From Bradyrhizobium guangxiense (GTDB taxonomy: Bacteria > Pseudomonadota > Alphaproteobacteria > Rhizobiales > Xanthobacteraceae), in NCBI RefSeq assembly GCF_004114915.1, contig NZ_CP022219.1:1146501-1210500 (forward strand): a stretch of DNA of 64,000 nucleotides. The letters are read 5' to 3'. A program made the translations under genes and the position numbers. The notes beneath the pieces are model-generated. The model had not been told where the DNA came from. It searched no databases and was given only the letters and a program-made list of their open reading frames with translations. Below, piece after piece: positions 1 through 64,000 of the stretch (the stretch's first letter is position 1; every line of letters begins with the position of its first letter).

Positions 1-702
1 GACATCATCGCCTATATCAATAGCGATGATTACTATCTGCCCGGGGCGTTCGAGAAGGTCGCGCGTTACTGGCTCGACTATCCCGATTGCGATCTCATCC
101 ACGGCCAATGTGAGATCGTCGATCATGTAGGGAAGCTGGTCAGATTGCAGCAAGGCGACATCGGCAGCCTCGAACAGTGCCTGGACTTGTGGGCAGTCTG
201 GTGGGGCGGGCGAAATTTCGTTCAGCCGGAAGTCTTCTGGACTCGTCGTGTGACCGAGAGGATCGGTTCTTTCCGCGAAGATCTCCACTGGGTGATGGAC
301 TACGACTATTGGGCCCGGATCTTTGCTGCCGGCGGAAAGGCTGGATTCATAGGCGATCGCTTGGCAGCCTTCCGCCTTCATCCGCTGCAAAAGTCCACGC
401 AGCCCGAACGTACAGCGGACGAACTCCTCGGTGTCGTGCGACCCTATCTGTTCTCGAAGAGCACTCCCATCGGAAGAAGAGAGCAGATCCGCCTTCGCGC
501 TGAATGGATGTATCACGCGGAATTCCTTCCACGCGTTCGCGATTCGATCGCTTCCAACGAGCTCCCCGCGCGCCGAAGGGCCAGGCTGGCCGGCTATGCA
601 TTGTCCCACCCGAGTGTTTTGCTCGCGCGGCCTTTCAGAACTCGATTGACAGAATCGGTGAAGCCTTTGTTCTCGAACACCGTCCTTGGAGGCAAGTTGT
701 GA
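1..702 (+). CDS. GT2 family glycosyltransferase, 3' part
   Basis: The reading frame is open from the first base, so the N-terminus lies outside the window; 233 residues are visible. They begin in the GT-A core, where DIIAYINSDDYYLPGAF carries the SDD form of the metal-binding DXD motif. Further on, WVMDYDYWARI is the usual GT2 acceptor-side D-Y-W segment. The product should transfer a sugar from a nucleotide donor to a lipid-linked oligosaccharide at the inner face of the inner membrane. It heads a plus-strand run of glycosyltransferases, and its stop overlaps the next start by four bases, implying translational coupling. Sugar specificity cannot be read from sequence. Confidence 0.88.
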   Translation, partial: DIIAYINSDDYYLPGAFEKVARYWLDYPDCDLIHGQCEIVDHVGKLVRLQQGDIGSLEQCLDLWAVWWGGRNFVQPEVFWTRRVTERIGSFREDLHWVMDYDYWARIFAAGGKAGFIGDRLAAFRLHPLQKSTQPERTADELLGVVRPYLFSKSTPIGRREQIRLRAEWMYHAEFLPRVRDSIASNELPARRRARLAGYALSHPSVLLARPFRTRLTESVKPLFSNTVLGGKL

Positions 703-1667
703 GCATCGGAGCCGTTCTTCTGCGTCTTCGCCAAAAGTACGGTCGCGGATTTCGCGTCGCCTATGCTCGCGATCACGTGCGGCCCCGGATCCTGAATACG
801 GCACCGGTCGCCGACACGAGCGACTCACGGTACGAGATTCATGTCCTGACGTCAGCGCAGGATTGGATCAACCTGATTTGGACCTTGAAGTCCTTCTATT
901 TCATCAGCGGTCGCCGCTACGCGCTTTGCGTCCATGAAGACGGCTCGGTCCCGCCAGAAGGACTGGAGGCGATCAAGAAGCATTTCCCGGCCGCCCGCAT
1001 CTTGCTTCGCGCCGATGCCGATCGCCAGGCGCGAGATTTCCTCCGTGGCTATCCGAGGTGCGAGGCGTTTCGGCAATCGAATGCATTGGCTCTCAAGCTG
1101 TTCGATTTCAAGATGAGTCTGCGATCGCCGAGGATGCTGCTCTTCGACAGCGATCTCCTGTTCTTTCGTGAACCGTCGGTCTTTCTGAACCGCGCTGAAG
1201 ATCCAGCCTATCTTCGCAATACATTCAATCGGGATGTCGAAACGTCATATTCGCTTGACTGGAGGATCGTGAAGGAACGCCTCGGTTTCGAAGTCACAGA
1301 AGAGATCAACTCCGGATTTGGCGTCGTCCATCCCGACTCGATGCGGCTGGACTGGATTGAGGAGTGTCTCGGACTGGATGGCATCATGGACGGCCATCCA
1401 TGGCGGATCGAGCAGACGCTGTTTGCCCTGTTGAGCTCGCGCTACGGCGTGGAGCTGTTGCCGCAAGACTATCAAGTCTACCTCACCCCGGGCCTCGGCG
1501 ATCGGCCATTCCGCCATTACGTGGGTGCCGTGCGACATCTGATGTACAGCGAAGGAATGCTTCGCCTCGTCAAGCAAGGCCTCCTCGATATGAAGCCGGC
1601 GCCGTTGACGGCGGACCCGGCGACGGTCGACATGACGACGGCATTGTCCCAGAGGAGCAGTGTCTGA
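699..1667 (+). CDS. Glycosyltransferase-like protein with DXD motif
   Basis: A 322-residue protein. The open frame extends upstream to 504, but the GTG at 699 is preceded by GGAGG seven bases earlier and overlaps the previous stop, so it is the likely start. The segment LFDSDLLFFREP is a DXD motif in a hydrophobic strand, typical of GT-A nucleotide-sugar transferases, and INSGFGVVHP resembles the acceptor loop after it. No ordinary GT2 N-terminal signature (PxYN, DDGS) is present, so it probably belongs to a different GT-A family. It sits between two GT2 genes and overlaps the next start by one base, which supports a role in the same repeat unit. Confidence 0.75.
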   Translation: MSIGAVLLRLRQKYGRGFRVAYARDHVRPRILNTAPVADTSDSRYEIHVLTSAQDWINLIWTLKSFYFISGRRYALCVHEDGSVPPEGLEAIKKHFPAARILLRADADRQARDFLRGYPRCEAFRQSNALALKLFDFKMSLRSPRMLLFDSDLLFFREPSVFLNRAEDPAYLRNTFNRDVETSYSLDWRIVKERLGFEVTEEINSGFGVVHPDSMRLDWIEECLGLDGIMDGHPWRIEQTLFALLSSRYGVELLPQDYQVYLTPGLGDRPFRHYVGAVRHLMYSEGMLRLVKQGLLDMKPAPLTADPATVDMTTALSQRSSV

Positions 1668-2617
1668 TGCTCGTTTCGATCCTCATACCCTGCTACAATG
1701 CGCGACAATGGATCGGTCAGGCAATCGACAGCGCGCTGGCTCAAACTTGGCCGAACGTCGAGGTCATCGTTGTCGATGACGGCTCTACGGACGGCAGCTT
1801 CGATGTCGTTCAGTCCTACGGTGATCGTATCCGATGCGAGCGGGGGCCTAATCGGGGCGGGAATCAAACGCGAAATCGGCTACTCGAACTCGCGCAAGGT
1901 GAGTGGGTCCAGTACCTCGATGCCGACGATTATCTCCTGCCGGATAAGATAGAAAACCAAGCCAGGTTTATTCAGACTCTGGCGGATGTTGATGTGCTTA
2001 TCGGGCCTGCGATCTGGGAGTACTATTCGTCCGATGGCGCTCGCCGAGAGGTCATGGAGATACCCGAACCATTGGACTATTGGTCACTTCTGGCCAGTTG
2101 GAAGTTGCCGCAGACCGGTGCGCCGCTTTGGCGCAAAGCTGCGATCCTGGATGTCGGCGGATGGGATCCGAAGCAGCCGTGCTGTCAGGAGCATGAACTG
2201 TATTTGCGTTTGCTCATGGGAGGCAAGCGATTTGCTTTTAGCGCGAACAGCGGCGCGGTGTATCGCCAGTGGAGCGACCAAACCCTCTGCAAGCGCGACA
2301 TCGGACTGGTCCACACCCGCCGGCTGATGATCGAGCAGCAACTCGAAGACTTTCTCCGAAGCCGGGGTAAACTAACTTCCAGCCGCTTGTTCGCCATCAA
2401 TCTCGCGCGCTTTGAGATAGCGCGTAGCGCCTGGGCTTATGATAGAGCGCGTTCTGTCGGCCTGATCCGTCAGATTTTCGCGACCGACTGGTGGTTCTCG
2501 CCGCGCGGCCGAGCCGCACCGCTCGGATATCGATTTGTCTTTCACGCATTTGGTTTTCGGGCTGCCGAGGCCGTTGGCCATATGCTCAGGAACGGTATTT
2601 GGAGCCGAACCACCTGA
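1667..2617 (+). CDS. GT2 family glycosyltransferase
   Basis: A 316-residue GT2 enzyme. The ATG at 1667 shares a base with the preceding stop and has AGAGGAG upstream. The N-terminus reads SILIPCYNARQWIGQAIDSA, then VVDDGSTDGS (nucleotide binding) near residue 37, then QYLDADDYLLP (DXD metal site) near residue 87. The second half has PQTGAPLWRKA and a CQEHELYLRLL acceptor segment. It should act at the cytoplasmic face of the membrane in repeat-unit assembly. The next gene starts on the last base of its stop codon. Donor and linkage are unknown. Confidence 0.92.
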   Translation: MLVSILIPCYNARQWIGQAIDSALAQTWPNVEVIVVDDGSTDGSFDVVQSYGDRIRCERGPNRGGNQTRNRLLELAQGEWVQYLDADDYLLPDKIENQARFIQTLADVDVLIGPAIWEYYSSDGARREVMEIPEPLDYWSLLASWKLPQTGAPLWRKAAILDVGGWDPKQPCCQEHELYLRLLMGGKRFAFSANSGAVYRQWSDQTLCKRDIGLVHTRRLMIEQQLEDFLRSRGKLTSSRLFAINLARFEIARSAWAYDRARSVGLIRQIFATDWWFSPRGRAAPLGYRFVFHAFGFRAAEAVGHMLRNGIWSRTT

Positions 2618-3690
2618 TGTCGGGGCAAGCAGCACCTGATAGAGATAGGCACAAGGACTATCCATATCTGCTCCTCGCGACTGACAGCGATGTTCAAGGA
2701 GCTTATTCCGGCTATACGCAGCTCGCAAAGCATGTGCCGCATGCAGCTTTGCTCAGAAACCGCCGGCGGGAGCCGAGGACTGTCGTCGAACGTGCGGCCC
2801 AGCGCTGGATCAATCAATTTACGGGTTCAAGCTGGTATCGCTTCAGTTCGGTGGAGCCGGAGCTTCGGGCGTGGCTTCAATGTCAAACCGGATTTGAGGG
2901 CCTCGTGCACTTCCTCTGGGGGGAGCGTGATTGGGGGGTTATCGACCGTCTGCCCTCCATGCGCCGGCCGAAGGTGTGCGCCACCTTTCATGCATGTACC
3001 GATACGTTGCCTGACACTCTTCGCGCGAACCGGCTGAGAAGCCTCGATGGCATCATCTTGATGAGCGAAACGCAACGCGAATTCTTCCTGAACCGCGGCG
3101 TCGACAACGAGAAGATTGAGGTCATTCCTCACGGTATCGATCTGAGCTATTTTCATCGTTCAGAGGTCGCGACCAGTGAGCAGTTCACGGTCCTTTCCGT
3201 CGGAAGCTATCGTCGCCGCTTCGACCTGCTGAGGGACGTCATAAGGATCATCGGCAGCGTTCGTCCGGAAATTTCGTTCGTGGTGGTTGCCTCGCCCGAC
3301 AAGACGCGAGAACTCGAGGGGCTTGCGAACGTCAGACTTCTTAGCGGTGTGTCCGACTCGGATCTTCGCCGGCTGTACAGCTCTTCATCGTGTCTCTTGA
3401 TGACCTTGCAGGCGGCAACCGCCAACAACGCCATCCTGGAAGCAATGGCTTGCGAGCTGCCGATTGTCAGTGAAGATGTCGGCGGCATAAGAGAGTACGT
3501 CGGTGAGGCCGGGACCCTGGTTCCTCCGGGTTCGGCGGATGCCCTGGTTGAAGCCATCCTGTCGCTGCACGGAGACCGAGATTTGGCGGCGCGCATCGGA
3601 CGGGTCGGCGGGATCCGCGCGAAGAGCTTCGATTGGCCGATCATCGCGGAGCGGACGGCAGCCTTTTACAGGCGTGTCTTGGCAGCCTGA
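2617..3690 (+). CDS. GT4 family glycosyltransferase
   Basis: A 357-residue GT-B fold protein. The ATG at 2617 overlaps the previous stop; a longer open frame to 2491 lies inside the upstream gene and is unlikely. VIPHGIDLSYF (about residue 170) is the GT4 linker between the two Rossmann domains, and ILEAMACELPIVSEDVGG is the C-terminal donor-binding region. The first acidic residue of the usual E-x7-E motif is alanine (ATANNAILE), which is odd and may alter donor use. The C-terminus ends with the usual helix (FDWPIIAERTAAFYRRVL). It probably adds one sugar of the repeat unit. Confidence 0.88.
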   Translation: MSGQAAPDRDRHKDYPYLLLATDSDVQGAYSGYTQLAKHVPHAALLRNRRREPRTVVERAAQRWINQFTGSSWYRFSSVEPELRAWLQCQTGFEGLVHFLWGERDWGVIDRLPSMRRPKVCATFHACTDTLPDTLRANRLRSLDGIILMSETQREFFLNRGVDNEKIEVIPHGIDLSYFHRSEVATSEQFTVLSVGSYRRRFDLLRDVIRIIGSVRPEISFVVVASPDKTRELEGLANVRLLSGVSDSDLRRLYSSSSCLLMTLQAATANNAILEAMACELPIVSEDVGGIREYVGEAGTLVPPGSADALVEAILSLHGDRDLAARIGRVGGIRAKSFDWPIIAERTAAFYRRVLAA

Positions 3691-3708
3691 GATGCTGGGC
3701 GTATTTGG

Positions 3709-4293
3709 ATGGGTCGAGGCGTGAGCATCAGGGAGGAGTTCGCCAACAGGATCATGCGCTACCCAGGGGCGATAGCGATGCGCCTGCGCATTGCTCGGCT
3801 CCGGTTGCTCGGAGCGCAAATTGGAAATCACTGCTGGATACGGCGGGTCAGCGTACCCAGAAATCCCTGGGATCTCGTTCTTTCCGACGGTGTTGCGTTG
3901 GACGATGGCGTGATCCTGCTCAACAGTGGCGATAGAGGACAGCAGCCCAAAATTCATATTGGCGCGCGGACCTACGTCAATCGCTATACGATGTTTGACG
4001 CGTCCGATCGGATCGAAGTCGGGGATGACTGCATGATAGGTCCGTTCTGCTACATTACCGACCATGATCACGCCGTCGGCAAAGACAGGCGTCTTGCAGA
4101 TCAGCCGCTGGTCAGTCAGCCCGTGACGATCGGGCAGAACGTATGGATAGGCGCTGGTGCGATCATCCTGAAGGGCGTGCAGATCGGCGCAAACGCGGTC
4201 ATTGGTGCGGGTGCCGTCGTCACGCGATCGGTGAGCGAGAGTGAGGTCGTCGCCGGCGTTCCTGCCAGGTCCATACCGCAGGCGGGACGGTGA
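3709..4293 (+). CDS. Hexapeptide-repeat acetyltransferase
   Basis: A 194-residue left-handed beta-helix acyltransferase of the WcaF/CatB/NodL kind. The turns IEVGDDCMIGPFCYI, VTIGQNVWIGAGAIILKG and VQIGANAVIGAGAVVTRS are hexapeptide repeats; HDHAVG supplies the loop histidine expected of the active site, and VVAGVPARSI is the common C-terminal signature. It should O- or N-acetylate a sugar using acetyl-CoA. The ATG at 3709 and the GTG at 3721 are both possible starts. Placement inside the glycosyltransferase run suggests it modifies the polysaccharide or its precursor. Confidence 0.88.
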   Translation: MGRGVSIREEFANRIMRYPGAIAMRLRIARLRLLGAQIGNHCWIRRVSVPRNPWDLVLSDGVALDDGVILLNSGDRGQQPKIHIGARTYVNRYTMFDASDRIEVGDDCMIGPFCYITDHDHAVGKDRRLADQPLVSQPVTIGQNVWIGAGAIILKGVQIGANAVIGAGAVVTRSVSESEVVAGVPARSIPQAGR

Positions 4294-4296
4294 GCA

Positions 4297-5205
4297 ATGG
4301 CTGGCGGCCAGGAGGGCAGGGTACCCGTATCCGTCATCATACCGACCTATGGTCGGGGGACCGCGATCATCAAGGTGCTCGAGCGCATTGCGCTCTGCCG
4401 ACCGTTGCCAGCCAAGATCATCGTCCATCTCGATGCCCCCGCCGACAATGCGCTCGCAGAAATCAGCAGTCTGTTCCCGGACGTTGTCGTGTTGAGTTCG
4501 AATACGAGACTCGGGCCCGGAGGTGGGCGCCATCGGGCCCTGATGGCTTGCGATACGCCCTTTGCGGTGAGCTTTGATGACGATTCCTATCCGATCGACG
4601 AACAGTTCTTCTCCGAGGTCGAGCGGCTGTTCGGACAGAACGAGGATGTCGCGCTGCTGGCCGCTCAGATCTGGCACCGAAACGAAGAAATGCCCGGACT
4701 GTCGGATTGGATGTACGACCGGCCTAGCTTTGTGGGCTGTGGATTCGCAATCCGGGTCGAGGCCTATCGAAAGATCCGTGGATACCTGCCGCGGCCCGTA
4801 GCCTACGGTGTCGAGGAGACGGACGTCAGCTTACAGCTCTTCGCTGCACGACAGCGCATCTGCCAGGTGGGGGCGCTGCGCGTATTTCACGACACGGACC
4901 TCAAGCACCACAGCTCCGCGGTGATCACGGCCGCCAGCATCACCAATCTCGGGCTCTACGCGTTCCTGCACTACCCGGCATCGCGCCTTGGTTGGGGCGT
5001 CCTGCAAGTCGCAAACAGAGTAAGGTTTCTGGCAAGTCGTCGCCGCTTCCGAGGAATCATCGCCGGTTTCCTGGCTATTCCGCTAGACTGCTATCGGTTT
5101 CGGCAATATAGAGACCCGGTTGATCCTGATGTTCTATCTCGCTTTTTCAGATTAATCTCCCGCGATCCAAAGCCCACAATGCAGGGTTCGGTTAACGGAT
5201 CATAG
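4297..5205 (+). CDS. GT2 family glycosyltransferase
   Basis: A 302-residue GT2 protein. VSVIIPTYGRG is the N-terminal strand, RLGPGGGRHRALMAC the nucleotide-contacting loop, and SFDDDSYPID (about residue 92) the DXD metal site. GVEETDVSLQLF matches the ED-containing acceptor segment of GT2 enzymes. The start lies three bases after the acetyltransferase stop. A basic, aromatic C-terminal tail (RFLASRRRFRGIIAGFLAIPL) may sit against the membrane. Function is assigned from fold motifs; substrate unknown. Confidence 0.9.
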   Translation: MAGGQEGRVPVSVIIPTYGRGTAIIKVLERIALCRPLPAKIIVHLDAPADNALAEISSLFPDVVVLSSNTRLGPGGGRHRALMACDTPFAVSFDDDSYPIDEQFFSEVERLFGQNEDVALLAAQIWHRNEEMPGLSDWMYDRPSFVGCGFAIRVEAYRKIRGYLPRPVAYGVEETDVSLQLFAARQRICQVGALRVFHDTDLKHHSSAVITAASITNLGLYAFLHYPASRLGWGVLQVANRVRFLASRRRFRGIIAGFLAIPLDCYRFRQYRDPVDPDVLSRFFRLISRDPKPTMQGSVNGS

Positions 5206-5227
5206 CTGGGCCTGTAGGATATTGGAT

Positions 5228-6430
5228 GTGAGCAGTGCGAAATGGGTCTGCTGCCAACTCGGCGGACGCGAGCATTACGCAATTCCACGGCTGCATCACC
5301 GAGGTGGGCATCTCGCCCGCTTGATAACCGACCTGTGGATCCCGCCTGGATCCATTCTACGCCACCTCGTTGGCGCAGGCGCGGCCTCCCGCTTCAATCC
5401 CGAACTGGCCGACGCACCGGTCAGCGCCTCCAACTGGGCGAGCGTGGCGTTCGAACTAACCGCCAAAGCGCGGCGCCGGGGCGGCTGGGACCTGATGATC
5501 GCGAGGAATGAGAGATTCCAAGCCTACGTCGTGCAGGTGTTGTCGGGGCTTCGGAAGCCACGCGAAGGTCCCGGAGTGGTCATGGCGTACAGCTATGCCG
5601 CGAGAGACATCTTCCGGTGGGCTCGTCCCCAAGGGTGGCGGACGGTGCTGGCGCAGATCGACCCTGGTCCGCCGGAGCAACGCATTCTTCAAAAGCTTCA
5701 TCAAGCGTCTGGCCTGTCTCATGGTTGGCAGCCGCCGCCCGAGGCGTACTGGCAGTGCTGGCGCGAGGAATGCGAGCTTGCCGATCGCATCGTGGTCAAT
5801 TCGAGATGGTCCGAGCAGGCGCTGCTGGAAGAGGGGATCGAGGGGTCGAAGATCGCCTGCATTCCGCTTGCCTACGAGGCCTCGCGGGCGCCGTCCCAGC
5901 GGTCCTATCCGGAGCAGTTCTCGCAGGCGCGTCCCATGCGGGTCCTCTTTCTCGGGCAGGTCAACTTGAGGAAGGGGATCGGGCCGCTCCTGGAGGCGAT
6001 CAACAAGCTGAAGGACGAGCCGATCGAGTTTACATTCGTGGGGCCAATCCAGCTTGAGATTCCCCAGGACCTTCTGCGCGATCCACGGATCAAATGGATA
6101 GGCCACGTGCCCCACGGCGAGACTGCGGGGCATTATGAATATGCCGACCTGATGATCTTCCCGACCTTGTCGGATGGATTTGGGCTGACCCAGCTCGAGG
6201 CTCAAGGCTGGCATCTGCCCATCATTGCATCAAAGTTCTGCGGCGATGTGGTTCAGGATGGGCGGAATGGGTTGCTTCTACCGGAAGTGTCTGCTGACGC
6301 CATTGCGGCGGCGTTGACGAAACTACTCAGGCAGCCAGCCGAATTGAGGAGAATGTCGAACGCCTCCTCGGTCGACGCTCAGTTTTCCTTGGACAGTGTC
6401 GGGAAGAGATGGAATGAGCTCATCGATTGA
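5228..6430 (+). CDS. GT4 family glycosyltransferase
   Basis: About 400 residues. The frame opens with TTG at 5222, but GTG at 5228 has AGGA eight bases upstream and is preferred. MRVLFLGQVNLRKGIGPLLEAI is the start of the donor-binding Rossmann domain, and IFPTLSDGFGLTQLEAQG is the conserved C-terminal region, with D in place of the first E of E-x7-E. LLPEVSADAI follows as usual. The N-terminal domain carries YSYAARDIF. It belongs to the same run as its neighbours; its end overlaps the next start by 17 bases. Confidence 0.88.
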   Translation: MSSAKWVCCQLGGREHYAIPRLHHRGGHLARLITDLWIPPGSILRHLVGAGAASRFNPELADAPVSASNWASVAFELTAKARRRGGWDLMIARNERFQAYVVQVLSGLRKPREGPGVVMAYSYAARDIFRWARPQGWRTVLAQIDPGPPEQRILQKLHQASGLSHGWQPPPEAYWQCWREECELADRIVVNSRWSEQALLEEGIEGSKIACIPLAYEASRAPSQRSYPEQFSQARPMRVLFLGQVNLRKGIGPLLEAINKLKDEPIEFTFVGPIQLEIPQDLLRDPRIKWIGHVPHGETAGHYEYADLMIFPTLSDGFGLTQLEAQGWHLPIIASKFCGDVVQDGRNGLLLPEVSADAIAAALTKLLRQPAELRRMSNASSVDAQFSLDSVGKRWNELID

Positions 6431-7583
6431 ACCCGCAGTGAGCGATCGCCGCGAACCGAGCGCGCCAGAGCGTGCGAACGCCGTTGCGCACAAGGTGGCC
6501 TTCGTTACGATCGTTCCATCGCCATATCAGCGAGACCTTTTCGCGGCGTTGGCAAAGCGGCGCGAAATCGATCTGAACGTGTATTACATGGAGGCCGGTT
6601 CTCCTGATTCACCGTGGCCGGCCGTCGACCTCGCGCGTTACGAGCACATCTTGCCGGGGTCGTGGTATCCGATTGGGCCGGTGCGCGCCCATGTCAACTG
6701 GCGGCTCCCCGACCTTGCGGACGCCGACTTCGTCGTTCTCAGCAGTTACACCTCTCTGACCGGTCAGTGGCTGATGCGCGCGCGGCTCAAGCGCTCTCGC
6801 TGGATTTTCTGGGGGGAACGCCCTCGTGCCCACACTGGGGCGAAGGGATTGGTCCAGCGCCATTTGATGAGTCCGATCTCGACGGCCGCAGCGATCGTCG
6901 GCATCGGCGAAGTTGCCAGGCGCATCTACCAGGACCAGTTTCCGCATCAACAGACCTTCAACATTCCCTATCATTGCGACATCGAGGAATTTCATCGCAT
7001 CGAGCGGCCCAAGCGGCCGGAAGGTCCGCTGACATTTCTGTTCTGTGGGCAGATGATCGCGCGCAAGGGGCTCGATGTCCTGCTCGCAGCTTTCGACCGC
7101 CTGGTGCTGTCAGGACATGACGCCACGCTGCGTCTCGTCGGCCGGGAAGCTGAGCTTCCCGAGATGCTGCGCCAGGTCGATGCGAAGACCAAAAGCCGCA
7201 TCGACTATCTCGGTTTTCAACCTCCCGGGCGGCTGCCCGAGTTCTTCGCCGGCAACGACGTGTTCGTGCTGCCGAGCCGGCATGACGGCTGGGGTGTCGT
7301 CGTCAACCAGGCGCTGGCCACAGGGATCCCGGTGATCTGCTCCGACAATGTGGGGGCGGCGATGGATCTGGTGAAGCCGGGCGTCAACGGCCTTCTGGTC
7401 AAGGCGGGAGACGTCGACAGCCTTGCGGCTGCGCTTCGGCAGGTGGCGGAAAGGCCGGCGGTGCTCGACGAGTGGAGCAGGAACGCGCGGGAAACGTCTC
7501 GCGACCTGACCCCCGAAGCCGGCGCCGCAAAGTGGGTCCGCGTGTTCGACAGCTTGGCGCGAAGCGGGAACGATCGGTCGTAG
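6414..7583 (+). CDS. GT4 family glycosyltransferase
   Basis: A 389-residue GT4 protein. I place the start at ATG 6414, inside the end of the previous gene; the frame is open to GTG 6396. KVAFVTIVPSPYQRDLFAAL is the acceptor-domain strand. TFLFCGQMIARKGLDVLLAAF opens the donor domain, and PSRHDGWGVVVNQALATGIPVICSD is its core; the N-Q-A-L-A form in place of E-A-M-A is found in a recognised subset of GT4 enzymes. YMEAGSPDSPWPAVDL resembles the N-termini of aminosugar- and fucose-type transferases, but that is only a hint. Confidence 0.88.
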   Translation: MSSSIEPAVSDRREPSAPERANAVAHKVAFVTIVPSPYQRDLFAALAKRREIDLNVYYMEAGSPDSPWPAVDLARYEHILPGSWYPIGPVRAHVNWRLPDLADADFVVLSSYTSLTGQWLMRARLKRSRWIFWGERPRAHTGAKGLVQRHLMSPISTAAAIVGIGEVARRIYQDQFPHQQTFNIPYHCDIEEFHRIERPKRPEGPLTFLFCGQMIARKGLDVLLAAFDRLVLSGHDATLRLVGREAELPEMLRQVDAKTKSRIDYLGFQPPGRLPEFFAGNDVFVLPSRHDGWGVVVNQALATGIPVICSDNVGAAMDLVKPGVNGLLVKAGDVDSLAAALRQVAERPAVLDEWSRNARETSRDLTPEAGAAKWVRVFDSLARSGNDRS

Positions 7584-7604
7584 AAGGCGGGCCTGGACGA
7601 ATTC

Positions 7605-8759
7605 ATGAAGATACTCTTGGTGAGCAGCGGATCGGGTTCGCGCGGTGGCGGCGAGATCTTTCTCCTCTATCTCGGTCGTGCGCTGGCGGCCCGTGGCCAT
7701 TCGATCATGACGTGGATGCCAACGCATCGCCGGATGGACGAGCTTGCGTCGCAATGCGCGGAGTTCTCGCAAGTGATCCGGGCGGACTACGTCAACACCT
7801 ATGATCATCGGTCACGCTCGCTCGCGACGCTGTTCAATGCGAAGCAGACTAACGCGATCGCCAGGCAGTGGCGCGCGCTCGCGCCGGACGTCGTTCACAT
7901 CAACAAGCAGAATTTGGAAGATGGGCTCGATCTGCTGCGCGCAGCGCGCATCAGCGGGTTGCCGTCCGTGTGCACCGTCCACCTCACCCAGACCGCGCGG
8001 TATCTGCGGGCGCGTGGTGCTCTGCTGCGCGACATGGTGGCCGCGTTCGAGTTGCGGAAGTTCAAGGGCGCATTCGCCGCCGTGCAGGACGTGCGCCGCA
8101 AGGAGCTGTCCGCCTTTCTCGGGCCTGACGCGAGGACGGAGACGATCTTCAACGGGGTGCCGCTGGTCGACCTCGACCGCCAGCAAGCAATGAGGCAGGC
8201 GGCGCGCGCGGAGCTTGGCGTCGCTGACGACCAGTTTCTCGTCGTCGGCCTTGGCCGCCTGGTCGCGCAGAAGAACCCGTTCACGTTCCTGGAGGTTGCG
8301 CGCAAGCTGTGCCGGAAGCACGACCATCTCCGCTTCGTCTGGATCGGAGACGGCGAGCTGGCCGGGGAATGGAAAGCGGCGGTCGAGCGCGAGGGCCTGG
8401 GGCAGGCGATCCGGTGCGCCGGCTGGAAGTCGGAGGTGCGGCCCTATCTGGCGGCAGCCGACCTCTTCCTGCATACCGCCGAGTACGAAGGGCTGCCATT
8501 TGCCCTGATCGAGGCCATGAGCATGGGGCTGCCCTCCGCGGTCTCCGCCACCGTCGCGGCGGAACTGCCGTTCCTGCACGCCGGCAATGCCATATTCTAC
8601 GACCGTGACGAGCGCCTGGAGCATTTCATCGCCCATCCGCAGGAGCTTGGCGAGATCGGAAAAGCCGGGCGTGTTATGGTTACCCAGCAATTCTCGGACA
8701 CCGCGATGGCGGCGGGTTATGAAAGGCTCTATGCCGGGGAAGCGGCGAGGTGTTCATGA
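7605..8759 (+). CDS. GT4 family glycosyltransferase
   Basis: A 384-residue GT4 enzyme. MKILLVSSGSGSRGGGEIFL is the glycine-rich first strand of the acceptor domain; VVHINKQNLEDGLDLL and CTVHLTQTARYLRARG form the acceptor pocket; GLGRLVAQKNPFTFLEVARKL starts the donor domain; and TAEYEGLPFALIEAMSMGLPS contains an intact E-x7-E motif. The stop overlaps the polymerase start by a few bases, so the two are probably coupled. The sugar added cannot be stated. Confidence 0.91.
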   Translation: MKILLVSSGSGSRGGGEIFLLYLGRALAARGHSIMTWMPTHRRMDELASQCAEFSQVIRADYVNTYDHRSRSLATLFNAKQTNAIARQWRALAPDVVHINKQNLEDGLDLLRAARISGLPSVCTVHLTQTARYLRARGALLRDMVAAFELRKFKGAFAAVQDVRRKELSAFLGPDARTETIFNGVPLVDLDRQQAMRQAARAELGVADDQFLVVGLGRLVAQKNPFTFLEVARKLCRKHDHLRFVWIGDGELAGEWKAAVEREGLGQAIRCAGWKSEVRPYLAAADLFLHTAEYEGLPFALIEAMSMGLPSAVSATVAAELPFLHAGNAIFYDRDERLEHFIAHPQELGEIGKAGRVMVTQQFSDTAMAAGYERLYAGEAARCS

Positions 8760-10156
8760 CGTCAGCACCGATCACGGCTGGGGCAGTGCAGGCCGGCCAA
8801 AAAAATGCAAATGCGCCGACGTTGATCCTGGTCGCCGGGCTCGCGGTGACCTGGCTCGCGCTGCCTTCGGAGGACGCGGAGTCGCTGTTCAAGACCGCGG
8901 CGATCGGCGTCGGACTTGCGCTCGCGCTGAGCACGGCGATGGAAGCGGTCCAGGGTGTGCGGGCTCTGATCCGCACCGACAATCTGATGCTCTGGGTGCT
9001 GTACGGGCTCACCCTGCTGGAGTTTCTTTTTCCGCAGCCTGACGTCAATGGCGTGGTGAGTGTCGAAGCCGCCACCCGCGGCGCCACGATTGTCCTGCTC
9101 GGCTTCTTCGGACTCGCCGTCGGCCGTCATCTTATCCCGCAACAGGCGAGTTCGAGTGCCCCGCTCGATCTGAAGCCAATCTACCTGTTTGGGCTGTTCA
9201 TCTTCGCCTTTGTCGTTGGCTATTTGCATATCTTTCTCGCGGTCAATTTCGACCCGATCGAGATGATCGAGCAGATGTCGCGGCCGAGGTTTTCGCAATC
9301 GTGGGGCCGCGGCAAGTTTGGCAACGCCTATAGCTTGCTCTACGAGCTCAATTTGCTGATCTATCTGCTGCCGCCGATCGCGGGACTGATGCTCGCGCGC
9401 GCGGAACGATTCTCAATCGTGCAGAAGGTGATCGTATTTGCCGTGCTTGCACTTACGTTCTATTATGCATTCGCGTCGGGGACGAGAAACGTGCTCGGGA
9501 CCTACGTCATCTCCATGTTCGGCGCGTATGCCCTGACCAAACCTGATCTGAAGCTTAGCCAGGTGTTGAAGGTTGGAGTACCGGTCGCTGGCCTGCTACT
9601 GTTCGCAAGCACGCTGATGCTCGAGTTTCGCTCTGCCGGCGGTGTGACTGCGATTGCCTCTGAGGAGCGTCACTACGATACGCTCTATATCGACCACAAC
9701 CTTGTCAATATATCCAACCTGACCAATGTCTTCCCCGACGCAGTTCCGTATCTCGGCCTGGAGATTCCCTATCAAGCCATCATCAAGCCGATTCCCCGTG
9801 CGCTTTGGGAAGGAAAGCCGGAAGGCCTGAGCACCAGCATCGAGGCGGCGCTCGGCATAAATGATGGCGTGACGACGCTCGCCTGCACGTTTGTGGGCGA
9901 AGCCTACATGGCCTGGGGCTTTCTCGGCGTCCTCATCGCGGGCCTTGCGTTCGGCGCCGCTGCGGGATGGTGGAATCGGACAGGTCGTCAGGTCGACTCA
10001 TCATTTTCCCAGGTCTTGTATGCCTCGGGTTTCCTTGCTGCGGCCATGGGGATGCGCAGCTTGCTGACCATGGTTCCCTTCATGCTGCCGACACTCGCGT
10101 TATGGCTCATGGGAAGATACTGGCTTCCAAAATCCAAAAGTGTTCAGACCGAATAG
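8756..10156 (+). CDS. Wzy-like polysaccharide polymerase, polytopic membrane protein
   Basis: About 466 residues with roughly ten hydrophobic spans, e.g. LILVAGLAVTWLALP, LFGLFIFAFVVGYLHIF and VIVFAVLALTFYYAF. ATG 8756 follows GAGG by five bases and overlaps the preceding stop. A large periplasmic loop between the later spans (about residues 300-375) fits O-antigen polymerase topology, although no single catalytic motif is diagnostic. It probably joins repeat units on the periplasmic side in a Wzx/Wzy pathway. The only integral polymerase-like gene in this operon, it is flanked by GT4 genes. An O-antigen ligase is the alternative. Confidence 0.75.
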   Translation: MTSAPITAGAVQAGQKNANAPTLILVAGLAVTWLALPSEDAESLFKTAAIGVGLALALSTAMEAVQGVRALIRTDNLMLWVLYGLTLLEFLFPQPDVNGVVSVEAATRGATIVLLGFFGLAVGRHLIPQQASSSAPLDLKPIYLFGLFIFAFVVGYLHIFLAVNFDPIEMIEQMSRPRFSQSWGRGKFGNAYSLLYELNLLIYLLPPIAGLMLARAERFSIVQKVIVFAVLALTFYYAFASGTRNVLGTYVISMFGAYALTKPDLKLSQVLKVGVPVAGLLLFASTLMLEFRSAGGVTAIASEERHYDTLYIDHNLVNISNLTNVFPDAVPYLGLEIPYQAIIKPIPRALWEGKPEGLSTSIEAALGINDGVTTLACTFVGEAYMAWGFLGVLIAGLAFGAAAGWWNRTGRQVDSSFSQVLYASGFLAAAMGMRSLLTMVPFMLPTLALWLMGRYWLPKSKSVQTE

Positions 10157-10177
10157 TTTGCCCCTCCATCAGTTTCG

Positions 10178-11356
10178 ATGCCCTACAACATTCTCCATGT
10201 CATTCCCTACATGCATCCGAGCGCCGGCGGGCCGCCGGTCGTGGTCGAGAATTTCGTCAAGGAGGCGAACGAGCTGGGGCATCGGTCGCGCATCCTCTCG
10301 ACGCCGGGCTACTGCAGGGGTGACGAGCGCGAGCTGCTGAAGCGGCTCGAGCAGCTTGCTCCTACGAGTTTCCTGAGCCCGCGCGAGACACTTCCTGGGA
10401 TCGGACGGGCGCGATCGGGAACGATCGAGGCCCAAGTTCGCGAGGCCGATATCGTCCATGTGCATACGCTCTGGAGTCCGCTGAACGTCTCGGCCCGCCA
10501 GGCCTGCGCCCGGCTCGGCCGGCCTTACGTGCTCATGCCGCACGGAATGCTCGATCCCTATTCGCTATCGGTCAAGGCGCTGAAGAAATCGATCTATCTG
10601 CACATTTTCGAGAAGCACAATATCGCCCGTGCGGCTCGGATCATCTACACCACCCCCGAGGAGGAACGTCTGGCAAAGCTGGCGGGCTTGCCGCTGCCGG
10701 CAGGCGAGCTCGTTCCGCTCGGCGCCAATGCAAGCACGGCGTCGAAAAGCCAATTGCAGGCGCGGTTCGTGGCGCAGTTTCCTCAAGTGGCAGGAAAGCG
10801 GATCTTGCTGTTTTTGGGCAGGCTCCATCCGAAGAAGGGATTGGATCGTATCCTAGGCTGCCTTCATTCGCTTCGGCAGACGGTCCCGAACCTTCTACTC
10901 GTGGTCGCCGGCGATGGAGATGCCGGCTATGTCGACGAGCTCAGGCAGAGGGTGAGGGAGCTGTCGCTTGACGACAACGTGCTGTTCGCCGGCCGCCTCG
11001 ATGGCGATTTGAAGTGGGCTTCCTACGCCGCGGCGGAGCTCTTCCTGCTGCCCTCGCGGCAGGAGAATTTCGCAATCACCGTCGCGGAGGCGATGCAGAT
11101 GGGCGTGCCTGTTATCGTGACGGACAAGGTGAACACCTGGCCCTATGTGGAGGAGGCCGGAGCGGGCCTCGTCGTGGACGAGCGCGAGGTCGACGCAATG
11201 CTGCCGCGCGCGGTCGCGGAGATCCTGGGTGATGATGCGGCGCGCGCCAGGATGGCAGCACAGGGCGCCGCCTATGCGCGCGAGCGATTGACCTGGCCGA
11301 GGGCCATCCGCGAGCTGCTCGCTTGTTATGATCGGGTTATCTCGGAGAGCCGGTGA
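10178..11356 (+). CDS. GT4 family glycosyltransferase
   Basis: A 392-residue GT4 enzyme. ILHVIPYMHPSAGGPPVVVE is the acceptor-domain start, a pattern common in WcaI/WbpX-like enzymes. RPYVLMPHGMLDPYSL is a strong acceptor-site signature, ILLFLGRLHPKKGLDRIL opens the donor domain, and PSRQENFAITVAEAMQMGVPVIV contains a complete E-x7-E motif. Genes with the MPHGMLDP motif often sit next to a WcaF-type acetyltransferase, as here. Confidence 0.92.
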   Translation: MPYNILHVIPYMHPSAGGPPVVVENFVKEANELGHRSRILSTPGYCRGDERELLKRLEQLAPTSFLSPRETLPGIGRARSGTIEAQVREADIVHVHTLWSPLNVSARQACARLGRPYVLMPHGMLDPYSLSVKALKKSIYLHIFEKHNIARAARIIYTTPEEERLAKLAGLPLPAGELVPLGANASTASKSQLQARFVAQFPQVAGKRILLFLGRLHPKKGLDRILGCLHSLRQTVPNLLLVVAGDGDAGYVDELRQRVRELSLDDNVLFAGRLDGDLKWASYAAAELFLLPSRQENFAITVAEAMQMGVPVIVTDKVNTWPYVEEAGAGLVVDEREVDAMLPRAVAEILGDDAARARMAAQGAAYARERLTWPRAIRELLACYDRVISESR

Positions 11357-11369
11357 GGAGGCGATTGCC

Positions 11370-11933
11370 GTGAGGGCGAACCGATTTCAGGATCTGTCCC
11401 GCTTTACCGGGACGGCACGTGGCCGCGAGGCCTGGCGCGCCCAGCTCTGGTGGCTGTTCCAGTCGCTTCTCGTGCTTCCGACGCCACAATTCCTGTTTGC
11501 CTGGCGGCGCTTCGCGCTGGTCCTGTTCGGCGCCAAGATCGGAAAGCGGGTTCTCATTCGTCCGGGGGTCAGGGTGACCTATCCCTGGAACGTGACGATC
11601 GGCGATCATGTCTGGATCGGCGACAACGCAACTCTCTATTCGGTGGCCGAGATATCGATCGGGTCGCATTCCGTGATCTCGCAGGACGCCTATCTCTGCG
11701 CCGGCACCCATGACCACCGCGACATCACGTTTCCATTCAGGGCCTCGCCGATCCGCATCGCAGACGAATGTTGGGTGGCGGCGCGTGGATTCGTCGGCCC
11801 CGGCGTCGAGTTGGGCGAAGGAGCCGTGGTTGCGGCCGGAGCCGTTGTGACAGAGAACGTGCCGGCCGCCACGATCGTCGCGGGCGTGCCGGCGAAGAAG
11901 ATCGGAGATCGCGCGGCTTCGGAGCGGGGTTAG
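11370..11933 (+). CDS. wcaF: WcaF-type colanic acid/EPS acetyltransferase
   Basis: About 187 residues when started at GTG 11370, which has a GAGGAGG ribosome site eight bases upstream; the frame is open to 11328. The order is an aromatic N-terminal helix (AQLWWLFQSLLVLPT), then hexapeptide turns VTIGDHVWIGDNATLYS, ISIGSHSVISQDAYLCAGTHDH (H in the catalytic loop) and VELGEGAVVAAGAVV, ending VAGVPAKKIG. Length and motifs match the WcaF family, which O-acetylates a sugar of the growing polysaccharide from acetyl-CoA. Last gene of the plus-strand run. Confidence 0.9.
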   Translation: MRANRFQDLSRFTGTARGREAWRAQLWWLFQSLLVLPTPQFLFAWRRFALVLFGAKIGKRVLIRPGVRVTYPWNVTIGDHVWIGDNATLYSVAEISIGSHSVISQDAYLCAGTHDHRDITFPFRASPIRIADECWVAARGFVGPGVELGEGAVVAAGAVVTENVPAATIVAGVPAKKIGDRAASERG

Positions 11934-12023
11934 ATCGCAGCCGCGTGCCGCTGCCTACGTTCCGTCGCCCTTGCGGCGGTGATTTAGAGAAGTATACTGG
12001 ATTAATATTGCAGGTTTTTTTGT

Positions 12024-13142
12024 ATGGATTCCGAGAAGCTTTCATTTGTTGACGCATTGCGTGGAATTGCCATTCTCATGGTGATTTGCGTCCATCATGG
12101 TCAGAATTTTCGAGATTTTCCTACGCTTCAATTGGTCTCTGGCTTTGGTCAAATGGGAGTTCAACTCTTCTTCGTTGCTTCGGCATACACACTTTGCCGC
12201 TCGATGGATTCTCGGCCTGGTGAGCCCTCCAGGAATTTCTATATCCGCCGTTACTTCAGAATTGCTCCTTTGTACTATATTGGGATCGCGCTCTACGTTG
12301 GCGTCGCCTACGTGCAAGCGAATTTCGGCGGGACCAATCGCCTTGCTGATTACTCGGCGGTCAATATCGCCAGCAACGTTGCCTTCGTGCATGGGCTTGT
12401 TCCCGCCGCAAACAACAGCATTGTGCATGGTGGCTGGTCGATTGCGACCGAAATGCTCTTTTACGTAGCCTTTCCATTGCTTTTCTTGATGTACAAAAGA
12501 TTCCAGGATTGGCCGAAGTTTCCCTGGCTCGCCATTGCTGCCGCCGTCTTGGTCAACTGTCTGGTGCAATTGACGATCGTTTACGTACTCAAGCGAAGCG
12601 GAATCGCGAACAATAGTTTTCTCTACTATTCGATCCTAAACCAGTTGCCCGTCTTCCTCATTGGCATGCTGCTCTATTTCTCGAAGCCGCGCGCTGCGTC
12701 GCTGGCTTGGGACGCGATTCTGATGGTGCTGTTTGGCGTCGCATCTTTTGCCTGCTTAAATTGGCCGGGCCACATCGGTGCGATGTTGTCGCCCTCATTG
12801 GCCGGCCTAAGCTTTGCTCTCTTGTTCATGATGGCCAAGCGCATCTTCAGAGAACGAGGAGTGATCGCAAAGATCGGGGAAGTTTCATATTCGATGTACA
12901 TCTTCCACTTCGTGTTTGCGTGGTGGGTAACTGGATTTCTCATTGAGCTTTGCTCGCGCTTAGCAGTTCCTCCGTCTCTGGTTTATCTTGGTTCGCTATC
13001 GCTTGCGATCGGTGTGACCTATTGGATAGCCAAGTTCACGAAGTGGGGGATAGAAGATCGGTTTATCGCCGTCGGGCGCAAGATTATTCGGAGCATGACT
13101 TTGACTGAGCCAGCTGTCGCATCGGTAGCCGTTCCGAAATAA
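12024..13142 (+). CDS. Acyltransferase 3 family membrane O-acyltransferase (OafA-like)
   Basis: A 372-residue polytopic protein. FVDALRGIAILMVICVHHGQ is the first membrane span with the R-G and H-H acyl-handling residues, and NFYIRRYFRIAPLYYIG is the conserved R-R-x-x-R-I-x-P loop. About ten spans follow. It should move an acetyl or other acyl group across the membrane onto the polysaccharide. Codon use is AT-richer than in the preceding operon, and no clear Shine-Dalgarno precedes the ATG, in line with separate acquisition. Confidence 0.92.
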   Translation: MDSEKLSFVDALRGIAILMVICVHHGQNFRDFPTLQLVSGFGQMGVQLFFVASAYTLCRSMDSRPGEPSRNFYIRRYFRIAPLYYIGIALYVGVAYVQANFGGTNRLADYSAVNIASNVAFVHGLVPAANNSIVHGGWSIATEMLFYVAFPLLFLMYKRFQDWPKFPWLAIAAAVLVNCLVQLTIVYVLKRSGIANNSFLYYSILNQLPVFLIGMLLYFSKPRAASLAWDAILMVLFGVASFACLNWPGHIGAMLSPSLAGLSFALLFMMAKRIFRERGVIAKIGEVSYSMYIFHFVFAWWVTGFLIELCSRLAVPPSLVYLGSLSLAIGVTYWIAKFTKWGIEDRFIAVGRKIIRSMTLTEPAVASVAVPK

Positions 13143-13199
13143 ACTCCACGGTTCTCGTTTCTGGTCTCTGCGTCTCGCGGCAATGGGAGGACTAGAACC

Positions 13200-13448
13200 A
13201 TGGTCTTGATGCATGTTGTGAAGCAAGGTCTGAGACAGGCTGGCTTTGATATAATTAGGCATCCTCCGGCTCTTCCTCTTGTGCATCACCTTCGGGAGTT
13301 TTTTGCCGAGACCGACGTCAATGTCGTTCTCGATGTCGGAGCGTACTTAGGTCTATACTGTCGAATGCTGCGTTCCGACGTTGGCTATGAAGGCAACATA
13401 GTTAGCTTCGAACCAGTTTCACGATCATTTGCTAAGCGCTCCTCGTAA
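13200..13448 (+). pseudogene. Truncated FkbM family methyltransferase remnant
   Basis: The 82 codons encode only the N-terminus of an FkbM-type SAM-dependent methyltransferase: GLRQAGFDIIRHPPALPLVHH, then VVLDVGAYLGLYCRML (motif I, SAM binding) and GNIVSFEPVSRSF (the family's SFEP motif), followed by an early stop. FkbM proteins are usually about 230-280 residues, so the catalytic domain is mostly missing. A GT4 gene starts 21 bases after the stop. It was probably cut short by a rearrangement that brought in the neighbouring gene. A functional short protein is unlikely. Confidence 0.75.
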
Positions 13449-13469
13449 CTTTCTTTGCTTGGTGGCAAA

Positions 13470-14624
13470 ATGAAGATACTGTACGTAGCCTCCTATGAAG
13501 TTTCAGATTTCAAGCGCGGAAACGGAATTGATCATTTTAAGCTCGAGGCACTGAGGAGCGCTGGTTGTAACGTTCATCGCGCTTGTCCAATTCTTCAGGC
13601 CTCGCGCCCTCATCTTGCATCACGCGTCGTGCGCAAACTGACGCGAATCCTGTTGCCGAAGGATCCTGTTCGGGCCCGAAGAAAGCTGCTGCAAGAGATC
13701 GGCAGAGCCATCGAGGCACATCCCTATCACGCAGAAGCCGACGCAATCGTTTGTCCGAATCATTTTGACATCAGCTTCTATCAGGGGAGCCTTCCTGTTT
13801 TCTTCTGGACGGACGCGACTTATCAGAATCTTGTGTCGCTTTCGTATAGTTCGACGATGGTCCAATCGGACGAACGGAAGCATTTCGAGCACTATGTTCA
13901 AAGGCGAGCGATCGAAAAAGCGGACGGGGCATTGTGGGCCTCTCATTTTGCCATGAACACCGCCGTTGCTCAGTATGGAGCGGATCCGGCGAAGCAGAAA
14001 GTTACGGGATTCGGATTGAACATTCCCGGAGAGGAGCGGAGCGCCGACATCCCGACCGTCCTTGCGGCGCGAGAGCAAGATTTCACCCAATTGATATTCA
14101 TAGGCTTTGACTACAAGCGCAAAGGCCTGGACCTTGCCATAGAGGCAACCGTCGAATTGAACAGAATGGGAATTCCCGCCAAACTAGATACAATTGGAAG
14201 CCATCATCCGCTGCCTGAAAATGCGCAGGGTTATGTCAATATCCTCGGCCCGATCGACAAGCTTGATGCAAAACAGCTGGTCACGTTCGAAAGCGCCTTG
14301 CGCAAAGCCCATTTCTTTATCTTTCCGACGCGCGGCGATGTCTACTGTATGCCTGCGATCGAGGCTATGTCCGTCGGATGTGTGCCGGTCGTGAGCGATG
14401 TGGGCGGAATCTCGGAGATTGTTGCGACAGGCGAAACCGGAATCGTATTGCCGTTATCGGCTTCGGCTAGCGAGTATGCGCAGCGCATAGCAGCTGCGCT
14501 GCGATCGAAGAGATATGCTGAGATGGCCAGCGCTGGGTATCGCGCCTACCGGGAGCGCCACCGCTGGGGAGAGATTGGCAAGATCGCTCGGGAGTTCATT
14601 GAGCAGCGACTTGCCGCTGTCTAG
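13470..14624 (+). CDS. GT4 family glycosyltransferase
   Basis: A 384-residue GT4 protein; ATG 13470 has GGTGG upstream. MKILYVASYEVSDFKRGNG starts the acceptor domain; FTQLIFIGFDYKRKGLDLAIEA starts the donor domain; IFPTRGDVYCMPAIEAMSVGCVPVVSD is its core, with D for the first E of E-x7-E. The central VFFWTDATYQNL resembles GT4 enzymes that contain a W-T-D acceptor loop. Base composition is lower in GC than the first operon, as for its neighbours from 12 to 15.9 kb. Confidence 0.88.
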   Translation: MKILYVASYEVSDFKRGNGIDHFKLEALRSAGCNVHRACPILQASRPHLASRVVRKLTRILLPKDPVRARRKLLQEIGRAIEAHPYHAEADAIVCPNHFDISFYQGSLPVFFWTDATYQNLVSLSYSSTMVQSDERKHFEHYVQRRAIEKADGALWASHFAMNTAVAQYGADPAKQKVTGFGLNIPGEERSADIPTVLAAREQDFTQLIFIGFDYKRKGLDLAIEATVELNRMGIPAKLDTIGSHHPLPENAQGYVNILGPIDKLDAKQLVTFESALRKAHFFIFPTRGDVYCMPAIEAMSVGCVPVVSDVGGISEIVATGETGIVLPLSASASEYAQRIAAALRSKRYAEMASAGYRAYRERHRWGEIGKIAREFIEQRLAAV

Positions 14625-14862
14625 CGTGCATGTTTATCTACGGACCTGGATTTTTTGAAATGATCGACGTGCTTATGCCGTATGTGGGTTTCAATGAAGC
14701 TTCCGGGATCGTGAGCGAGGCAACTCGGGTGAGATATGATTCGAGTCGAGGCAAATCATCTTGGAAGCGTCGTTACGCTGTGTCCGGAGCATCTTAGATG
14801 TTGGATCGCGCCTCAGATGAAGAGTCTCGACTATCGCGCGTCTTAAATCTCGATCCGACGTG
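14625..14862. other. Spacer with possible decayed coding remnant
   Basis: A 238-base convergent spacer. A 55-codon plus-strand frame from 14630 (starts MFIYGPGFFEMIDVLMPYVG) has the look of a protein C-terminus and vaguely recalls the end of FkbM methyltransferases, but it breaks up after about 50 codons. No clear terminator hairpin is visible. I treat it as probably degenerate. Confidence 0.3.
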
Positions 14863-15552
14863 CTAGTTGACGAAAGTGCGAACGAGCTTCCGGATGGGAG
14901 CAGGGGTGGAACGTCTGAGGGTGTGCGCGGCTCGCCGTACATAGGCGGATATCGAGCGGTCTACAACGCGCTTTTTATTATTGTAGTCTTGAAGAGCCCA
15001 CCATCCAGAAATGGGATCTAATAAAGGGAGTTCCGTTCTCTCCAAGAAGGCTGCCTTCCCGACTGTCGCAATTTCGCGATACATTCGGTCAACCCGAAGA
15101 ATTTGGTACATGTTGTTGATCGTTGGGATGTCAATATCATCAATAATGAGCACTGCGCCAGGATCTAGGTGTGGGTAGATGTAGTAATATTCCAATTCTG
15201 GAAAGGGATAAGCGTGCGGCCCGTCGATCAAGGCAAGTTGTAGTCGCTTGAATTGATGCTTTGGCAAGGTGTGCTGACTCGGTCCCTCTACCACCGTCAC
15301 CGCCTCTTTGCGGAGGAGCGGAGAGCTGAGGGGCATTGCCAAGCTATCGCCTTCATTGAGGGCAAACACGGTATGATGTCGCGACAGATGTGAGAACAGA
15401 AGAGTGGATTTACCTGCGCCTGTCTCAACCGATTCAGAAATGTCGCGATCGGCGCAAATTCGTACGATCGCTTCGGCGGTACGTTGATCGAATCCACCGA
15501 GCGGATGCCAGTTGATCGGCAACCTGACGATTTCACTAATGGCATTCTTCAT
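14863..15552 (-). CDS. Class I SAM-methyltransferase-like protein
   Basis: A 229-residue protein; ATG 15552 is preceded by GAGGAA. SESVETGAGKSTLLFSHLS is in the position of methyltransferase motif I (normally E-x-G-x-G-x-S/T), and LQLALIDGPHAYPFPELEYYYIYPHL followed by GAVLIIDDIDIPTI matches the post-motif strands of the methyltransferase-24/cephalosporin-hydroxylase-like group. A P-loop nucleotide hydrolase is less likely because GAGKST lacks the proper spacing. It may methylate a sugar or lipid, though substrate evidence is absent. It is on the minus strand, head-to-head with a doubtful ORF at 15551. Confidence 0.7.
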   Translation of the reverse strand: MKNAISEIVRLPINWHPLGGFDQRTAEAIVRICADRDISESVETGAGKSTLLFSHLSRHHTVFALNEGDSLAMPLSSPLLRKEAVTVVEGPSQHTLPKHQFKRLQLALIDGPHAYPFPELEYYYIYPHLDPGAVLIIDDIDIPTINNMYQILRVDRMYREIATVGKAAFLERTELPLLDPISGWWALQDYNNKKRVVDRSISAYVRRAAHTLRRSTPAPIRKLVRTFVN

Positions 15553-15862
15553 GAAAGTTTCCTCAAGGCTTCTATTGTCTGTTGCTCTGTTGATGGCGAA
15601 GGGAAATACCTATTGTGATGCTTCGGAACAGCTTGAAAGAAGGCTGCGCCCGGTTTGCGAGAAAGCTCCGGGACGAGATTATACGCTGCGATACATCCCG
15701 AAAACTATCGCTGAATGCGTCAGCCGGATAGAGCAAGAATTCGAAGAAGCGCGCCGGAGCTTCCCTCGGCGCGGAGGGATTCCTCAAAGAAAAACAGCTC
15801 CCCACGAAGCTCTCGAGAGAGAGCTCAATGGGGAGCAGGATTGGAGGATCGTTGGCGCTTAA
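15551..15862 (+). CDS. Possible small secreted protein
   Basis: A 103-codon frame that starts MKVSSRLLLSVALLMAKGNTYC, which looks like a signal peptide, followed by a charged helical region with three cysteines. The stop sits one base from the stop of the convergent beta-helix gene, which fits a real gene. Against it, there is no ribosome site and its ATG overlaps the ATG of the minus-strand methyltransferase by two bases. I do not recognise a family. Confidence 0.3.
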   Translation: MKVSSRLLLSVALLMAKGNTYCDASEQLERRLRPVCEKAPGRDYTLRYIPKTIAECVSRIEQEFEEARRSFPRRGGIPQRKTAPHEALERELNGEQDWRIVGA

Positions 15863-15863
15863 C

Positions 15864-18071
15864 TTATTGGCTGATGTGCTGATCAGTCATTAGCTCTACC
15901 GTTATCTGAGCGGAACTTTGTGTCGCTGCGCTGAAGGTCGGCCCGCTATTTGAGGGACCGAGCAGGGTGCCTGGATTTGGCGGAACTCCAAGTTTGTCCA
16001 GAGACTGCATGCCCGTGATACCGGTCAAAGTCAGTGTGCGTTCTCCCGCAACAGCCATATTAATGCCAGGGCCGAAGTTCGAGACCGTAGTTGGGCTGCT
16101 CATCATCGGCCAGTTATTGAACTGTGAGAGCTGAAACTGAAGGGCTCCAGCTCCCGAGTAGGGAGTAGTCACGTTGAATTTGGCGGACTTCAAGGCGCCC
16201 CACAAAGGGACCCTCGGCGCCGCGATCGTGCCAGTGAGGGCCGAATATGTACGCTTGGAGTAAGAGTAGAGCGGAGCGCCGGCGGGCGCATTGTTCAGAT
16301 CGACCACATCAGCGCTCCCAGAGCAGTTGTTGCAAGTAAACTTGGGCGCGGGATGCACGCGGATCGCGAGCTTCGCGCCTGCGTAGGCCGGGAAGCTCCC
16401 AGGAAAGTCGGTCTTGATGTAGCTGAAGTTCTGATCCTGCGTAACGTCTAGCACCTTGAAGATCGGGCCCGAACCGTGTGCGCCAACCCAAAGGAGATTT
16501 GTACCGGGAACAGCCCAGCGCGGCGCGTACAGGCCAACAACACCACCTGACTTGTAGGCATTCACAAACGAGATCTCTGGAAGATCAAGATGTGTAGCGT
16601 CGATAACGCTGATGAGCTTATTGCCGCCATTTGCCTCATATGTGCCAGCTATGCTGGAGATATTTACGCGGTCATTAGAGGCAAACCCCGCAGTCGAGGC
16701 GACCGTCAGCCGGACCTTTCCTGCGCCATTGTTGGTTGCTCCCAAAACTGTCGTTCCATTGGGAAACGAGATGACGCCGTTTGACATGGCGTAACTGACC
16801 TGCACCGGATTGCTTCCAAAACCGGTTTCGAACACTCCCGCGGGATTGAAGCTCCCGATCGTGCAATTGGTGCAGATCACCTCATCGGAGCGTCCGTAAG
16901 CGTAGGCGCCTGGCCGGAAGTCAGCGATCTTCGTGTCTGAGATCACAGCCTTCTTGGGAGTTCCGGTCAGCTGGGTCTTGATAGTCGAACCAGATATGGT
17001 GACAAGGTCTGTCGAGGAACTCTGGAATTTCAGCTGGTTAATTATAACGTTGTTCATCACCATGGAGGTGATCAGCTTGTCGACCTCCAGATTGCAATTC
17101 GACATGTCTGTATTGATAGCTTGCCAAAGATAATTCTGCGTGGGCACGCCGCAATTGTAGCCAGTAAACTTCACATCGCGATAAGTAACGCTGCGTCCGT
17201 TGGCGTAAGTCTGAAACTTATCCTGCGAAATGGTCAGGCCCCGATACTCCACTTGAGTGTCCCAGGACGGATCAAGCGCATACAAGGTCGCTGGTCCACC
17301 GGCATCGACTTCAAACTGGCTTCCAGAGTTGTAGTTCGGCCAAGTCGACTTGTAGGTATTCTTTAGGGGCGCCGCGAGCGTTACAGTGCCTGCACTAGCG
17401 TCCACCGAGATCACCTTGACGTATTCGAACCAGTGCGGATTCGAGGGATAACCATACGGTGCTTGCCAAATCCCTTGGAGGTCGAATCCGGTGATAAGGG
17501 CGTAGCTTCCAACGGTGAATATGGAAGCCTGAGCTGGCGTCAGCAATTGCACCTTTGAAGATCCTGCCGCGACCGTCACAAGTCGCGCGCTATGGCGATT
17601 GTCGGCTATCTGACCCCGTCCCCCAAGGAAGAAGCCAGGAACGCTGCCGCCATTGTTCGTGATCGTGGCGCCATATCCAACGACCAGCAGATTCTTGATC
17701 CCCTTGGCCCACCATAGACCCGCATTGCTGGTAAACGCACAAACGCTTCCGCTCGGGATCGTGAGCTGAACCATGGCCGTCTGCGTCACGGCCCATTTGT
17801 TGAAAGCGGCGAAGGCGGGGGCGGCATCGGTCTTGCCGTCGCAGATCGCGTAGAAATCCTTCACGATGTCCTTGCTGACGACGAGCTGGGTCGTCGTGCT
17901 CGGCGAGCTGGTCGTGGTGCTCGTGCTGGTGCTGGGGCTCGTCGTTGAGGTGGTCGTCGTGGTCGTCGTTGTCGTGGCCAACGGCGCGGTTGTCTGGGCC
18001 TGTGCCGCGGAGGCCATGAGCGCGCTCAGCACCATCACTCCGTTGCGGACTTGAACCAAAGTTCTTCGCAT
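15864..18071 (-). CDS. Secreted right-handed beta-helix (pectate-lyase-like) protein
   Basis: A 735-residue protein started at ATG 18071, which has GAGG upstream; the frame extends to 18161 without a better start. Residues 1-26 (MRRTLVQVRNGVMVLSALMA...AQA) form a signal peptide. Residues about 27-61 are an almost pure Thr/Ser/Pro linker. The body begins FYAICDGKTDAAPAFAAFNKW and IPSGSVCAF, the start pattern of pectate-lyase-3/tail-spike beta-helices, and goes on in short repeats (VVGYGATITNNGG, VTYRDVKFTGYNC). It may bind or cleave the exopolysaccharide at the cell surface. No catalytic residues could be assigned; a structural role is possible. Confidence 0.75.
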   Translation of the reverse strand: MRRTLVQVRNGVMVLSALMASAAQAQTTAPLATTTTTTTTTSTTSPSTSTSTTTSSPSTTTQLVVSKDIVKDFYAICDGKTDAAPAFAAFNKWAVTQTAMVQLTIPSGSVCAFTSNAGLWWAKGIKNLLVVGYGATITNNGGSVPGFFLGGRGQIADNRHSARLVTVAAGSSKVQLLTPAQASIFTVGSYALITGFDLQGIWQAPYGYPSNPHWFEYVKVISVDASAGTVTLAAPLKNTYKSTWPNYNSGSQFEVDAGGPATLYALDPSWDTQVEYRGLTISQDKFQTYANGRSVTYRDVKFTGYNCGVPTQNYLWQAINTDMSNCNLEVDKLITSMVMNNVIINQLKFQSSSTDLVTISGSTIKTQLTGTPKKAVISDTKIADFRPGAYAYGRSDEVICTNCTIGSFNPAGVFETGFGSNPVQVSYAMSNGVISFPNGTTVLGATNNGAGKVRLTVASTAGFASNDRVNISSIAGTYEANGGNKLISVIDATHLDLPEISFVNAYKSGGVVGLYAPRWAVPGTNLLWVGAHGSGPIFKVLDVTQDQNFSYIKTDFPGSFPAYAGAKLAIRVHPAPKFTCNNCSGSADVVDLNNAPAGAPLYSYSKRTYSALTGTIAAPRVPLWGALKSAKFNVTTPYSGAGALQFQLSQFNNWPMMSSPTTVSNFGPGINMAVAGERTLTLTGITGMQSLDKLGVPPNPGTLLGPSNSGPTFSAATQSSAQITVELMTDQHISQ

Positions 18072-18418
18072 GGCTGCCTCTATCGTCCTATCTCTTGCAG
18101 GAAGGATTTGCGGTTGCGTTGCTTTCCGGAACCAAGCGTAGGAACCGTGCCCTCGTTTCAAGTTAATTCGGCGAACGCAGTTTGAGGCAAAGTTCCGATG
18201 GCAGGAATTAGGTTGACGATCCGGAAATCAGGGCCGCCGGTCTGAAGACTTCGTCAACCAGTCACGACGCCCGTCAGAACTGCCGGCGGCGCTGCTGGCG
18301 CTGGCTACCCCCCCTTTACCTTAACAAGTCCCGGCGAGGCCACGCGATGCGCTCGCCGTCTGTGTCGCTGCGAACTTGCGCGGAGAACGGCAAGCGGCCT
18401 GCCGCCGACCGGACCGGC
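18072..18418. other. Spacer with promoter of the beta-helix gene
   Basis: A 347-base gap between two minus-strand genes. It holds the leader of the beta-helix gene and, close to the upstream gene's stop, a short inverted repeat CGGCA-N7-TGCCG (near 18390) that could be a weak terminator. Further inverted repeat: CGGCGAG...CTCGCCG (18332-18358). No ORF or RNA gene recognised. Confidence 0.4.
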
Positions 18419-19366
18419 TCAAGCGGACTTCTTGAGCAGGTCGTCGAAATATTCGATCGTCTTGCGAATGCCGTCGCGGAGCTGAACGCGCGGCTCCCAG
18501 TCCAGGATCTCCTTCGCCTTTGTAATATTCGGCTTGCGCTGCTTCGGGTCGTCCTGCGGAAGCGGGCGCTTGTCGATCTTCGAGCGGGAATTGGTCAGCT
18601 CGATCACGACCTTCGCGAGCTCGAGGATGCTGAACTCCACGGGATTGCCGAGATTGATCGGCCCGGTGATGTCGTCGGGGCTGTTCATCAGTCTCATCAG
18701 GCCGTCGACGAGGTCGTCGACATAGCAGAACGACCTGGTCTGGTCGCCTTCGCCGTAGATGGTGATGTCCTGGCCCTGCAGCGCCTGAACGATGAAGTTG
18801 GACACCACCCGGCCGTCGTTCGGATGCATTCCGGGCCCGTAGGTGTTGAAGATGCGGGCGACCTTGATGCGCAGATTGTGCTGACGGCGGTAGTCGAAGA
18901 ACAGGGTCTCGGCGCAGCGCTTGCCTTCGTCATAGCAGGACCGGATCCCGATCGGGTTGACGTTGCCCCAATATTCCTCGGGCTGGGGATGAACGGTCGG
19001 ATCACCATAGACCTCCGACGTGGAGGCCTGAAGAATCTTCGCCTTCACGCGCTTGGCCAGCCCGAGCATGTTGATGGCGCCGTTGACGCTCACCTTGGTC
19101 GTCTGCACCGGATCGAACTGATAGTGGATGGGCGAGGCCGGGCAGGCCAGATTGTAGATGTCGTCCACCTCGACATAGAGCGGAAAGCAGATGTCGTGCC
19201 GCATCAGCTCGAAACGCGGATTGTCGAGCAGGGGAATGATGTTCTGCTTCGACCCGGTATAGAAATTGTCGACGCATAACACTTCGTGGCCGCGCTCGAG
19301 CAGGCGGCGGCACAGATGCGAGCCGATGAACCCGGCTCCGCCGGTCACGAGAATACGGGGCTTCAT
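18419..19366 (-). CDS. uxs: UDP-glucuronate decarboxylase (UDP-xylose synthase)
   Basis: A 315-residue short-chain dehydrogenase/reductase. GGAGFIGSH (residues 9-17) is the NAD-binding G-x-x-G-x-x-G turn; [11 protein letters not shown] supplies the Thr/Ser and Glu of the UXS active site; Y145-x3-K149 is the catalytic pair; [23 protein letters not shown] is the UXS substrate loop. It converts UDP-glucuronate to UDP-xylose with CO2 release, giving xylose (or arabinose via an epimerase) for the polysaccharide. It lies just downstream of an initiating sugar transferase on the same strand, with 48 bases between them. Confidence 0.93.
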
Positions 19367-19414
19367 GCAGGATTACCTTCCAGAAGTGACGGGGGCGTCA
19401 TGAGGGCAAGGACC

Positions 19415-20875
19415 TTAGGATGCGATCTTCCGCTGAGCTGAGGTCAGAATGTCCACGCCCTTCTGGCGGACCTGCTCCGTATCTGCCGTTGCTTCCTGCC
19501 CGGCATATTGGTTGGTCATCACGATCTTCAAGGTGAGCAGCGCGATGTAGATGTCAACACGGAGGCTCGCGTTGCGCACGTACCAGGTGTCGAACGCTTC
19601 CTTTTCCTCCTTGCTGACGAGCTTGCCGCCGTTGACCTGCGCCCAGCCGGTCAGTCCGGGCCGGACCGACAGACGGTCGGCGAGGTTCCCGGGCTGGTCT
19701 TCCGGCAGCAGCGGGCGCGGGCCGATCAACGACATGTCTCCGAGCAGCACGTTCAGCAATTGCGGCAGCTCGTCGAGCCGTGTGGCGCGCAAGAAGCGCC
19801 CGATGGCCGAGGGCTCGCGGCTCGCTTCCAGCCGCTCGCCGTCCGCATCAAAGGGCGCGCGCAATGTCCTGAACTTGTAGATCAGGAACGGGCCCCCCTC
19901 CCAGCGGAGCCGCTCTTGCCAGAACAGAACCGGAGCGCCCACGTCGAGCAGGACCAGAAAACCCGCGATCACGGCGACCGGCGAAAGAATGACCATGAGC
20001 GCGAACGCGCCCAAGACGTCGATCCAGCGCTTCAGCCAGAAATAGGAGGAGAGCGGCCGCTGCGCGTGTTCGCTTGCGGTTGCGAGTTCCGGCTCCCTGG
20101 ATTCGGTGATGCCGACCAGACGAGGCAGATACTGCAGCAAAATCTGCCGCTCCTGACAGACGCGCTCGATCTCCAGGCTGGTCGCTTCGCCGAGCTGACT
20201 TGCCTCGCCAGCCACCACGACCCGGTCGACATGGATGCCGTGAATTGCGAACTCCGTAACGATGGCGTCGAGCTCGTGCGGCATCCCCATGACCTGGACG
20301 TCTGCTACCGCGCGTCCCACCATTTTGGGATTCTGATCGAGCACGGCGATGACGGGATGGCTGGGCGGCGCATAGGCGCGCAGCATCTGGATGAAGTGGA
20401 AGGCAAAGCGCGACGCGCCAATAACGACGATGCGCTCTCGCTTGGTTTGGTGTTCATGTGCGCTGTCCGGCAATATGACGCGAAAGAACAGCCGGCCACC
20501 GATCAACCCTGCACCGAGCAACGCGGCATGGATCAGAGGCATCGAGCGCGGAATGCCGTCCATGCGCGTGAGCGAGAACAGAACGCCGCAGGTCATCAGT
20601 TCCGTGAACAGCACCGCCTCGAGGATGGAGAGGAATTCCTGGACGGAGAAATTGCGTAGCAGCCCGTCCTGGATGCGGAGGGCGAAGAAGCTCATCAGCG
20701 CAAAGGCTGAGGCGAACAAGCAATAATAGACCGCGACCGCCCAGTCGCCGTGGAATGGCGCCGCGCCGTCCCGAACGAACAGGGCAAGAGGGGGTGAGGC
20801 CGTCGCCCAAACCAGGTCCCACGACGAAACGATGATCCTGTTGCGCGATCTTGAGCTGGGGGAAGGAACAATCAT
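19415..20875 (-). CDS. Polyprenyl-phosphate sugar-1-phosphate transferase (WcaJ/ExoY-type)
   Basis: A 486-residue membrane enzyme. The N-terminal half has about four or five spans followed by a Rossmann-like CoA-binding domain (RIVVIGASRFAFHF). The C-terminal catalytic domain starts with WLKRWIDVLGAFALMVILSP and has IYKFRTLRA, TRLDELPQLLNVLLGDMSLIGPRPLLPED and [13 protein letters not shown], all signature stretches of bacterial sugar transferases. It puts the first sugar phosphate onto undecaprenyl phosphate. Its promoter holds two inverted repeats also found upstream of other genes here. Confidence 0.94.
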   Translation of the reverse strand: MIVPSPSSRSRNRIIVSSWDLVWATASPPLALFVRDGAAPFHGDWAVAVYYCLFASAFALMSFFALRIQDGLLRNFSVQEFLSILEAVLFTELMTCGVLFSLTRMDGIPRSMPLIHAALLGAGLIGGRLFFRVILPDSAHEHQTKRERIVVIGASRFAFHFIQMLRAYAPPSHPVIAVLDQNPKMVGRAVADVQVMGMPHELDAIVTEFAIHGIHVDRVVVAGEASQLGEATSLEIERVCQERQILLQYLPRLVGITESREPELATASEHAQRPLSSYFWLKRWIDVLGAFALMVILSPVAVIAGFLVLLDVGAPVLFWQERLRWEGGPFLIYKFRTLRAPFDADGERLEASREPSAIGRFLRATRLDELPQLLNVLLGDMSLIGPRPLLPEDQPGNLADRLSVRPGLTGWAQVNGGKLVSKEEKEAFDTWYVRNASLRVDIYIALLTLKIVMTNQYAGQEATADTEQVRQKGVDILTSAQRKIAS

Positions 20876-21255
20876 GTTAAATTCTCGGTATTACATTGCG
20901 ATTTAAATCGCAAAAAACTGGATAAAACTTTAAATTGTTGCCGCTCTGTGGCACATCTGCAACAGGTTTTCCCCGGACCTCAGATAACGAAGTATTAAGG
21001 TCTGGGCCCGGCCCGGGCAACTTAAATCTCTAGGATCCTTTGTTAACTCTAACGTGACGCTGGGTTTAAAGCGCTCGCCAAATTTGCCGTCCCGGTCCAG
21101 CAAATTTTGCGCCAAGTGGCCAGCCGAAGGCCCGGTGCGGCCCCCGATCCGAATACATACTGAATTTAATAAAGCCTGAATCCAATAAATAGCGGTTGAC
21201 CCTCGCCGCAATTTAGAGTTCCGTAACCATGTATTGCACTGCGTGGAAGACTTGA
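20876..21255. promoter_or_regulatory. Divergent promoter region
   Basis: A 380-base AT-rich region between the minus-strand sugar transferase and the plus-strand secreted protein gene. It contains a perfect 16-base palindrome, TGCGATTTAAATCGCA, at 20897-20912 (22-37 bases from the transferase ATG) and GTGGCA-CATC-TGCAAC at 20948-20963. The plus-strand gene has GGAAG before its ATG. Nothing here looks coding. Confidence 0.6.
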
Positions 21256-22107
21256 ATGTGGACTGGTCGCATTTTTTCAGTTTTGGCTTTGGTATTTTTG
21301 AGTAGTCCCGCAGCCGCGGGGTCCTATGGCGACAACTATTGGGGTGGAATCGACACCCAGAACGTCTCCAACAAGGACGTCATCGGCTCGAGCAGCACTT
21401 TCAACGTCTCCTATGTTGACGTTTCGCGGACCAATGGCGGAAACACGCTGAAGATCGTCCTGCACACCGGCTATGCGGGTGCGCCCGGAACCTCTGCGGC
21501 GTTGGGAACGACCTACGGCTCGCTGTTCTTCACAAGTGTTGCGAACTATTCGCCGATCGGCACCGCCGCCGGTCATTACGCAAATGACTACTACCAGCCC
21601 AACGACTGGACCTGGGCCTTCGTGACGTCGGCGACGCCTGGCACGGGCGGGCTGTACCAGATCGGTGCCGTGCAACAGGAGGTCGACTACAAGACCACGC
21701 ACGTCGCGCAGTACTACAAGACCCTGGACGGAAAGATCATCATGTCGAATGCGTATGGTGATCCGGTGACTGCGCCGTACTCTGGCAACAATGGTTATTA
21801 TTTCCGACAAGGCCAGGCAGTGCAATTTACGCCCGACGCCGGGCAAAAGGCGCTGTACGGTGGAAGCTGGTCGGTCGTGAGCGGCTCCACGATCACCTAT
21901 TACATCAACGATCAGCACACCCTCGGCGACACGTTTGCCATGTCTTGGGCAATGACGTGTGCGAATGACGTGTTTCAGCGCGTGGTCAGCGTCCCCGGCC
22001 CGGTTGTGGGCGCCGGTCTACCGGGGCTTCTCGTCGTGATGGCGGGATTCTGTGGCGTATTTCTGCGCCAGCGTCGCTTACAGGCATCGGGGTTAGCCGT
22101 CCATTGA
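21256..22107 (+). CDS. Secreted protein with PEP-CTERM-like sorting tail
   Basis: A 283-residue protein. An N-terminal signal peptide (WTGRIFSVLALVFLSSPAAA) is followed by a Gly/Ser/Thr/Tyr-rich extracellular body, including a LGDTFAMSWAMTCANDV segment found in many PEP-CTERM proteins. The C-terminus has VPGPVVGAGLPGL, then a hydrophobic span and a basic stretch ending RQRRLQ. This is the tripartite architecture of exosortase substrates, with VPGP in place of VPEP. It probably ends up at the cell surface or in the matrix. Function of the body is unknown. Confidence 0.8.
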   Translation: MWTGRIFSVLALVFLSSPAAAGSYGDNYWGGIDTQNVSNKDVIGSSSTFNVSYVDVSRTNGGNTLKIVLHTGYAGAPGTSAALGTTYGSLFFTSVANYSPIGTAAGHYANDYYQPNDWTWAFVTSATPGTGGLYQIGAVQQEVDYKTTHVAQYYKTLDGKIIMSNAYGDPVTAPYSGNNGYYFRQGQAVQFTPDAGQKALYGGSWSVVSGSTITYYINDQHTLGDTFAMSWAMTCANDVFQRVVSVPGPVVGAGLPGLLVVMAGFCGVFLRQRRLQASGLAVH

Positions 22108-22440
22108 TCCTGCGCTGCTGCGGCTCTTCTGTCCACGCCCCGTGAAACGAAACTGCGGATAGTGTCGCGCGGTCGGGGGGATTCTCCCCGGGGGGACCGC
22201 CAGCGGAAAGCCAGCCGGGGGGCGAGCAAGAATCTAAGCTCGCGCAGCGCGACCGCCCATCGGACATAGGCCGCCGATCGCAAGCTCTATTATCCCCTCG
22301 CTCGTTGGCTGCCGAAACCCCGCGGCTATGGAGTTACGCCGCTTCACCTAAGAGAGATCCATGGGGCCCGCGCTGCACGAGGCCATCACCTCGTGGGGAG
22401 AAAGCCTCCGTCGGGCCGACTTTGCTCCTGGCGGAGCGTC
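22108..22440. other. Convergent spacer
   Basis: A 333-base spacer between convergent genes. A G-rich stretch around 22169-22199 can pair CGGTC with GACCG around a GGGG/CCCC core, and may be part of the transcription end for the plus-strand gene. No ORF with supporting features was found. Confidence 0.35.
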
Positions 22441-23070
22441 TCAAGCAAACCGGCGGCTGCGCCGGTTCACGAGCCATCCGAACAGGCACGCGGCAAAAGC
22501 AAAGCTGGCGGCGCCTGCGCCGACCGTTGGGCCTGGAACTGCGGTGACGGCAACCTTCTCGATTCCCCAACCCTCGTCGCGGAGCCCTTGAAATCCGGCA
22601 TGGCCGGAGCCGAGGCTCGTGTAGCCAAAGGTGAGTGTGTTCAGGCCGGCAATCAAGGGAAGGCCTGTGAAACTCAGTGCCTCCTGGCCCCCATTCCAGC
22701 CGATGCCGGTGCCGTTTCCGGTCAGATTGGTGAATGTCGCGCCGAAGGGATTGTAGTAGATATTGGACTGCGAGCCGCTATTGCTACCGCCACCGAGATT
22801 GAAAGTGCCGGAAAAGATCAAAACGTTGTTCAGCTTCAGCGAGAAGTCGTCCTCATAGAAGTTCTGACCATCCAGGCTGGTGTAACCGTCGATGACAAAC
22901 GACAGGCCGGCCGCCACGGGCGACGAGTTGAACGTCAACGAATAAGTCTGATTGGTTGCGATCGGCCCGGTTGCCGCCGGGGCCGAGTAGATCAGGCTCG
23001 CTTCCGCGTTGTGGGCCAGCAGAACGGAAAGCGCCGCGCCGCCGATCAGGGCTTTAACCTTCATTGACAT
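22441..23070 (-). CDS. Secreted protein with PEP-CTERM-like sorting tail
   Basis: A 209-residue protein. The signal peptide is MKVKALIGGAALSVLLAHNAEA (a second ATG lies two codons in). The body is Gly/Asn/Ser-rich, like the choice-of-anchor type proteins (LTFNSSPVAAGLSFVIDGY). The tail is VPGPTVGAGAASFAFAACLFGW followed by NRRSRR. It shares the VPGPxVGAG start with the proteins at 21256 and 32271. A 24-base inverted repeat lies just upstream of its start. Confidence 0.8.
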   Translation of the reverse strand: MSMKVKALIGGAALSVLLAHNAEASLIYSAPAATGPIATNQTYSLTFNSSPVAAGLSFVIDGYTSLDGQNFYEDDFSLKLNNVLIFSGTFNLGGGSNSGSQSNIYYNPFGATFTNLTGNGTGIGWNGGQEALSFTGLPLIAGLNTLTFGYTSLGSGHAGFQGLRDEGWGIEKVAVTAVPGPTVGAGAASFAFAACLFGWLVNRRSRRFA

Positions 23071-23526
23071 TTCACCATTTAATTTCGATTTAAGTTGTTC
23101 TTTAAATCGACAGGTATGTCAATAGTTGATTTCGAGACAGCGATGCTCGGCGGGCGAGAGTCGCGCCGAGGTTGCCGGCGCGCCGAAATGTCGCCTGGTC
23201 TAAGGCATGGCTCCGTCTTCTGAAAACGTTAAGATGGCTCATCGAGGAGCACCTCTGGTGACAGGCTCGTGTAAGGAATAAATGGCAAGATTGGGCGCCC
23301 GTACCGGCTGCTCCCTGCCACTCGGCCGGACGATGCCCCTTTTGTTTTCAGCTCATCATAAATGAGGCACACGCAGTACGAGGATGATGCTGTCGATGGG
23401 AATGCCTCAACGATCATCAACGGCAGGTACTGCGTTCGATCGAATACGAGAAAACCAAACAATTGTAGTGCTGCGCCGGCGAAACGCCCGCCGGCAAAGC
23501 CGAATTCAGAGTCGGGAAGAAATTGA
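23071..23526. promoter_or_regulatory. Divergent promoter region with AT-rich inverted repeat
   Basis: A 456-base divergent gap. CGATTTAA (23086-23093), an 8-base spacer and TTAAATCG (23102-23109) form a perfect inverted repeat 16-39 bases from the secreted protein's ATG, and TTGACA lies about 10 bases further out (minus strand). The rest, up to the amidotransferase gene, shows no plausible gene; a 77-codon minus-strand frame at 23229-23462 has no supporting feature. Confidence 0.55.
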
Positions 23527-25437
23527 ATGTGCGGAATCGCCGGACTAGTCGACAGGTCGGGCTCGGTCGCGCCTGAATTGCTGAGCGCGATGCTGGACCA
23601 GATCTATCATCGCGGCCCTGACGGGGAGGGGGCTTTCCTCTGCCCAGAGCGGGCGTTCGCAATCGGCATGCGCAGGTTGTCGATCATCGATCTTCAGAGC
23701 GGGGACCAACCGATCTGGAACGAGGCCCATGACGTTGGTGTCGTGTTCAATGGCGAGATCTACAATTACAAGGAACTGACCCGCAGCTTAGAAGGGCGGG
23801 GCCACATCTTTCGAACCCGGTCGGATACCGAGGTGCTCGTCCACCTCTATGAGGAGTATGGGCAGGACATGGTGCAGCATCTGCGCGGCATGTTCGCATT
23901 CTGCATCTTCGACCTGCGAAACGGGACCCTCCTTCTTGCGCGAGATCATTTTGGACAAAAACCGCTCTACTACACGAAACAGCACGGGAAACTCGCGTTC
24001 GCCAGCGAAATAAGCGCGTTGCGTGCGGTGCCCTGGGTTGATCTTGCAATCGATCGCGAGGCCTTCCTGGACTATACATGCTGGTTGTCGTTGCCTCCGC
24101 CAAGGACTCATTACCGCAACATCCTGAAACTGCCCGCCGGTTGCTGCGCGCAGTTCTCGCTGGACAGCTGTGAGCTGAAGATCTCGCGCTACTGGCAATT
24201 CGGCCAAGGATCAGTGGCTGACCTGGTGGACGAGCGCGCCGCCATCGCGCAGCTGGATACGGTGCTTGGCGAAAGCATTTCGATGCATTTGCGCGCAGAC
24301 GTCCCCGTTGGCGTGCTGCTGAGCAGTGGCTTGGACAGCTTCGCCATCCTCAACTACGCGCAGGAGATCGTCGGCGGAAGCATCAGCACCTTTTCGGTGG
24401 GATTTGACAGCAGCGATAGCGAGCTCAACGGCGCAGAGCTGGTTGCCCGACAGTCGAAGTCGCGGCACCACGCGTTGAAGCTGAACGAGCGTCATTTTGT
24501 CGAGAACCTGGATAGGGTGCTGCGCCATCTCGGCGAGCCGATCGGGGACCCGGCGTGCTTTGCTGTCCTGCTTCTTTGCGAGCTTGCCCGCAACCACGTC
24601 AAGGTCCTGTTGTCTGGCGAGGGAAGTGACGAACTCTTTGCAGGGTATGAAGGGCGATATCTTGGGGCGATGTCGACCCTGGATCGTTCCGAGTCGCTGC
24701 GGATGCTCGCGCGCGTCCTGCCCAGCGCCAGTTCACCCTGGGAGACCTCGCGCTGGCAGAGGCTGCTGGCGCGAGTGCATTCGTCCAGCGGCCAGGAATT
24801 CGTCAATCTGCGCTCAGAGGGTTTCCCTGGTGACGCCCGACAGCCGCGCGGGCACAGCAGAGTTCAGCGCAGCTTGCTGTTCAATCGCTCGGTGGCAATA
24901 TCCGAGCAGATGTTCCGCCATTACCCGGACCGTCTCAGCAGCCTTCTCGCATTCGACATGGAATGGCAGCTGCCGGAATCGTTGCTGCAAAAGGCCGACA
25001 AGATGAGCATGGGCGCGAGCATCGAGCTGCGTGCTCCTTTCCTCGATGTCGAAGTTGCGCGACTCGCGGCGCGGGTTCCTTCCGAATTGAAGTTGCCGCG
25101 TTCCGGACCCGGCAAGAGAATACTGAGACGTTTGCTGAAGCAGAGATTTCCCGACAGGCATGTTCCGCTCGTGAAGAAGGGCTTTCCCATCCCGCTGCAG
25201 GAATGGATGACTGGGCCTCTTCGCGAACAGGTGGAGGACGAGCTCTTTTCCTCTCGTTCGACAGTATTGAACCACCTCGATCCAAAGCTGCTCCGGAAAG
25301 CCTGGAACGACTTCCTGAATGGGTGGGAAGGCGCAAGGGTATTCTATTCGTTATGGCTCTACGAAAGGTGGACCAAAGAGCAGCAACGGAAAGTCTCGGT
25401 CGGTGCTCCAAAGAGCCTGGTCGCGACGGTGAGGTGA
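23527..25437 (+). CDS. asnB: Asparagine-synthase-type glutamine amidotransferase
   Basis: A 636-residue AsnB-type enzyme. MCGIAGLVD gives the N-terminal nucleophile Cys2; RRLSIIDLQSGDQP and NGEIYNY are the glutaminase signatures; VGVLLSSGLDS (about residues 260-270) is the ATP-pyrophosphatase loop; LSGEGSDELFAGY is the synthase core. Start ATG has GGAAG upstream. Family members make asparagine or, in polysaccharide loci, amidate sugars or linked amino acids. Such enzymes are regularly present in exosortase-associated EPS loci, so a role in polymer modification is likely. Housekeeping asparagine synthesis cannot be excluded. Confidence 0.92.
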   Translation: MCGIAGLVDRSGSVAPELLSAMLDQIYHRGPDGEGAFLCPERAFAIGMRRLSIIDLQSGDQPIWNEAHDVGVVFNGEIYNYKELTRSLEGRGHIFRTRSDTEVLVHLYEEYGQDMVQHLRGMFAFCIFDLRNGTLLLARDHFGQKPLYYTKQHGKLAFASEISALRAVPWVDLAIDREAFLDYTCWLSLPPPRTHYRNILKLPAGCCAQFSLDSCELKISRYWQFGQGSVADLVDERAAIAQLDTVLGESISMHLRADVPVGVLLSSGLDSFAILNYAQEIVGGSISTFSVGFDSSDSELNGAELVARQSKSRHHALKLNERHFVENLDRVLRHLGEPIGDPACFAVLLLCELARNHVKVLLSGEGSDELFAGYEGRYLGAMSTLDRSESLRMLARVLPSASSPWETSRWQRLLARVHSSSGQEFVNLRSEGFPGDARQPRGHSRVQRSLLFNRSVAISEQMFRHYPDRLSSLLAFDMEWQLPESLLQKADKMSMGASIELRAPFLDVEVARLAARVPSELKLPRSGPGKRILRRLLKQRFPDRHVPLVKKGFPIPLQEWMTGPLREQVEDELFSSRSTVLNHLDPKLLRKAWNDFLNGWEGARVFYSLWLYERWTKEQQRKVSVGAPKSLVATVR

Positions 25438-25595
25438 TTCAGGTGATCGCCGGAATGGCCGCGCGTAGAGCGGCGCATTCCCTCTCCGAGCATCGCAGTA
25501 AATCCCCCCGGACAAAAACGTATGCGGCAGTGATCGCAGGATCGGGGCGCTGATCGGCGTTGCTCGACCAAGAACCGCGCTGCTACACCCCAGGT

Positions 25596-25629
25596 TCAAA
25601 GCTGTGGCACTGAGCGGCCACAGCTTTGA
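25596..25629. terminator. Hairpin terminator between convergent genes
   Basis: A perfect 13-base stem (TCAAAGCTGTGGC at 25596-25608 with its complement at 25617-25629) around an 8-base loop, followed on the plus strand by TTGTTG. It is 12 bases beyond the stop of the minus-strand export gene and 158 bases after the plus-strand amidotransferase, so it could end both transcripts. Confidence 0.65.
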
Positions 25630-25641
25630 TTGTTGCTCTCG

Positions 25642-26868
25642 TCACGGTGTCGACGTCGAAGGCGTAGAAATGATCGTGCTCGAAGCTGAGCCGTTGATCA
25701 GGTTCCTCAGGGCATAGCCCTGCGTGACCGTCGACATCGGATCCTGCACAGCCGAGTTGAGGGTGTGGAGGAAGGCCACGAACTTTCCGACCTCGACCGA
25801 GGCCGAATTCGTGACGTAAAGCACGTCCTTGTTACGCATCTCGAACTTCGTCGCCAGGAAGAAGCTGGAGGGATCCCGGAAGTTGATATTGTAGATGACC
25901 GGCACGAGTGGCCCGGGATATTGCGCGCAATCTATGCCCATTGCGCTGGCAACTTCGCACGGCTCGCCGCGATAGAGGAACACTGAGGCCGGATTGGCCT
26001 GACCGTCCAACAGACCACCAGATTTTGACACGGCTTCTGCCAGGGACAGGCGCCACGCACCAAACGGAACCTGTTGCTGCCGACCCAGAGCGCCGAACGC
26101 CAGGAAGGTCTGAGGCTCGCGATACAGGAACAGCGTATCGTTGGCATGGACATAGACGTTATTGGCCGGTTCGTAGATCAGAGCACCGAGCGGTGCAGTC
26201 GCACGGCTGCCACTGCGCTCGAGCATGATCCACATCTCGGACGCGGGACCCTGCGTGCCCCCGGAGCGAGCGATATAGTCCAGCACGCGCTCCGGTGTGG
26301 CAGTGATCGGCACGCGGCCCGGACGTCCAACCTCGCCCACCATCGTAACCAGTGAGGTTTGCTGGTCGACCGTCGAGACGACAACCTGCGGGTCGATTGC
26401 GCGATTCTTGAGCGCCTCGACGATAGCCTGCTGCACCTCTTCCTTGGTTCTTCCCAATGCCCTGATGTTGCCCGCGTACGGAATGGAAATGTTTCCGCGT
26501 GTATCGACCGATTGGGTGGGGATCGTGATGAAATTGCCCGGACGCACACCTGCTTCTGCGGGAATGAAGAGACCGCCGGTGCTCGCTTCGAAGATGGTGA
26601 CGGACACAGTGTCGCCAATACCGAAGCGAAGATCCTTGGGACGCTTCTGCGTGGCGAACTTGGTCAGCCGAGGGGCGGACGAGGCCAACACGGAGACGAC
26701 CTGCGGTGTGACTTTGACGAAGGCATGGGGAAGGCTGTCGGGATCAACGTAAGACGCATCCCTCACCGCTATCTCGGACGGACCGGATGCCGGCAAAAGC
26801 GCGCATCCGCCCAGAGCCGGAACGAGCAACAATGTTGCCGCAATTGCCGCAGGTCTCAACTCTCTCAT
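25642..26868 (-). CDS. Polysaccharide export outer-membrane lipoprotein (OPX, Wza/ExoF-like)
   Basis: A 408-residue protein from ATG 26868, which has GGGG upstream; the frame is open to a TTG at 26889. LLLVPALGGC is a lipoprotein signal with the lipid-accepting Cys. RFGIGDTVSVTIFEASTGGLFIP is the polysaccharide-export (PES) domain, GNISIPYAGNIRALG its second strand, and LVTMVGEVGRPGRVPI the first SLBB domain; a second SLBB-like part begins near LSLAEAVSKSGGL. It should form the outer-membrane channel. It is divergent from a phosphodiester glycosidase gene, and a second OPX protein is at 39117. Confidence 0.94.
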   Translation of the reverse strand: MRELRPAAIAATLLLVPALGGCALLPASGPSEIAVRDASYVDPDSLPHAFVKVTPQVVSVLASSAPRLTKFATQKRPKDLRFGIGDTVSVTIFEASTGGLFIPAEAGVRPGNFITIPTQSVDTRGNISIPYAGNIRALGRTKEEVQQAIVEALKNRAIDPQVVVSTVDQQTSLVTMVGEVGRPGRVPITATPERVLDYIARSGGTQGPASEMWIMLERSGSRATAPLGALIYEPANNVYVHANDTLFLYREPQTFLAFGALGRQQQVPFGAWRLSLAEAVSKSGGLLDGQANPASVFLYRGEPCEVASAMGIDCAQYPGPLVPVIYNINFRDPSSFFLATKFEMRNKDVLYVTNSASVEVGKFVAFLHTLNSAVQDPMSTVTQGYALRNLINGSASSTIISTPSTSTP

Positions 26869-27014
26869 CCCCAAAAACACACGGTTCAAAATTCGTAGGA
26901 ATGAATAGCATGCAAAGCCTGGAATAAACGGTTAACCTAACTTGCTGACAGGCATGTTTTGGTTGCTGTGGCATTTCTGCCACGCCAGGCCTGATCCAGC
27001 CACCACCGCAATCA
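26869..27014. promoter_or_regulatory. Divergent promoter with GTGGCA inverted repeat
   Basis: The 146-base gap between the export gene and the glycosidase holds a perfect 16-base inverted repeat, GTGGCATTTCTGCCAC, at 26968-26983. It lies 32 bases from the glycosidase ATG and about 100 from the export gene ATG. A near copy lies at 20948-20963. Confidence 0.6.
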
Positions 27015-27863
27015 ATGGTTTTTCGAAGACTTCTGACAATCGCCGCGATTTGCCTTGTTGGCGGCTGCCCTGCCTCGCCTCAGATGTTCGTCGCGGACGG
27101 TGAGTGGATTGAGGCATTCACAGGCGTTCGCTACGTGGCGGAGAGAGTCGCGGTCGGGCCGGAAGGGGGAGGTCTCGTTCACTTCGTTCAAATTGACCTT
27201 TCAACGCCTGGGATCGAGTTGTTTGTGACGCCGCTGGATCTCCATGCGGTCCAATCCGGCTGGGAATATCGGCTGGCGTACGTATCAAGCGTCGTCCGAG
27301 AGCAGCACCTTGCCTTCGCGGTCAACGCCAGTCTCTTCACATCGCGGTCGCTTGGTTACCTGCAGCTGGCCGGTGATATGGCGCGAAGTGTCGAGACAGT
27401 GGTCGCAGACCATGTCGTCAACCACCTCTGGGAACACACCTACCTTCTCGCCTTTGACGACCGGCTGGCCCCTTGGTTTACGCTGTCGAAGCCTCCACCG
27501 GCCGTGGACCTTGCGCGTGCGCGGTGGGCGATCGGCGGACAAGGGATCGACCTCCGGGAAGGGCGCGTAAGGACCGGGAGCGCCATGCCGGACGCCCGGA
27601 CTGCCGTCGCGCTTGATCAGGGTGGCCGACGCCTGTTCCTTGCCGTGGCCGAGAATATGTCGCCCCATTTGTTGTTGGCCAAATTGGCTGAACGAGGCGG
27701 TTGGACCGGAATGATGCTGGACGGCGGCCATTCCAGCACCCTTGCGGTGGGTCCGAACGCCAGGGGGCTTCGATCTGGCACTTTGGTCGGAGGTTGGCGT
27801 CCGGTCGCCACCGTTCTGGGAATCCGCGCAAGGCCGGTGCAGCCCAAGCTCCCCGACGACTGA
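27015..27863 (+). CDS. Secreted phosphodiester glycosidase (NAGPA domain)
   Basis: A 282-residue protein. The N-terminus (FRRLLTIAAICLVGGCPASP) is a signal, possibly lipoprotein, with Cys at about residue 18. The body matches the phosphodiester glycosidase/NAGPA family: FAVNASLFT, DARTAVALDQGGRRLFLAVAE, and MMLDGGHSSTLAVG (the family's D-G-G-x-S-[ST] motif). The human enzyme of this family releases GlcNAc from a phosphodiester; bacterial ones are often near cell-surface polymers. It may trim or turn over polysaccharide. Gene order opposite the OPX gene supports that. Confidence 0.85.
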   Translation: MVFRRLLTIAAICLVGGCPASPQMFVADGEWIEAFTGVRYVAERVAVGPEGGGLVHFVQIDLSTPGIELFVTPLDLHAVQSGWEYRLAYVSSVVREQHLAFAVNASLFTSRSLGYLQLAGDMARSVETVVADHVVNHLWEHTYLLAFDDRLAPWFTLSKPPPAVDLARARWAIGGQGIDLREGRVRTGSAMPDARTAVALDQGGRRLFLAVAENMSPHLLLAKLAERGGWTGMMLDGGHSSTLAVGPNARGLRSGTLVGGWRPVATVLGIRARPVQPKLPDD

Positions 27864-28013
27864 CCTCGCTGTCGGGACAGTGTGGCTGCCAAGGCACACT
27901 TGGCGTCCAAAAAATATTGCACGACAGTATAAATGGCAGCTTGTGCTATCCAGGATAGCCGACCGGTCGTACTCGGCGAATCGGCCGTGCATTTGCGACG
28001 TCAGGAGGGTCCC

Positions 28014-28307
28014 GTGAGACGCGTCATTTGTCTGCTGGCAATGCTTGCAATTCCCGCCTTGGCTTCGCCCGTGGGGCCGGTCGCTGCTGCGGATGCTCCA
28101 GTCCCGGCCCGATCGGTCGTTCGGGAATGCGCTGATCCTGACTGCCGCCATCACGAGCGCGTCTATACCAGCCGGGAATATATCCGGGTTCGCTACCCCA
28201 AGTGCAGGATTCGCGATGCCTGCTCGCTTTATGGAGCCTACGGGCCGCATGGCGGGGCGCCGTATTGGGGTGCATATACGGGATGGGGCTATTATCAGGC
28301 TTGGTAG
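28014..28307 (+). CDS. Small secreted cysteine-containing protein
   Basis: A 97-residue protein from GTG 28014, which has AGGAGG eight bases upstream. The signal peptide is RRVICLLAMLAIPALASPVGP. The rest has a C-x4-C pair (ECADPDCRHH), a second C-x4-C (CRIRDAC) and a Gly/Tyr/Trp-rich end (GAYGPHGGAPYWGAYTGWGYY). Similar small periplasmic proteins are common in Rhizobiales. Role unknown; not obviously linked to the polymer pathway. Confidence 0.7.
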   Translation: MRRVICLLAMLAIPALASPVGPVAAADAPVPARSVVRECADPDCRHHERVYTSREYIRVRYPKCRIRDACSLYGAYGPHGGAPYWGAYTGWGYYQAW

Positions 28308-28397
28308 CATCGGTGCGCCGTTGCAGGCGCTCAAGAGAACTCGTCCCGATCGATGCCTAGATGCTGGGCGATGGCCGCCGGCTCCAGTGCCTCGATT

Positions 28398-28772
28398 CTA
28401 AGACTGGAGTCTCGCTAGGCGTTCCTTGAATTGTTCGACCCTGATCGGGTTGTCGCCGTAGAGCCCTTGCGCCTTCTCCTCCACGTATTCCTGGAGCCTC
28501 TTGCGAACCGGCGCCGGAACTTGCTCGTTGCTGAGTATCCGGGCGATCGTGCCGGTCGACAGACCTGAATTCTTGTGCTGTCCGCTGAGGATCGACCAAG
28601 TCGTACTCCGGCTGAGGCCGAGGGCCGCAGCCTGCTGATCGAGGCTTTCAAATCCCGCGATCCGAAGAGCTTCCGTGATTTCGCGAATCTTGGCCCATTG
28701 GCGTTCGCGCCCCGGACTGCACAGGGGGATATCAGTGGCAACAGCTAACGGATAATCGTGCGAGTTCGACAT
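28398..28772 (-). CDS. Helix-turn-helix DNA-binding protein (XRE-like)
   Basis: A 124-residue protein from ATG 28772; the open frame reaches a TTG at 28787 and there is no good ribosome site, which leaves the start uncertain. SLDQQAAALGLSRSTTWSILSGQHKNSGLS is a helix-turn-helix with recognition helix S-R-S-T-T-W. KRLQEYVEEKAQG adds a helical C-terminal segment. It is probably a small transcription factor; target unknown. GCTAACGG copies upstream (and one inside the gene) could be its operators. Confidence 0.78.
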   Translation of the reverse strand: MSNSHDYPLAVATDIPLCSPGRERQWAKIREITEALRIAGFESLDQQAAALGLSRSTTWSILSGQHKNSGLSTGTIARILSNEQVPAPVRKRLQEYVEEKAQGLYGDNPIRVEQFKERLARLQS

Positions 28773-29211
28773 TGCAAAAATATTCAATTAATCGTCGCGG
28801 CCTGCAACTCGGATGAAATGTTTCCGTTAGCAGGTAACGTTACCGGCGAGTGTGGCAATTGAGGCAGAGCTTTTCTTGGTTCCGATACGCTAACGGTTCC
28901 CTTCAGGCGAGACAGTATCAACAACTCCCAAGTGTAGGATGGTGACACGTCGTTTGTGTGAACCGGACGCTGCCAGGTTCGAACATATTCTGCGAGCAAG
29001 TCGGTTTATTGCTGGGTTCCTCCGGCTCTACACCGCATCGTGACTTGGCGCTGGGGTGCAAAGCGGGGAGATTACAAGCTTGGATTGGAGCATTGAGAAG
29101 CCTCGTTGAAACCCAATTCGGCCACCTTTGTTCGGTTTATCTAGAGGCAGAGGAAAAATCGCAAGTGTCGCGACAAAACCCAGTATCCTCGGCTGTCGAA
29201 ACTGGAATCTA
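28773..29211. promoter_or_regulatory. Noncoding region upstream of the HTH gene
   Basis: A 439-base gap. It contains CCGTTAGC (28824-28831), GCTAACGG (28889-28896) and a 12-base palindrome GGTAACGTTACC (28833-28844); a third GCTAACGG lies at 28744-28751 within the gene. No ORF with support. Confidence 0.5.
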
Positions 29212-29505
29212 ATGATTGAATTTGCTTTGGGTGCGATTGTTGGCGCGGCGTCGGGTTACGCAGTGCGGGCTTGGTTATCTGCACGCCGTCGTCGAGCTGC
29301 ACGCGCCGCCCGCGTTGCAAAGAGTGCTGGCATCGCGGCGAGCGGGGAGCGGCATTTTGTCCCCTTCAAGTCTGAAGGCGCGCCCAGCGAGACCGGTGAG
29401 AATGCAAGCTCGATGGTCGTCAGGCTCCAGCCAGGCGCCAACGAGGCCGGGCAGGCTCAAGCCAACGAATTCCGCGTTCGTGCCGACTCCGCGGCTCGCA
29501 TGTGA
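29212..29505 (+). CDS. Small membrane-anchored hypothetical protein
   Basis: A 97-residue protein. One N-terminal hydrophobic span (ALGAIVGAASGYAVRAWL) is followed by a strongly basic stretch (SARRRRAARAARVAK) and a polar tail, so it would be anchored in the inner membrane with the tail in the cytoplasm. The frame is open upstream to 29128 but the ATG at 29212 gives the better product. No ribosome site is clear. No family recognised. Confidence 0.45.
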   Translation: MIEFALGAIVGAASGYAVRAWLSARRRRAARAARVAKSAGIAASGERHFVPFKSEGAPSETGENASSMVVRLQPGANEAGQAQANEFRVRADSAARM

Positions 29506-29629
29506 TGGGTCGGGACTTCCCGGTTGACCCATGACTCCCGCAAAGATACTCTGCGTTTGAGGCTGGGAATTCTGGCTGATAATTCCTGTTTAATCGCTGC
29601 GGGGCGCGCGGAAGCCCATCCATTGATCA

Positions 29630-30682
29630 ATGAAGGTTTTAATTGCTCCTGACTGGAGGGCGGGCAATCCGTATCAGGATTTACTAGCCCAAGCCCTGGA
29701 GCGGCAATCGGTTTCGGTCGATTTTCTGCAAAATTACAAACGTGTATTCCCTCTTGCTCGCTCCGTGAGGAAGAGCTCGGCAGATATATTCCATCTCCAT
29801 TGGCCCGAAGCCTACTTTTCCCGTGCCAAAGCCAAGCTGGAGTGGTGCCGGCACGCGCGTTTCCCGGTCGACCTGGAGCTGGCGTGTCAGAACAAGCTTC
29901 TTGCCTATACCGCGCACAACCTGCTGCCCCATAGCCGTCACACCCGACTCTTTCAGCTTTCGGCAAAAGTCAACGCGCGCTACGTCGTGAGACGAGCGGG
30001 CATCATCTTTGCCCATTCTGCGGCGGCAAGATCGAGGCTCGTTGCGGAACTGGGCGCCGAGGAGTCGAAGATTCGCGTCATTCCGCATGGAGATCTATCC
30101 GGGACTTTGGGCGCACCGATCCCCCGGGATGAGGCCATCCGGGCTCTGGGCATTGGCTCGGCTCCTTTCGCGCTCATGTTCGGCGCGGTGGACGAATACA
30201 AGTCCTATGAAGAGATCATCCGGTGGTGGAAGCAGAGCGACATGCCACTTCGCCTCGCGATCGCCGGAAAACCGCGGACCGAGGCGTATGGGCATCATCT
30301 GGTGAACCTGATCGGCGGGGCGCCGAACATCATCCCCGCATTTGAATGGCTGTCCGAGGAGCAGCTGCGCCTTTGGCTCAGCGCCGCCTCGCTCGTCATT
30401 TTCAACTATCGCGAAATCCTCACCTCAGGAGCGGCGTGCTTGGCGCGCTCATACGGCATTCCCATCGTGTTGCCGAAGCGGTTGACGTCCGTGGATCTTG
30501 GCGAACCCACGCCCTACGTGTTGCGGTTCTCAACCCCGGAAACCGATCTGGGCAAACAGCTCGAATTGGCGCTCGCAGTGAAACCCGATTTCGATGCTGC
30601 GGCCGACTGGCGAGAGGCTTGCAGCTGGGATCGCGTGGCGCGGCTCACGGCGGAGGCCTATGCTGACGCTCAGCGTGGCTGA
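29630..30682 (+). CDS. GT4/GT-B-type glycosyltransferase
   Basis: A 350-residue GT-B protein. MKVLIAPDWRAGNPYQDLLA is the first strand; DIFHLHWPEAYF is a common acceptor-domain motif; YTAHNLLPH and IRVIPHGDLSG are typical of the interdomain region. The donor domain is shortened, and the normal E-x7-E is replaced by NYREILTSGAACLARSYGIP. This pattern fits GumH/beta-mannosyltransferase-like relatives. It may add a sugar to the same polymer; no partner gene lies directly adjacent. Confidence 0.8.
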   Translation: MKVLIAPDWRAGNPYQDLLAQALERQSVSVDFLQNYKRVFPLARSVRKSSADIFHLHWPEAYFSRAKAKLEWCRHARFPVDLELACQNKLLAYTAHNLLPHSRHTRLFQLSAKVNARYVVRRAGIIFAHSAAARSRLVAELGAEESKIRVIPHGDLSGTLGAPIPRDEAIRALGIGSAPFALMFGAVDEYKSYEEIIRWWKQSDMPLRLAIAGKPRTEAYGHHLVNLIGGAPNIIPAFEWLSEEQLRLWLSAASLVIFNYREILTSGAACLARSYGIPIVLPKRLTSVDLGEPTPYVLRFSTPETDLGKQLELALAVKPDFDAAADWREACSWDRVARLTAEAYADAQRG

Positions 30683-30782
30683 ATCTTGCCCTGCCAAGGG
30701 AACGTGAGCGGTCGGGCAACTGCCGGGAGCCGATTGGTCATGGCCTGATGCGGACGCATTAATGTTAAGGAGAGCCAACGCC

Positions 30783-30836
30783 ATGCGCGAGTCGTTTAAG
30801 CGATGTACAGTCCGTGAGGTCCATCGCGGCGCGTGA
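30783..30836 (+). CDS. Possible 17-codon leader ORF
   Basis: An ATG at 30783 with AAGGAG about ten bases upstream opens a 17-codon frame (MRESFKRCTVREVHRGA) that ends one base before the ATG of the downstream glycosyltransferase, which itself lacks a good ribosome site. This would fit a leader that recruits ribosomes for the next gene. It could also be coincidence. Confidence 0.3.
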   Translation: MRESFKRCTVREVHRGA

Positions 30837-30837
30837 C

Positions 30838-32061
30838 ATGAGCAAGATATTTTTCATCAATCGATTTTTCTTTCCCGACCACTCCGCTACCAGCCAAATT
30901 CTCAGCGATCTCACATGGCACCTGACGGGCAGGGGGAGAAGCGTCCACGTCATTACCAGTGGACAGGCGTACGACAACCCTGGTGCTCGTCTCCGCTCCG
31001 AAGAGGTCATCCGAGGCGTGCACGTACATCGCGTCTCCTCGACCGGTTTTGGCAGGGCCGGTCTGTTCGGCCGTCTGCTCGATTATCTCTCGTTCTATTG
31101 GTCGGCACTTGCGATGCTCTGGAGGCTGGTCGAAGCCGGGGACGTCGTCGTGGTGAAGACCGATCCGCCGCTCCTTTCCGTACCGGCTGCGCTGGTCGCG
31201 AGGGGGAAGCGTGCGTCTCTCGTCAACTGGTTGCAGGATGTCTATCCGGAAGTCGCGACCGAGCTCGGAGTGCCGTTTCTGCGCGGTCCGATCAGCTGGC
31301 TGATCGCGAAGTTGCGCGACCTTTCGTTGCGTTCCGCTGCCGCGAACGTTGTTGTCGGCGAGCGGATGCGGGCGCTGCTCGTGTCGAAGAACGTTCAGCC
31401 TGAAAGGGTCTTCTGCATTCCGAACTGGTGCGACGATTCCGCGATCACGGAGGTGGCGGATTCGGACAATCCTTTGAAATCGGAATGGAAGCTGCAGGAT
31501 AAGTTCGTCGTCGGATATTCCGGCAATCTCGGCCGCGCTCACGATTACGAGACCATGCTCGCGGCTGCCGAGCTGCTGCGTGACCATCCAGAAGTTGTTT
31601 TCCTGATGATCGGAGGGGGGCATCAGGTCAAGGATCTCGCGCGAGAGGTTGAGCTCCGAGGGCTGGCGAGCGCTTTCTGTTTTAAATCCTACCAACCCCG
31701 GGAGCAATTAAAGCAATCATTATGCTTGCCGGACGTCCATTGGTTGTCGCTTGAGCCCCGCCTGGAAGGCTTGATCGTTCCAAGCAAGTTCTACGGGATC
31801 GCCGCGGCTGCGCGGCCGACCATTGCAGTGGGCGATTTGAAGGGAGAGATTGCAGGACTTGTTCAGCGATATGCGTGTGGAATCGCTGTTGCCAAAGGGG
31901 ATGGGCGCGGAATGGCGGACGCTATTCTTTCGCTGCATGAAAACGCAGAACAGCGCCGCCTGATGGGGCAAAATGCACGCAAGATGATCGATGAGCACGC
32001 TGGGCGAGGACGGTCGCTGCAAGCCTGGGAATCGTTGCTGGTCCGGCTATCTCTCCCGTAG
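30838..32061 (+). CDS. GT4 glycosyltransferase, WbuB-like
   Basis: A 407-residue GT-B protein from ATG 30838; GTG 30814 is an alternative. FFINRFFFPDHSATSQILSD and VVVKTDPPLLSVPAALVA are characteristic of the WbuB/WcaI group of aminosugar (L-FucNAc-type) transferases, as are PNWCDD, VGYSGNLGRAHDY and VPSKFYGIAAAARPT. The group acts at the cytoplasmic side on lipid-linked intermediates. Precise donor not determined. It is preceded by a 17-codon frame that may couple its translation. Confidence 0.9.
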   Translation: MSKIFFINRFFFPDHSATSQILSDLTWHLTGRGRSVHVITSGQAYDNPGARLRSEEVIRGVHVHRVSSTGFGRAGLFGRLLDYLSFYWSALAMLWRLVEAGDVVVVKTDPPLLSVPAALVARGKRASLVNWLQDVYPEVATELGVPFLRGPISWLIAKLRDLSLRSAAANVVVGERMRALLVSKNVQPERVFCIPNWCDDSAITEVADSDNPLKSEWKLQDKFVVGYSGNLGRAHDYETMLAAAELLRDHPEVVFLMIGGGHQVKDLAREVELRGLASAFCFKSYQPREQLKQSLCLPDVHWLSLEPRLEGLIVPSKFYGIAAAARPTIAVGDLKGEIAGLVQRYACGIAVAKGDGRGMADAILSLHENAEQRRLMGQNARKMIDEHAGRGRSLQAWESLLVRLSLP

Positions 32062-32123
32062 TGACGCTTTCGTCTGTTCGGGTGGCGCGTCCAGCAGTTA
32101 TTCCTATTCTTCGATTGAAATTC

Positions 32124-32134
32124 GCGATTTAAAT
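32124..32134. promoter_or_regulatory. GCGATTTAAAT element upstream of a sorting-tail gene
   Basis: GCGATTTAAAT lies in the 209-base leader of the secreted protein gene at 32271, 137 bases from its ATG. It shares its core with the palindromes at 20897-20912 and 23086-23109. Confidence 0.45.
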
Positions 32135-32270
32135 AACTTATTGAAAATCCAGCTGTTTTGTTAAATTTTCAATTTGGAGTCGAGTTTGTCCAAAAAATGG
32201 GTGTTGACGCAGCGCCGCATTAAGAGTTTGTTACCCATGGAAGTAGTAATTTTACGGAGGGCTTTCCACT

Positions 32271-32945
32271 ATGTTTAAGAAGTTTCTATGCTCGGTTGCT
32301 GCGCTCGGTGCGCTTGCGCTGGTCGCTCAGAGTGAAGCGAAGGCTGCCACCATTTTCGGTTTTTATAGCCTTGATGGTGGAGCGACGATCAACCCCTTGC
32401 TGGATGCTGATCCGTCTGCAAGTGGCTTCGCTTTCTTCGGCGCGCTCGGTAATTTCAACGTGAACATCCTTGGTGGTGCCGTGCAGCCGGCCGCCGGAAC
32501 CGACCTCTTTACGGCCACCGCTATCGATAGCCATACGGCGCCGAGCACGGATCTGCTGAAGCTTTACTTCGTCGGTACGGGTTTCACGCCGGGTGGATCA
32601 CAGACCTTCACGAGCCAGTTTACGTCCAATGCTCAGGGCTCGGGTCTGACGGTGGGTGAATCCACCTACTTGGGTACGCCGTTTGCCCCCGGCACGCTCC
32701 TGGGCTCGGCACTTTTCCCGCCTCTGCTTGGGACGGCTTCTTCGGTCACCAGCGCGTTCGCGGCGTTGGGTTATTCACTCACTGGCGAATTTGATATCAC
32801 TGCGACTGGCGTTCAAAGTCAGACGGGTACCATTCGCGTCTCGGCAGTCCCGGGGCCGATCGTCGGTGCCGGTCTGCCCGGTCTGGTCGCGGCATGCGGT
32901 GGTCTTCTCGCACTCGCGCGCCGTCGGCGGAAGCAGGCAATCTAA
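32271..32945 (+). CDS. Secreted protein with PEP-CTERM-like sorting tail
   Basis: A 224-residue protein with a strong ribosome site (ACGGAGGG). The signal peptide is KKFLCSVAALGALALVAQSEAKA. The body is low in charge and rich in Thr, Ser, Gly and Ala. The tail is VPGPIVGAGLPGL, a hydrophobic segment and RRRRKQ. It is the clearest example of the VPGP tail here. A good terminator follows its stop. Function of the exported part is unknown. Confidence 0.82.
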   Translation: MFKKFLCSVAALGALALVAQSEAKAATIFGFYSLDGGATINPLLDADPSASGFAFFGALGNFNVNILGGAVQPAAGTDLFTATAIDSHTAPSTDLLKLYFVGTGFTPGGSQTFTSQFTSNAQGSGLTVGESTYLGTPFAPGTLLGSALFPPLLGTASSVTSAFAALGYSLTGEFDITATGVQSQTGTIRVSAVPGPIVGAGLPGLVAACGGLLALARRRRKQAI

Positions 32946-32981
32946 GTACGGACCTTTGTAAAGTCTGGAAATCCCTCAAGG

Positions 32982-33009
32982 GCCGCGGAGCGACAGCTCC
33001 GTGGCTTTT
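32982..33009 (+). terminator. Rho-independent terminator
   Basis: A ten-base stem (GCCGCGGAGC, loop GACA, GCTCCGTGGC; one G-U pair) is followed by TTTT at 33006-33009. It lies 37 bases after the secreted protein's stop codon. Confidence 0.85.
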
Positions 33010-33298
33010 GCTTTGTGGGCGACGCGCTTCGTCGCTTCAGTATACGTGGATACCTCGGACCCTGGCGGCGGCTACGTGCAGCAAGCGCTGTCAGCGCTTG
33101 TCGGCCAATTGCAAGGGCGCCAGTAGCGTCGTGCCCGTTTAAATCAGCACGCGCGCTCTGCCGCCCGACGGCCGCGGTGAATCTCCGCGGGCCGCGCGAC
33201 GTCATCTTGGAAATAGGATGAGTTTGAATCGCTGGCCTGCAACATCAAGCCGGCTGCCGCCCAAACGAGTTTGGGCGGGATAAGGGAGGATCGAAGAT
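33010..33298. other. Convergent spacer
   Basis: The 289-base stretch after the terminator, up to the stop of the convergent minus-strand gene, shows no supported ORF. It includes the inverted repeat described for 33257-33278. Confidence 0.35.
33257..33278 (-). terminator. Candidate terminator hairpin
   Basis: CCGCCCAAAC (33257-33266) and GTTTGGGCGG (33269-33278) form a perfect ten-base stem with a two-base spacer, 20 bases past the stop of the minus-strand gene. A U-tract is weak, so this is a candidate only. Confidence 0.5.
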
Positions 33299-33958
33299 CT
33301 ATGCCGACCGACCCGGAGCTTGGGTCCGTTGCGCCCTCCGCCGGCTGGCAATCCAGCCCATCATCAGGCCACCCAGAACCATCGAAGGGAGAGTCGGGTT
33401 GCCGAGCGGCACGGCAGAGATGTTCTCTGTCGAGATGATGGCTTCGGGAAGATAGTTGTTGGCTGCTAGCCAATTGCCGTTTGGATCTCCAGCTGTGTAC
33501 GCAAACGGTCCTGTTTGCGTCGTATTGAATTGCCAGCTGTTCAATGTTGCGAAATCAGCAATCGCGACCAGGAAATAGCTGCCGGCACCAATCGACCAAT
33601 TGAGATTGTTCAGCAGAACCGGATGTGCGCTGTCTGCCGCCAGGTTTGTCTGGTACAGGAATGTCCCTGTGGGAATGCCAGATCCATTGTCTGCCATGAT
33701 ACCCAGGGTAAACGTCGTAAGAGCCGAGCCCGGCTGGGGGCCGATAAAGGCCTCGATGCCGTTGACCTGAGTCGAGGTCCCCGCGAAAAAACCTAGCCCG
33801 ATTGACTGCGTGGAAGGGCTAGACCCCACATTTTGAACCCCCCATCCTGAGCTGGCTCCATAGGTATCTCCTCCGATCGTGTCCTTAAGGATCGTTGCGT
33901 GGCTGGAGCTAGTGCCGACCAGAAAAATCGCTGTTGCCGCTGCCAGGACCGTCTTCAT
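33299..33958 (-). CDS. Secreted protein with PEP-CTERM-like (VPLG) sorting tail
   Basis: A 219-residue protein. The signal peptide is KTVLAAATAIFLVGTSSSHA. The body resembles choice-of-anchor extracellular domains (TTFTLGIMADNGSGIPTGT, YFLVAIADFATLNSW). The tail begins VPLGNPTLPSMVLGGLMMGW and ends in RRRAQR. It differs from the other three in having VPLG in place of VPGP but keeps the order of motif, hydrophobic span and basic end. It faces the gene at 32271 and they may be paralogous in role. Confidence 0.78.
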   Translation of the reverse strand: MKTVLAAATAIFLVGTSSSHATILKDTIGGDTYGASSGWGVQNVGSSPSTQSIGLGFFAGTSTQVNGIEAFIGPQPGSALTTFTLGIMADNGSGIPTGTFLYQTNLAADSAHPVLLNNLNWSIGAGSYFLVAIADFATLNSWQFNTTQTGPFAYTAGDPNGNWLAANNYLPEAIISTENISAVPLGNPTLPSMVLGGLMMGWIASRRRAQRTQAPGRSA

Positions 33959-34305
33959 TTGTAATGCGCCTTTGATGAATGATTTCCACGATTGAGGCTT
34001 CTCTCATCATGATTCATGCCCTGCTGATTCGCCATGATTTATTCGAATTTACATGAGCGATGCGTCGTCCGACCACAGGGCTCTGGCGCTTCCAGGTGGC
34101 ACGCGGAAGTCTTGGCAAGCGCACCTTTCGTCCGAAAGGCGTGCCAGGGGTGTGGCGATGGGGCGCGCACCTACTTCGGCCGGGCCGACTGCGCATTTTC
34201 GTTGGGGCGCCGCAAAGCCGGTCCTGCTGCTGAGCGCGCCACACGCGTCAGAGTGGGATAGACGCCTCAGGCCTGGGAATATAGGCTGCTAGCCATTTAA
34301 GCGTC
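33959..34305. other. Divergent spacer
   Basis: A 347-base region between divergent genes. The part near 33959-34060 is AT-rich and probably holds the promoter of the minus-strand secreted protein. No repeat from the other promoters was found, and no coding frame is convincing. Confidence 0.35.
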
Positions 34306-35100
34306 ATGAATATGAGCGTAGTCGGCGTACCGGGTATGATTTCTCCCTTCAGAAAATTGAGGCGTGAAAATCCGAAGCGCGGAGCCGATCGCGAATATCC
34401 GGTTGTTGTAGAACTTGGTCTTGACGCTCCGAGCAAACGGTCAAATCCGCCCGATTTGCGCAGGCTCCTGCAGCAGAAGAGGCGCCAGCTTGCCTTGGCG
34501 TATCGTCGGGCCGGCCTGACGATGGAAAACCGCAAGGTCGTTTTCGGGCAATCACGAGGCGTAGTGACGGGCTGGCAGATCGGGGAGGAGTGGCTCCTCA
34601 TCGGCGGGGCTGTCGCTGTCATGGCCGTTCTTGTCGGCTTCGTTGCCTCAGTCCACTATTTCGCAGGAGGGCCGCCGTGGCCCACTCAACTGGTCATTTC
34701 GGCCCAAACCCCGCCGCCCGCTTCGCCGCTCGAGGGGGTATTCCTGGCCCGCAATCAAAGTGGATTGTTCAGAATCAACAACCTTTCGGTTGGCTGCAAG
34801 GTCATTTCGCTTCGGACGAAGCGGTTCAGCATGACGAAGGATTCGATGACATCGTTGATGTTTCCTTCCCGGGGACCGGCTGCTCTAGTGCGGCCAGCTT
34901 CGGCGAATGCTTTCACCTGTCCGTTTTATGAGTACATCGAGTCTGCTTCAGGCGCTGTTTCGCCTGCTGATCTGACCGAGGCTCAGATCATGCTGGTCGC
35001 AAAATATGATGCACCCCGGTGGTGGCCGTACAATCCAGAAGTCTCAGCGCTGTTTGCGCTCGACGTCAGGAGTTCGCCGCCACGATGGATGATGAAGTGA
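34306..35100 (+). CDS. Hypothetical single-span membrane protein
   Basis: A 264-residue protein. About 95 polar, basic N-terminal residues precede one membrane span (WLLIGGAVAVMAVLVGFVASV), then a region with several Cys and a conserved-looking SLFALDVRSSPPRW end. The N-terminus contains LRRLLQQKRRQLALAYRRAG. I do not recognise a family. It is followed at a distance by two further one-span proteins, and the three may be related in function. Start could also be ATG 34336. Confidence 0.6.
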   Translation: MNMSVVGVPGMISPFRKLRRENPKRGADREYPVVVELGLDAPSKRSNPPDLRRLLQQKRRQLALAYRRAGLTMENRKVVFGQSRGVVTGWQIGEEWLLIGGAVAVMAVLVGFVASVHYFAGGPPWPTQLVISAQTPPPASPLEGVFLARNQSGLFRINNLSVGCKVISLRTKRFSMTKDSMTSLMFPSRGPAALVRPASANAFTCPFYEYIESASGAVSPADLTEAQIMLVAKYDAPRWWPYNPEVSALFALDVRSSPPRWMMK

Positions 35101-35473
35101 CTTCCGCTGGATGCGCGAGATCAAGCCATGCCTCGCGTGACCGTCTTGGCGGCGTACGGCTCAATAAATCCGGCGCAAAATTGCGCAAGAACGGCTGGGC
35201 AGAGCCAGGGGACGCCGGATGCAGCTTGGCTTGTCGTCCCTGGCCAACGCCGCCGGGCTGCCGAACGCGCGTTTCCTGAGCGCTGGGTTCTCTGGATAGG
35301 ACCCGCCAGGGGACGGTTATCTGTTGATATCGTTTCCTTACAGTGCCGGACTGGCACTCCCCGGCGGAGTTTGTGGTATCGAGGCCGCCTTCGTTCGTCA
35401 CACCAACGCAGCCCCGGGGCGCCTTTTTTGGGGCCATTGCGAATTGGGCTGAAGCAGTCTAGGTACGGCGATT
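35101..35473. other. Spacer without recognised gene
   Basis: A 373-base gap. A 180-codon plus-strand frame (35128-35670) overlaps the next gene in another frame and has no signal, domain or ribosome site, so I leave it out. No regulatory element is evident. Confidence 0.35.
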
Positions 35474-36025
35474 ATGAACCCATTGGATCAGGCCTTTCAC
35501 TTGGATCATCACTTGATGATCCAACAACGGACGCGGCGAGCTCGCTCGGTCGTGGTCTCGGTGGCCGGTCTGTTCGTCGCCGGAGCAATTGGTACCTGTG
35601 TGGCGAGCAGTTACGACGAGCCGCTTCAATCGGCGGCGCCAGCGAGGCCGCCGGCGGCGGCGCCAGATGATAAGCCTCCCCTGAGCCTCATGAGCCTTCA
35701 GCTAAAGGAGGCCAATGAGACCGACGAGCTCAAACGGCAGATTGCCGACCAGCGCGCCGAGATGAAACGGCTCTCGGACCAGATGTCTGCGCTGATCTCA
35801 CGAATGGCCGCTTTGGAAGTATCGCTCGAGCGGCAGGTCCAGCAATCGTCGAGCATGTCGGCCTCAATACCCCCCGCCGGTTCGGAGGGGCCCGCCCCAA
35901 TTTCCAGCCGTCCCTCGGCAGTTGCAAGGCCGCTCAAGAAGCGAGCGCCAGAACGAGGACCGATGGGGCCGATATCGGTGGGCGGAGCCCCGTTAACGAC
36001 CGCGTCAGCCATTCCGCGGCAATGA
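35474..36025 (+). CDS. Hypothetical membrane-anchored coiled-coil protein
   Basis: A 183-residue protein. A basic N-terminus is followed by one span (VVVSVAGLFVAGAIGTCVASS), a Pro/Ala linker, a clear coiled coil (LKEANETDELKRQIADQRAE and on for about 50 residues), and a Pro-rich basic tail (RPLKKRAPERGPMGP). This would place the coiled coil in the periplasm. No enzyme motif. Possibly a scaffold or envelope protein. Confidence 0.65.
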   Translation: MNPLDQAFHLDHHLMIQQRTRRARSVVVSVAGLFVAGAIGTCVASSYDEPLQSAAPARPPAAAPDDKPPLSLMSLQLKEANETDELKRQIADQRAEMKRLSDQMSALISRMAALEVSLERQVQQSSSMSASIPPAGSEGPAPISSRPSAVARPLKKRAPERGPMGPISVGGAPLTTASAIPRQ

Positions 36026-36210
36026 TCGTCCCGAGCCCCGCTTTTGCAGCCGCGACGGGGCCCAGGTTTGCCCCAGTTTTGCGTCGGCGGAGAAGCCTCT
36101 GAGGAGCTTCTCCTGCGCTGCTTTGAGGGGCCGAAGCTATCACTTGCTGGCTTTTCCGCATTGTTGCATATCGAATAGGAGCCACTGAGCCCGAATCGGA
36201 CGATGCAATC

Positions 36211-37380
36211 ATGAGTCCGGCAGAGCTACTTCCGAGCGATCCAAATCCAAGCGATGCGACGTCCACGGAAGTCCAATTTGCGCTTGTGATCGCGCGCATC
36301 CTCGAAACCGTGAAAGGCGACCCCGAATACATGCGGCAGGTCGTCTACGATCTCGCCCGCCATAAGCTTCAGGAGCAGTTTACCCACACAGATGCGGCCG
36401 ACGTCCGCCGCATGCAAGCTGCCCTGGAAGCCGCGATCAATGGCGTAGAGCAATTCTCTCGGCAAGATCCGGGCGCTCCAAGTCTACCCCCTCCGCAGCT
36501 TACGAAAGCGCCCGACTTTGGCGGAGCTCCCGGCCCAGAGAGTGCTCCCGCGCCGCGCGCCAGAGAGATCGTGCTTTTCGAGGAGGGCACTCACGTCCGC
36601 CCTCGCTTCGAATGGGTGACGAAGCGCAGGGTGACGGTGCTGCTCGCGCTCGCGGCTGCAGGACTGCTCTTGTTTGAACGAGATCACCTGGTCAGCCTGA
36701 TCTCCAGTTCCGGCAAGCCGATCGAGCAGGCTTTGCAGGAAGGAGGTCCTTCCGCCACGATTACGATCCCGATCCCGTCAGCGCCCCCGACCACGGCTCT
36801 TACGACGGCGCCGACTGTGGCAACGAAGCCTGCACGCGCCCTTCCCAGCGAATATGGGGTGTACGCACTCGATGAGGAGGATCGTCCGACAGTCAAACTG
36901 CAGTTGCTACCCGGAAAGGCGCCAGACATAAGGATCGCTTTCTCCCCGACGTTCAAGGTGCCGGATCAGCCTGCTTTGCCGAGTGGACACGTCAAGTTCG
37001 TCGTGTTTCGGCGCGAAGCCGTGAACAGCATTCCGGAGGCTGCCGAGGTTCGCGTCGTGGCCAAGATCTCCCGTGAATTTTCAACCGCAGCCGCCGGTAA
37101 GAAGTTGAATGACGATGACGACGTCTGGGTCATCCGCAACTTCTCTTACGCTTTCCAGGTCAGTCCGGTCGCGGGCTCTCCGGAGATGTACGAACTTCGA
37201 AGCGAGGATCCTGCGCTGGATCTTCCGGCGGGCAATTATGTGCTAGTCTTGAAGGCGCAAACCTACTTCTTCCGGATTGGTGGAGAGATCGTCGATCCAA
37301 GGCAATGCATGGAGCGGGTGGTCGCCAGCAACGGCACGTTCTATGCGCCATGCAGGCCGGCGCGCGGCGCAGGTAGATGA
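36211..37380 (+). CDS. Hypothetical single-span membrane protein
   Basis: A 389-residue protein. The cytoplasmic N-terminal part (about 125 residues) has a helical EVQFALVIARILETVKGDPEYMRQ start; one span (VTVLLALAAAGLLLF) near residue 145; a Thr/Pro-rich linker; then a periplasmic domain of mixed strands (GVYALDEEDRPTVKLQLLPG, GHVKFVVFRRE, GNYVLVLKAQTYFFRIGG). The layout resembles membrane-anchored envelope proteins but matches no family I know. Confidence 0.65.
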   Translation: MSPAELLPSDPNPSDATSTEVQFALVIARILETVKGDPEYMRQVVYDLARHKLQEQFTHTDAADVRRMQAALEAAINGVEQFSRQDPGAPSLPPPQLTKAPDFGGAPGPESAPAPRAREIVLFEEGTHVRPRFEWVTKRRVTVLLALAAAGLLLFERDHLVSLISSSGKPIEQALQEGGPSATITIPIPSAPPTTALTTAPTVATKPARALPSEYGVYALDEEDRPTVKLQLLPGKAPDIRIAFSPTFKVPDQPALPSGHVKFVVFRREAVNSIPEAAEVRVVAKISREFSTAAAGKKLNDDDDVWVIRNFSYAFQVSPVAGSPEMYELRSEDPALDLPAGNYVLVLKAQTYFFRIGGEIVDPRQCMERVVASNGTFYAPCRPARGAGR

Positions 37381-37570
37381 TATCGCACTGTGCCCCATTG
37401 GCGAACCGCATGCGACTAGCGACAGAGGCCGATCTTTGACGCGTGCGAAGCTTTCGGATTCCGCCCTCGCTGGGCCGCCTTCATAACGATTCAAAGCCGA
37501 GCGATCGTGGAACGGGAAGCGCCCAGAGTGGTTTCCATTTCGGCCGAACCACAATTGAAGAGAAGCGATT

Positions 37571-37900
37571 ATGTTGCGTTCAATATTACTGTGCAGCGCG
37601 ATTGTACTCTTTGGGCCGGTCGCGAAGGCCGAGAATTGCCAGTTCGTGGGCGGCGGCAAAATCATCTGCGACAACGGGGTCGCGGCACGGCGCTATGGGC
37701 AGACCACCTACTGGAACGACGGGACGATATCTGAGCAGTACGGGACAACGACATACAACAGCGACGGCAGTAGTGCTCGGCAATACGGAAACACCACGAT
37801 TTTCAGCGACGGCGCGTCAGCCCGGACGTATGGGAATCGCACTTATTTCAGTGACGGTAGGTCTTGTTATCGGTACGGTCGCCAGCTTCACTGCGATTGA
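37571..37900 (+). CDS. Small secreted protein with YG-[NT]TT-SDG repeats
   Basis: A 109-residue protein. Signal peptide LRSILLCSAIVLFGPVAKA; then a Cys pair and four imperfect 15-residue repeats of the form YGxTTYxSDGxSxRQ (RYGQTTYWNDG, QYGTTTYNSDG, QYGNTTIFSDG, TYGNRTYFSDG), ending in a Cys-x9-Cys element. The repeats suggest a small beta-structure. Such proteins occur in Rhizobiales; function unknown. Confidence 0.75.
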   Translation: MLRSILLCSAIVLFGPVAKAENCQFVGGGKIICDNGVAARRYGQTTYWNDGTISEQYGTTTYNSDGSSARQYGNTTIFSDGASARTYGNRTYFSDGRSCYRYGRQLHCD

Positions 37901-38125
37901 AGGGCGAACACGCAAGTAGAGACGCCGGCGCCCAGTCACAGCCATCGCGCGGCGGTGATGGGCACGTCGATCTGTCCTATTTCGGGGGGCGCGCACCGGT
38001 GCTCGCCCTGAAGCTCCTGAGAGCTGGATAGCGGAGATCAAGCCAGTGCATTCGTAGCTTTAAAGCTTCGTTAACTATGGCCGCGCCATCCTCCCGCCTG
38101 CCGACCTCAAACGAGACCTCCGTGC

Positions 38126-38545
38126 ATGTTTCAGCTCTTTGCGAAGGCTCGCGATCAGCGTCTTTTTCGCCGAGCGGGATCGACGACATTTCGGGTGCGC
38201 TCGGCCAAGCGTGACTCAGAGCAAGATCAACGCCGGGTTGCAGCGATCATGGTCGCCATCGACGATGCGATCGCGGCAGCCGAGCGCGAGCGCGCCGGCT
38301 TAAGTCGGCGGGTCGAGGAGGTCCTGGCGCGGCCAGCCGTGACGCTGGGAAACGATGACGACGAATATCTGTACCGCGAACCGCTGGACAGTCATCACCA
38401 GGATCTATTCGACGCGGAAATCGTCAATGGCCAAAGGCGGCTGAAGGAGTTGGGCTCCGCAATCGCTCATTTCAGGTTCGTCAGGGCCGCGATGCAAAGC
38501 CGGTTTCCTGACTACAAGTCCCGCGCTGACGACGCGGGGGCATAG
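38126..38545 (+). CDS. Hypothetical cytoplasmic protein
   Basis: A 139-residue, charged, helical protein without signal or membrane span. The central AIMVAIDDAIAAAERERAGL and the C-terminal GQRRLKELGSAIAHFRFVRAAM are likely helices. No domain recognised. Coding composition is consistent with its neighbours. Confidence 0.6.
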   Translation: MFQLFAKARDQRLFRRAGSTTFRVRSAKRDSEQDQRRVAAIMVAIDDAIAAAERERAGLSRRVEEVLARPAVTLGNDDDEYLYREPLDSHHQDLFDAEIVNGQRRLKELGSAIAHFRFVRAAMQSRFPDYKSRADDAGA

Positions 38546-38558
38546 TGCCAGCTGCGGC

Positions 38559-38813
38559 TCAGCCAGCGTTGTGACCGGGAAGCGCACTCGCCTGCTGGCC
38601 GGCAACTTCCGCGGGAAAAGCCCTGAGTAGCGCCCCTGCCAGATAGCTAAGCTGCAGCAGGACGACAAATATCAATACGGACGACAGGGAGTGTGATGTC
38701 GTCGCACTGACGACGATTCCACCCAAGGCGATGCCCGGGATGAGAATGAACACCGGGTACCGGAGCCCCAGGGCGAGGCCTATCAGTACAGTACCGGCTA
38801 CGAGCATCGTCAC
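38559..38813 (-). CDS. Small two-span membrane protein
   Basis: An 84-residue protein from GTG 38813, which has GGAG upstream. Spans are LVAGTVLIGLALGLRYPVFILIP and VLIFVVLLQLSYLAGALL. Short membrane proteins with a G-L-R-[YF]-x-V-[FL] motif occur often in Bradyrhizobium. Role unknown. Confidence 0.65.
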   Translation of the reverse strand: MTMLVAGTVLIGLALGLRYPVFILIPGIALGGIVVSATTSHSLSSVLIFVVLLQLSYLAGALLRAFPAEVAGQQASALPGHNAG

Positions 38814-39116
38814 GGGAGCACTCCAAATGGCTCCGTGACGGTAGGCTCGTCGGGCTAACGTTGCCTTAAGTCATATGGCAAAATTTTCCTTGCAAGTGGA
38901 GGCCGGGCGGCACGGTCCGCTCTCTTCGAGACGGTGTCGCCGAGACTTCTCGTGCATGGCTCAACGTGCATGGCTCAATATGTCCTTGTGCCTGCTCCAT
39001 TTGACGAGGGAGTTCAGGACCGGCGCCGTCGGCGCCGCGCCGGGTCCGCGTTCGGCATGCTGGAGCTTGCAATGCCCTCACTCGGATCTGCGCCAAGCAA
39101 GAGGGTCACAAGAGGG
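38814..39116. other. Spacer with tandem 11-base repeat at its end
   Basis: A 303-base gap. Two perfect copies of AAGAGGGTCAC (39099-39109 and 39110-39120) abut the stop of the minus-strand export gene. No gene or clear hairpin seen. Confidence 0.4.
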
Positions 39117-40334
39117 TCACTTCGAGTTCACGATGGAGTTGATGTTCGCCGCGTTGGCTGTCGCGGCATCCAGCGGCGCCATGAGCTTGATGAATTCAGT
39201 CGAAGGCGACTCGGCGACCGAAATCACATCGTGATCGCGCACTCTGAACGAATCCGCCTGGAACCAGCCATCAGGCTTGCTCATGTCGAACTTGTAGACG
39301 GCAGGCACCAGCGCCGTCGGAAAGCCTCTGACCTCGAGACCAACGTTTTCCAACAATTGCTTCGGCTCGAACCGGTAGACGAACACAGACTTTGAGTTGG
39401 CACGGCTTCCGTCGAGGCCGCCCGCTTTCGCAAGCGCTTCCGCGAGTGACATATCGTAGTTCTCGAACGTGAAGCGACGGTTGTTCGTTCCGCCGATGGA
39501 GCCGGGGGTAGGTGTCGATCCGAACGCCATGAACACGCGCGGAACGCGCGTCAGGAAGATCACATCGCCAGGCGCCAGCAAGATGTCTTCGGGCGGTCGT
39601 CGAACGATGGCGGCGAGGTATTGGCTGTACGTCTTCCCGGCGCGCTTCAGCGTGACGGTGACCTCGTAGTCGGGATATTTCGGCCCTCCCGCTCTGGCGA
39701 TTGCCGCCAACAGCCGAAGCCCGCCCGGGTCGATCGGGAAGCGCGAGGGTGAATTGGCCTCGCCAAGCACGCTGACCTGATTTCCGCGCTGCTCCGCGAC
39801 CGCCACAACGACCTGTGGCTCGATTGCGCGCTCCTTAAGTCGATCGCGGATGATCGCGGAAACCGCGCGCGGCGTTAATCCCGCGACTTTGATCGTGTCC
39901 GCGAAAGGAATATTGATGCTGCCGGTCTGATCGACCTGCTGTCGCGGTATGTCGACGAAATTGCCCGACCTGACGCCTGCTTCGCCAGGAATGAACAATC
40001 CACCTGCTTGCGCCTCGAAGACTGTGACGGTCAGAATGTCACCGATACTGATCGGCGCGTCGCGATGGCCTCCGGGCACGGATGCGAACGACATGCCGGT
40101 CGCATTGGTGATCGTGTTGGTGGCCTGCATCACGGTGGCGTTGATGGGCATCAGGACATAGGGAAGCGGCGCTGACGGCTCCGTGACGATCGCGGCGTTC
40201 TCGTGGACCGAAGCGGAGTCGGGCGCGTCCATCGGGATGAACCCGGCGCATCCGGTCATCGTCACTGCGACGAAGATCAGTACTGTATGGTGACGAACGA
40301 CAGTCGCAATTGATCTTCCTGACTCGGTGACCAC
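39117..40334 (-). CDS. Polysaccharide export outer-membrane lipoprotein (OPX), second copy
   Basis: A 405-residue protein from GTG 40334 with GAGG upstream. LIFVAVTMTGC is a lipoprotein signal with its Cys. ISIGDILTVTVFEAQAGGLFIP is the PES domain, GSINIPFADTIKVAGLTPRAV continues it, and VSVLGEANSPSRFPI starts the SLBB domains. The architecture parallels the protein at 25642. It should form the outer-membrane exit for a polysaccharide, here close to a sugar transferase and the Wzc-type kinase. Ends with an 11-base tandem repeat at the stop. Confidence 0.94.
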   Translation of the reverse strand: MVTESGRSIATVVRHHTVLIFVAVTMTGCAGFIPMDAPDSASVHENAAIVTEPSAPLPYVLMPINATVMQATNTITNATGMSFASVPGGHRDAPISIGDILTVTVFEAQAGGLFIPGEAGVRSGNFVDIPRQQVDQTGSINIPFADTIKVAGLTPRAVSAIIRDRLKERAIEPQVVVAVAEQRGNQVSVLGEANSPSRFPIDPGGLRLLAAIARAGGPKYPDYEVTVTLKRAGKTYSQYLAAIVRRPPEDILLAPGDVIFLTRVPRVFMAFGSTPTPGSIGGTNNRRFTFENYDMSLAEALAKAGGLDGSRANSKSVFVYRFEPKQLLENVGLEVRGFPTALVPAVYKFDMSKPDGWFQADSFRVRDHDVISVAESPSTEFIKLMAPLDAATANAANINSIVNSK

Positions 40335-40607
40335 AATAACCTCACGCTGTTTACGGGGACTGCGACGAACGTAGCAATCATCCTGTCATCGAGTCACTCT
40401 TGTCGGGTTTCGTTCGCGCGAAACTGCGGCGCTTGTGGCCTCCATGCAACGCGCTGACAAGAGCATTCGCCTCAGCGGTGGCGAACGATTGAGCAATGTG
40501 GCTTCTTCTTGGCTGCAATCAGCGACAGCGACAAAGCGTGACACACAATCGACTTGCTTACGACGTTGTTCTCGCCGGCGGGAACTTTGTCGTCGTGGCG
40601 GTGCGGT
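40335..40607. other. Promoter-proximal spacer
   Basis: A 273-base gap between two minus-strand genes. It probably holds the promoter of the export gene. No ORF and no copy of the promoter repeats noted elsewhere were found. Confidence 0.3.
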
Positions 40608-41351
40608 TCAAACCGCGAGCATGCTCGTGCCCTGGATGCTCATCAGCGTAAGATTGCCTGTCGCATAAGCGCCCGTGTCGATATTGGCTCGGTTCGACAG
40701 CAACTGCGCGTTGCGCACTGGAGTATGGCCGTGCACGATGTATTTGCTGAAGCGTTCATCACTCTGGAGGAATTCTTCGCGGATCCACAACAGGTCGGTC
40801 TCTCGCTGCTCGGATAAAGGCACGCCTGGTCGTATGCCGGCGTGCACGAAGAAGAAATCCCCGCAGGTGAACGATGGCCGCAGGTTGCGCAGGAACTCGA
40901 CATGATCCGGCGGCAAGACGCGGGCGAATTGGCGCAGTAAAGCGACTCGCTCCTCTTGCTCGGGTGTCGGATGAGACAGTGAAACGCCATAGGACGTCAG
41001 TGTTTGGGCTCCACCCACGCGGAGCCAATCGTCCAGCAAGTCGGGGCTGCGCAGCGCCGTGGCCAAGAGAGCCTCGTGATTTCCCTTTAAGAACACGGTG
41101 TTGGCCCGCCGGCTGCGCTTCACCAGAACGTCGAGGGTCGATCGGGCATCGGGCCCGCGGTCGATGTAGTCGCCCAAAAACACCTCGATCGCATGCCGTG
41201 GCTTGCTCCGGGCGAGATCGGCATCGATCACCCGCAGCATCGGCTCGAGCAAAAGGGTGCACCCGTGTATGTCGGAGATGGCGTAGATGCGGACCCCGTC
41301 CGGCAGCGTGGGCTTCCGCTTCGGTGGACGCGATCGAAAAAGCGGCATCAT
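40608..41351 (-). CDS. PPP-family metallophosphatase (ApaH/Ser-Thr phosphatase-like)
   Basis: A 247-residue protein. All metal-site motifs are present: ISDIHG (about residue 26), LGDYIDRGPD, LKGNHE, FFFVHAGI and IVHGHTP. This is the PPP superfamily, which includes protein Ser/Thr(/Tyr) phosphatases and diadenosine tetraphosphatase. I place the start at ATG 41351; ATG 41348 and GTG 41360 are alternatives. Position between the OPX gene and a sugar transferase suggests it may regulate export, for example by dephosphorylating the kinase at 44344, but that is inference. Confidence 0.87.
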   Translation of the reverse strand: MMPLFRSRPPKRKPTLPDGVRIYAISDIHGCTLLLEPMLRVIDADLARSKPRHAIEVFLGDYIDRGPDARSTLDVLVKRSRRANTVFLKGNHEALLATALRSPDLLDDWLRVGGAQTLTSYGVSLSHPTPEQEERVALLRQFARVLPPDHVEFLRNLRPSFTCGDFFFVHAGIRPGVPLSEQRETDLLWIREEFLQSDERFSKYIVHGHTPVRNAQLLSNRANIDTGAYATGNLTLMSIQGTSMLAV

Positions 41352-41944
41352 TGTTTGCACGTGCTCAAAATCGCTTCATCCGTTGAGAGCGATGCAATCG
41401 GCGACAGGGGATCATGATGACACGAGGGAGCGCGCGGGACGACGTTCAGGTCCTCGCAACGGCCCTTGACGTGCCTCGCACCGGACCATGCTGCAGGGAT
41501 TTGAACCCAGTCCGCTCGGCTTCGATAGCGAAGTGATGAGATTGCGCGTGTGAGTTGTTGCATGATCCTAACGATGCGGAGCCATCAAGCACGAATGTCA
41601 TCGATCGCGACGAAAGAAGCAACGAAGCAACGCTCATGACTACTCATATGTGATGCGAATGCACGCATCGAGGGAGTGGAACCGAACGATTGTTCCTCGA
41701 TGCGTAAAATATCGGCGAAACGGATGTAAATCGAAGCGCTGCGCCGATCTTGATGTCAGCGTCATGAAGACATTATGCGTGCGCGGCATGCAAGTCGTTC
41801 GAGAGTTTTGAGCAGCTCTGCGCTGCAAAAAAATCTCATGCCGCGCCACAATATCGCTGCGATCGGTTAACCCCCTCCACTGCGAAAGCCGCAAATCATC
41901 TGCATCGCGATGAGCGTCATGCGTGCCCGCCGATAGAGGTTCGA
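41352..41944. promoter_or_regulatory. Long divergent control region
   Basis: A 593-base gap between divergent genes. It has many short GCG/CGC and TGCA words set in AT-rich stretches (for example CTGCGCTGCAAAAAAATCTCATGCCGCGCC near 41818, given here only in part as CTGCGCTGCAAAAAAA) and a GGTTAACC palindrome near 41867-41874. A GGGTTCAAATCCC-like string near 41500 (minus strand) resembles a tRNA T-arm, but no cloverleaf can be made. No convincing ORF. Confidence 0.4.
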
Positions 41945-43375
41945 ATGGCTGTTGCAACTTACGGTACCGAGGACGTCTACTCCGTCTCTCTCGCGCGCGG
42001 CACGGTTCTTCAAAGACCGTTTCAGGTCTTCATCATCGCCGCCGATTTCCTGGTGGTGTTGATCTGCTATGTCGTCGCATCTTTCCTATACAGCGCTTCT
42101 TTCGGGTTGCCGCTTGAACCGGCCTCGCTGGGTCCTGGAACGATCGTTGGTCTGGCATTCGTCACGATGGGGTACTTCCAGGGTATCTACGACACGCATC
42201 GTCTGTTGAGGCTCGTCTGGCAGTTGCGCAAGGGCGTCATGATCTGGTCGGCCGCGTTGACGGTTCTCGCCGTTGCTGCATTCCTGCTGAAATCAACGGA
42301 TAACCTGTCTCGCGGCACCGTCATCATTTTCGCAGGCGTCGGTGGCATCGGGCTGATGAGCGTTCGCTTTGCCTGGCAGTACGCCCTGGGCTCGAGCTTT
42401 GCGAAAGGACGCTTGGTCGATCGGAAAGTCGTCCTGCTCAGCCTGAAGCCGCTCGACTTCACCTCGAGCCGGTTCAAGGACCTCCGCAAAAATGGCTTCG
42501 ACGTGGTGCGCCACTTCGTGTTGAGCGGCGATGGCGGCGGGAATCACTGGGAGACACAGATTCGCGATGTGATCCGCGAGGCTCGCGTGGCGGACATCGA
42601 TGAATATCTTCTGGCCGTCGACTGGAGCGAGCTGCCGGTGCTGCAGAAGCTCGGCAAGCACTTGCGTGCAGTGTCCCAGCCGGTGCGCCTGCTTCCCGAC
42701 GGTCCGATCGCGGACCTGGTCTCGCGTCCTTTCCTGCCCGTCAGCGGCACCGTTGCAATCGAGCTTCAGCGACCCCCGCTGACCGTGTTCGAGCGATTGC
42801 AGAAGCGCTGTCTCGACATCGGGCTTGCGCTGTTCGGCTTGATCGTTCTGGCGCCCTTGCTGTTGACCGTTTGCGTTCTGATCAAGCTGGATTCTCGGGG
42901 GACGATCATCTTCCGCCAGTGGCGCCGCGGGTGCAATGGCAAGCCGTTCGAGATCTGGAAGTTTCGAACGATGACCGTTAGCGAGAACGGACACACGGTG
43001 ACTCAAGCCACGAAGGGCGATGCGCGCGTGACCAGGTTTGGGCGCTTCCTTCGCATGACGAGCATCGACGAACTGCCCCAGCTCTGGAACGTACTACGCG
43101 GCGATATGTCTTTGGTCGGCCCGCGTCCGCACGCGCTGGCGCACGATAATTACTATGACGAACTCATCCGCAATTACATCTATCGTCATCACGTGAAACC
43201 GGGCCTGACTGGCTGGGCACAGGTCAATGGCTTTCGCGGCGAGACGCCGACGATCGATCTAATGGAAAAGCGCGTGGAATACGACGTTTGGTACGTCGGC
43301 AACTGGAGCATCTGGCTCGACCTGAAGATTCTGGCGCGCACGGCGTCGGCCGTCATCTTTCAGGAGGCATACTAG
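41945..43375 (+). CDS. Undecaprenyl-phosphate glucose/galactose phosphotransferase (WcaJ/ExoY-type)
   Basis: A 476-residue enzyme. Four or five spans ([20 protein letters not shown] and on) lead to a Rossmann-like middle part and the C-terminal catalytic domain: [74 protein letters not shown] and [19 protein letters not shown]. The VGPRPHA form is the one normally seen in glucose-1-phosphate transferases. It starts the second pathway in the window. Divergent from the phosphatase gene. Confidence 0.95.
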
Positions 43376-43600
43376 GGCGAGCCGGGATCCGGGGGGCGTT
43401 CTAGCGCCTCACGTCGATCTGGGTTCCACGCTTGTCGCGCGCGCGGCAAGAGCCGTTGCACACCTCCACCGGCGCAGCCGTTCGGGCGGGAACCTGGGGT
43501 CTGCGGCGCGATCGTCGCTGGAGCATCGTCGAAGGAAAGTGGTTACCTGGCCTGCCAGGGAAAGATCCGCGGTAACGACTGTTCCTCGTCTCGTCGCGCT

Positions 43601-43894
43601 TCAGCGGTCGTAGTGCATCGATTTCCTGAACAGGCGAACGATCGCATCGCGCAGCGCGAGCAGTGGGGGAACGAGGACAAAAAACGCCCCCATCGCGATC
43701 GAAGCAACCACGTGGCGAAGCGAAAAAGGCCTTTCCTGCTCGAGTTGTCCTGGGCTGGGATCGATAGAGGCCGCCGACAGGGTCCTGGCCGGCGAGCTGG
43801 TTTTCCGTCGCGGTTTTCGGGGAGGAACCACAATCACCACGAACAGGATGTTGAGCAACACCCAGATGCCCAAAACAACCAAAACGACGACCAT
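43601..43894 (-). CDS. Small two-span membrane protein
   Basis: A 97-residue protein. Spans are VVVLVVLGIWVLLNILFVVIV and VVASIAMGAFFVLVPPLLAL, joined by a basic, Pro/Ser-rich cytoplasmic loop (PPRKPRRKTSSPARTL). AGG lies near the ATG. Function unknown; it lies between the sugar transferase and the kinase gene. Confidence 0.65.
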   Translation of the reverse strand: MVVVLVVLGIWVLLNILFVVIVVPPRKPRRKTSSPARTLSAASIDPSPGQLEQERPFSLRHVVASIAMGAFFVLVPPLLALRDAIVRLFRKSMHYDR

Positions 43895-44343
43895 TTGGAC
43901 CTACCGAGAAACGCCAAAAGTATGGGCTTACGTTAGCCCGGGAGGCCCCAGAAGGGAAGGTGCCTGGAACGGACTTGCGGGGGGCGGATCGAACGGCACC
44001 GTACCCTTGGCCGGCCGCAACGGCTTCCGTCAATCGATACCCTCTTGGCTACGGCAATGATCGCGTTTTGTTGATTCCGGATGAATACGGACGATGCGCA
44101 GCGGGCGTGTTCGCGCCGGCTCGCTGTCGCAAGCTCGTCGCAATCTCAGTGGAGAGGCGGGATCTGAGACGATTTGAGGGGGTCTTGGCTCAACAGCGCC
44201 TCGGGGTCGCGCTCCCGCGAGGCCGACGAGCCTCTCTCGCTGTAAGGCTTCGCTCTCCCGTCGTTCGCGGTCGCGCTGCGCGCTCAGTCGACGGATGGAA
44301 CATGGGAACATGCCGGCGGGCAAGCGCCGCCGGCATCGCTGTT
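43895..44343. other. Spacer with terminator-like hairpin
   Basis: A 449-base region between two minus-strand genes. A perfect ten-base stem (ATGCCGGCGG at 44310-44319 with its complement at 44327-44336) lies 8 bases after the kinase stop and may end its transcript, although a U-run is lacking. A long plus-strand frame here continues antisense through the kinase gene and is not credible. Confidence 0.45.
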
Positions 44344-46575
44344 CTATGCGTGCTCGACGTAGTAGCTGTTGTGGTGCTTGCCCTTGTACGCCTCGATGCG
44401 CTTGAGCATCTTCGGGTTGGCGCGGTTGAGCACGGCGCCAAGCAGCTTCTTCTGGAGGATTTCCGACCCGGAAACCGACTCCTGAAGAGCGCTTCGTGTC
44501 GTCTGTCCCCATTCGATCACGTAGACCATGGCGTCGATCAGGAGGCTGACGGCCTTTGCGTCCGCCACCGGCATCACCGGGGCGAGGTCGATCACGATGT
44601 ACTCGTAGTGCTCCCTCAGCACCTTGAGCAGTTCGGCCATCGCCTTCGAGCCGACGATGTCGGCCGAATTGACCATTCGGGACGCGACGACGGAGGGCAG
44701 GAAATCCAGACCCGTCTCCTTGCTTCGCTGCACATGGTAGCCGAGGCTCGCAGGGTCGTTGAGGGCTTCCACCAGTCCCGTCTTGGCGTTCGGAGCGAGC
44801 ACCCGGGTGAGCGAGCGCGTGTGCAGATCGCCGTCAATCAGGACGACGCGATGGCCGGTGAGGGCAATCAACTGGGCGAAGTTCGCCGCCACCGTCGTCT
44901 TTCCTTCCTTGGGAAGCGAAGACACGATGCCGATCACCTTGATCTCGCGGGTCAGGCGCGCAACGTCGATCGACACCTTGATGTTGCGCAGCGTCTCGGC
45001 AAACCGCGAGAATGGATGATCGACGACGTAGCGGGACAGATCGGCCGGGCTGGTCTTGGATGACGTCGAAAGCAGCGCGCCGGTCGTCGTCGACGGGCGA
45101 ATGTCGGGCAGAACGCCGAGACACTTGACGCCGAGCTCATCTTCGACCTCGCCAGGGGTCCGCAAGACGTCGCTGAGCAGTTCACGCCCGAATGCGACGC
45201 CAAAGCCGAGGCAGAGGCCGCCCACAAGGCCGCCCACCAGCGCCAGAACAGTGCGCGGCGAACTCTTGCGATCCGGGTTGGTGGCGGTGCTGATGAGGCG
45301 CGCCTCGCTCAGCGGGAAGCTCTGGTTCTGGGTGGCGCTTTGCAGTTTTTCCAGGAAGTTGTTGTAGAGGTTGCGATAGGTGTCGGCGGCGCTCTCCAGA
45401 TCCCGGAGTTTGACTTCCGCCTGCCCGGTATGACCGGCCTGGGCGACCAGCTCCTTCACATTCGTCTCCAGGGAAGCCTCTCGACTCTTGGCGATTTCAT
45501 AGTCGCTGCTATAGGCGTCCCCGATCCGGTGAAGCTCGTCGGCAATGTTCTTGCGGAGCTCCTGCATCTTGTTGGCGAGGTTGACCGCCGCGCCATGGGT
45601 TTTGCCGTAGCGCCTCGACAGGTCTGCATATTGCGCGGCGAGATCGAGATATTGGGCGCGCAGGCGCGTGATGACCGAGTTGTTGAGAGCGTCGGTCACC
45701 GTCGATTGCGCGACGTCCTGTTCCGAGATCGCGGTGATCCGGTCGAGACGGGCCTTGGCCTCGGCCGTTGCTGCCCGCGCTTGAACCAGCTGCGTGTTCA
45801 GGTCCGACAATTGCTGCTCGGACATCAGGCCGCGGCTGGTCCCGACGATGTTGTGCTCGGCCTTGAAGGTCTGCACGGCGCGGTCGCTGGCCGTCGCCTG
45901 CTCGCTCAGTTCGATGCTGCGCTGTTGAAGCCACTCGGTGGCCCGCTTGGTGGACTGGTATTTGGCTTCCAGGGCGCCGACGAGATAGGCATTGGCGATG
46001 GCGTTGGCGATCTTGGCGGCCTTGTCCGGCGTCCGCGCGCGATAGTTGAGCGACAGAACATAGGTCGTCAGGACGCGCTCCGTCCTCAGGTTCTTCTGAA
46101 CCTGCTCCACCACCGCATGTTCGATTCGGTCCTGGCTCGCAGGCTCGCTGGAGCTGAACAGCGCCGTCACCTTGCCGAGGATGATGGAGAGCAGGCCGGG
46201 GTTCGAGCCGTTGAACTCCGGGTCCTCCGTCAGCTTCAGTCGACGGACGACCGACAAGATCAGGTCGTCCGAGTTGATGACCTCGACCTGGCTGTCGACG
46301 TAGCCGGTGTCGATGAGGGCGCTGCTGGTGTTGCTGTCCTTGTCCAGAACCTGTGTCTGACGCGTATCCATCATGATACGGGCATTCGCCGTGTACATCG
46401 GTTGCGCCAGGACCAGATAGACGATCACCAGGGCCAGCGACGCGCCGGTGCATGCCGCGACGATCGGCCATTGGCGGCGCAGGACGTCGGCCACGCGTTC
46501 GAAGCTGAGGACGGCTCCGCCGAACTCGATGCCGAATCGGTGTCCCGACTGGAAATGTTCTCTGGGCTGATACAT
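44344..46575 (-). CDS. Wzc/ExoP-type polysaccharide co-polymerase and tyrosine kinase
   Basis: A 743-residue protein. N-terminal span (WPIVAACTGASLALVIVYLVL), a long periplasmic coiled-coil part (about residues 60-400) and a second span (TVLALVGGLVGGLCLGFGVAF) make the Wzz domain. The cytoplasmic BY-kinase domain has Walker A SLPKEGKTT (553-561), Walker A' VVLIDGD (about 576) and Walker B YIVIDLAPV (about 657). The C-terminus has only three tyrosines (AYKGKHHNSYY), fewer than the usual cluster. It sets chain length and links polymerisation to the OPX exit. Downstream of a secreted protein on the same strand with 31 bases between. Confidence 0.95.
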   Translation of the reverse strand: MYQPREHFQSGHRFGIEFGGAVLSFERVADVLRRQWPIVAACTGASLALVIVYLVLAQPMYTANARIMMDTRQTQVLDKDSNTSSALIDTGYVDSQVEVINSDDLILSVVRRLKLTEDPEFNGSNPGLLSIILGKVTALFSSSEPASQDRIEHAVVEQVQKNLRTERVLTTYVLSLNYRARTPDKAAKIANAIANAYLVGALEAKYQSTKRATEWLQQRSIELSEQATASDRAVQTFKAEHNIVGTSRGLMSEQQLSDLNTQLVQARAATAEAKARLDRITAISEQDVAQSTVTDALNNSVITRLRAQYLDLAAQYADLSRRYGKTHGAAVNLANKMQELRKNIADELHRIGDAYSSDYEIAKSREASLETNVKELVAQAGHTGQAEVKLRDLESAADTYRNLYNNFLEKLQSATQNQSFPLSEARLISTATNPDRKSSPRTVLALVGGLVGGLCLGFGVAFGRELLSDVLRTPGEVEDELGVKCLGVLPDIRPSTTTGALLSTSSKTSPADLSRYVVDHPFSRFAETLRNIKVSIDVARLTREIKVIGIVSSLPKEGKTTVAANFAQLIALTGHRVVLIDGDLHTRSLTRVLAPNAKTGLVEALNDPASLGYHVQRSKETGLDFLPSVVASRMVNSADIVGSKAMAELLKVLREHYEYIVIDLAPVMPVADAKAVSLLIDAMVYVIEWGQTTRSALQESVSGSEILQKKLLGAVLNRANPKMLKRIEAYKGKHHNSYYVEHA

Positions 46576-46606
46576 GTTCTGCTTCGCTGCCTTTGAGGAT
46601 CGCTGA

Positions 46607-47173
46607 TCAATTCGGAAGGGGAACGGGCTTGAATGGGTTGGCCAGCTTGGTCTTCCATTCGCCCTCGAGCAGGGCCCCGCCGCGGGACGGTTGCGCCGAG
46701 CCCTTGGCTTGCGATTGAGCCGGGGCGCCGGAGCCGTCGTCTCCCGCGGCGGAATAACCTGCTTGCACGTTGAGATCGCCGATCCGCTGCGCGAAATCCC
46801 TGATCTTGCGCGCGGCGTCCGGCTTGGTCGAGGTGCATCGCCCTTCGGCGATCTTCAGCGCGGCACCAATGGCCGAACGATCGGTTGAAGCCGAGGCTGT
46901 AATCAGCGTCTGCACGGAGGGCAACACCGACGGATTGGTGGCGATAAGGGTCGGGAGCCGGTATCTCAGCTTTTCCTTGTCATTGCGCAGTCGCTCCAGA
47001 AGAGAGGAGGGCGACTTGACGAACGTGTCGAGCTCGAGCTGCGAGGCACGGTCTGAAAATTCGACACACTGAGCGCGGCAGGCATCGACGCTCGACACGA
47101 TCAAGGCGGAACCTGCCAAGACGATCGTCAGCCATCGTGCTGCTGCATGACGACGTGTTAGTCCGCGGCCCAT
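46607..47173 (-). CDS. Secreted hypothetical protein, partner of the Wzc-type gene
   Basis: A 188-residue protein from ATG 47173, which has AAGGGA upstream; the frame is open to 47572 but the region upstream is not protein-like. The signal peptide is WLTIVLAGSALIVSSVDACRA. The mature part is helical (SLLERLRNDKEKLRYRLPTL; IRDFAQRIGDLNVQAGY) with a Gly/Ser/Gln-rich C-terminal part and a NPFKPVPLP end. 31 bases before the kinase gene, so probably co-transcribed. A periplasmic partner of the export complex is plausible; no family recognised. Confidence 0.75.
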   Translation of the reverse strand: MGRGLTRRHAAARWLTIVLAGSALIVSSVDACRAQCVEFSDRASQLELDTFVKSPSSLLERLRNDKEKLRYRLPTLIATNPSVLPSVQTLITASASTDRSAIGAALKIAEGRCTSTKPDAARKIRDFAQRIGDLNVQAGYSAAGDDGSGAPAQSQAKGSAQPSRGGALLEGEWKTKLANPFKPVPLPN

Positions 47174-47781
47174 CCGTGTCCCTTGCTCCCTGTTGCAATC
47201 GGAGAACAGGCGAAACCTGTCAGGCAACTGTGTCAAATTTTGTGCGACGCAAAAGTTGAGTGGAGATGATCGACGACTACGCAGTAGATGGACTGCTCTT
47301 CGGCCGGTTGTAAAATGAGGACATGCAATGCCTGCGAGATCGGCAGGATCGCGCCTAGGAATGTTGCAGCGTGAAAACATATGAGGCGTTTGCGCGTTCA
47401 AGCGCCGCGTGCAAGCGTCGCAAAAGCGACACAAGTCACCACGTCGACATTGGTTCCGACCTGCGAGAAAATTATCTGCGGCGCGACACGCAGAGGAAAT
47501 CAGAGTTCTTGCAGTTGGCTTGATCGCACCAGCGCCGGATTTCGCGCACACTTTGCACGCAAATACTCGCAATCATCGCGCTCGAATTGATTTGCGCGCC
47601 GGCGCAGCGCGGGCTCAAGCAAAAAGTGGCGTGAACTTGGCGCTCGCATGTCCGAATGAACTGCGAGCGTTGAATTTATCGTCGATCATCATGCGTCGCA
47701 CGCGAGTCCGCGATCGCAGAGATTGAACACGGGCGAGTCCTGATACACACTGCTGCGGTGCAATAGCTACGGAATGTTGAT
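47174..47781. promoter_or_regulatory. Long divergent control region
   Basis: A 608-base noncoding divergent region. It is full of TTTGCG/CGCAAA-type words (near 47387-47403, 47418-47432 and 47553-47600), such as GTTTGCGCGTTCAAGC; a related GATTTGCGTTCAAGC lies at 62124-62138 upstream of the RTX gene. Suggests multiple sites for one or more regulators. No gene visible. Confidence 0.45.
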
Positions 47782-48993
47782 GTGACGGAGTTGGTTCATC
47801 GTGAGAAGGCGCATGTCCTGCCGCTCGACAGCATCCGGGGCATCGCCGCGACATCGGTGGTGATTCACCATCTGCTGCTGATGCCGACGTTCCTCGCGGT
47901 GTTCCCGCACAATGCGTGGATCAACTGCTCATTCTTCAGAAGCTCCTGGCTGCTGGTCGATCTTTTCTTCGTCCTCAGCGGCATCGTGATGTCGCTCAGC
48001 TACGTCGAGAGCGATTTCGGGCGCTTCTCGCTGCGCGAGTTCATGGTCCGTCGCCTGGCGCGGGTCTATCCGCTGCACATCGTCATGCTGATGGCGAATC
48101 TGTTGTTTCGCCTCCTGCGTATCAGCCTGGTCATGGCTGGCGTCGTCGTGGCCGCGCCGGCGGCGTTCGAGGGGAACAATGCCTATTCCTTCGTTCTCAA
48201 CGTCCTCTTGCTGCACTCGATGGGCTTCATCGACTATCTCAGCTGGAATGCGCCAAGTTGGAGCATCAGCGTCGAGTTCTACACCTATCTGGTGTTTGGC
48301 CTGATCGTGCTCTTTGCCCAGCGCATGCGCTCCTTGCTCTGCTTCTACGTTCTCTGCGGCGCGCTCGCGGTCGGGAGCCTGGTCTTCATCATCTTCGTGC
48401 TCGACAAGAGGAGCCTTGGCCTTCAGACCGACTTCGGCATCCTGCGCTGTTTCGTGAGCTTTTTCCTGGGAGTGCTGACGGTCAGGATCGTCGATCGCCT
48501 GCCTGCTAAGCCGGGTCCTGCCGTGCAGGGCGCGCTGCAATTCGTCGCCATGATCGCCAGCGTCGTGCTGGTGTCCGTGGCGGAGACCAATCCGGCGTCG
48601 ACCTTCCTCGCTCCCGTGACGTTCGCGATCTTCCTTGGCAGCTTGCTGGCGTTCCCGGATGCGCTGTTAGTGCCGCGGATCCTGGTGGCCAAGCCGCTGG
48701 TCTGGCTTGGGAAACGATCCTACTCGATCTATATGGTGCATGCGCTCGTGGTATTGCTCGCCGAATATTTCGTGCGGGGCGTGGGGGCAGGGCGGATCGG
48801 CGCACTGGATTCGGTTTGGGCGGGGCTGCCGGCCACGTTGAATTTGGTGGTCTCGCTGGCCGCGGTCCTGGCAGTTTCGCACCTCACTTATCTCTACATC
48901 GAAATCCCCGGCGGCAGGTTGATGCGAAATCTGCTCGGAAGCCGTCGGGATTTCGCGCGATCTCCCGCGCGATCGGCGCGGCTGACGAACTGA
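47782..48993 (+). CDS. Acyltransferase 3 family membrane O-acyltransferase
   Basis: A 403-residue polytopic protein. PLDSIRGIAATSVVIHHLLL is span 1 with the R and H-H residues; MVRRLARVYPLHIVMLMA is the R-R-x-x-R-x-Y-P loop; PSWSISVEFYTYLVFG is the family's S-I-S-x-E motif. About ten spans. It should acylate the polymer or its precursor. First gene of a plus-strand set (47782-52542) with very short gaps. Start is GTG 47782. Confidence 0.92.
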   Translation: MTELVHREKAHVLPLDSIRGIAATSVVIHHLLLMPTFLAVFPHNAWINCSFFRSSWLLVDLFFVLSGIVMSLSYVESDFGRFSLREFMVRRLARVYPLHIVMLMANLLFRLLRISLVMAGVVVAAPAAFEGNNAYSFVLNVLLLHSMGFIDYLSWNAPSWSISVEFYTYLVFGLIVLFAQRMRSLLCFYVLCGALAVGSLVFIIFVLDKRSLGLQTDFGILRCFVSFFLGVLTVRIVDRLPAKPGPAVQGALQFVAMIASVVLVSVAETNPASTFLAPVTFAIFLGSLLAFPDALLVPRILVAKPLVWLGKRSYSIYMVHALVVLLAEYFVRGVGAGRIGALDSVWAGLPATLNLVVSLAAVLAVSHLTYLYIEIPGGRLMRNLLGSRRDFARSPARSARLTN

Positions 48994-49000
48994 GCCGGAC

Positions 49001-50338
49001 ATGACGATCCTTGCCCTGCATCGACCCAAAATCACGCTGATCAGCCTCAATATCGAGGCGATTGCGCTCGGAGCCTATCTGGTCCGCGACGCCTTCGGCG
49101 GCGTGATCCGCTATTACACCAGCATCTATCACATGAACGCGCTCTGGTATGTGCCCGACGGCATTGCGCTTCTGTGTCTCATCCAGTTCTTCGTCCATTG
49201 CATCCTGCGCAATCGCAGTACCCTGGCCCTCCTGGTATTGGTGCAGATCATGCTGTCGCTCGTGCTCGGATATTTCATGCTGGGTACGGCCAACGCAGCG
49301 GTCTCATCGTTCAAGATGATGCTGCCGGTGTTCGTCGGATTCTGCTTTTGCGATTCGAGCCTCGGCTCATACAAAAAGCTTCTGTCGGTCATCGCGGTGA
49401 CCTTCTACCTGTCGGTGATCGGTGTTTTCCTGACGAAGTTCTACCTGATGCCCTGGGTGGGCTACAAATACGAGTCCTTCGGCGCGGTGCGCGAGGCCGG
49501 CCGGTTGTGGTGGGCCTATGGCGGCGACGACCAGCGCCTGATGGGCTTTGCTGCCGACAACACCATGGCTGCCTTTTTCATCCTGGTTTCGTTCGCGATC
49601 ACGTCGATTCGCATGAGCACCACCTGGTGTCTCCTGCTCGGTTCCGTCGCGATCTATGCCATCAAGCTGACCACGAGCAAGACGACTATGATCGTCCTCG
49701 TGCTCTATCTTCTCCTGCTGGTATTGGTGCGGATGCTACCGGAGAAGTCGCGCTTTCCCGCGATCCGAACTATCGCGCTGTGGTCGTATGCCTCGATCCT
49801 CGTGCCGTTCTTCATGATCGTGGTCGCTTCCGGGACCGCCGCGGTGCCGCATTCGACCCTCTTCAGCATCCTCGATCGCATCAACAACAGTTGGCAAAAG
49901 CCGTTTGTCTACCTCACGCAGCTCATGCCCATCGGCCTCGTGACCGGCTGTGGTGCAGGTTGCTTCAACTATCCGCAGCAGCTGTTCTCGCCGCTCGCGC
50001 CATTTTGGGTGCCAGTCGACAATTTCTACATCGGGACCTATCTGATGTTCGGGCTCCCCTTTGTCGCGTTCATGGTAATGGTGTTCCGGTCGACGTTTGG
50101 AGCAACCGACGTCTACAAGCTGACGCTGATCTTCGTCGTCAACTTGTTCACGATCACGGTGCTGAATTACGGCCCGGCGTCCGGTCTGCTGATCATCGCA
50201 TTGAGCTTCAGCGAAGTGTTTTCGCGCCGTGCGGCCTCCGCACGGGCGGGCGAGGCCGTGCCGATCGTCATGCGGCCGTCGGTGCCGTCATTGGAAGGCT
50301 TCCGTCCGGAGGTCCCGGCGGCGAGCGGAAGCAGGTGA
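49001..50338 (+). CDS. Wzy-like polymerase, polytopic membrane protein
   Basis: A 445-residue protein with about ten to twelve spans (e.g. LIQFFVHCILR..., VVFLYLLLLVLV-type segments). A long periplasmic loop after the RLWWAYGGDDQRLMGFAADNT stretch and the later SWQKPFVYLTQLMPIGLVTGCGAG loop are typical of O-antigen polymerases/ligases. It lies between two acyltransferase genes, 7 bases after the first. It probably polymerises repeat units of the second polymer. Ligase is the alternative. Confidence 0.75.
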   Translation: MTILALHRPKITLISLNIEAIALGAYLVRDAFGGVIRYYTSIYHMNALWYVPDGIALLCLIQFFVHCILRNRSTLALLVLVQIMLSLVLGYFMLGTANAAVSSFKMMLPVFVGFCFCDSSLGSYKKLLSVIAVTFYLSVIGVFLTKFYLMPWVGYKYESFGAVREAGRLWWAYGGDDQRLMGFAADNTMAAFFILVSFAITSIRMSTTWCLLLGSVAIYAIKLTTSKTTMIVLVLYLLLLVLVRMLPEKSRFPAIRTIALWSYASILVPFFMIVVASGTAAVPHSTLFSILDRINNSWQKPFVYLTQLMPIGLVTGCGAGCFNYPQQLFSPLAPFWVPVDNFYIGTYLMFGLPFVAFMVMVFRSTFGATDVYKLTLIFVVNLFTITVLNYGPASGLLIIALSFSEVFSRRAASARAGEAVPIVMRPSVPSLEGFRPEVPAASGSR

Positions 50339-50347
50339 GAACCAACG

Positions 50348-51454
50348 ATGCATAAACGGCTCGCATTCATCGACACGCTGCGCGGCATTGCCGTGTTGTC
50401 GGTCCTGGTCCAGCACGTATTCGAGATCATCGTCGAAAAGCATCCGACGGGCGCCTATTACTGGCCCATTCACGACGTGTTCGGCTACTACATGAATTTC
50501 GGCCGGTTCGGCGTCGTGCTGTTCTTCTTCGTCAGCGGCTTCGTCATTCCATTCAGCTTTCCGGACAGCGCCACGCCCGTGCGGGATTTCTCGATCAGCC
50601 GCTTCTTCCGGCTCTATCCGGCCTACTGGACCTCGCTCGTGGTCGGGCTGGTGACGATGCAGCTGTTGGAGTCGAAGATCTATCCGGTCGGGCAGGTCGC
50701 CGCGAACGTGACGATGTTGCAGACCTTCATCAACGTCCCGAACCTCTGGGTATTCTACTGGACGTTGGCGATCGAGTTGCTGTTCTATGTTGGATGCACC
50801 ATTCTCTTTGCGATGGGGCTGCTGAACCGGCGCTTCACAGCGGTGACGATTGTTCTCGCAGCCGCGCTAATCGGAACCACCGCTGCACTGCTGGTGGAGA
50901 ACCGGACCGTTTCCTCGGTGATGGAGGTCGGGTTGAACCTGTCGGCCATGTTCCTGGGCAAGATCGTTCGCGATACCGTCATCGGCGGAAAGCTGCGATG
51001 GACCCACGTGGCCGTCTGCACCCTTCTATATGCGATCTTCGCCATCGCGCTGTCCGACCGGCGGTTCGGAGGCGTGTATCACGAGAACTTTTTCTACAGC
51101 TACTCGATCGGATCGGCTTATGTCTGCGCGGCGCTGGTGTTCATCGGCTTTGCCGTGTTCGGCGAGAAGATGGCATGGCGTCCGATGGCATTCGTCGGTG
51201 TGATCAGCTATTCGGTCTATCTGATGTCGCCGTTCGTGATCGTCTTCATCCACCGCCTCGTCTGGTTCGGCGATGGCCCGCTCGGATGGTCGATCTTTCT
51301 GGCTGTGATCCTGGCGCTATCGCTTCTTGTCAGCTGGATGACGTTTGCCTTCGTGGAGAAGCCCAGTATTGCCTTTGGGCACAGGTTCCGCTCTGCGCGC
51401 CGAAACAAGGTGGTTCTCGAGCCAGCGCTCAGCACGCAAGGCGCCGCAGAGTGA
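50348..51454 (+). CDS. Acyltransferase 3 family membrane O-acyltransferase
   Basis: A 368-residue polytopic protein. FIDTLRGIAVLSVLVQHVFE is span 1 (H present), SISRFFRLYPAYWTSLVVG is the R-x-x-R-x-Y-P loop, and LWVFYWTLAIELLFYVGCTI includes the E of the S/L-A-x-E motif. A periplasmic O-acyltransferase is expected. The last bases overlap the start of another acyltransferase. Confidence 0.92.
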   Translation: MHKRLAFIDTLRGIAVLSVLVQHVFEIIVEKHPTGAYYWPIHDVFGYYMNFGRFGVVLFFFVSGFVIPFSFPDSATPVRDFSISRFFRLYPAYWTSLVVGLVTMQLLESKIYPVGQVAANVTMLQTFINVPNLWVFYWTLAIELLFYVGCTILFAMGLLNRRFTAVTIVLAAALIGTTAALLVENRTVSSVMEVGLNLSAMFLGKIVRDTVIGGKLRWTHVAVCTLLYAIFAIALSDRRFGGVYHENFFYSYSIGSAYVCAALVFIGFAVFGEKMAWRPMAFVGVISYSVYLMSPFVIVFIHRLVWFGDGPLGWSIFLAVILALSLLVSWMTFAFVEKPSIAFGHRFRSARRNKVVLEPALSTQGAAE

Positions 51455-52542
51455 GCGGGACTGCGCACCAGCCGGGCGTCGCCTACGACGGGTCGTTCGT
51501 TCCGTCGGTCCAGGGGCTTCGCGGCATTGCGGCGCTCAGCGTGCTGATGGATCATTTCTACGACATGCCGAAGGGCGGCGTGTACGACATGCCGGATCCC
51601 GGATTCCTGCCGTCGCTCTGGCCCTGGCTGCAGTCGGTGATCAACGTCGGCGGGCATGGTGTCGAGCTGTTCTTCATGATCAGCGGCTTCCTGATTCCGG
51701 CGAGCTTGGTGCGGCACGGGTCGCTGCCGCGGTTCTTCTTCGATCGCGTCCTGCGCATCATGCCGGTGTTCGTCGTCCTGCATCTGGCGCTGTTCGCGAT
51801 AGGTCCGATCGTCGCTTACAAGTTCTTCCGTGGGATCGATCTGACCAGCTATCTCGGGATCTTCGCGGCCAATCTGTTCTTCGTGCAGGACGCGCTCGGC
51901 CTGCCCATTGCCCAGCAGAATGCCTGGACGCTGACCTATGAGTGGGCGTTCTACATCTGGTTTGCCGCGACGTTTTCGATGCTGCGCATCGGCGGCAAGT
52001 TGCTGGCCGCGCCCTTGATCCTGCTCGGCATCGCCTGCCTCCTGCATTGGCCGATCACGGCGTTCTTCTGCATCGGCATGCTATTTAGTGCGACGGGCTT
52101 TCGTATCTCGATTCCCGGGCGCCTCGGCTTGATCGCTGGCCTTGCTTGCGGAGCGGCGATGTATGCGAGCCTGGTGTTGTTTCACCCGTTCGTGGGGCTC
52201 CTTCCCGGCTTCCTGCTGTTCGGCATGGTGCTTGCTCCGGAGTCGGGCCTCGGCAAGGCTCTGAGTGCGCCGGCCCTGCAGTATGTCGGCAAGATCAGCT
52301 ACAGCCTTTATCTCGTGCATCCCTTCGTGCTGTTCCCCTTGCAGGTGATCGGCCTGAAGCTGGTCGCCGCCGGCGTCGATCGCTGGCTGCTGTGGGCTGC
52401 CTTTATCGGACTCGGGCTGGTGATGTCACTGGTCGCGAGCGCGATCAGCTATGAGTTGATCGAGGTGAGGCTGAGGCGCCTGTTGGATGGTGCGATCCGC
52501 GGTATGTTCTTTCGGCCGCTCAAGATCGGGCAATCGGTTTGA
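51451..52542 (+). CDS. Acyltransferase 3 family membrane O-acyltransferase
   Basis: A 363-residue protein from GTG 51451, which overlaps the previous stop; the frame extends far upstream in the shadow of the preceding gene and that part is not expected to be translated. VQGLRGIAALSVLMDHFYD is span 1; FFFDRVLRIMPVFVVLH is the R-x-x-R-I-x-P loop; NAWTLTYEWAFYIWF has the W-T-L-x-x-E motif. Two acyltransferases in tandem suggest two acyl sites or acyl types on the polymer. Confidence 0.9.
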   Translation: MSGTAHQPGVAYDGSFVPSVQGLRGIAALSVLMDHFYDMPKGGVYDMPDPGFLPSLWPWLQSVINVGGHGVELFFMISGFLIPASLVRHGSLPRFFFDRVLRIMPVFVVLHLALFAIGPIVAYKFFRGIDLTSYLGIFAANLFFVQDALGLPIAQQNAWTLTYEWAFYIWFAATFSMLRIGGKLLAAPLILLGIACLLHWPITAFFCIGMLFSATGFRISIPGRLGLIAGLACGAAMYASLVLFHPFVGLLPGFLLFGMVLAPESGLGKALSAPALQYVGKISYSLYLVHPFVLFPLQVIGLKLVAAGVDRWLLWAAFIGLGLVMSLVASAISYELIEVRLRRLLDGAIRGMFFRPLKIGQSV

Positions 52543-52563
52543 CGGTCCGCGCGCTGGTCGCGG

Positions 52564-53724
52564 TCAGCTCACGGTACGGCCGGCGAGCTTGTGATAGGGT
52601 CCCAGCAGCTGCTCGGCGATGCGGTCCCAGTTCAAGAGACTGGCCGCTGTCTGCCGCGCGCCATCGGTCAAGGTCGCCGCAAGCGGCTTTGAGGTCAGCA
52701 CGCGTTCGAGTGCATCGGCCAGTGCAGTGGCATCGCCGGGAGGCACCAGAAGTCCGTTGACGCCGTCTGTCACGACGTCGGGAATGCCGCCAGTCGCGCT
52801 GGCAACGACGGGACGGCAATTGCCGTAGGCGGATGCAAGCACGCCGCTCTGCGTTGCATCCTTATAAGGCAACGCGACCACGGTGGCGGATTGAAACAGC
52901 TGTCCGGTATCCGCGGGCGAAATATAGGCATTGATGCTCTTGACGGTCGGCATCGCCTCCATGCGTGCTCCGAGCCGCGTCATCTCGGGGCCGCGGCCGG
53001 CGACGATCGCCTCGTGCGGGACACCGCGCCGGACCAACATGTCGATCGCATCGATGAAGACGTCGAGGCCTTTGTAAGCCCACATCCGTCCAAAGAACAG
53101 AATACGCGCGGCCTCGGGCGTGGCGATCGCGCCCGAAGCCGGCGGAACCATGAGCACGCCGTGCATGCTGGAAACCGTGTGGCCCTTGAAGTTGGGCGAA
53201 GCGCGGCGAAAATCGGCAATACAGCTTTCGCCGTGCGTGGTGACGACTGACGCAGCCGCGCGCATGCGCTCGCGCCAAGCATCTTCACGAGGCGAGGTGC
53301 CGGAGCCGCCCTCCGAATGCGGAATTGCATCGTGAACCGTCAGCACCAGGGGAATGCCAAGTGGGCGGAGAAGTTGGATCAACTGTGACGTGTAGATCTC
53401 TGGAACTTCGTGACAATGAATCACGTCCGGACGAAACGATATTATGTCGAGGAAGGACGCGGGAATGCCGAGCACGCCGCCGCCACGGCGCAGGCTCATG
53501 TTGCGGATCCGGGTCTCGAAGGGCGCCTCGACAGCGATATCGGCAAGTTCCCACTGCTGGTTCGCGTCCTTGCGGTTGAGCACGAGGCGGACGTCGCAAT
53601 GATGCGCCAATCCTGATGCGAGCCGGTAGGAGTATTCCGCAAAATGCGGTGCATAGATGGCCACACGCAAGCGCTTGGAGTGATGGAGAGAACGCGGAGC
53701 GGGCGAACTTATCAAGGCATCCAT
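52564..53724 (-). CDS. GT4 family glycosyltransferase
   Basis: A 386-residue GT-B protein. [21 protein letters not shown] is the first strand; [12 protein letters not shown] and [13 protein letters not shown] are acceptor-domain motifs; [20 protein letters not shown] begins the donor domain; [24 protein letters not shown] takes the place of the usual E-x7-E region, and [17 protein letters not shown] follows. The S-G-V variant is found in a GT4 subset. Opposite to its neighbours; it may add a side-chain or terminal sugar. Confidence 0.88.
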
Positions 53725-53951
53725 TTTGCATCACTTCGCAAAGGTTGATTGGAGTGTAGTCCACGATTTGAACTCACTTCCACTCTAAATCTTAATCGTG
53801 ACGGCGCTCATGCGATTGCCATCACTCCGTCGTAATGTCGCGAGCATTCAGTTCTCCGCCGTGATCGGAGAGGACGATGTCGCGGCACTGCGTCTCACAT
53901 GGTCTACTCCGTGATTGTGGTTAGATCTGTCGGAATTGGGTCGAATTGTTG
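53725..53951. promoter_or_regulatory. Divergent promoter region
   Basis: A 227-base gap between the minus-strand GT4 and the plus-strand flippase. No shared repeat was found. A TCTAAATCTTAATCG stretch near 53784 may be promoter DNA for the GT4. Confidence 0.35.
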
Positions 53952-55409
53952 ATGAGCGTCATGCGAGGCAAACAGCATCAGGTCGTGGTGGCGTTGTTTT
54001 GGTCGCTCGCCCAAAATTGGGGCGGCCGCGCATTGTCGTTCGTGCTGTTCCTCGTGCTGGCGCGGCTGCTCAATCCCGCCGATTTCGGTCTTGCCGCGCT
54101 GGTCGCCTTCATCCTGCTGCTGTTGAGCTCAATCGCGGAATTCGGCTTCGGTGATGCCTTGATCCAGCGGCGGACGCTCGAGCCCGCCGATGTGACGCTG
54201 CCCTTCTTCTGCTCGTTCGCAGCCTCAATGCTGCTGGCCGTCCTGATTGCGCTGCTCGCGATCCATATCGAGCGTTGGCTCGACGTGAAGGGGTTCGCGC
54301 CGCTGCTCACCGCCGCCAGTCTCTCGCTTCCGATCGGGACAGCGACCCTGTTCCAGGAGGCGCTCTACAAGCGCCAGATGGATTTTCGCGTGCTTGCAGT
54401 CAGGACCATGGTGGCAACTGCCGCGTCCGGCGTCGTTGGCATTGCCTGCGCCTATGCCGGGTTTGGCGCCCTTAGCCTCGTAATTCAGGTGGTTGTTCAG
54501 AGCGCGATCAGCGGTTTGTGGCTCTGGAGCCAACCGCGATGGCTGCCGATGCGCGGTTACTCTCTGAGGAGCTTTCGCGAGCTCTCGGGCTACAGCATCC
54601 ATGTCGTGCTGAACAGGCTGCTGGACTTCGCCATCGTGCGGACGATCGACATGATCATCCTGTCGCTGTATGGCGTCGCGGCTCTTGGCATCTACACGGT
54701 CGGTGCGAGAGTCTATATCATCCTGATGCAGTTGCTGACCCAGGCGGTCATGGACGTCGCGCTGAGCGCATTGTCCAAGATTGCGCACGAGCGGGACCGC
54801 ATCGCAGGTGCCTATCTGCGCAGCGTCAGTCTCGGCGCGCTGATCGGATCTCCGATCTTCGTGCTCCTCGCAGCGATCGCGCCGGAGTTCTCGTTGCTGC
54901 TGTTTGGCGCCAAGTGGGGCGGCAGCGAAGCCGTGATGCGGCCGTTGATGCTGATCGGCGCGGTGCAGACGGTGCAGTTCGTCAACAGCGCCTATTTTGG
55001 CGCCCTGGGCAAGCCGAACTACGTCTTTGGGCTCAACATCCTCAAATTCTGTACGGTCGTGCCGGCGATGTTCGTGCTTCCGTCGCGCGACATCGGTCAA
55101 TTGGCCGCGATCTTCGCGTTCTCGCAGCTCGTGGTAACGCCCGTGACCTTCGCGCTGGCGCTCCGACTGCTGGGCTTGAGCTGGGGCCAGTTCCTGCGTC
55201 CCATTGCGGGCTGCCTTTGCGCCATCGTGCTGGCCTACGGCGCGGTCGTGCTGTGTCGGGAGGCGACGCCGGGCATGAACCCCTACTTGCGGATTGGACT
55301 GCTGTCGTCCTGCTTTGGAGTGACCTATCTGACGGGCATTCTGCTGTTCTGGCGGAAGCAGGTCCTTTCCTTGATTGATTTCGTCGTGAAGCGCGGTGCG
55401 ACCGCTTGA
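53952..55409 (+). CDS. Wzx-type polysaccharide flippase (MOP superfamily)
   Basis: A 485-residue protein from ATG 53952 (the frame is open to TTG 53946). About 12-14 spans; VVVALFWSLAQNWGGRALSFV and LVLARLLNPADFGLAALVAF match the N-terminal signature of the WzxC/polysaccharide-synthase family, as does DALIQRRTLEPADV. It should flip lipid-linked repeat units to the periplasm. The end overlaps the open frame of the pyruvyl transferase, and their spacing suggests one operon. Confidence 0.93.
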   Translation: MSVMRGKQHQVVVALFWSLAQNWGGRALSFVLFLVLARLLNPADFGLAALVAFILLLLSSIAEFGFGDALIQRRTLEPADVTLPFFCSFAASMLLAVLIALLAIHIERWLDVKGFAPLLTAASLSLPIGTATLFQEALYKRQMDFRVLAVRTMVATAASGVVGIACAYAGFGALSLVIQVVVQSAISGLWLWSQPRWLPMRGYSLRSFRELSGYSIHVVLNRLLDFAIVRTIDMIILSLYGVAALGIYTVGARVYIILMQLLTQAVMDVALSALSKIAHERDRIAGAYLRSVSLGALIGSPIFVLLAAIAPEFSLLLFGAKWGGSEAVMRPLMLIGAVQTVQFVNSAYFGALGKPNYVFGLNILKFCTVVPAMFVLPSRDIGQLAAIFAFSQLVVTPVTFALALRLLGLSWGQFLRPIAGCLCAIVLAYGAVVLCREATPGMNPYLRIGLLSSCFGVTYLTGILLFWRKQVLSLIDFVVKRGATA

Positions 55410-55428
55410 TGAAGACGAGGAGAATGTC

Positions 55429-56790
55429 GTGAAGCAATTGATCCCGGTACCCGTACGCAGGCAGCTCCGAGGCTGGCTCAACAGCGCGAAGAATACGCAG
55501 TTGGCGCTCGATCTGCTCGAGCTGCGTCGGTGGCAGATCGCGCGGAAAGACGTCGGCGTCAACACCGCGCCGCGTAACAATCCGCGCCGGCTGGTCGTTC
55601 TTCCCTCCGATCCCTGGAGCGTCCATCAGTCGCGCGGCGATGAGGCCATGATCGAAGCGGCCACCGGGGAGCTGAAGCGAACCTATCCGGATCTTGAGGT
55701 CTACATCGTCACCGCGACGGCGGCGGCCAGCGCGGACGTGCGCGCGATGGGCTTCAAGCCGCTCGAGCTCTGGAGGCTGCCGTTCTCCTACGAGACGGTG
55801 GCGCAGGAGCTGTCGCTTACCAAGCCCGATTTCGGGCTCGTTCTGGGGGCCGATGTGCTCGACGGCTACTATTCGCCGGTGGATGCCGCGCGCATGCTGC
55901 TCGTTGCCGATCTGATGGCCGCGTTCGGTGCCAAGGTCAGCGTGCTCGGCTTCAGTTTCAACTCCCGACCCGCGAAAGCGCTGCGCGAGGTGTTCCGACT
56001 GCTGGATCCGGGCGTGGTCCTGAACCTGCGCGATGCGATATCGCTGCAGCGATTCGACGATTTCGCCCGAAAACGCGCCCATCTGGTCGCCGATGCGGCG
56101 TTCATGCTGACGCCGCGGGCGGATACCGCCGCAGTGAAGCAGATCGCAGCGGCGATCACGCGGCAGCGCGAGCAGGGTCGCAAGGTCTTCGTCTTCAACA
56201 TCCATCCGATGTTGTTCAAGAAGCCGGAGCCGGCCAAGCTGCGGCAGATGATAGAGCTCGCGGCACGTGCCATGGAGCGGCTGTCGCGCGAGAACAATGC
56301 GAGCTGGTTGTTGCTGGCGCATGACTACCGCCCCGAGATCGCCGACGACAACTGCCTGCGGCCGCTGGCCGACCGCCTCATGCCCGCGCTCGGCGATCAC
56401 CTGCATCATGTCGATCAGGCGTTATCGGCTGGCGAGATCAAGGCCGTCGTCGGTCTGGTCGACGGCGTGATCACCGGCCGCATGCATCTGGCGATTGCGG
56501 CGCTGGGGCAGGGAACGCCGGTCGCTGCGATCACCTATCAGGATAAGTTCCAGGGCCTGTTCGCACACTTCGACGTCAGCGAGTCGCTGTTGCTGTCGCC
56601 GGCGCAGTTCCTCGTTGGTGACAGTTTCCAGAAGTTCCTGCTGCACTTCCTCGGTGCGCACGACTCCGTCCGCCAGCAGGTCCGTCAGGCGCTGCCGGGC
56701 GTCATGGAGGCGTCCCGCGCCAACATTGCACCCCTGCTGGGCGAGAGCGCGATGCGGAGGGTGCCGGCGGCCGACGGTAAGGTCGCCTGA
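55429..56790 (+). CDS. Polysaccharide pyruvyl transferase
   Basis: A 453-residue protein from GTG 55429, with GAGGAGA upstream; a longer frame begins at 55396. HQSRGDEAMIEAATGELKR is the N-terminal G-D-E/N-x-[AM] motif, and VVGLVDGVITGRMHLAIAALGQGTP is the C-terminal [SG]-R-x-H-x-x-x-x-A motif of the pyruvyl transferase family (CsaB, ExoV, WcaK). It transfers the pyruvyl group of phosphoenolpyruvate to make a ketal on a sugar, adding negative charge. Acts with the flippase gene before it. Confidence 0.92.
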   Translation: MKQLIPVPVRRQLRGWLNSAKNTQLALDLLELRRWQIARKDVGVNTAPRNNPRRLVVLPSDPWSVHQSRGDEAMIEAATGELKRTYPDLEVYIVTATAAASADVRAMGFKPLELWRLPFSYETVAQELSLTKPDFGLVLGADVLDGYYSPVDAARMLLVADLMAAFGAKVSVLGFSFNSRPAKALREVFRLLDPGVVLNLRDAISLQRFDDFARKRAHLVADAAFMLTPRADTAAVKQIAAAITRQREQGRKVFVFNIHPMLFKKPEPAKLRQMIELAARAMERLSRENNASWLLLAHDYRPEIADDNCLRPLADRLMPALGDHLHHVDQALSAGEIKAVVGLVDGVITGRMHLAIAALGQGTPVAAITYQDKFQGLFAHFDVSESLLLSPAQFLVGDSFQKFLLHFLGAHDSVRQQVRQALPGVMEASRANIAPLLGESAMRRVPAADGKVA

Positions 56791-56817
56791 ATACCTCTTG
56801 TCTCATCGGCAGGGCGG

Positions 56818-57945
56818 TCAGTTGGCTGCCCGCTCGGTGGTGTCGAAACCCATGGACGTCTCGGCGGTGGCCATCTGAACCTTGCGCGAGGCAGGGACGC
56901 CGGTGTCGGCCCAGCGATTGATGAGGCGCCGCGCGGGATTCTCGAAATAGGCGTAGGTGCGGTCTGCGATGACGGTCAGGACCGCACAGCACGCCAGGGC
57001 GAAGAGGCCAAACTGATCGGGCCGCAGTCCCAGCCAGATCCACAACGGCTTGAACACGGCGATGAGGACGGCATCGTGCAGCATGTAGATCGCATATGAG
57101 GTGTTGCCGAGCCTGCCAAGCAGGCGAGCGCCCGGAAACTGCTTGAAGGCGCTTTCGCCGACTGCGGTGAGCAGGATGGCGCAGGAGAACAGCAGGATGG
57201 CGAGGTCCGGCTTGGCGAAGATGTTGAGGACGAGCACGGAGAGGCCGAACAGGCCGATGCCGGCAAAGATCATCCGCTTGTGGCGGTAGGGATGCGACAT
57301 GCGGAAGAGAATGGCGAGCAGGATTCCGTTCAGGAAGCTCGGCAGCGCACGGAGCATCCCGTAGTCGAAATTGGCGCCATACATCTGCGACCGTTCCTGC
57401 CAGATCGGCAAATGGCCGTGGGCGAGGACCAGGTAGAGCGCTGCCACGACCACGCCGAGCACGACCGGCTGGACCTTGCGCGCAAACAGCATCAACAGCG
57501 GAAAGACCAGATAGCAGAAGAACTCGGCGCTGATCGACCAGGATGGCGAGTTGAAGCTGAGGTGATCGGTGACGCCCCAGGCCTGCAGCAGCAGAATATT
57601 GTACAGGAAATCCAGCGGCGTCGAGCGGGCCGTGCGCTCCAGGCCGACGCCGATCAGCACGACGAAGATGAGCAGGCTCAGCAGGTGCAGCGGATAGATC
57701 CGCGCAATACGCCGGATCATGAAGCGGGAATAGGCGGCCACGCCACGCGCGTCGGACGGATAGGAATAGGAGATGACGAAGCCCGACAGGATGAAGAACA
57801 TGTCCACGAACAGGCCATAGGACCCGTTCCAGGCCGGCGAAATGCCCGTGTCGATCAGCTTCAGGTGGAAGATGAAGACCCCGAGCGCGGCGACGAAGCG
57901 GTAGAAGTCGAGAACGACGAAACGTCTTGCTTCACTGGCTTCCAT
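56818..57945 (-). CDS. Acyltransferase 3 family membrane O-acyltransferase
   Basis: A 375-residue protein from ATG 57945, which has GAGG upstream; the frame extends to 58002. FVVLDFYRFVAALGVFIFHL is span 1 (R and H); MIRRIARIYPLHLLSLL is the R-R-x-x-R-I-Y-P loop; SPSWSISAEFFCYLVFP is the S-I-S-x-E motif. Fifth member of this family in the window. It runs convergent with the pyruvyl transferase gene. Confidence 0.93.
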   Translation of the reverse strand: MEASEARRFVVLDFYRFVAALGVFIFHLKLIDTGISPAWNGSYGLFVDMFFILSGFVISYSYPSDARGVAAYSRFMIRRIARIYPLHLLSLLIFVVLIGVGLERTARSTPLDFLYNILLLQAWGVTDHLSFNSPSWSISAEFFCYLVFPLLMLFARKVQPVVLGVVVAALYLVLAHGHLPIWQERSQMYGANFDYGMLRALPSFLNGILLAILFRMSHPYRHKRMIFAGIGLFGLSVLVLNIFAKPDLAILLFSCAILLTAVGESAFKQFPGARLLGRLGNTSYAIYMLHDAVLIAVFKPLWIWLGLRPDQFGLFALACCAVLTVIADRTYAYFENPARRLINRWADTGVPASRKVQMATAETSMGFDTTERAAN

Positions 57946-58174
57946 CGGGCCTCGGTGTCCTTGCGCGGTTCGTCTCTCTTCTAGAGACGAATTGTGACGC
58001 AAGTTCGCACCCGCGCCGGCCGATGCGGCGCAATCGCGGCAGTCCGTCCGAATTCATGGGAGCCATCCAATTGCGGATGGCGGTCGGCCTCTGCTCAGCG
58101 AGGAGGCAAGCGCCCAACAAATGAACGGGGCCGGGACGTTGCGAGGTCCCGGCCCCCAAGCGATGCCGCCGTGA
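57946..58174. other. Spacer between minus-strand genes
   Basis: A 229-base region that contains the terminator of the RTX gene (58127-58156) and the leader of the acyltransferase gene. No ORF supported. Confidence 0.4.
58127..58156 (-). terminator. Terminator hairpin of the RTX glycosidase gene
   Basis: GGGGCCGGGAC and GTCCCGGCCCC make a perfect 11-base stem with an 8-base loop, 18 bases after the stop; on the minus strand it is followed by GTTCATTTGTTG. Confidence 0.75.
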
Positions 58175-61100
58175 TCAGACGAACACGAAGTCGTGGCTGG
58201 GCAGGCTGGGGACATAGACGTTCTTCAGCAGGATCGAGTCGGTGGCCGAGAACGTGATCAGCGCGTTGGTGCCGGACTGCGTGATTTGCAGGTGGCTATA
58301 GTCCGCAGCCAGCAGCTTCGAGATTGCGATCGTGTCGTGGGTCGTCGCGTCACCGGCCTGGAAGTTGAGGACCTGATCCTGGCCGTGGTTGTAGGCGATG
58401 GTGGTCGAGCTTGGCGCAGCCGAGAACACATCGTTGCCGGCCCCGCCCTGGATCGTCACGCCGTTGGCGACGGCCGTGACATTGTGGGTGCCGTCGGTCT
58501 TGGTCTGATCGAAGAACTGCAGCGCGCTGGCGCTGTTGTAGTTCTCGTGCTGCGTGGTGCCGGTCTGTCCGTTGAAGTTGAACAGGAAGACGTCCTTCGA
58601 GCCGTCGGTGTTGTTGGCGATCTCCTGGGTCTTGTTGCCGGCGCTGTCGTAGATGTCGGTCAGCTTGCTGCCGTCGTCATGGATGACCTGAGTATAGTCC
58701 AGAGTGCCGTCGGCGTGGGTCCGGGTGAGCTCGACCAGCTTGCCCGAGGCATCGAGGTGCTGATGCTGCGTGGTGTAGGACTGCCCGGTGACGTTGTAGT
58801 TCCAATTGTCCGAGGTGCCGTCGGCGTTCTTGATATAGGCGGCGGTCTTCACGCCGCCCGTATAGACGGTCGTGGAGTTGTAGCCGTCGCTCTTGGTCGT
58901 GACCTCGCTGGTGATGACGCCGTTGGCGTCGTACCAGTCGGAGGTCTTGGTGCCGTCGGCGCTCTGCGCCAGCGTGAAGGCCAGGCTGTCGTCGGCGTGC
59001 GTGCGCACGATGTGGGTGAGGAATCCGGTCGAATCGTAGGTGTCGTGCTCGTTGGTGTAGGTCTGGCCGACGACGTTGAACTGGAAGACGTCCTTCGACC
59101 CATCGGCGTGGTAGTCGGTCTCCGTCTTCTTGACGCCTAACGCATCGTAGTTGGTGACCACGCTGCTGCCGTCGCTGTTGACGGTTTGGGTGTAGTCGAG
59201 CGAGTTATCGGCATGCCAGCGGATCACCTCGGTGGTCTGGCCGGACGGATCGAGGTGCTGGTACTGCGTGGTATAGCTCTGACCGGTGATGTTGTAGCTA
59301 TAGTTGTCGTGGCTCATGTCGGCGTTGGTGATGTAAGCCGCGGTCTTCACGCCGTTGGTGTACACCGTGGTCGAGCTGTAACCGCTCGCTTTCTCGAGGA
59401 CCTCGCTGGTGAGTACGCCGCTGGCATCGTACCAATCCGTCGTCTTGGTCCCGTCGGCGCTCTGCACCAGCTTGAATGCCATGCTGCCGTCGGCGTGCTT
59501 TCGAATCAGCGTGGTGAGGAAGCCGGTCGCATCGTAGATGTCGTGCTCGGTCGTGTAGGTCTGGCCGGTGATGTTGAAGAGGAAGACGTCCTTGCTGCCG
59601 TCGGCGTGATAGTCGGTTTCCTTCGTCCGCGTTCCGGCGGCGTCGTAGTTGGTGACGACGCTGCTGCCGTCACTGTTGATGACCTGGGTATAGTCGAGCG
59701 TGCCATCGGCATGCTTGCGGGTCACGGCGGTGATCTTACCCGTGGGATCGACGTGCTGGATCAGCGTGGTGTAGCTCTGACCGGTGATGCCGTAGGCATA
59801 ATTGTCCTGGCTGCCATCGGCATTCTTCACATAGGCGTTGGTCTTGACGCCGTTGCTGTAGAGCGTGGTCGAGGTGAAGCCATCGGCCTTCTGGACCACC
59901 TCGCTGGTGAGGCTGCCGGCCGCATTGTACCAATCGGTCGTCTTGGTGCCGTCGGTGGTCTGAACCAGCTTGAAGGCGAGACTGCCGTCGCCATGCAAGC
60001 GCGTCAGGCTGGTGAGGAAGCCGGTCGCATCGTAGATGTCGTGCTCGGTCGTGTAGGTCTGGCCCGTGATGTTGTAGGTCCAGACATCCTTGCTGTGATC
60101 GGCATGATAGGTGGTCGTGACCAGCTTGACGCCCGTGGCGCTATAGGTGGTGATCACGCTGCTGCCGTCGCTGTTGAAGACCTGCGTCGAGTCCAGCGAG
60201 CCGTCGGCATGGCTGCGGGTCACCGAGGTGACCTTTCCGGAAGCATCGAGGTGCTGAACCTGGGTGGTGAAGCTCTTGCCGGTGATGCCGTAGGTATAGT
60301 TGTCTTGCGAGCCGTCGGCATTCTTGACGTAGGCGGCGGTCTTCACGCCGCTGGTGTAGAGCGTGGTGGAGTAATAGCCGTCGGACTTCTGCACGACTTC
60401 GCTCAGAAGGGTTCCGGCCGTGTTGTAGGTGTCGGTGGTCCTGGTTGCGTCGGTGCCGACATGAACGAATTTCGTCTTCACGCCGCCGGTATAGCTGATC
60501 AGGTCCTTGGAGCCGTCGGTGTAGGCGACGGTGGTCGAGGTCGGCTGCCCGCTCGAATTCAGGCCGGTGTCCGATTTCGACAGAAGCGCTCCGCTGGCGT
60601 TGTAGGTCTTCGTGCTGCTCCAGGTCGCGGCCGCGTTCGTCACCGAGAACGAGTAGCCGCCCTGGATCTTGGAGAGGGCGCTGCCGTAATGGGCGATGAT
60701 GTAGTCCATGGTCGCCTTCGAGGCGACCGGCAGCACGTGCGAGTCGGTCAGCGTGATGGTCTGCAGCGCCGTCGACTCGCTCAGGTCGGACAGCTGCGGC
60801 ACGATCTCGGCAGCGGTGCCGCTGACGCTGGTCCTCGTGTCCGGCGGCGTCGGTTCGGTCGCGGGCGCGTCGATCTCGATGATCAGCGGGTGATCGCTGA
60901 CCGGAATCGTGATCGTGCTGACGTCGGTGTAGCTGGCGATCGCCGTGGTTCCCGTCAGCGTGTCATACACCTTCACCGAATGATGCACGCCACCGAGATT
61001 CACCGTGACTGTCTGGGCCGCATTGGACACCTCGGTGTCGGTGGGATCGTTCCAGAGCTTGGGCTCCGCCCATACGACGAGCTCGTAGGCGCCGTTGCTC

Positions 61101-62083
61101 TTGCCGAGCACCATGCTGTTGCCCGTGGCCGGCATGTTGCTCAGAGTGTAGTTCAGCGGATTAGTCGGCTGCAGGCCGCCCGTACCGTCGTCGGCCAGGA
61201 TGGTTGTCAGATTGTGGATGGCGGTGGCGGCGAGCTTCGGCGTCCCGTCGGAATTGAACAGTCCGAAATTGGCCTCGGGATTGGTATTGCCAGCGGACGA
61301 GTCGCGATCGAACAGCTCATACAGATAGGTCGCGCTTACGCCGGCCTTGTAGGCATCGACCAGGGTGTTGAGGATCGATTTGGCCTGCACCGTCTCGTTG
61401 ACGCCGAGATATTGAGTGTTGGCCTGGGTGGTGTAGCCGGTTTCCGTGATGACGACGGGCTTTCCCGGCGCCGCAGTCATGACGGCGCTCAGCGTTGCCG
61501 CAATCGAGCTGCTGGTTGTCAGGCTGGTGCTGACATAGGCGTGCGCGTTGGCGTAGTCGACCGAGCCCGACATGTTGCCGAGCTGGCTGTAGCCCTGCGG
61601 ATCGTTGTAGGCCAATGACAGATTGTAGACCGGGATGCTGCCCAGCGTGGCGTTGGCGTTAACGGCCTGATAGAGCGCACTCTGGAACTGGGCCGCAGCG
61701 CTAAGGCTCGAGCTGCCATTGTAGCTGAAGGGCTGGTGATTGGCCTCGTTGAGCCCTTCGATGGCGCTGATGCTGCCCGGGTGGCTCGTTGCGAACTTCT
61801 GGAGCGAGGCAATGTAGTTCTGCAGCCCGGTCGTGCCCGTCTGGGGCAGGGCGGACGATACCAGGAAGTCGAACTTGTAGCCGGCGGCGGCGAGACCCTC
61901 GACGACGGGTTGCGCAGCCGGGCTGGTCCCCATCGCGTCACGGAGATGGGTGACGCCGAGATACTCGAGGTCGTCGGCCATCAGCGCGAGGTTGTTGTAG
62001 CCGGTCCACCCGAAGCCGGCGTGCGTGTTGACGCCGATGGAGTTGATGAAGCCGCTGGCCGACAAGATGGTTTGATCAGGCAT
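58175..62083 (-). CDS. Secreted glycoside hydrolase with 166-residue repeats and RTX-like C-terminus
   Basis: A 1302-residue protein. Residues about 1-300 look like a clan-A (beta/alpha)8 glycosidase: IEGLNEAN gives Glu113 as acid/base and VITETGYT gives Glu214 as nucleophile, as in PslG/GH39-like enzymes. A beta-domain follows (about 330-420). Residues about 551-1205 hold about four repeats of 166 residues (HADGS, NITGQ[ST]YTT, DIYDATGFLT, VKNADGSQDN). Residues 1213-1220 (GGAGNDVF) are an RTX calcium-binding half-repeat near the end. No signal peptide, so a type I secretion route is expected. Probably cleaves or binds the matrix polymer. Base composition is strongly GC-rich in the repeats. 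Confidence 0.85.
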   Translation of the reverse strand: MPDQTILSASGFINSIGVNTHAGFGWTGYNNLALMADDLEYLGVTHLRDAMGTSPAAQPVVEGLAAAGYKFDFLVSSALPQTGTTGLQNYIASLQKFATSHPGSISAIEGLNEANHQPFSYNGSSSLSAAAQFQSALYQAVNANATLGSIPVYNLSLAYNDPQGYSQLGNMSGSVDYANAHAYVSTSLTTSSSIAATLSAVMTAAPGKPVVITETGYTTQANTQYLGVNETVQAKSILNTLVDAYKAGVSATYLYELFDRDSSAGNTNPEANFGLFNSDGTPKLAATAIHNLTTILADDGTGGLQPTNPLNYTLSNMPATGNSMVLGKSNGAYELVVWAEPKLWNDPTDTEVSNAAQTVTVNLGGVHHSVKVYDTLTGTTAIASYTDVSTITIPVSDHPLIIEIDAPATEPTPPDTRTSVSGTAAEIVPQLSDLSESTALQTITLTDSHVLPVASKATMDYIIAHYGSALSKIQGGYSFSVTNAAATWSSTKTYNASGALLSKSDTGLNSSGQPTSTTVAYTDGSKDLISYTGGVKTKFVHVGTDATRTTDTYNTAGTLLSEVVQKSDGYYSTTLYTSGVKTAAYVKNADGSQDNYTYGITGKSFTTQVQHLDASGKVTSVTRSHADGSLDSTQVFNSDGSSVITTYSATGVKLVTTTYHADHSKDVWTYNITGQTYTTEHDIYDATGFLTSLTRLHGDGSLAFKLVQTTDGTKTTDWYNAAGSLTSEVVQKADGFTSTTLYSNGVKTNAYVKNADGSQDNYAYGITGQSYTTLIQHVDPTGKITAVTRKHADGTLDYTQVINSDGSSVVTNYDAAGTRTKETDYHADGSKDVFLFNITGQTYTTEHDIYDATGFLTTLIRKHADGSMAFKLVQSADGTKTTDWYDASGVLTSEVLEKASGYSSTTVYTNGVKTAAYITNADMSHDNYSYNITGQSYTTQYQHLDPSGQTTEVIRWHADNSLDYTQTVNSDGSSVVTNYDALGVKKTETDYHADGSKDVFQFNVVGQTYTNEHDTYDSTGFLTHIVRTHADDSLAFTLAQSADGTKTSDWYDANGVITSEVTTKSDGYNSTTVYTGGVKTAAYIKNADGTSDNWNYNVTGQSYTTQHQHLDASGKLVELTRTHADGTLDYTQVIHDDGSKLTDIYDSAGNKTQEIANNTDGSKDVFLFNFNGQTGTTQHENYNSASALQFFDQTKTDGTHNVTAVANGVTIQGGAGNDVFSAAPSSTTIAYNHGQDQVLNFQAGDATTHDTIAISKLLAADYSHLQITQSGTNALITFSATDSILLKNVYVPSLPSHDFVFV
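58450..60430. repeat. About 498-bp tandem coding repeats in the RTX glycosidase gene
   Basis: Blocks recur every 495-498 bases: GTCGTGCTC[GG]... stretches lie near 59035, 59530 and 60028, and encode EHDIYDATGFLT-like segments. About four copies make up the gene's 3' half. Copies differ at many third positions, so they are old or under selection, not a recent expansion. Confidence 0.75.
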
Positions 62084-62591
62084 TGTTCACTCGAGTTTCA
62101 ACGCGAACAAAATTGCTCGCAGGGATTTGCGTTCAAGCTTCTCTGTCGAGTGTGAATTTCAGATAAAAATCGAAGCTACAAATCGCGAGCGACACGCGGT
62201 TCCTTGTGCAGGAACAGATTCGCTCCGTTGCAGCAGAATATTGCTGCGATGCCGGGGCAGCATGGCGCGAGAAAGGCGCTTTCAAGATTTTCTCGATTTG
62301 CGCTGCTGAATGTATGCGCAAACGGATTCATGCAACGACTCTTTGGAAGTGCAGGCGGCTCGCTTCTCCATCGTTCGGAGAATCAATGTCGCGCACCTCG
62401 TTCAGCTCGCACGCTTTCCTGCACGGGAAGTTCGCAGATGCCGCTTCCATGGGCGGTTAAATCGTTTGGTTTGCTCGCCAGAGTTGTAGATGCGCGGAGA
62501 TGATGCAGGCTGCGCACTTGCCTGAGGAGGACGCGGCAGCGAGTTCCCTGTCGGAACTCGATTGGCTGGGCAGAAGTGCTGGTTCGGCGGA
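62084..62591. promoter_or_regulatory. Control region upstream of the RTX glycosidase
   Basis: A 508-base noncoding stretch. It has GATTTGCGTTCAAGC (62124-62138), like the 47.4-kb control region, a GCAGCA-N6-TGCTGC inverted repeat near 62230-62250, and TTAAATCG at 62457-62464. No coding frame is supported. Confidence 0.45.
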
Positions 62592-63983
62592 TCAGCCGCG
62601 GCGGGCCAGCATCAAGAAATCCCCGCGCCATCCGATCCCCGCCGTTGCAATCGCGGCGATCACGATCTTGCCGGCGAGCCATGTCACGGGCTCCGTCGGC
62701 ATCGTTCCCAGCGATCCGATCAGGATGGCGGCCACGAGGGCCTGCACGACCAACGGCCAGCGCGGGAACGCCTCAAACCGCAGCGTCGGACCGAGTGCGA
62801 CCAGTATGGTTGCGAGCGTGGCGATCGAAGCGCAACCGACCGCGCCTCGCGGCGACAGACCGGCCGATACTGCGATCAGGGAGAAAGACACGACGATGGC
62901 GAGCTGGCCGGCGGCGACGACGACGAGCCTGGTCGCCAGCTTCTCGAGGTGGGGGACGACCGCGATCGTCGCCTGCAAATGGGTGTGCAGGAAATAGAAG
63001 GCTGCGACGGTTGGCGCCGTCTCCAGAAAGCCATCCAGGCTCGCCTGCGGAACCAGGATCCGGGCCGCGTCTGGAATGAATCCGATCAAGCCGCCCAGCA
63101 GCACCAGCGTCGTGCAGATCATGAATTCGAACATCCGCCGCGCCGACTGCACCGATTTTGCGCTGCCTCCGTGTTCGAAATCGTTGACCACCTCGGGATA
63201 GCTCACGGTGTGGATCGCGGCATTGAGAACCCAGAAGGGACGTTGCAGGAAGTCGAGCGCGATCGAGAATCCCGCGCCGGCGCCCGTCGCGCCCAGCCGG
63301 CCGATGACGATGACACGGAGCAGCACCGGCACCGACAAATGGATAACGGAGGCGCCCGCGGCCAGCATGCCGTAGCGGGAAAAGTCCTTCCAGTCGGCCA
63401 GCATCGCCTGCAGCGGCACGCGCTGCATCGGCGTGCGATAGGCGATGAGACCGGCGAGGAGGCCCAGGGCGTGCCCCGACGCAATGCCGAGCAGCGCCGC
63501 TTCGGCCGTTCCCGAGATCACTCCTCCCGCGGCGGCTCCGACCAGGAGGGCGGTGGCCCGCAGCGCAAGAAGAGAGGAGGCGACGCCCAGCCGGTCGGAG
63601 AGGCGGACCGACAGGAAATAGAGATCCGTCAGGCCCTGAAGGACGGAGATGCTCAGGCCCAACGCGACGATCCCCGTCGGGAGCACGCTGGCCAGGGACG
63701 CGCAGCTCCCGACCACGACGAGGGCCGCCGCGCTCGACAGGCCGGCTGCGAAGAGCGACCACCTCAGCCGGGCCGCCTCGTTCTCCCTGGCCGCGGCCAG
63801 AAAGCGCAGTCCGGCCAGTTGCAGCCACTCGAACATCAGGACGCAGAGCAGTTGGCTCGCGGCCAGCGCGAGGGAAAAGTTGGTGTAGTCGGCGGCGGGC
63901 AACAGGTGGCTGATCGCGAAGATCAGGATGATCGCCGCGGCGCTCTGATAGACGTAACCCGCCATCGCCAGGAGGCGTGTCAT
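62592..63983 (-). CDS. Wzx-like polysaccharide flippase (MOP superfamily)
   Basis: A 463-residue polytopic protein with about 12 spans. The N-terminus (YVYQSAAAIILIFAISHLLP, DYTNFSLALAASQLLCVLMFEWLQL) matches polysaccharide synthase/Wzx-type proteins. DFSRYGMLAAGASVIHLSVPVLLR is the start of the second half-repeat. It should flip a lipid-linked unit. The ATG overlaps the stop of an upstream minus-strand frame that enters the window at its right edge, so it lies in an operon extending further. Confidence 0.85.
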   Translation of the reverse strand: MTRLLAMAGYVYQSAAAIILIFAISHLLPAADYTNFSLALAASQLLCVLMFEWLQLAGLRFLAAARENEAARLRWSLFAAGLSSAAALVVVGSCASLASVLPTGIVALGLSISVLQGLTDLYFLSVRLSDRLGVASSLLALRATALLVGAAAGGVISGTAEAALLGIASGHALGLLAGLIAYRTPMQRVPLQAMLADWKDFSRYGMLAAGASVIHLSVPVLLRVIVIGRLGATGAGAGFSIALDFLQRPFWVLNAAIHTVSYPEVVNDFEHGGSAKSVQSARRMFEFMICTTLVLLGGLIGFIPDAARILVPQASLDGFLETAPTVAAFYFLHTHLQATIAVVPHLEKLATRLVVVAAGQLAIVVSFSLIAVSAGLSPRGAVGCASIATLATILVALGPTLRFEAFPRWPLVVQALVAAILIGSLGTMPTEPVTWLAGKIVIAAIATAGIGWRGDFLMLARRG

Positions 63984-64000
63984 CGCGGAATGAGGCGCTC
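63980..64000 (-). CDS. 3' tip of an upstream gene (partial)
   Basis: The last six codons plus stop on the minus strand (ERLIPR then TGA) overlap the flippase ATG in an ATGA arrangement, which is usual for coupled genes. Only the tail is visible, so no product can be named. Confidence 0.35.
   Translation of the reverse strand, partial: ERLIPR

Follow-up and report, generated by a model that had tools for sequence, protein, structure and literature searches.

The C-terminal VPGPxVGAGLPG tail found on secreted proteins of a Bradyrhizobium guangxiense exopolysaccharide (EPS) locus very likely serves as the sorting signal recognized by a so far unnamed subfamily of exosortases. We found one family of such tails, an exosortase gene with its conserved residues, adjacency and co-occurrence of tail and enzyme, a conserved partner gene, and fusions of enzyme and partner. 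We therefore read the enzyme as an unnamed exosortase subfamily with a tag of its own, for which we use our own label "PGP-CTERM".

Tail-bearing proteins of the window

The window analyzed is a stretch of 64,000 nucleotides, in which the earlier note described a family of four secreted proteins with C-terminal sorting tails. All four open reading frames were confirmed in position and strand. The first (21256–22107, + strand, 283 aa) ends in VPGPVVGAGLPGL, a hydrophobic span and RQRR, and no Pfam or NCBIfam domain was found in it. The second (22441–23070, − strand, 209 aa) ends in VPGPTVGAG, a hydrophobic span and RRSRR; the third (32271–32945, + strand, 224 aa) in VPGPIVGAGLPGL, a hydrophobic span and RRRRK; and the fourth, a doubtful member (33299–33958, − strand, 219 aa), in VPLGNPTLPSM, a hydrophobic span and RRR. 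A crude scan indicated an N-terminal hydrophobic, signal-like stretch in all four proteins, and the succession of motif, hydrophobic span and basic end in 4/4 C-termini. A differently written earlier scan recovered the three VPGP genes together with two spurious ORFs and missed 33299.

A tail profile built on 18 other tails was used to score 351 window ORFs. With this profile, trained without any of the three VPGP genes, the tails of 32271, 21256 and 22441 reached 45.5, 34.2 and 15.0 bits, respectively, the lowest of the three belonging to 22441, which lacks LPGL. The best non-VPGP ORF of the window scored 5.5 bits, and the top score in 20 shuffled sets was 8.6 bits. The three VPGP tails are one family, far above chance. 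The 33299 protein ranked 17th of the 351 ORFs with 1.3 bits (E 6.6), which is noise level, so that only the general three-part shape is supported for it and its membership is doubtful. The proposed family of four thus stands for three of its members. As for shared regulation, a common sigma-54 site upstream of the tail genes was rejected (no strict site was found, and for one gene just 26 bases of upstream sequence were available), as was any other common upstream motif, shared words being no commoner than in shuffles.

The genome-wide search for this tail suggested in the earlier note gave at least eight copies at E < 1e-9 and one weak copy at 8.9e-4 in the source genome. The bodies that carry the tail share little besides it and are not clearly homologous. 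Comparison with TIGR02595 and related CTERM models, also suggested there, showed that none of the window's four tails is matched by a sorting-tail model of NCBIfam or Pfam. Among 12 tails of relatives, none passed the cut-off of a CTERM model, and one (at locus L184) just exceeded the cut-off of the generic LPXTG model (16.8 against 15.9). No relevant paper on the tail motif or on "PGP-CTERM" was found in the freely accessible literature searched, and subscription papers on exosortase subfamilies may hold a prior description.

The exosortase gene and its partner

The earlier note saw no exosortase and placed the sorting enzyme elsewhere in the genome. The former is correct for the 64-kb window but misleading, because an exosortase/archaeosortase-family gene ends 5.7 kb beyond its left edge; the latter was mistaken, since this gene belongs to the same EPS locus. 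It is flanked by a PrsT-like gene and by a conserved partner gene of 168 aa, and these three, together with type II secretion genes, all lie left of the window. Within the window, the EPS locus includes a polyprenyl glycosylphosphotransferase (19415–20875, − strand, PF02397), an asparagine-synthase-like amidotransferase (23527–25437, + strand) and, between the tail genes, a Wza-type polysaccharide export protein (25642–26889, − strand, PF02563 Poly_export). The amidotransferase scored 433.7 bits with TIGR01536, over the cut-off, and 426.6 bits with the XrtA-system model TIGR03108, under its cut-off of 816.9.

The enzyme reached 24.1 bits with the generic model TIGR04178, barely over the cut-off of 23. 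Five of the 14 enzymes scanned reached this cut-off, and the other nine scored 15.5–22.8 bits. A second weak TIGR04178 candidate was seen in the source genome (3024707, E 0.62). For ArtD, ArtE, XrtX and the cyanoexosortases (TIGR04178), weak similarity extended over the catalytic helices, but the scores were far under the curated cut-offs of those families. In an alignment of 33 of the 46 extracted enzyme sequences (A6, near-duplicates and doubtful frames excluded), Cys, Asn-x-x-Arg and His were invariant in all 33, and Cys, Arg and His were kept in 11/11 sequences of an alignment with the two most distant enzymes. A crude hydropathy plot gave seven segments over threshold, against the eight membrane helices of the superfamily, and this plot is also what places Cys, Arg and His at the ends of successive membrane helices. 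None of the PDB sequences matched the enzyme profile.

The system resembles EpsH/XrtA with PEP-CTERM (TIGR02602/PF09721 and TIGR02595), as described in Haft 2006 (PMC1569441), in its polytopic membrane enzyme with Cys, Asn-x-x-Arg and His, its three-part tail, its EPS locus and its PrsT homologue. Further likenesses are a small partner gene that immediately follows the enzyme gene, in the position that EpsI has relative to EpsH, and the occurrence of fusions. The system might be regarded as plain PEP-CTERM/XrtA whose spelling has drifted, given that EPS setting with a PrsT homologue, the single residue that separates PGP from PEP, and the conservation of Asn-x-x-Arg (33/33) and His-x-x-x-Gly (28/33 aligned enzymes). 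This is extremely unlikely in our judgment. PGPxxGAGLP takes the place of PEP, and TIGR02595 misses the window tails; Cys-Ser-Ser occurs in 33/33 aligned enzymes, where EpsH carries Cys-x-Gly; PF09721 had no match in the source genome, the enzyme protein included; TIGR02602 was absent among the NCBIfam matches of the enzyme, which reaches only the generic TIGR04178; and no named Xrt model was over its cut-off for any of the 14 enzymes scanned. The enzyme is thus not a near relative of EpsH/XrtA, whose homologues the earlier note had suggested searching for. The broader proposal of that note, a variant sorting signal with its own enzyme, was supported in that the tail falls outside the NCBIfam CTERM models and is accompanied by a distinct exosortase subfamily.

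The partner protein is 150–190 aa long across loci, with two conserved cysteines, and its gene is fused to the enzyme gene in some Microvirga. It was rejected as EpsI by sequence, no EpsI match being found at E ≤ 1 for three partners scanned. Its profile gave a single match against the PDB (E 0.87), taken as chance. Its conservation and the Microvirga fusions mark it as a component for which there is no family model.

Association of enzyme and tail

In 27 of the 41 distinct loci, a tail gene was found no more than 2.8 kb from the enzyme; the near regions (221 kb) held 28 tails and the flanks (528 kb) none. The tail profile (A5) used for this work includes 13 tails found beside the enzyme; a crude scan that preceded it had given 26 candidates near the enzyme and 13 far from it, of which some were clearly spurious, a few being the enzyme itself. 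Among records absent from the profile, a Microvirga ossetica plasmid carries a pair of VPGPIAGAGLP genes next to a fused enzyme (the profile did include tails of other Microvirga), and a Rhizobium WL3 plasmid EPS island encodes two VPGPEAGAGL proteins. Of the 14 loci without a nearby tail gene, most of the searched genomes carry the tail elsewhere; no tail was found in the sequence examined for either L227 (G630) or R. gallicum L234.

One could suppose that the tail does no more than anchor proteins in the inner membrane and accompanies the exosortase only incidentally, by hitch-hiking on accessory islands for EPS or the envelope. Its three-part shape would by itself suffice for anchoring, and the enzyme is missing from some tail-bearing genomes. 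Nevertheless this is very improbable, since P-x-P-x-x-G-x-G-L, a conserved motif needless for an anchor, is kept across unrelated bodies and genera, and occurs next to the enzyme in a variety of gene orders and strand arrangements.

Where a genome had a single tail match, that tail adjoined the enzyme gene in 12 of 14 cases; where it had 8–10 matches, this was so in 0 of 3. The same one-target adjacency and many-target dispersal is described for rhombosortase/GlyGly-CTERM in PMC3237569, a system linked to type II secretion in the abstract of PMC13393428, but its enzyme is a serine rhomboid and its motif SGGS-like.

Enzyme and tail co-occur. Of 296 family genomes, 12 had the enzyme, 14 the tail and 10 both (Fisher p 5e-14), where the relatedness of the genomes means that this and the following p-value overstate independence. 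In the order sample (397 genomes), the thresholds as run gave both in 6, enzyme only in 14, tail only in 8 and neither in 369 (p 2e-5). All six genomes with tails at E ≤ 1e-6 possess the enzyme, in a "strong" table whose E-value thresholds were picked after inspection of the data. The eight weak tail-only matches (E 7.9e-6 to 6e-4), whose loci showed no P-x-P motif in a pattern scan, are probably chance. Tails at E < 1e-8 were present in 30 of 32 genomes reached through enzyme loci. All group-search counts are lower bounds, with 20–27 tail candidates and 6 enzyme candidates scored per genome.

The co-occurrence anticipated in the earlier note thus holds for 10/12 enzyme genomes and 10/14 tail genomes, with exceptions. 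G044 and G074 are enzyme-positive and have only a diverged tail. In four of the 14 tail-positive genomes (G004, G119, G147 and G162) a sensitive profile detected no enzyme, an outcome that the earlier note had named as contrary to its proposal. G119 is a complete genome; completeness is 92% for G004 (680 contigs), 84% for G147 and 69% for G162. The enzyme was found in none of the eight genomes of the genus of G147. Such genomes would be expected if another intramembrane protease (rhombosortase, CAAX-type or other) read the tail and the exosortase-like protein had a different substrate, and the Gly-rich tails loosely recall GlyGly-CTERM. We consider this very improbable, as the dedicated-target arrangement points to the exosortase and its partner, and the GlyGly, MYXO and JDVT models remained under cut-off for the window's four tails and the 12 of relatives.

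Proposed mechanism and significance

By analogy with the EpsH model, from which cleavage, chemistry, final location and matrix role are drawn, the N-terminal signal would take the proteins across the inner membrane, where they would be held by the C-terminal helix, its basic end facing inward. The PGP motif would then lie on the outward side of this membrane, exposed to the exosortase (Cys235, Arg281 and His296), which is proposed to cleave or transfer the motif and so release the body. The co-encoded partner would belong to the same machinery. The released proteins would probably exit with the polymer or via the neighboring type II system, and the genomic context suggests that the exported bodies may be matrix proteins tied to that polymer.

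For secreted proteins without a family model, the pair supplies a candidate for the sorting enzyme and a tag to search by, relevant to Bradyrhizobium, Nitrobacter, Microvirga, Mesorhizobium, Devosia and Rhizobium. The record of Rhizobium WL3, the only annotated one examined, labels the enzyme, its partner and the targets alike as "hypothetical protein". Single-target cassettes pack tag, enzyme and partner into about 2 kb, a size suited to tests of exosortase mechanism. More tentatively, and with somewhat less than even confidence, these genes may represent an unnamed surface display system of soil- and plant-associated Hyphomicrobiales, in which a Cys-Ser-Ser exosortase and its cysteine-bearing partner read PGP-CTERM. 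Some lineages would devote it to one tiny Gly/His/Asn-rich secreted peptide from an adjacent gene; in the source genome it would have become a system of many targets in an EPS locus that neighbors a type II secretion cluster, giving a protein-decorated polymer coat.

The tail family in the window and the genome

An earlier note had proposed four secreted proteins sharing a C-terminal sorting tail, and all four open reading frames (named by their starts, 21256, 22441, 32271, and 33299) were confirmed at their positions. When the window plus the adjoining 20 kb on the left were scanned crudely for a signal-like start combined with a three-part tail (motif, hydrophobic span, and basic end), these four came back; an earlier scan, set differently, picked up the three VPGP genes along with two ORFs judged spurious. 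Against a profile of 18 training tails, the window's own excluded, 32271 scored 45.5 bits, 21256 34.2, and 22441 15.0; the best remaining window ORF (n = 351) reached 5.5, and the top shuffled score was 8.6 (20 sets). However, 33299 scored only 1.3 bits (E 6.6, rank 17). Therefore, 21256, 22441, and 32271 form one tail family, with a VPGPxVGAGLP-like motif, but the membership of 33299 is unproven. Pfam and NCBIfam gave no meaningful match to the bodies or tails of the four proteins.

Across the 8.2-Mb genome, the tail profiles gave at least eight clear matches (E < 1e-9) and a single weak one (2749977–2750048, E 8.9e-4), in open frames of 171–283 aa with signal-like starts. No convincing homology was found among ten tail-stripped bodies (the nine copies and 33299), the best pair giving E 0.002 over 52 residues. 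Likeness confined to the tail is the pattern of sorting signals.

A candidate exosortase and its partner gene

The note had seen no exosortase in the window and placed the sorting enzyme elsewhere in the genome. PF09721 matched nothing in this genome, but TIGR04178 placed one gene above its cut-off, at C1:1139848–1140834 on the own-genome contig (L004:13348–14334, + strand), 5.7 kb beyond the window's left edge. From left to right, the locus holds a type II secretion cluster (L231:8668 to L004:6119), gmd with an epimerase-family gene, a PrsT-like TPR protein (L004:10539–13304, − strand; 350.5 bits, cut-off 312.2), the exosortase candidate, a 168-aa partner (L004:14312–14818, + strand) that begins before the exosortase gene has ended, and a Wzc-like kinase with an ABC exporter. 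In the type II cluster, GspD (470 bits, cut-off 351) and GspG were above cut-off and the GspE, F, H, and J models under theirs; a PilN/GspL-like gene is also present. Glycosyltransferases and an acyltransferase occupy the window's left part, and the tail genes are interspersed with a sugar phosphotransferase, an asparagine-synthase-like gene, a Wza-type exporter, and glycosyltransferases. Within the window, the EPS locus also encodes a phosphodiester glycosidase (NAGPA) domain protein (27015–27863, + strand). Another of its products, of 765 aa (15864–18161, − strand), looks exported, is rich in Thr and Ser at its start, and had no Pfam match at E 1e-5.

The enzyme has seven clear hydrophobic segments in a hydropathy plot. 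Cys, Asn-x-x-Arg, and His were invariant in alignments of 11 and then 33 enzymes, and His-x-x-x-Gly was kept in 28 of the 33. PMC1569441 (2006) lists three motifs for EpsH, namely Cys-x-Gly, Asn-x-x-Arg, and His-x-x-x-Gly; our enzymes resemble EpsH in the latter two but differ in the first, which is Cys-Ser-Ser in 33/33. Among 14 enzymes scanned, five reached the generic TIGR04178 cut-off, and the named Xrt, archaeosortase, and cyanoexosortase models were all far under theirs. The invariant motifs and the generic-only scores place the enzyme, judged by sequence, in the superfamily but outside every named subfamily. Its closest named relative was a 96% identical enzyme from a Bradyrhizobium bin.

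One partner profile matched the gene that follows the enzyme at 46 of the 47 loci, duplicates included; a count by hand makes this 40 of 41 distinct loci, and 22 of the 23 distinct loci outside profile training. At the sole miss, L227, a longer overlapping frame scored 74.5 bits. A single hydrophobic stretch at the N-terminus and two cysteines that are invariant among 19 aligned sequences characterise the partner. Fusions of it with the enzyme occur in Microvirga (L098, L102), G057, and an M. ossetica plasmid. EpsI likewise stands behind EpsH and is also known in fused form, according to PMC1569441, but EpsI models gave no match among three partners scanned.

Linkage and co-occurrence of tail and enzyme

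A search of the enzyme alignment against contigs of 84,980 species gave 33 loci in Bradyrhizobium, Nitrobacter, Microvirga, Azorhizobium, Devosia, Mesorhizobium, and bins labelled Hyphomicrobiales, Alphaproteobacteria, and Anaerolineales. The Anaerolineales locus is L078, a 6.3-kb contig that carries the exosortase and partner genes; its enzyme is 58% identical to the one next to the window. The contig probably represents misbinned Bradyrhizobium-like DNA, and a tree sets it beside L077. Many enzymes are adjoined by a secreted protein of 60–118 aa (one of 170), which is commonly Gly/His/Asn-rich and has GAPGPxAGAGLP or a near variant at its end. A tail gene lay within 2.8 kb of the enzyme in 27 of 41 distinct loci (47 minus six duplicates) and in 14 did not, its placement varying in order and strand (before, after, or divergent). 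There were 28 tails in 221 kb near the enzyme and none in 528 kb of far flanks; thirteen of the near ones are rows of the tail profile, originally picked by the crude three-part scan. At L106:9476–9658, the match of a tail gene to the profile is weak and may be understated because N bases mask the motif. Beside the exosortase cassette of L066 (G277; enzyme the same as that of B. frederickii L080) lies a 1922-aa ORF (10758–16526) with what we take to be a LEPRMLLA-type segment at its start and a LamG-like region, which may be another surface protein of the system.

Three public plasmid records matched the enzyme query; none had contributed profile rows, though other Microvirga species had. The M. 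ossetica plasmid carries the fused enzyme with two VPGPIAGAGLP genes immediately upstream on opposite strands. An EPS island of Rhizobium sp. WL3 contains the enzyme and partner genes, each annotated as hypothetical, and, 17–23 kb away, genes for two secreted proteins with VPGPEAGAGL. The R. gallicum plasmid has enzyme and partner, and no tail was found in 8.5 kb of its sequence.

Among 296 family genomes, the enzyme was found in at least 12 (own genome counted), the tail in at least 14, and both in 10 (Fisher p 5e-14). The co-occurrence that the note had suggested looking for held in these ten, but G004, G119, G147, and G162 were tail-only; a sensitive enzyme profile found none in these four, nor was the enzyme found in any of eight genomes of the genus of G147 and G162. 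The two enzyme-only genomes, G044 and G074, have distant enzymes, that of G044 being closest to cyanoexosortase models, far under cut-off. Their enzyme neighbours terminate in APGPDVDIGL or APGPDIDIGL, the endings of small secreted proteins beside exosortases at L074:4493–4726 and L075:10848–11303, which are a further tag variant. Near a distant exosortase relative, four tandem secreted ORFs of 54–106 aa (L179:2729–3644) have P-x-P-V-x-G-x-V-A-G-P-W-G tails, likely a sister tag.

In 397 order genomes, thresholds as run gave at least 20 with the enzyme, 14 with the tail, and 6 with both. With a stricter cut picked post hoc, all six genomes with tails at E <= 1e-6 had the enzyme at E <= 1e-50, which eight of the 397 reached. 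Of 32 genomes reached via enzyme loci, 31 gave a tail match at E <= 0.01, and for 30 of the 32 it was below 1e-8; 21 were outside tail-profile training, several being close kin of training rows, and 19 of these had tails at E < 1e-8.

Target number and the proposed sorting scheme

Of the 14 genomes with a single tail match, 12 carried it next to the enzyme; with 2–4 matches this was so in 9 of 15, and with 8–10 in none of three (own genome, G296, and G305; the G296 contig starts at the enzyme, its left side unseen). This dependence on target number resembles that of rhombosortase, for which PMC3237569 describes one adjacent target or many dispersed ones and proposes the pattern as a discovery strategy. 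Four further many-target genomes (G478, G510, G550, and G584) had 4–7 tails each, in open frames of 75–326 aa, mostly with longer bodies like those of the own genome.

The tail family, enzyme, partner, and linkage were all observed. With a candidate enzyme, linkage, and co-occurrence, the case for a tail family served by a sorting enzyme is real, and stronger than the note had stated. A literature search for PGP-CTERM (our own label) and the tail motif, covering papers outside subscription, found nothing relevant. On the EpsH model, the target protein would be inserted through its signal peptide and tail, PGP would be recognised at the outer face, and the Cys would attack, releasing or transferring the target. 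As a guess, the outer membrane might be crossed by the type II cluster or the Wza-type exporter, both within the locus. The scheme itself, an exosortase with its tag, is already known; what would be new is this candidate enzyme/tag pair.
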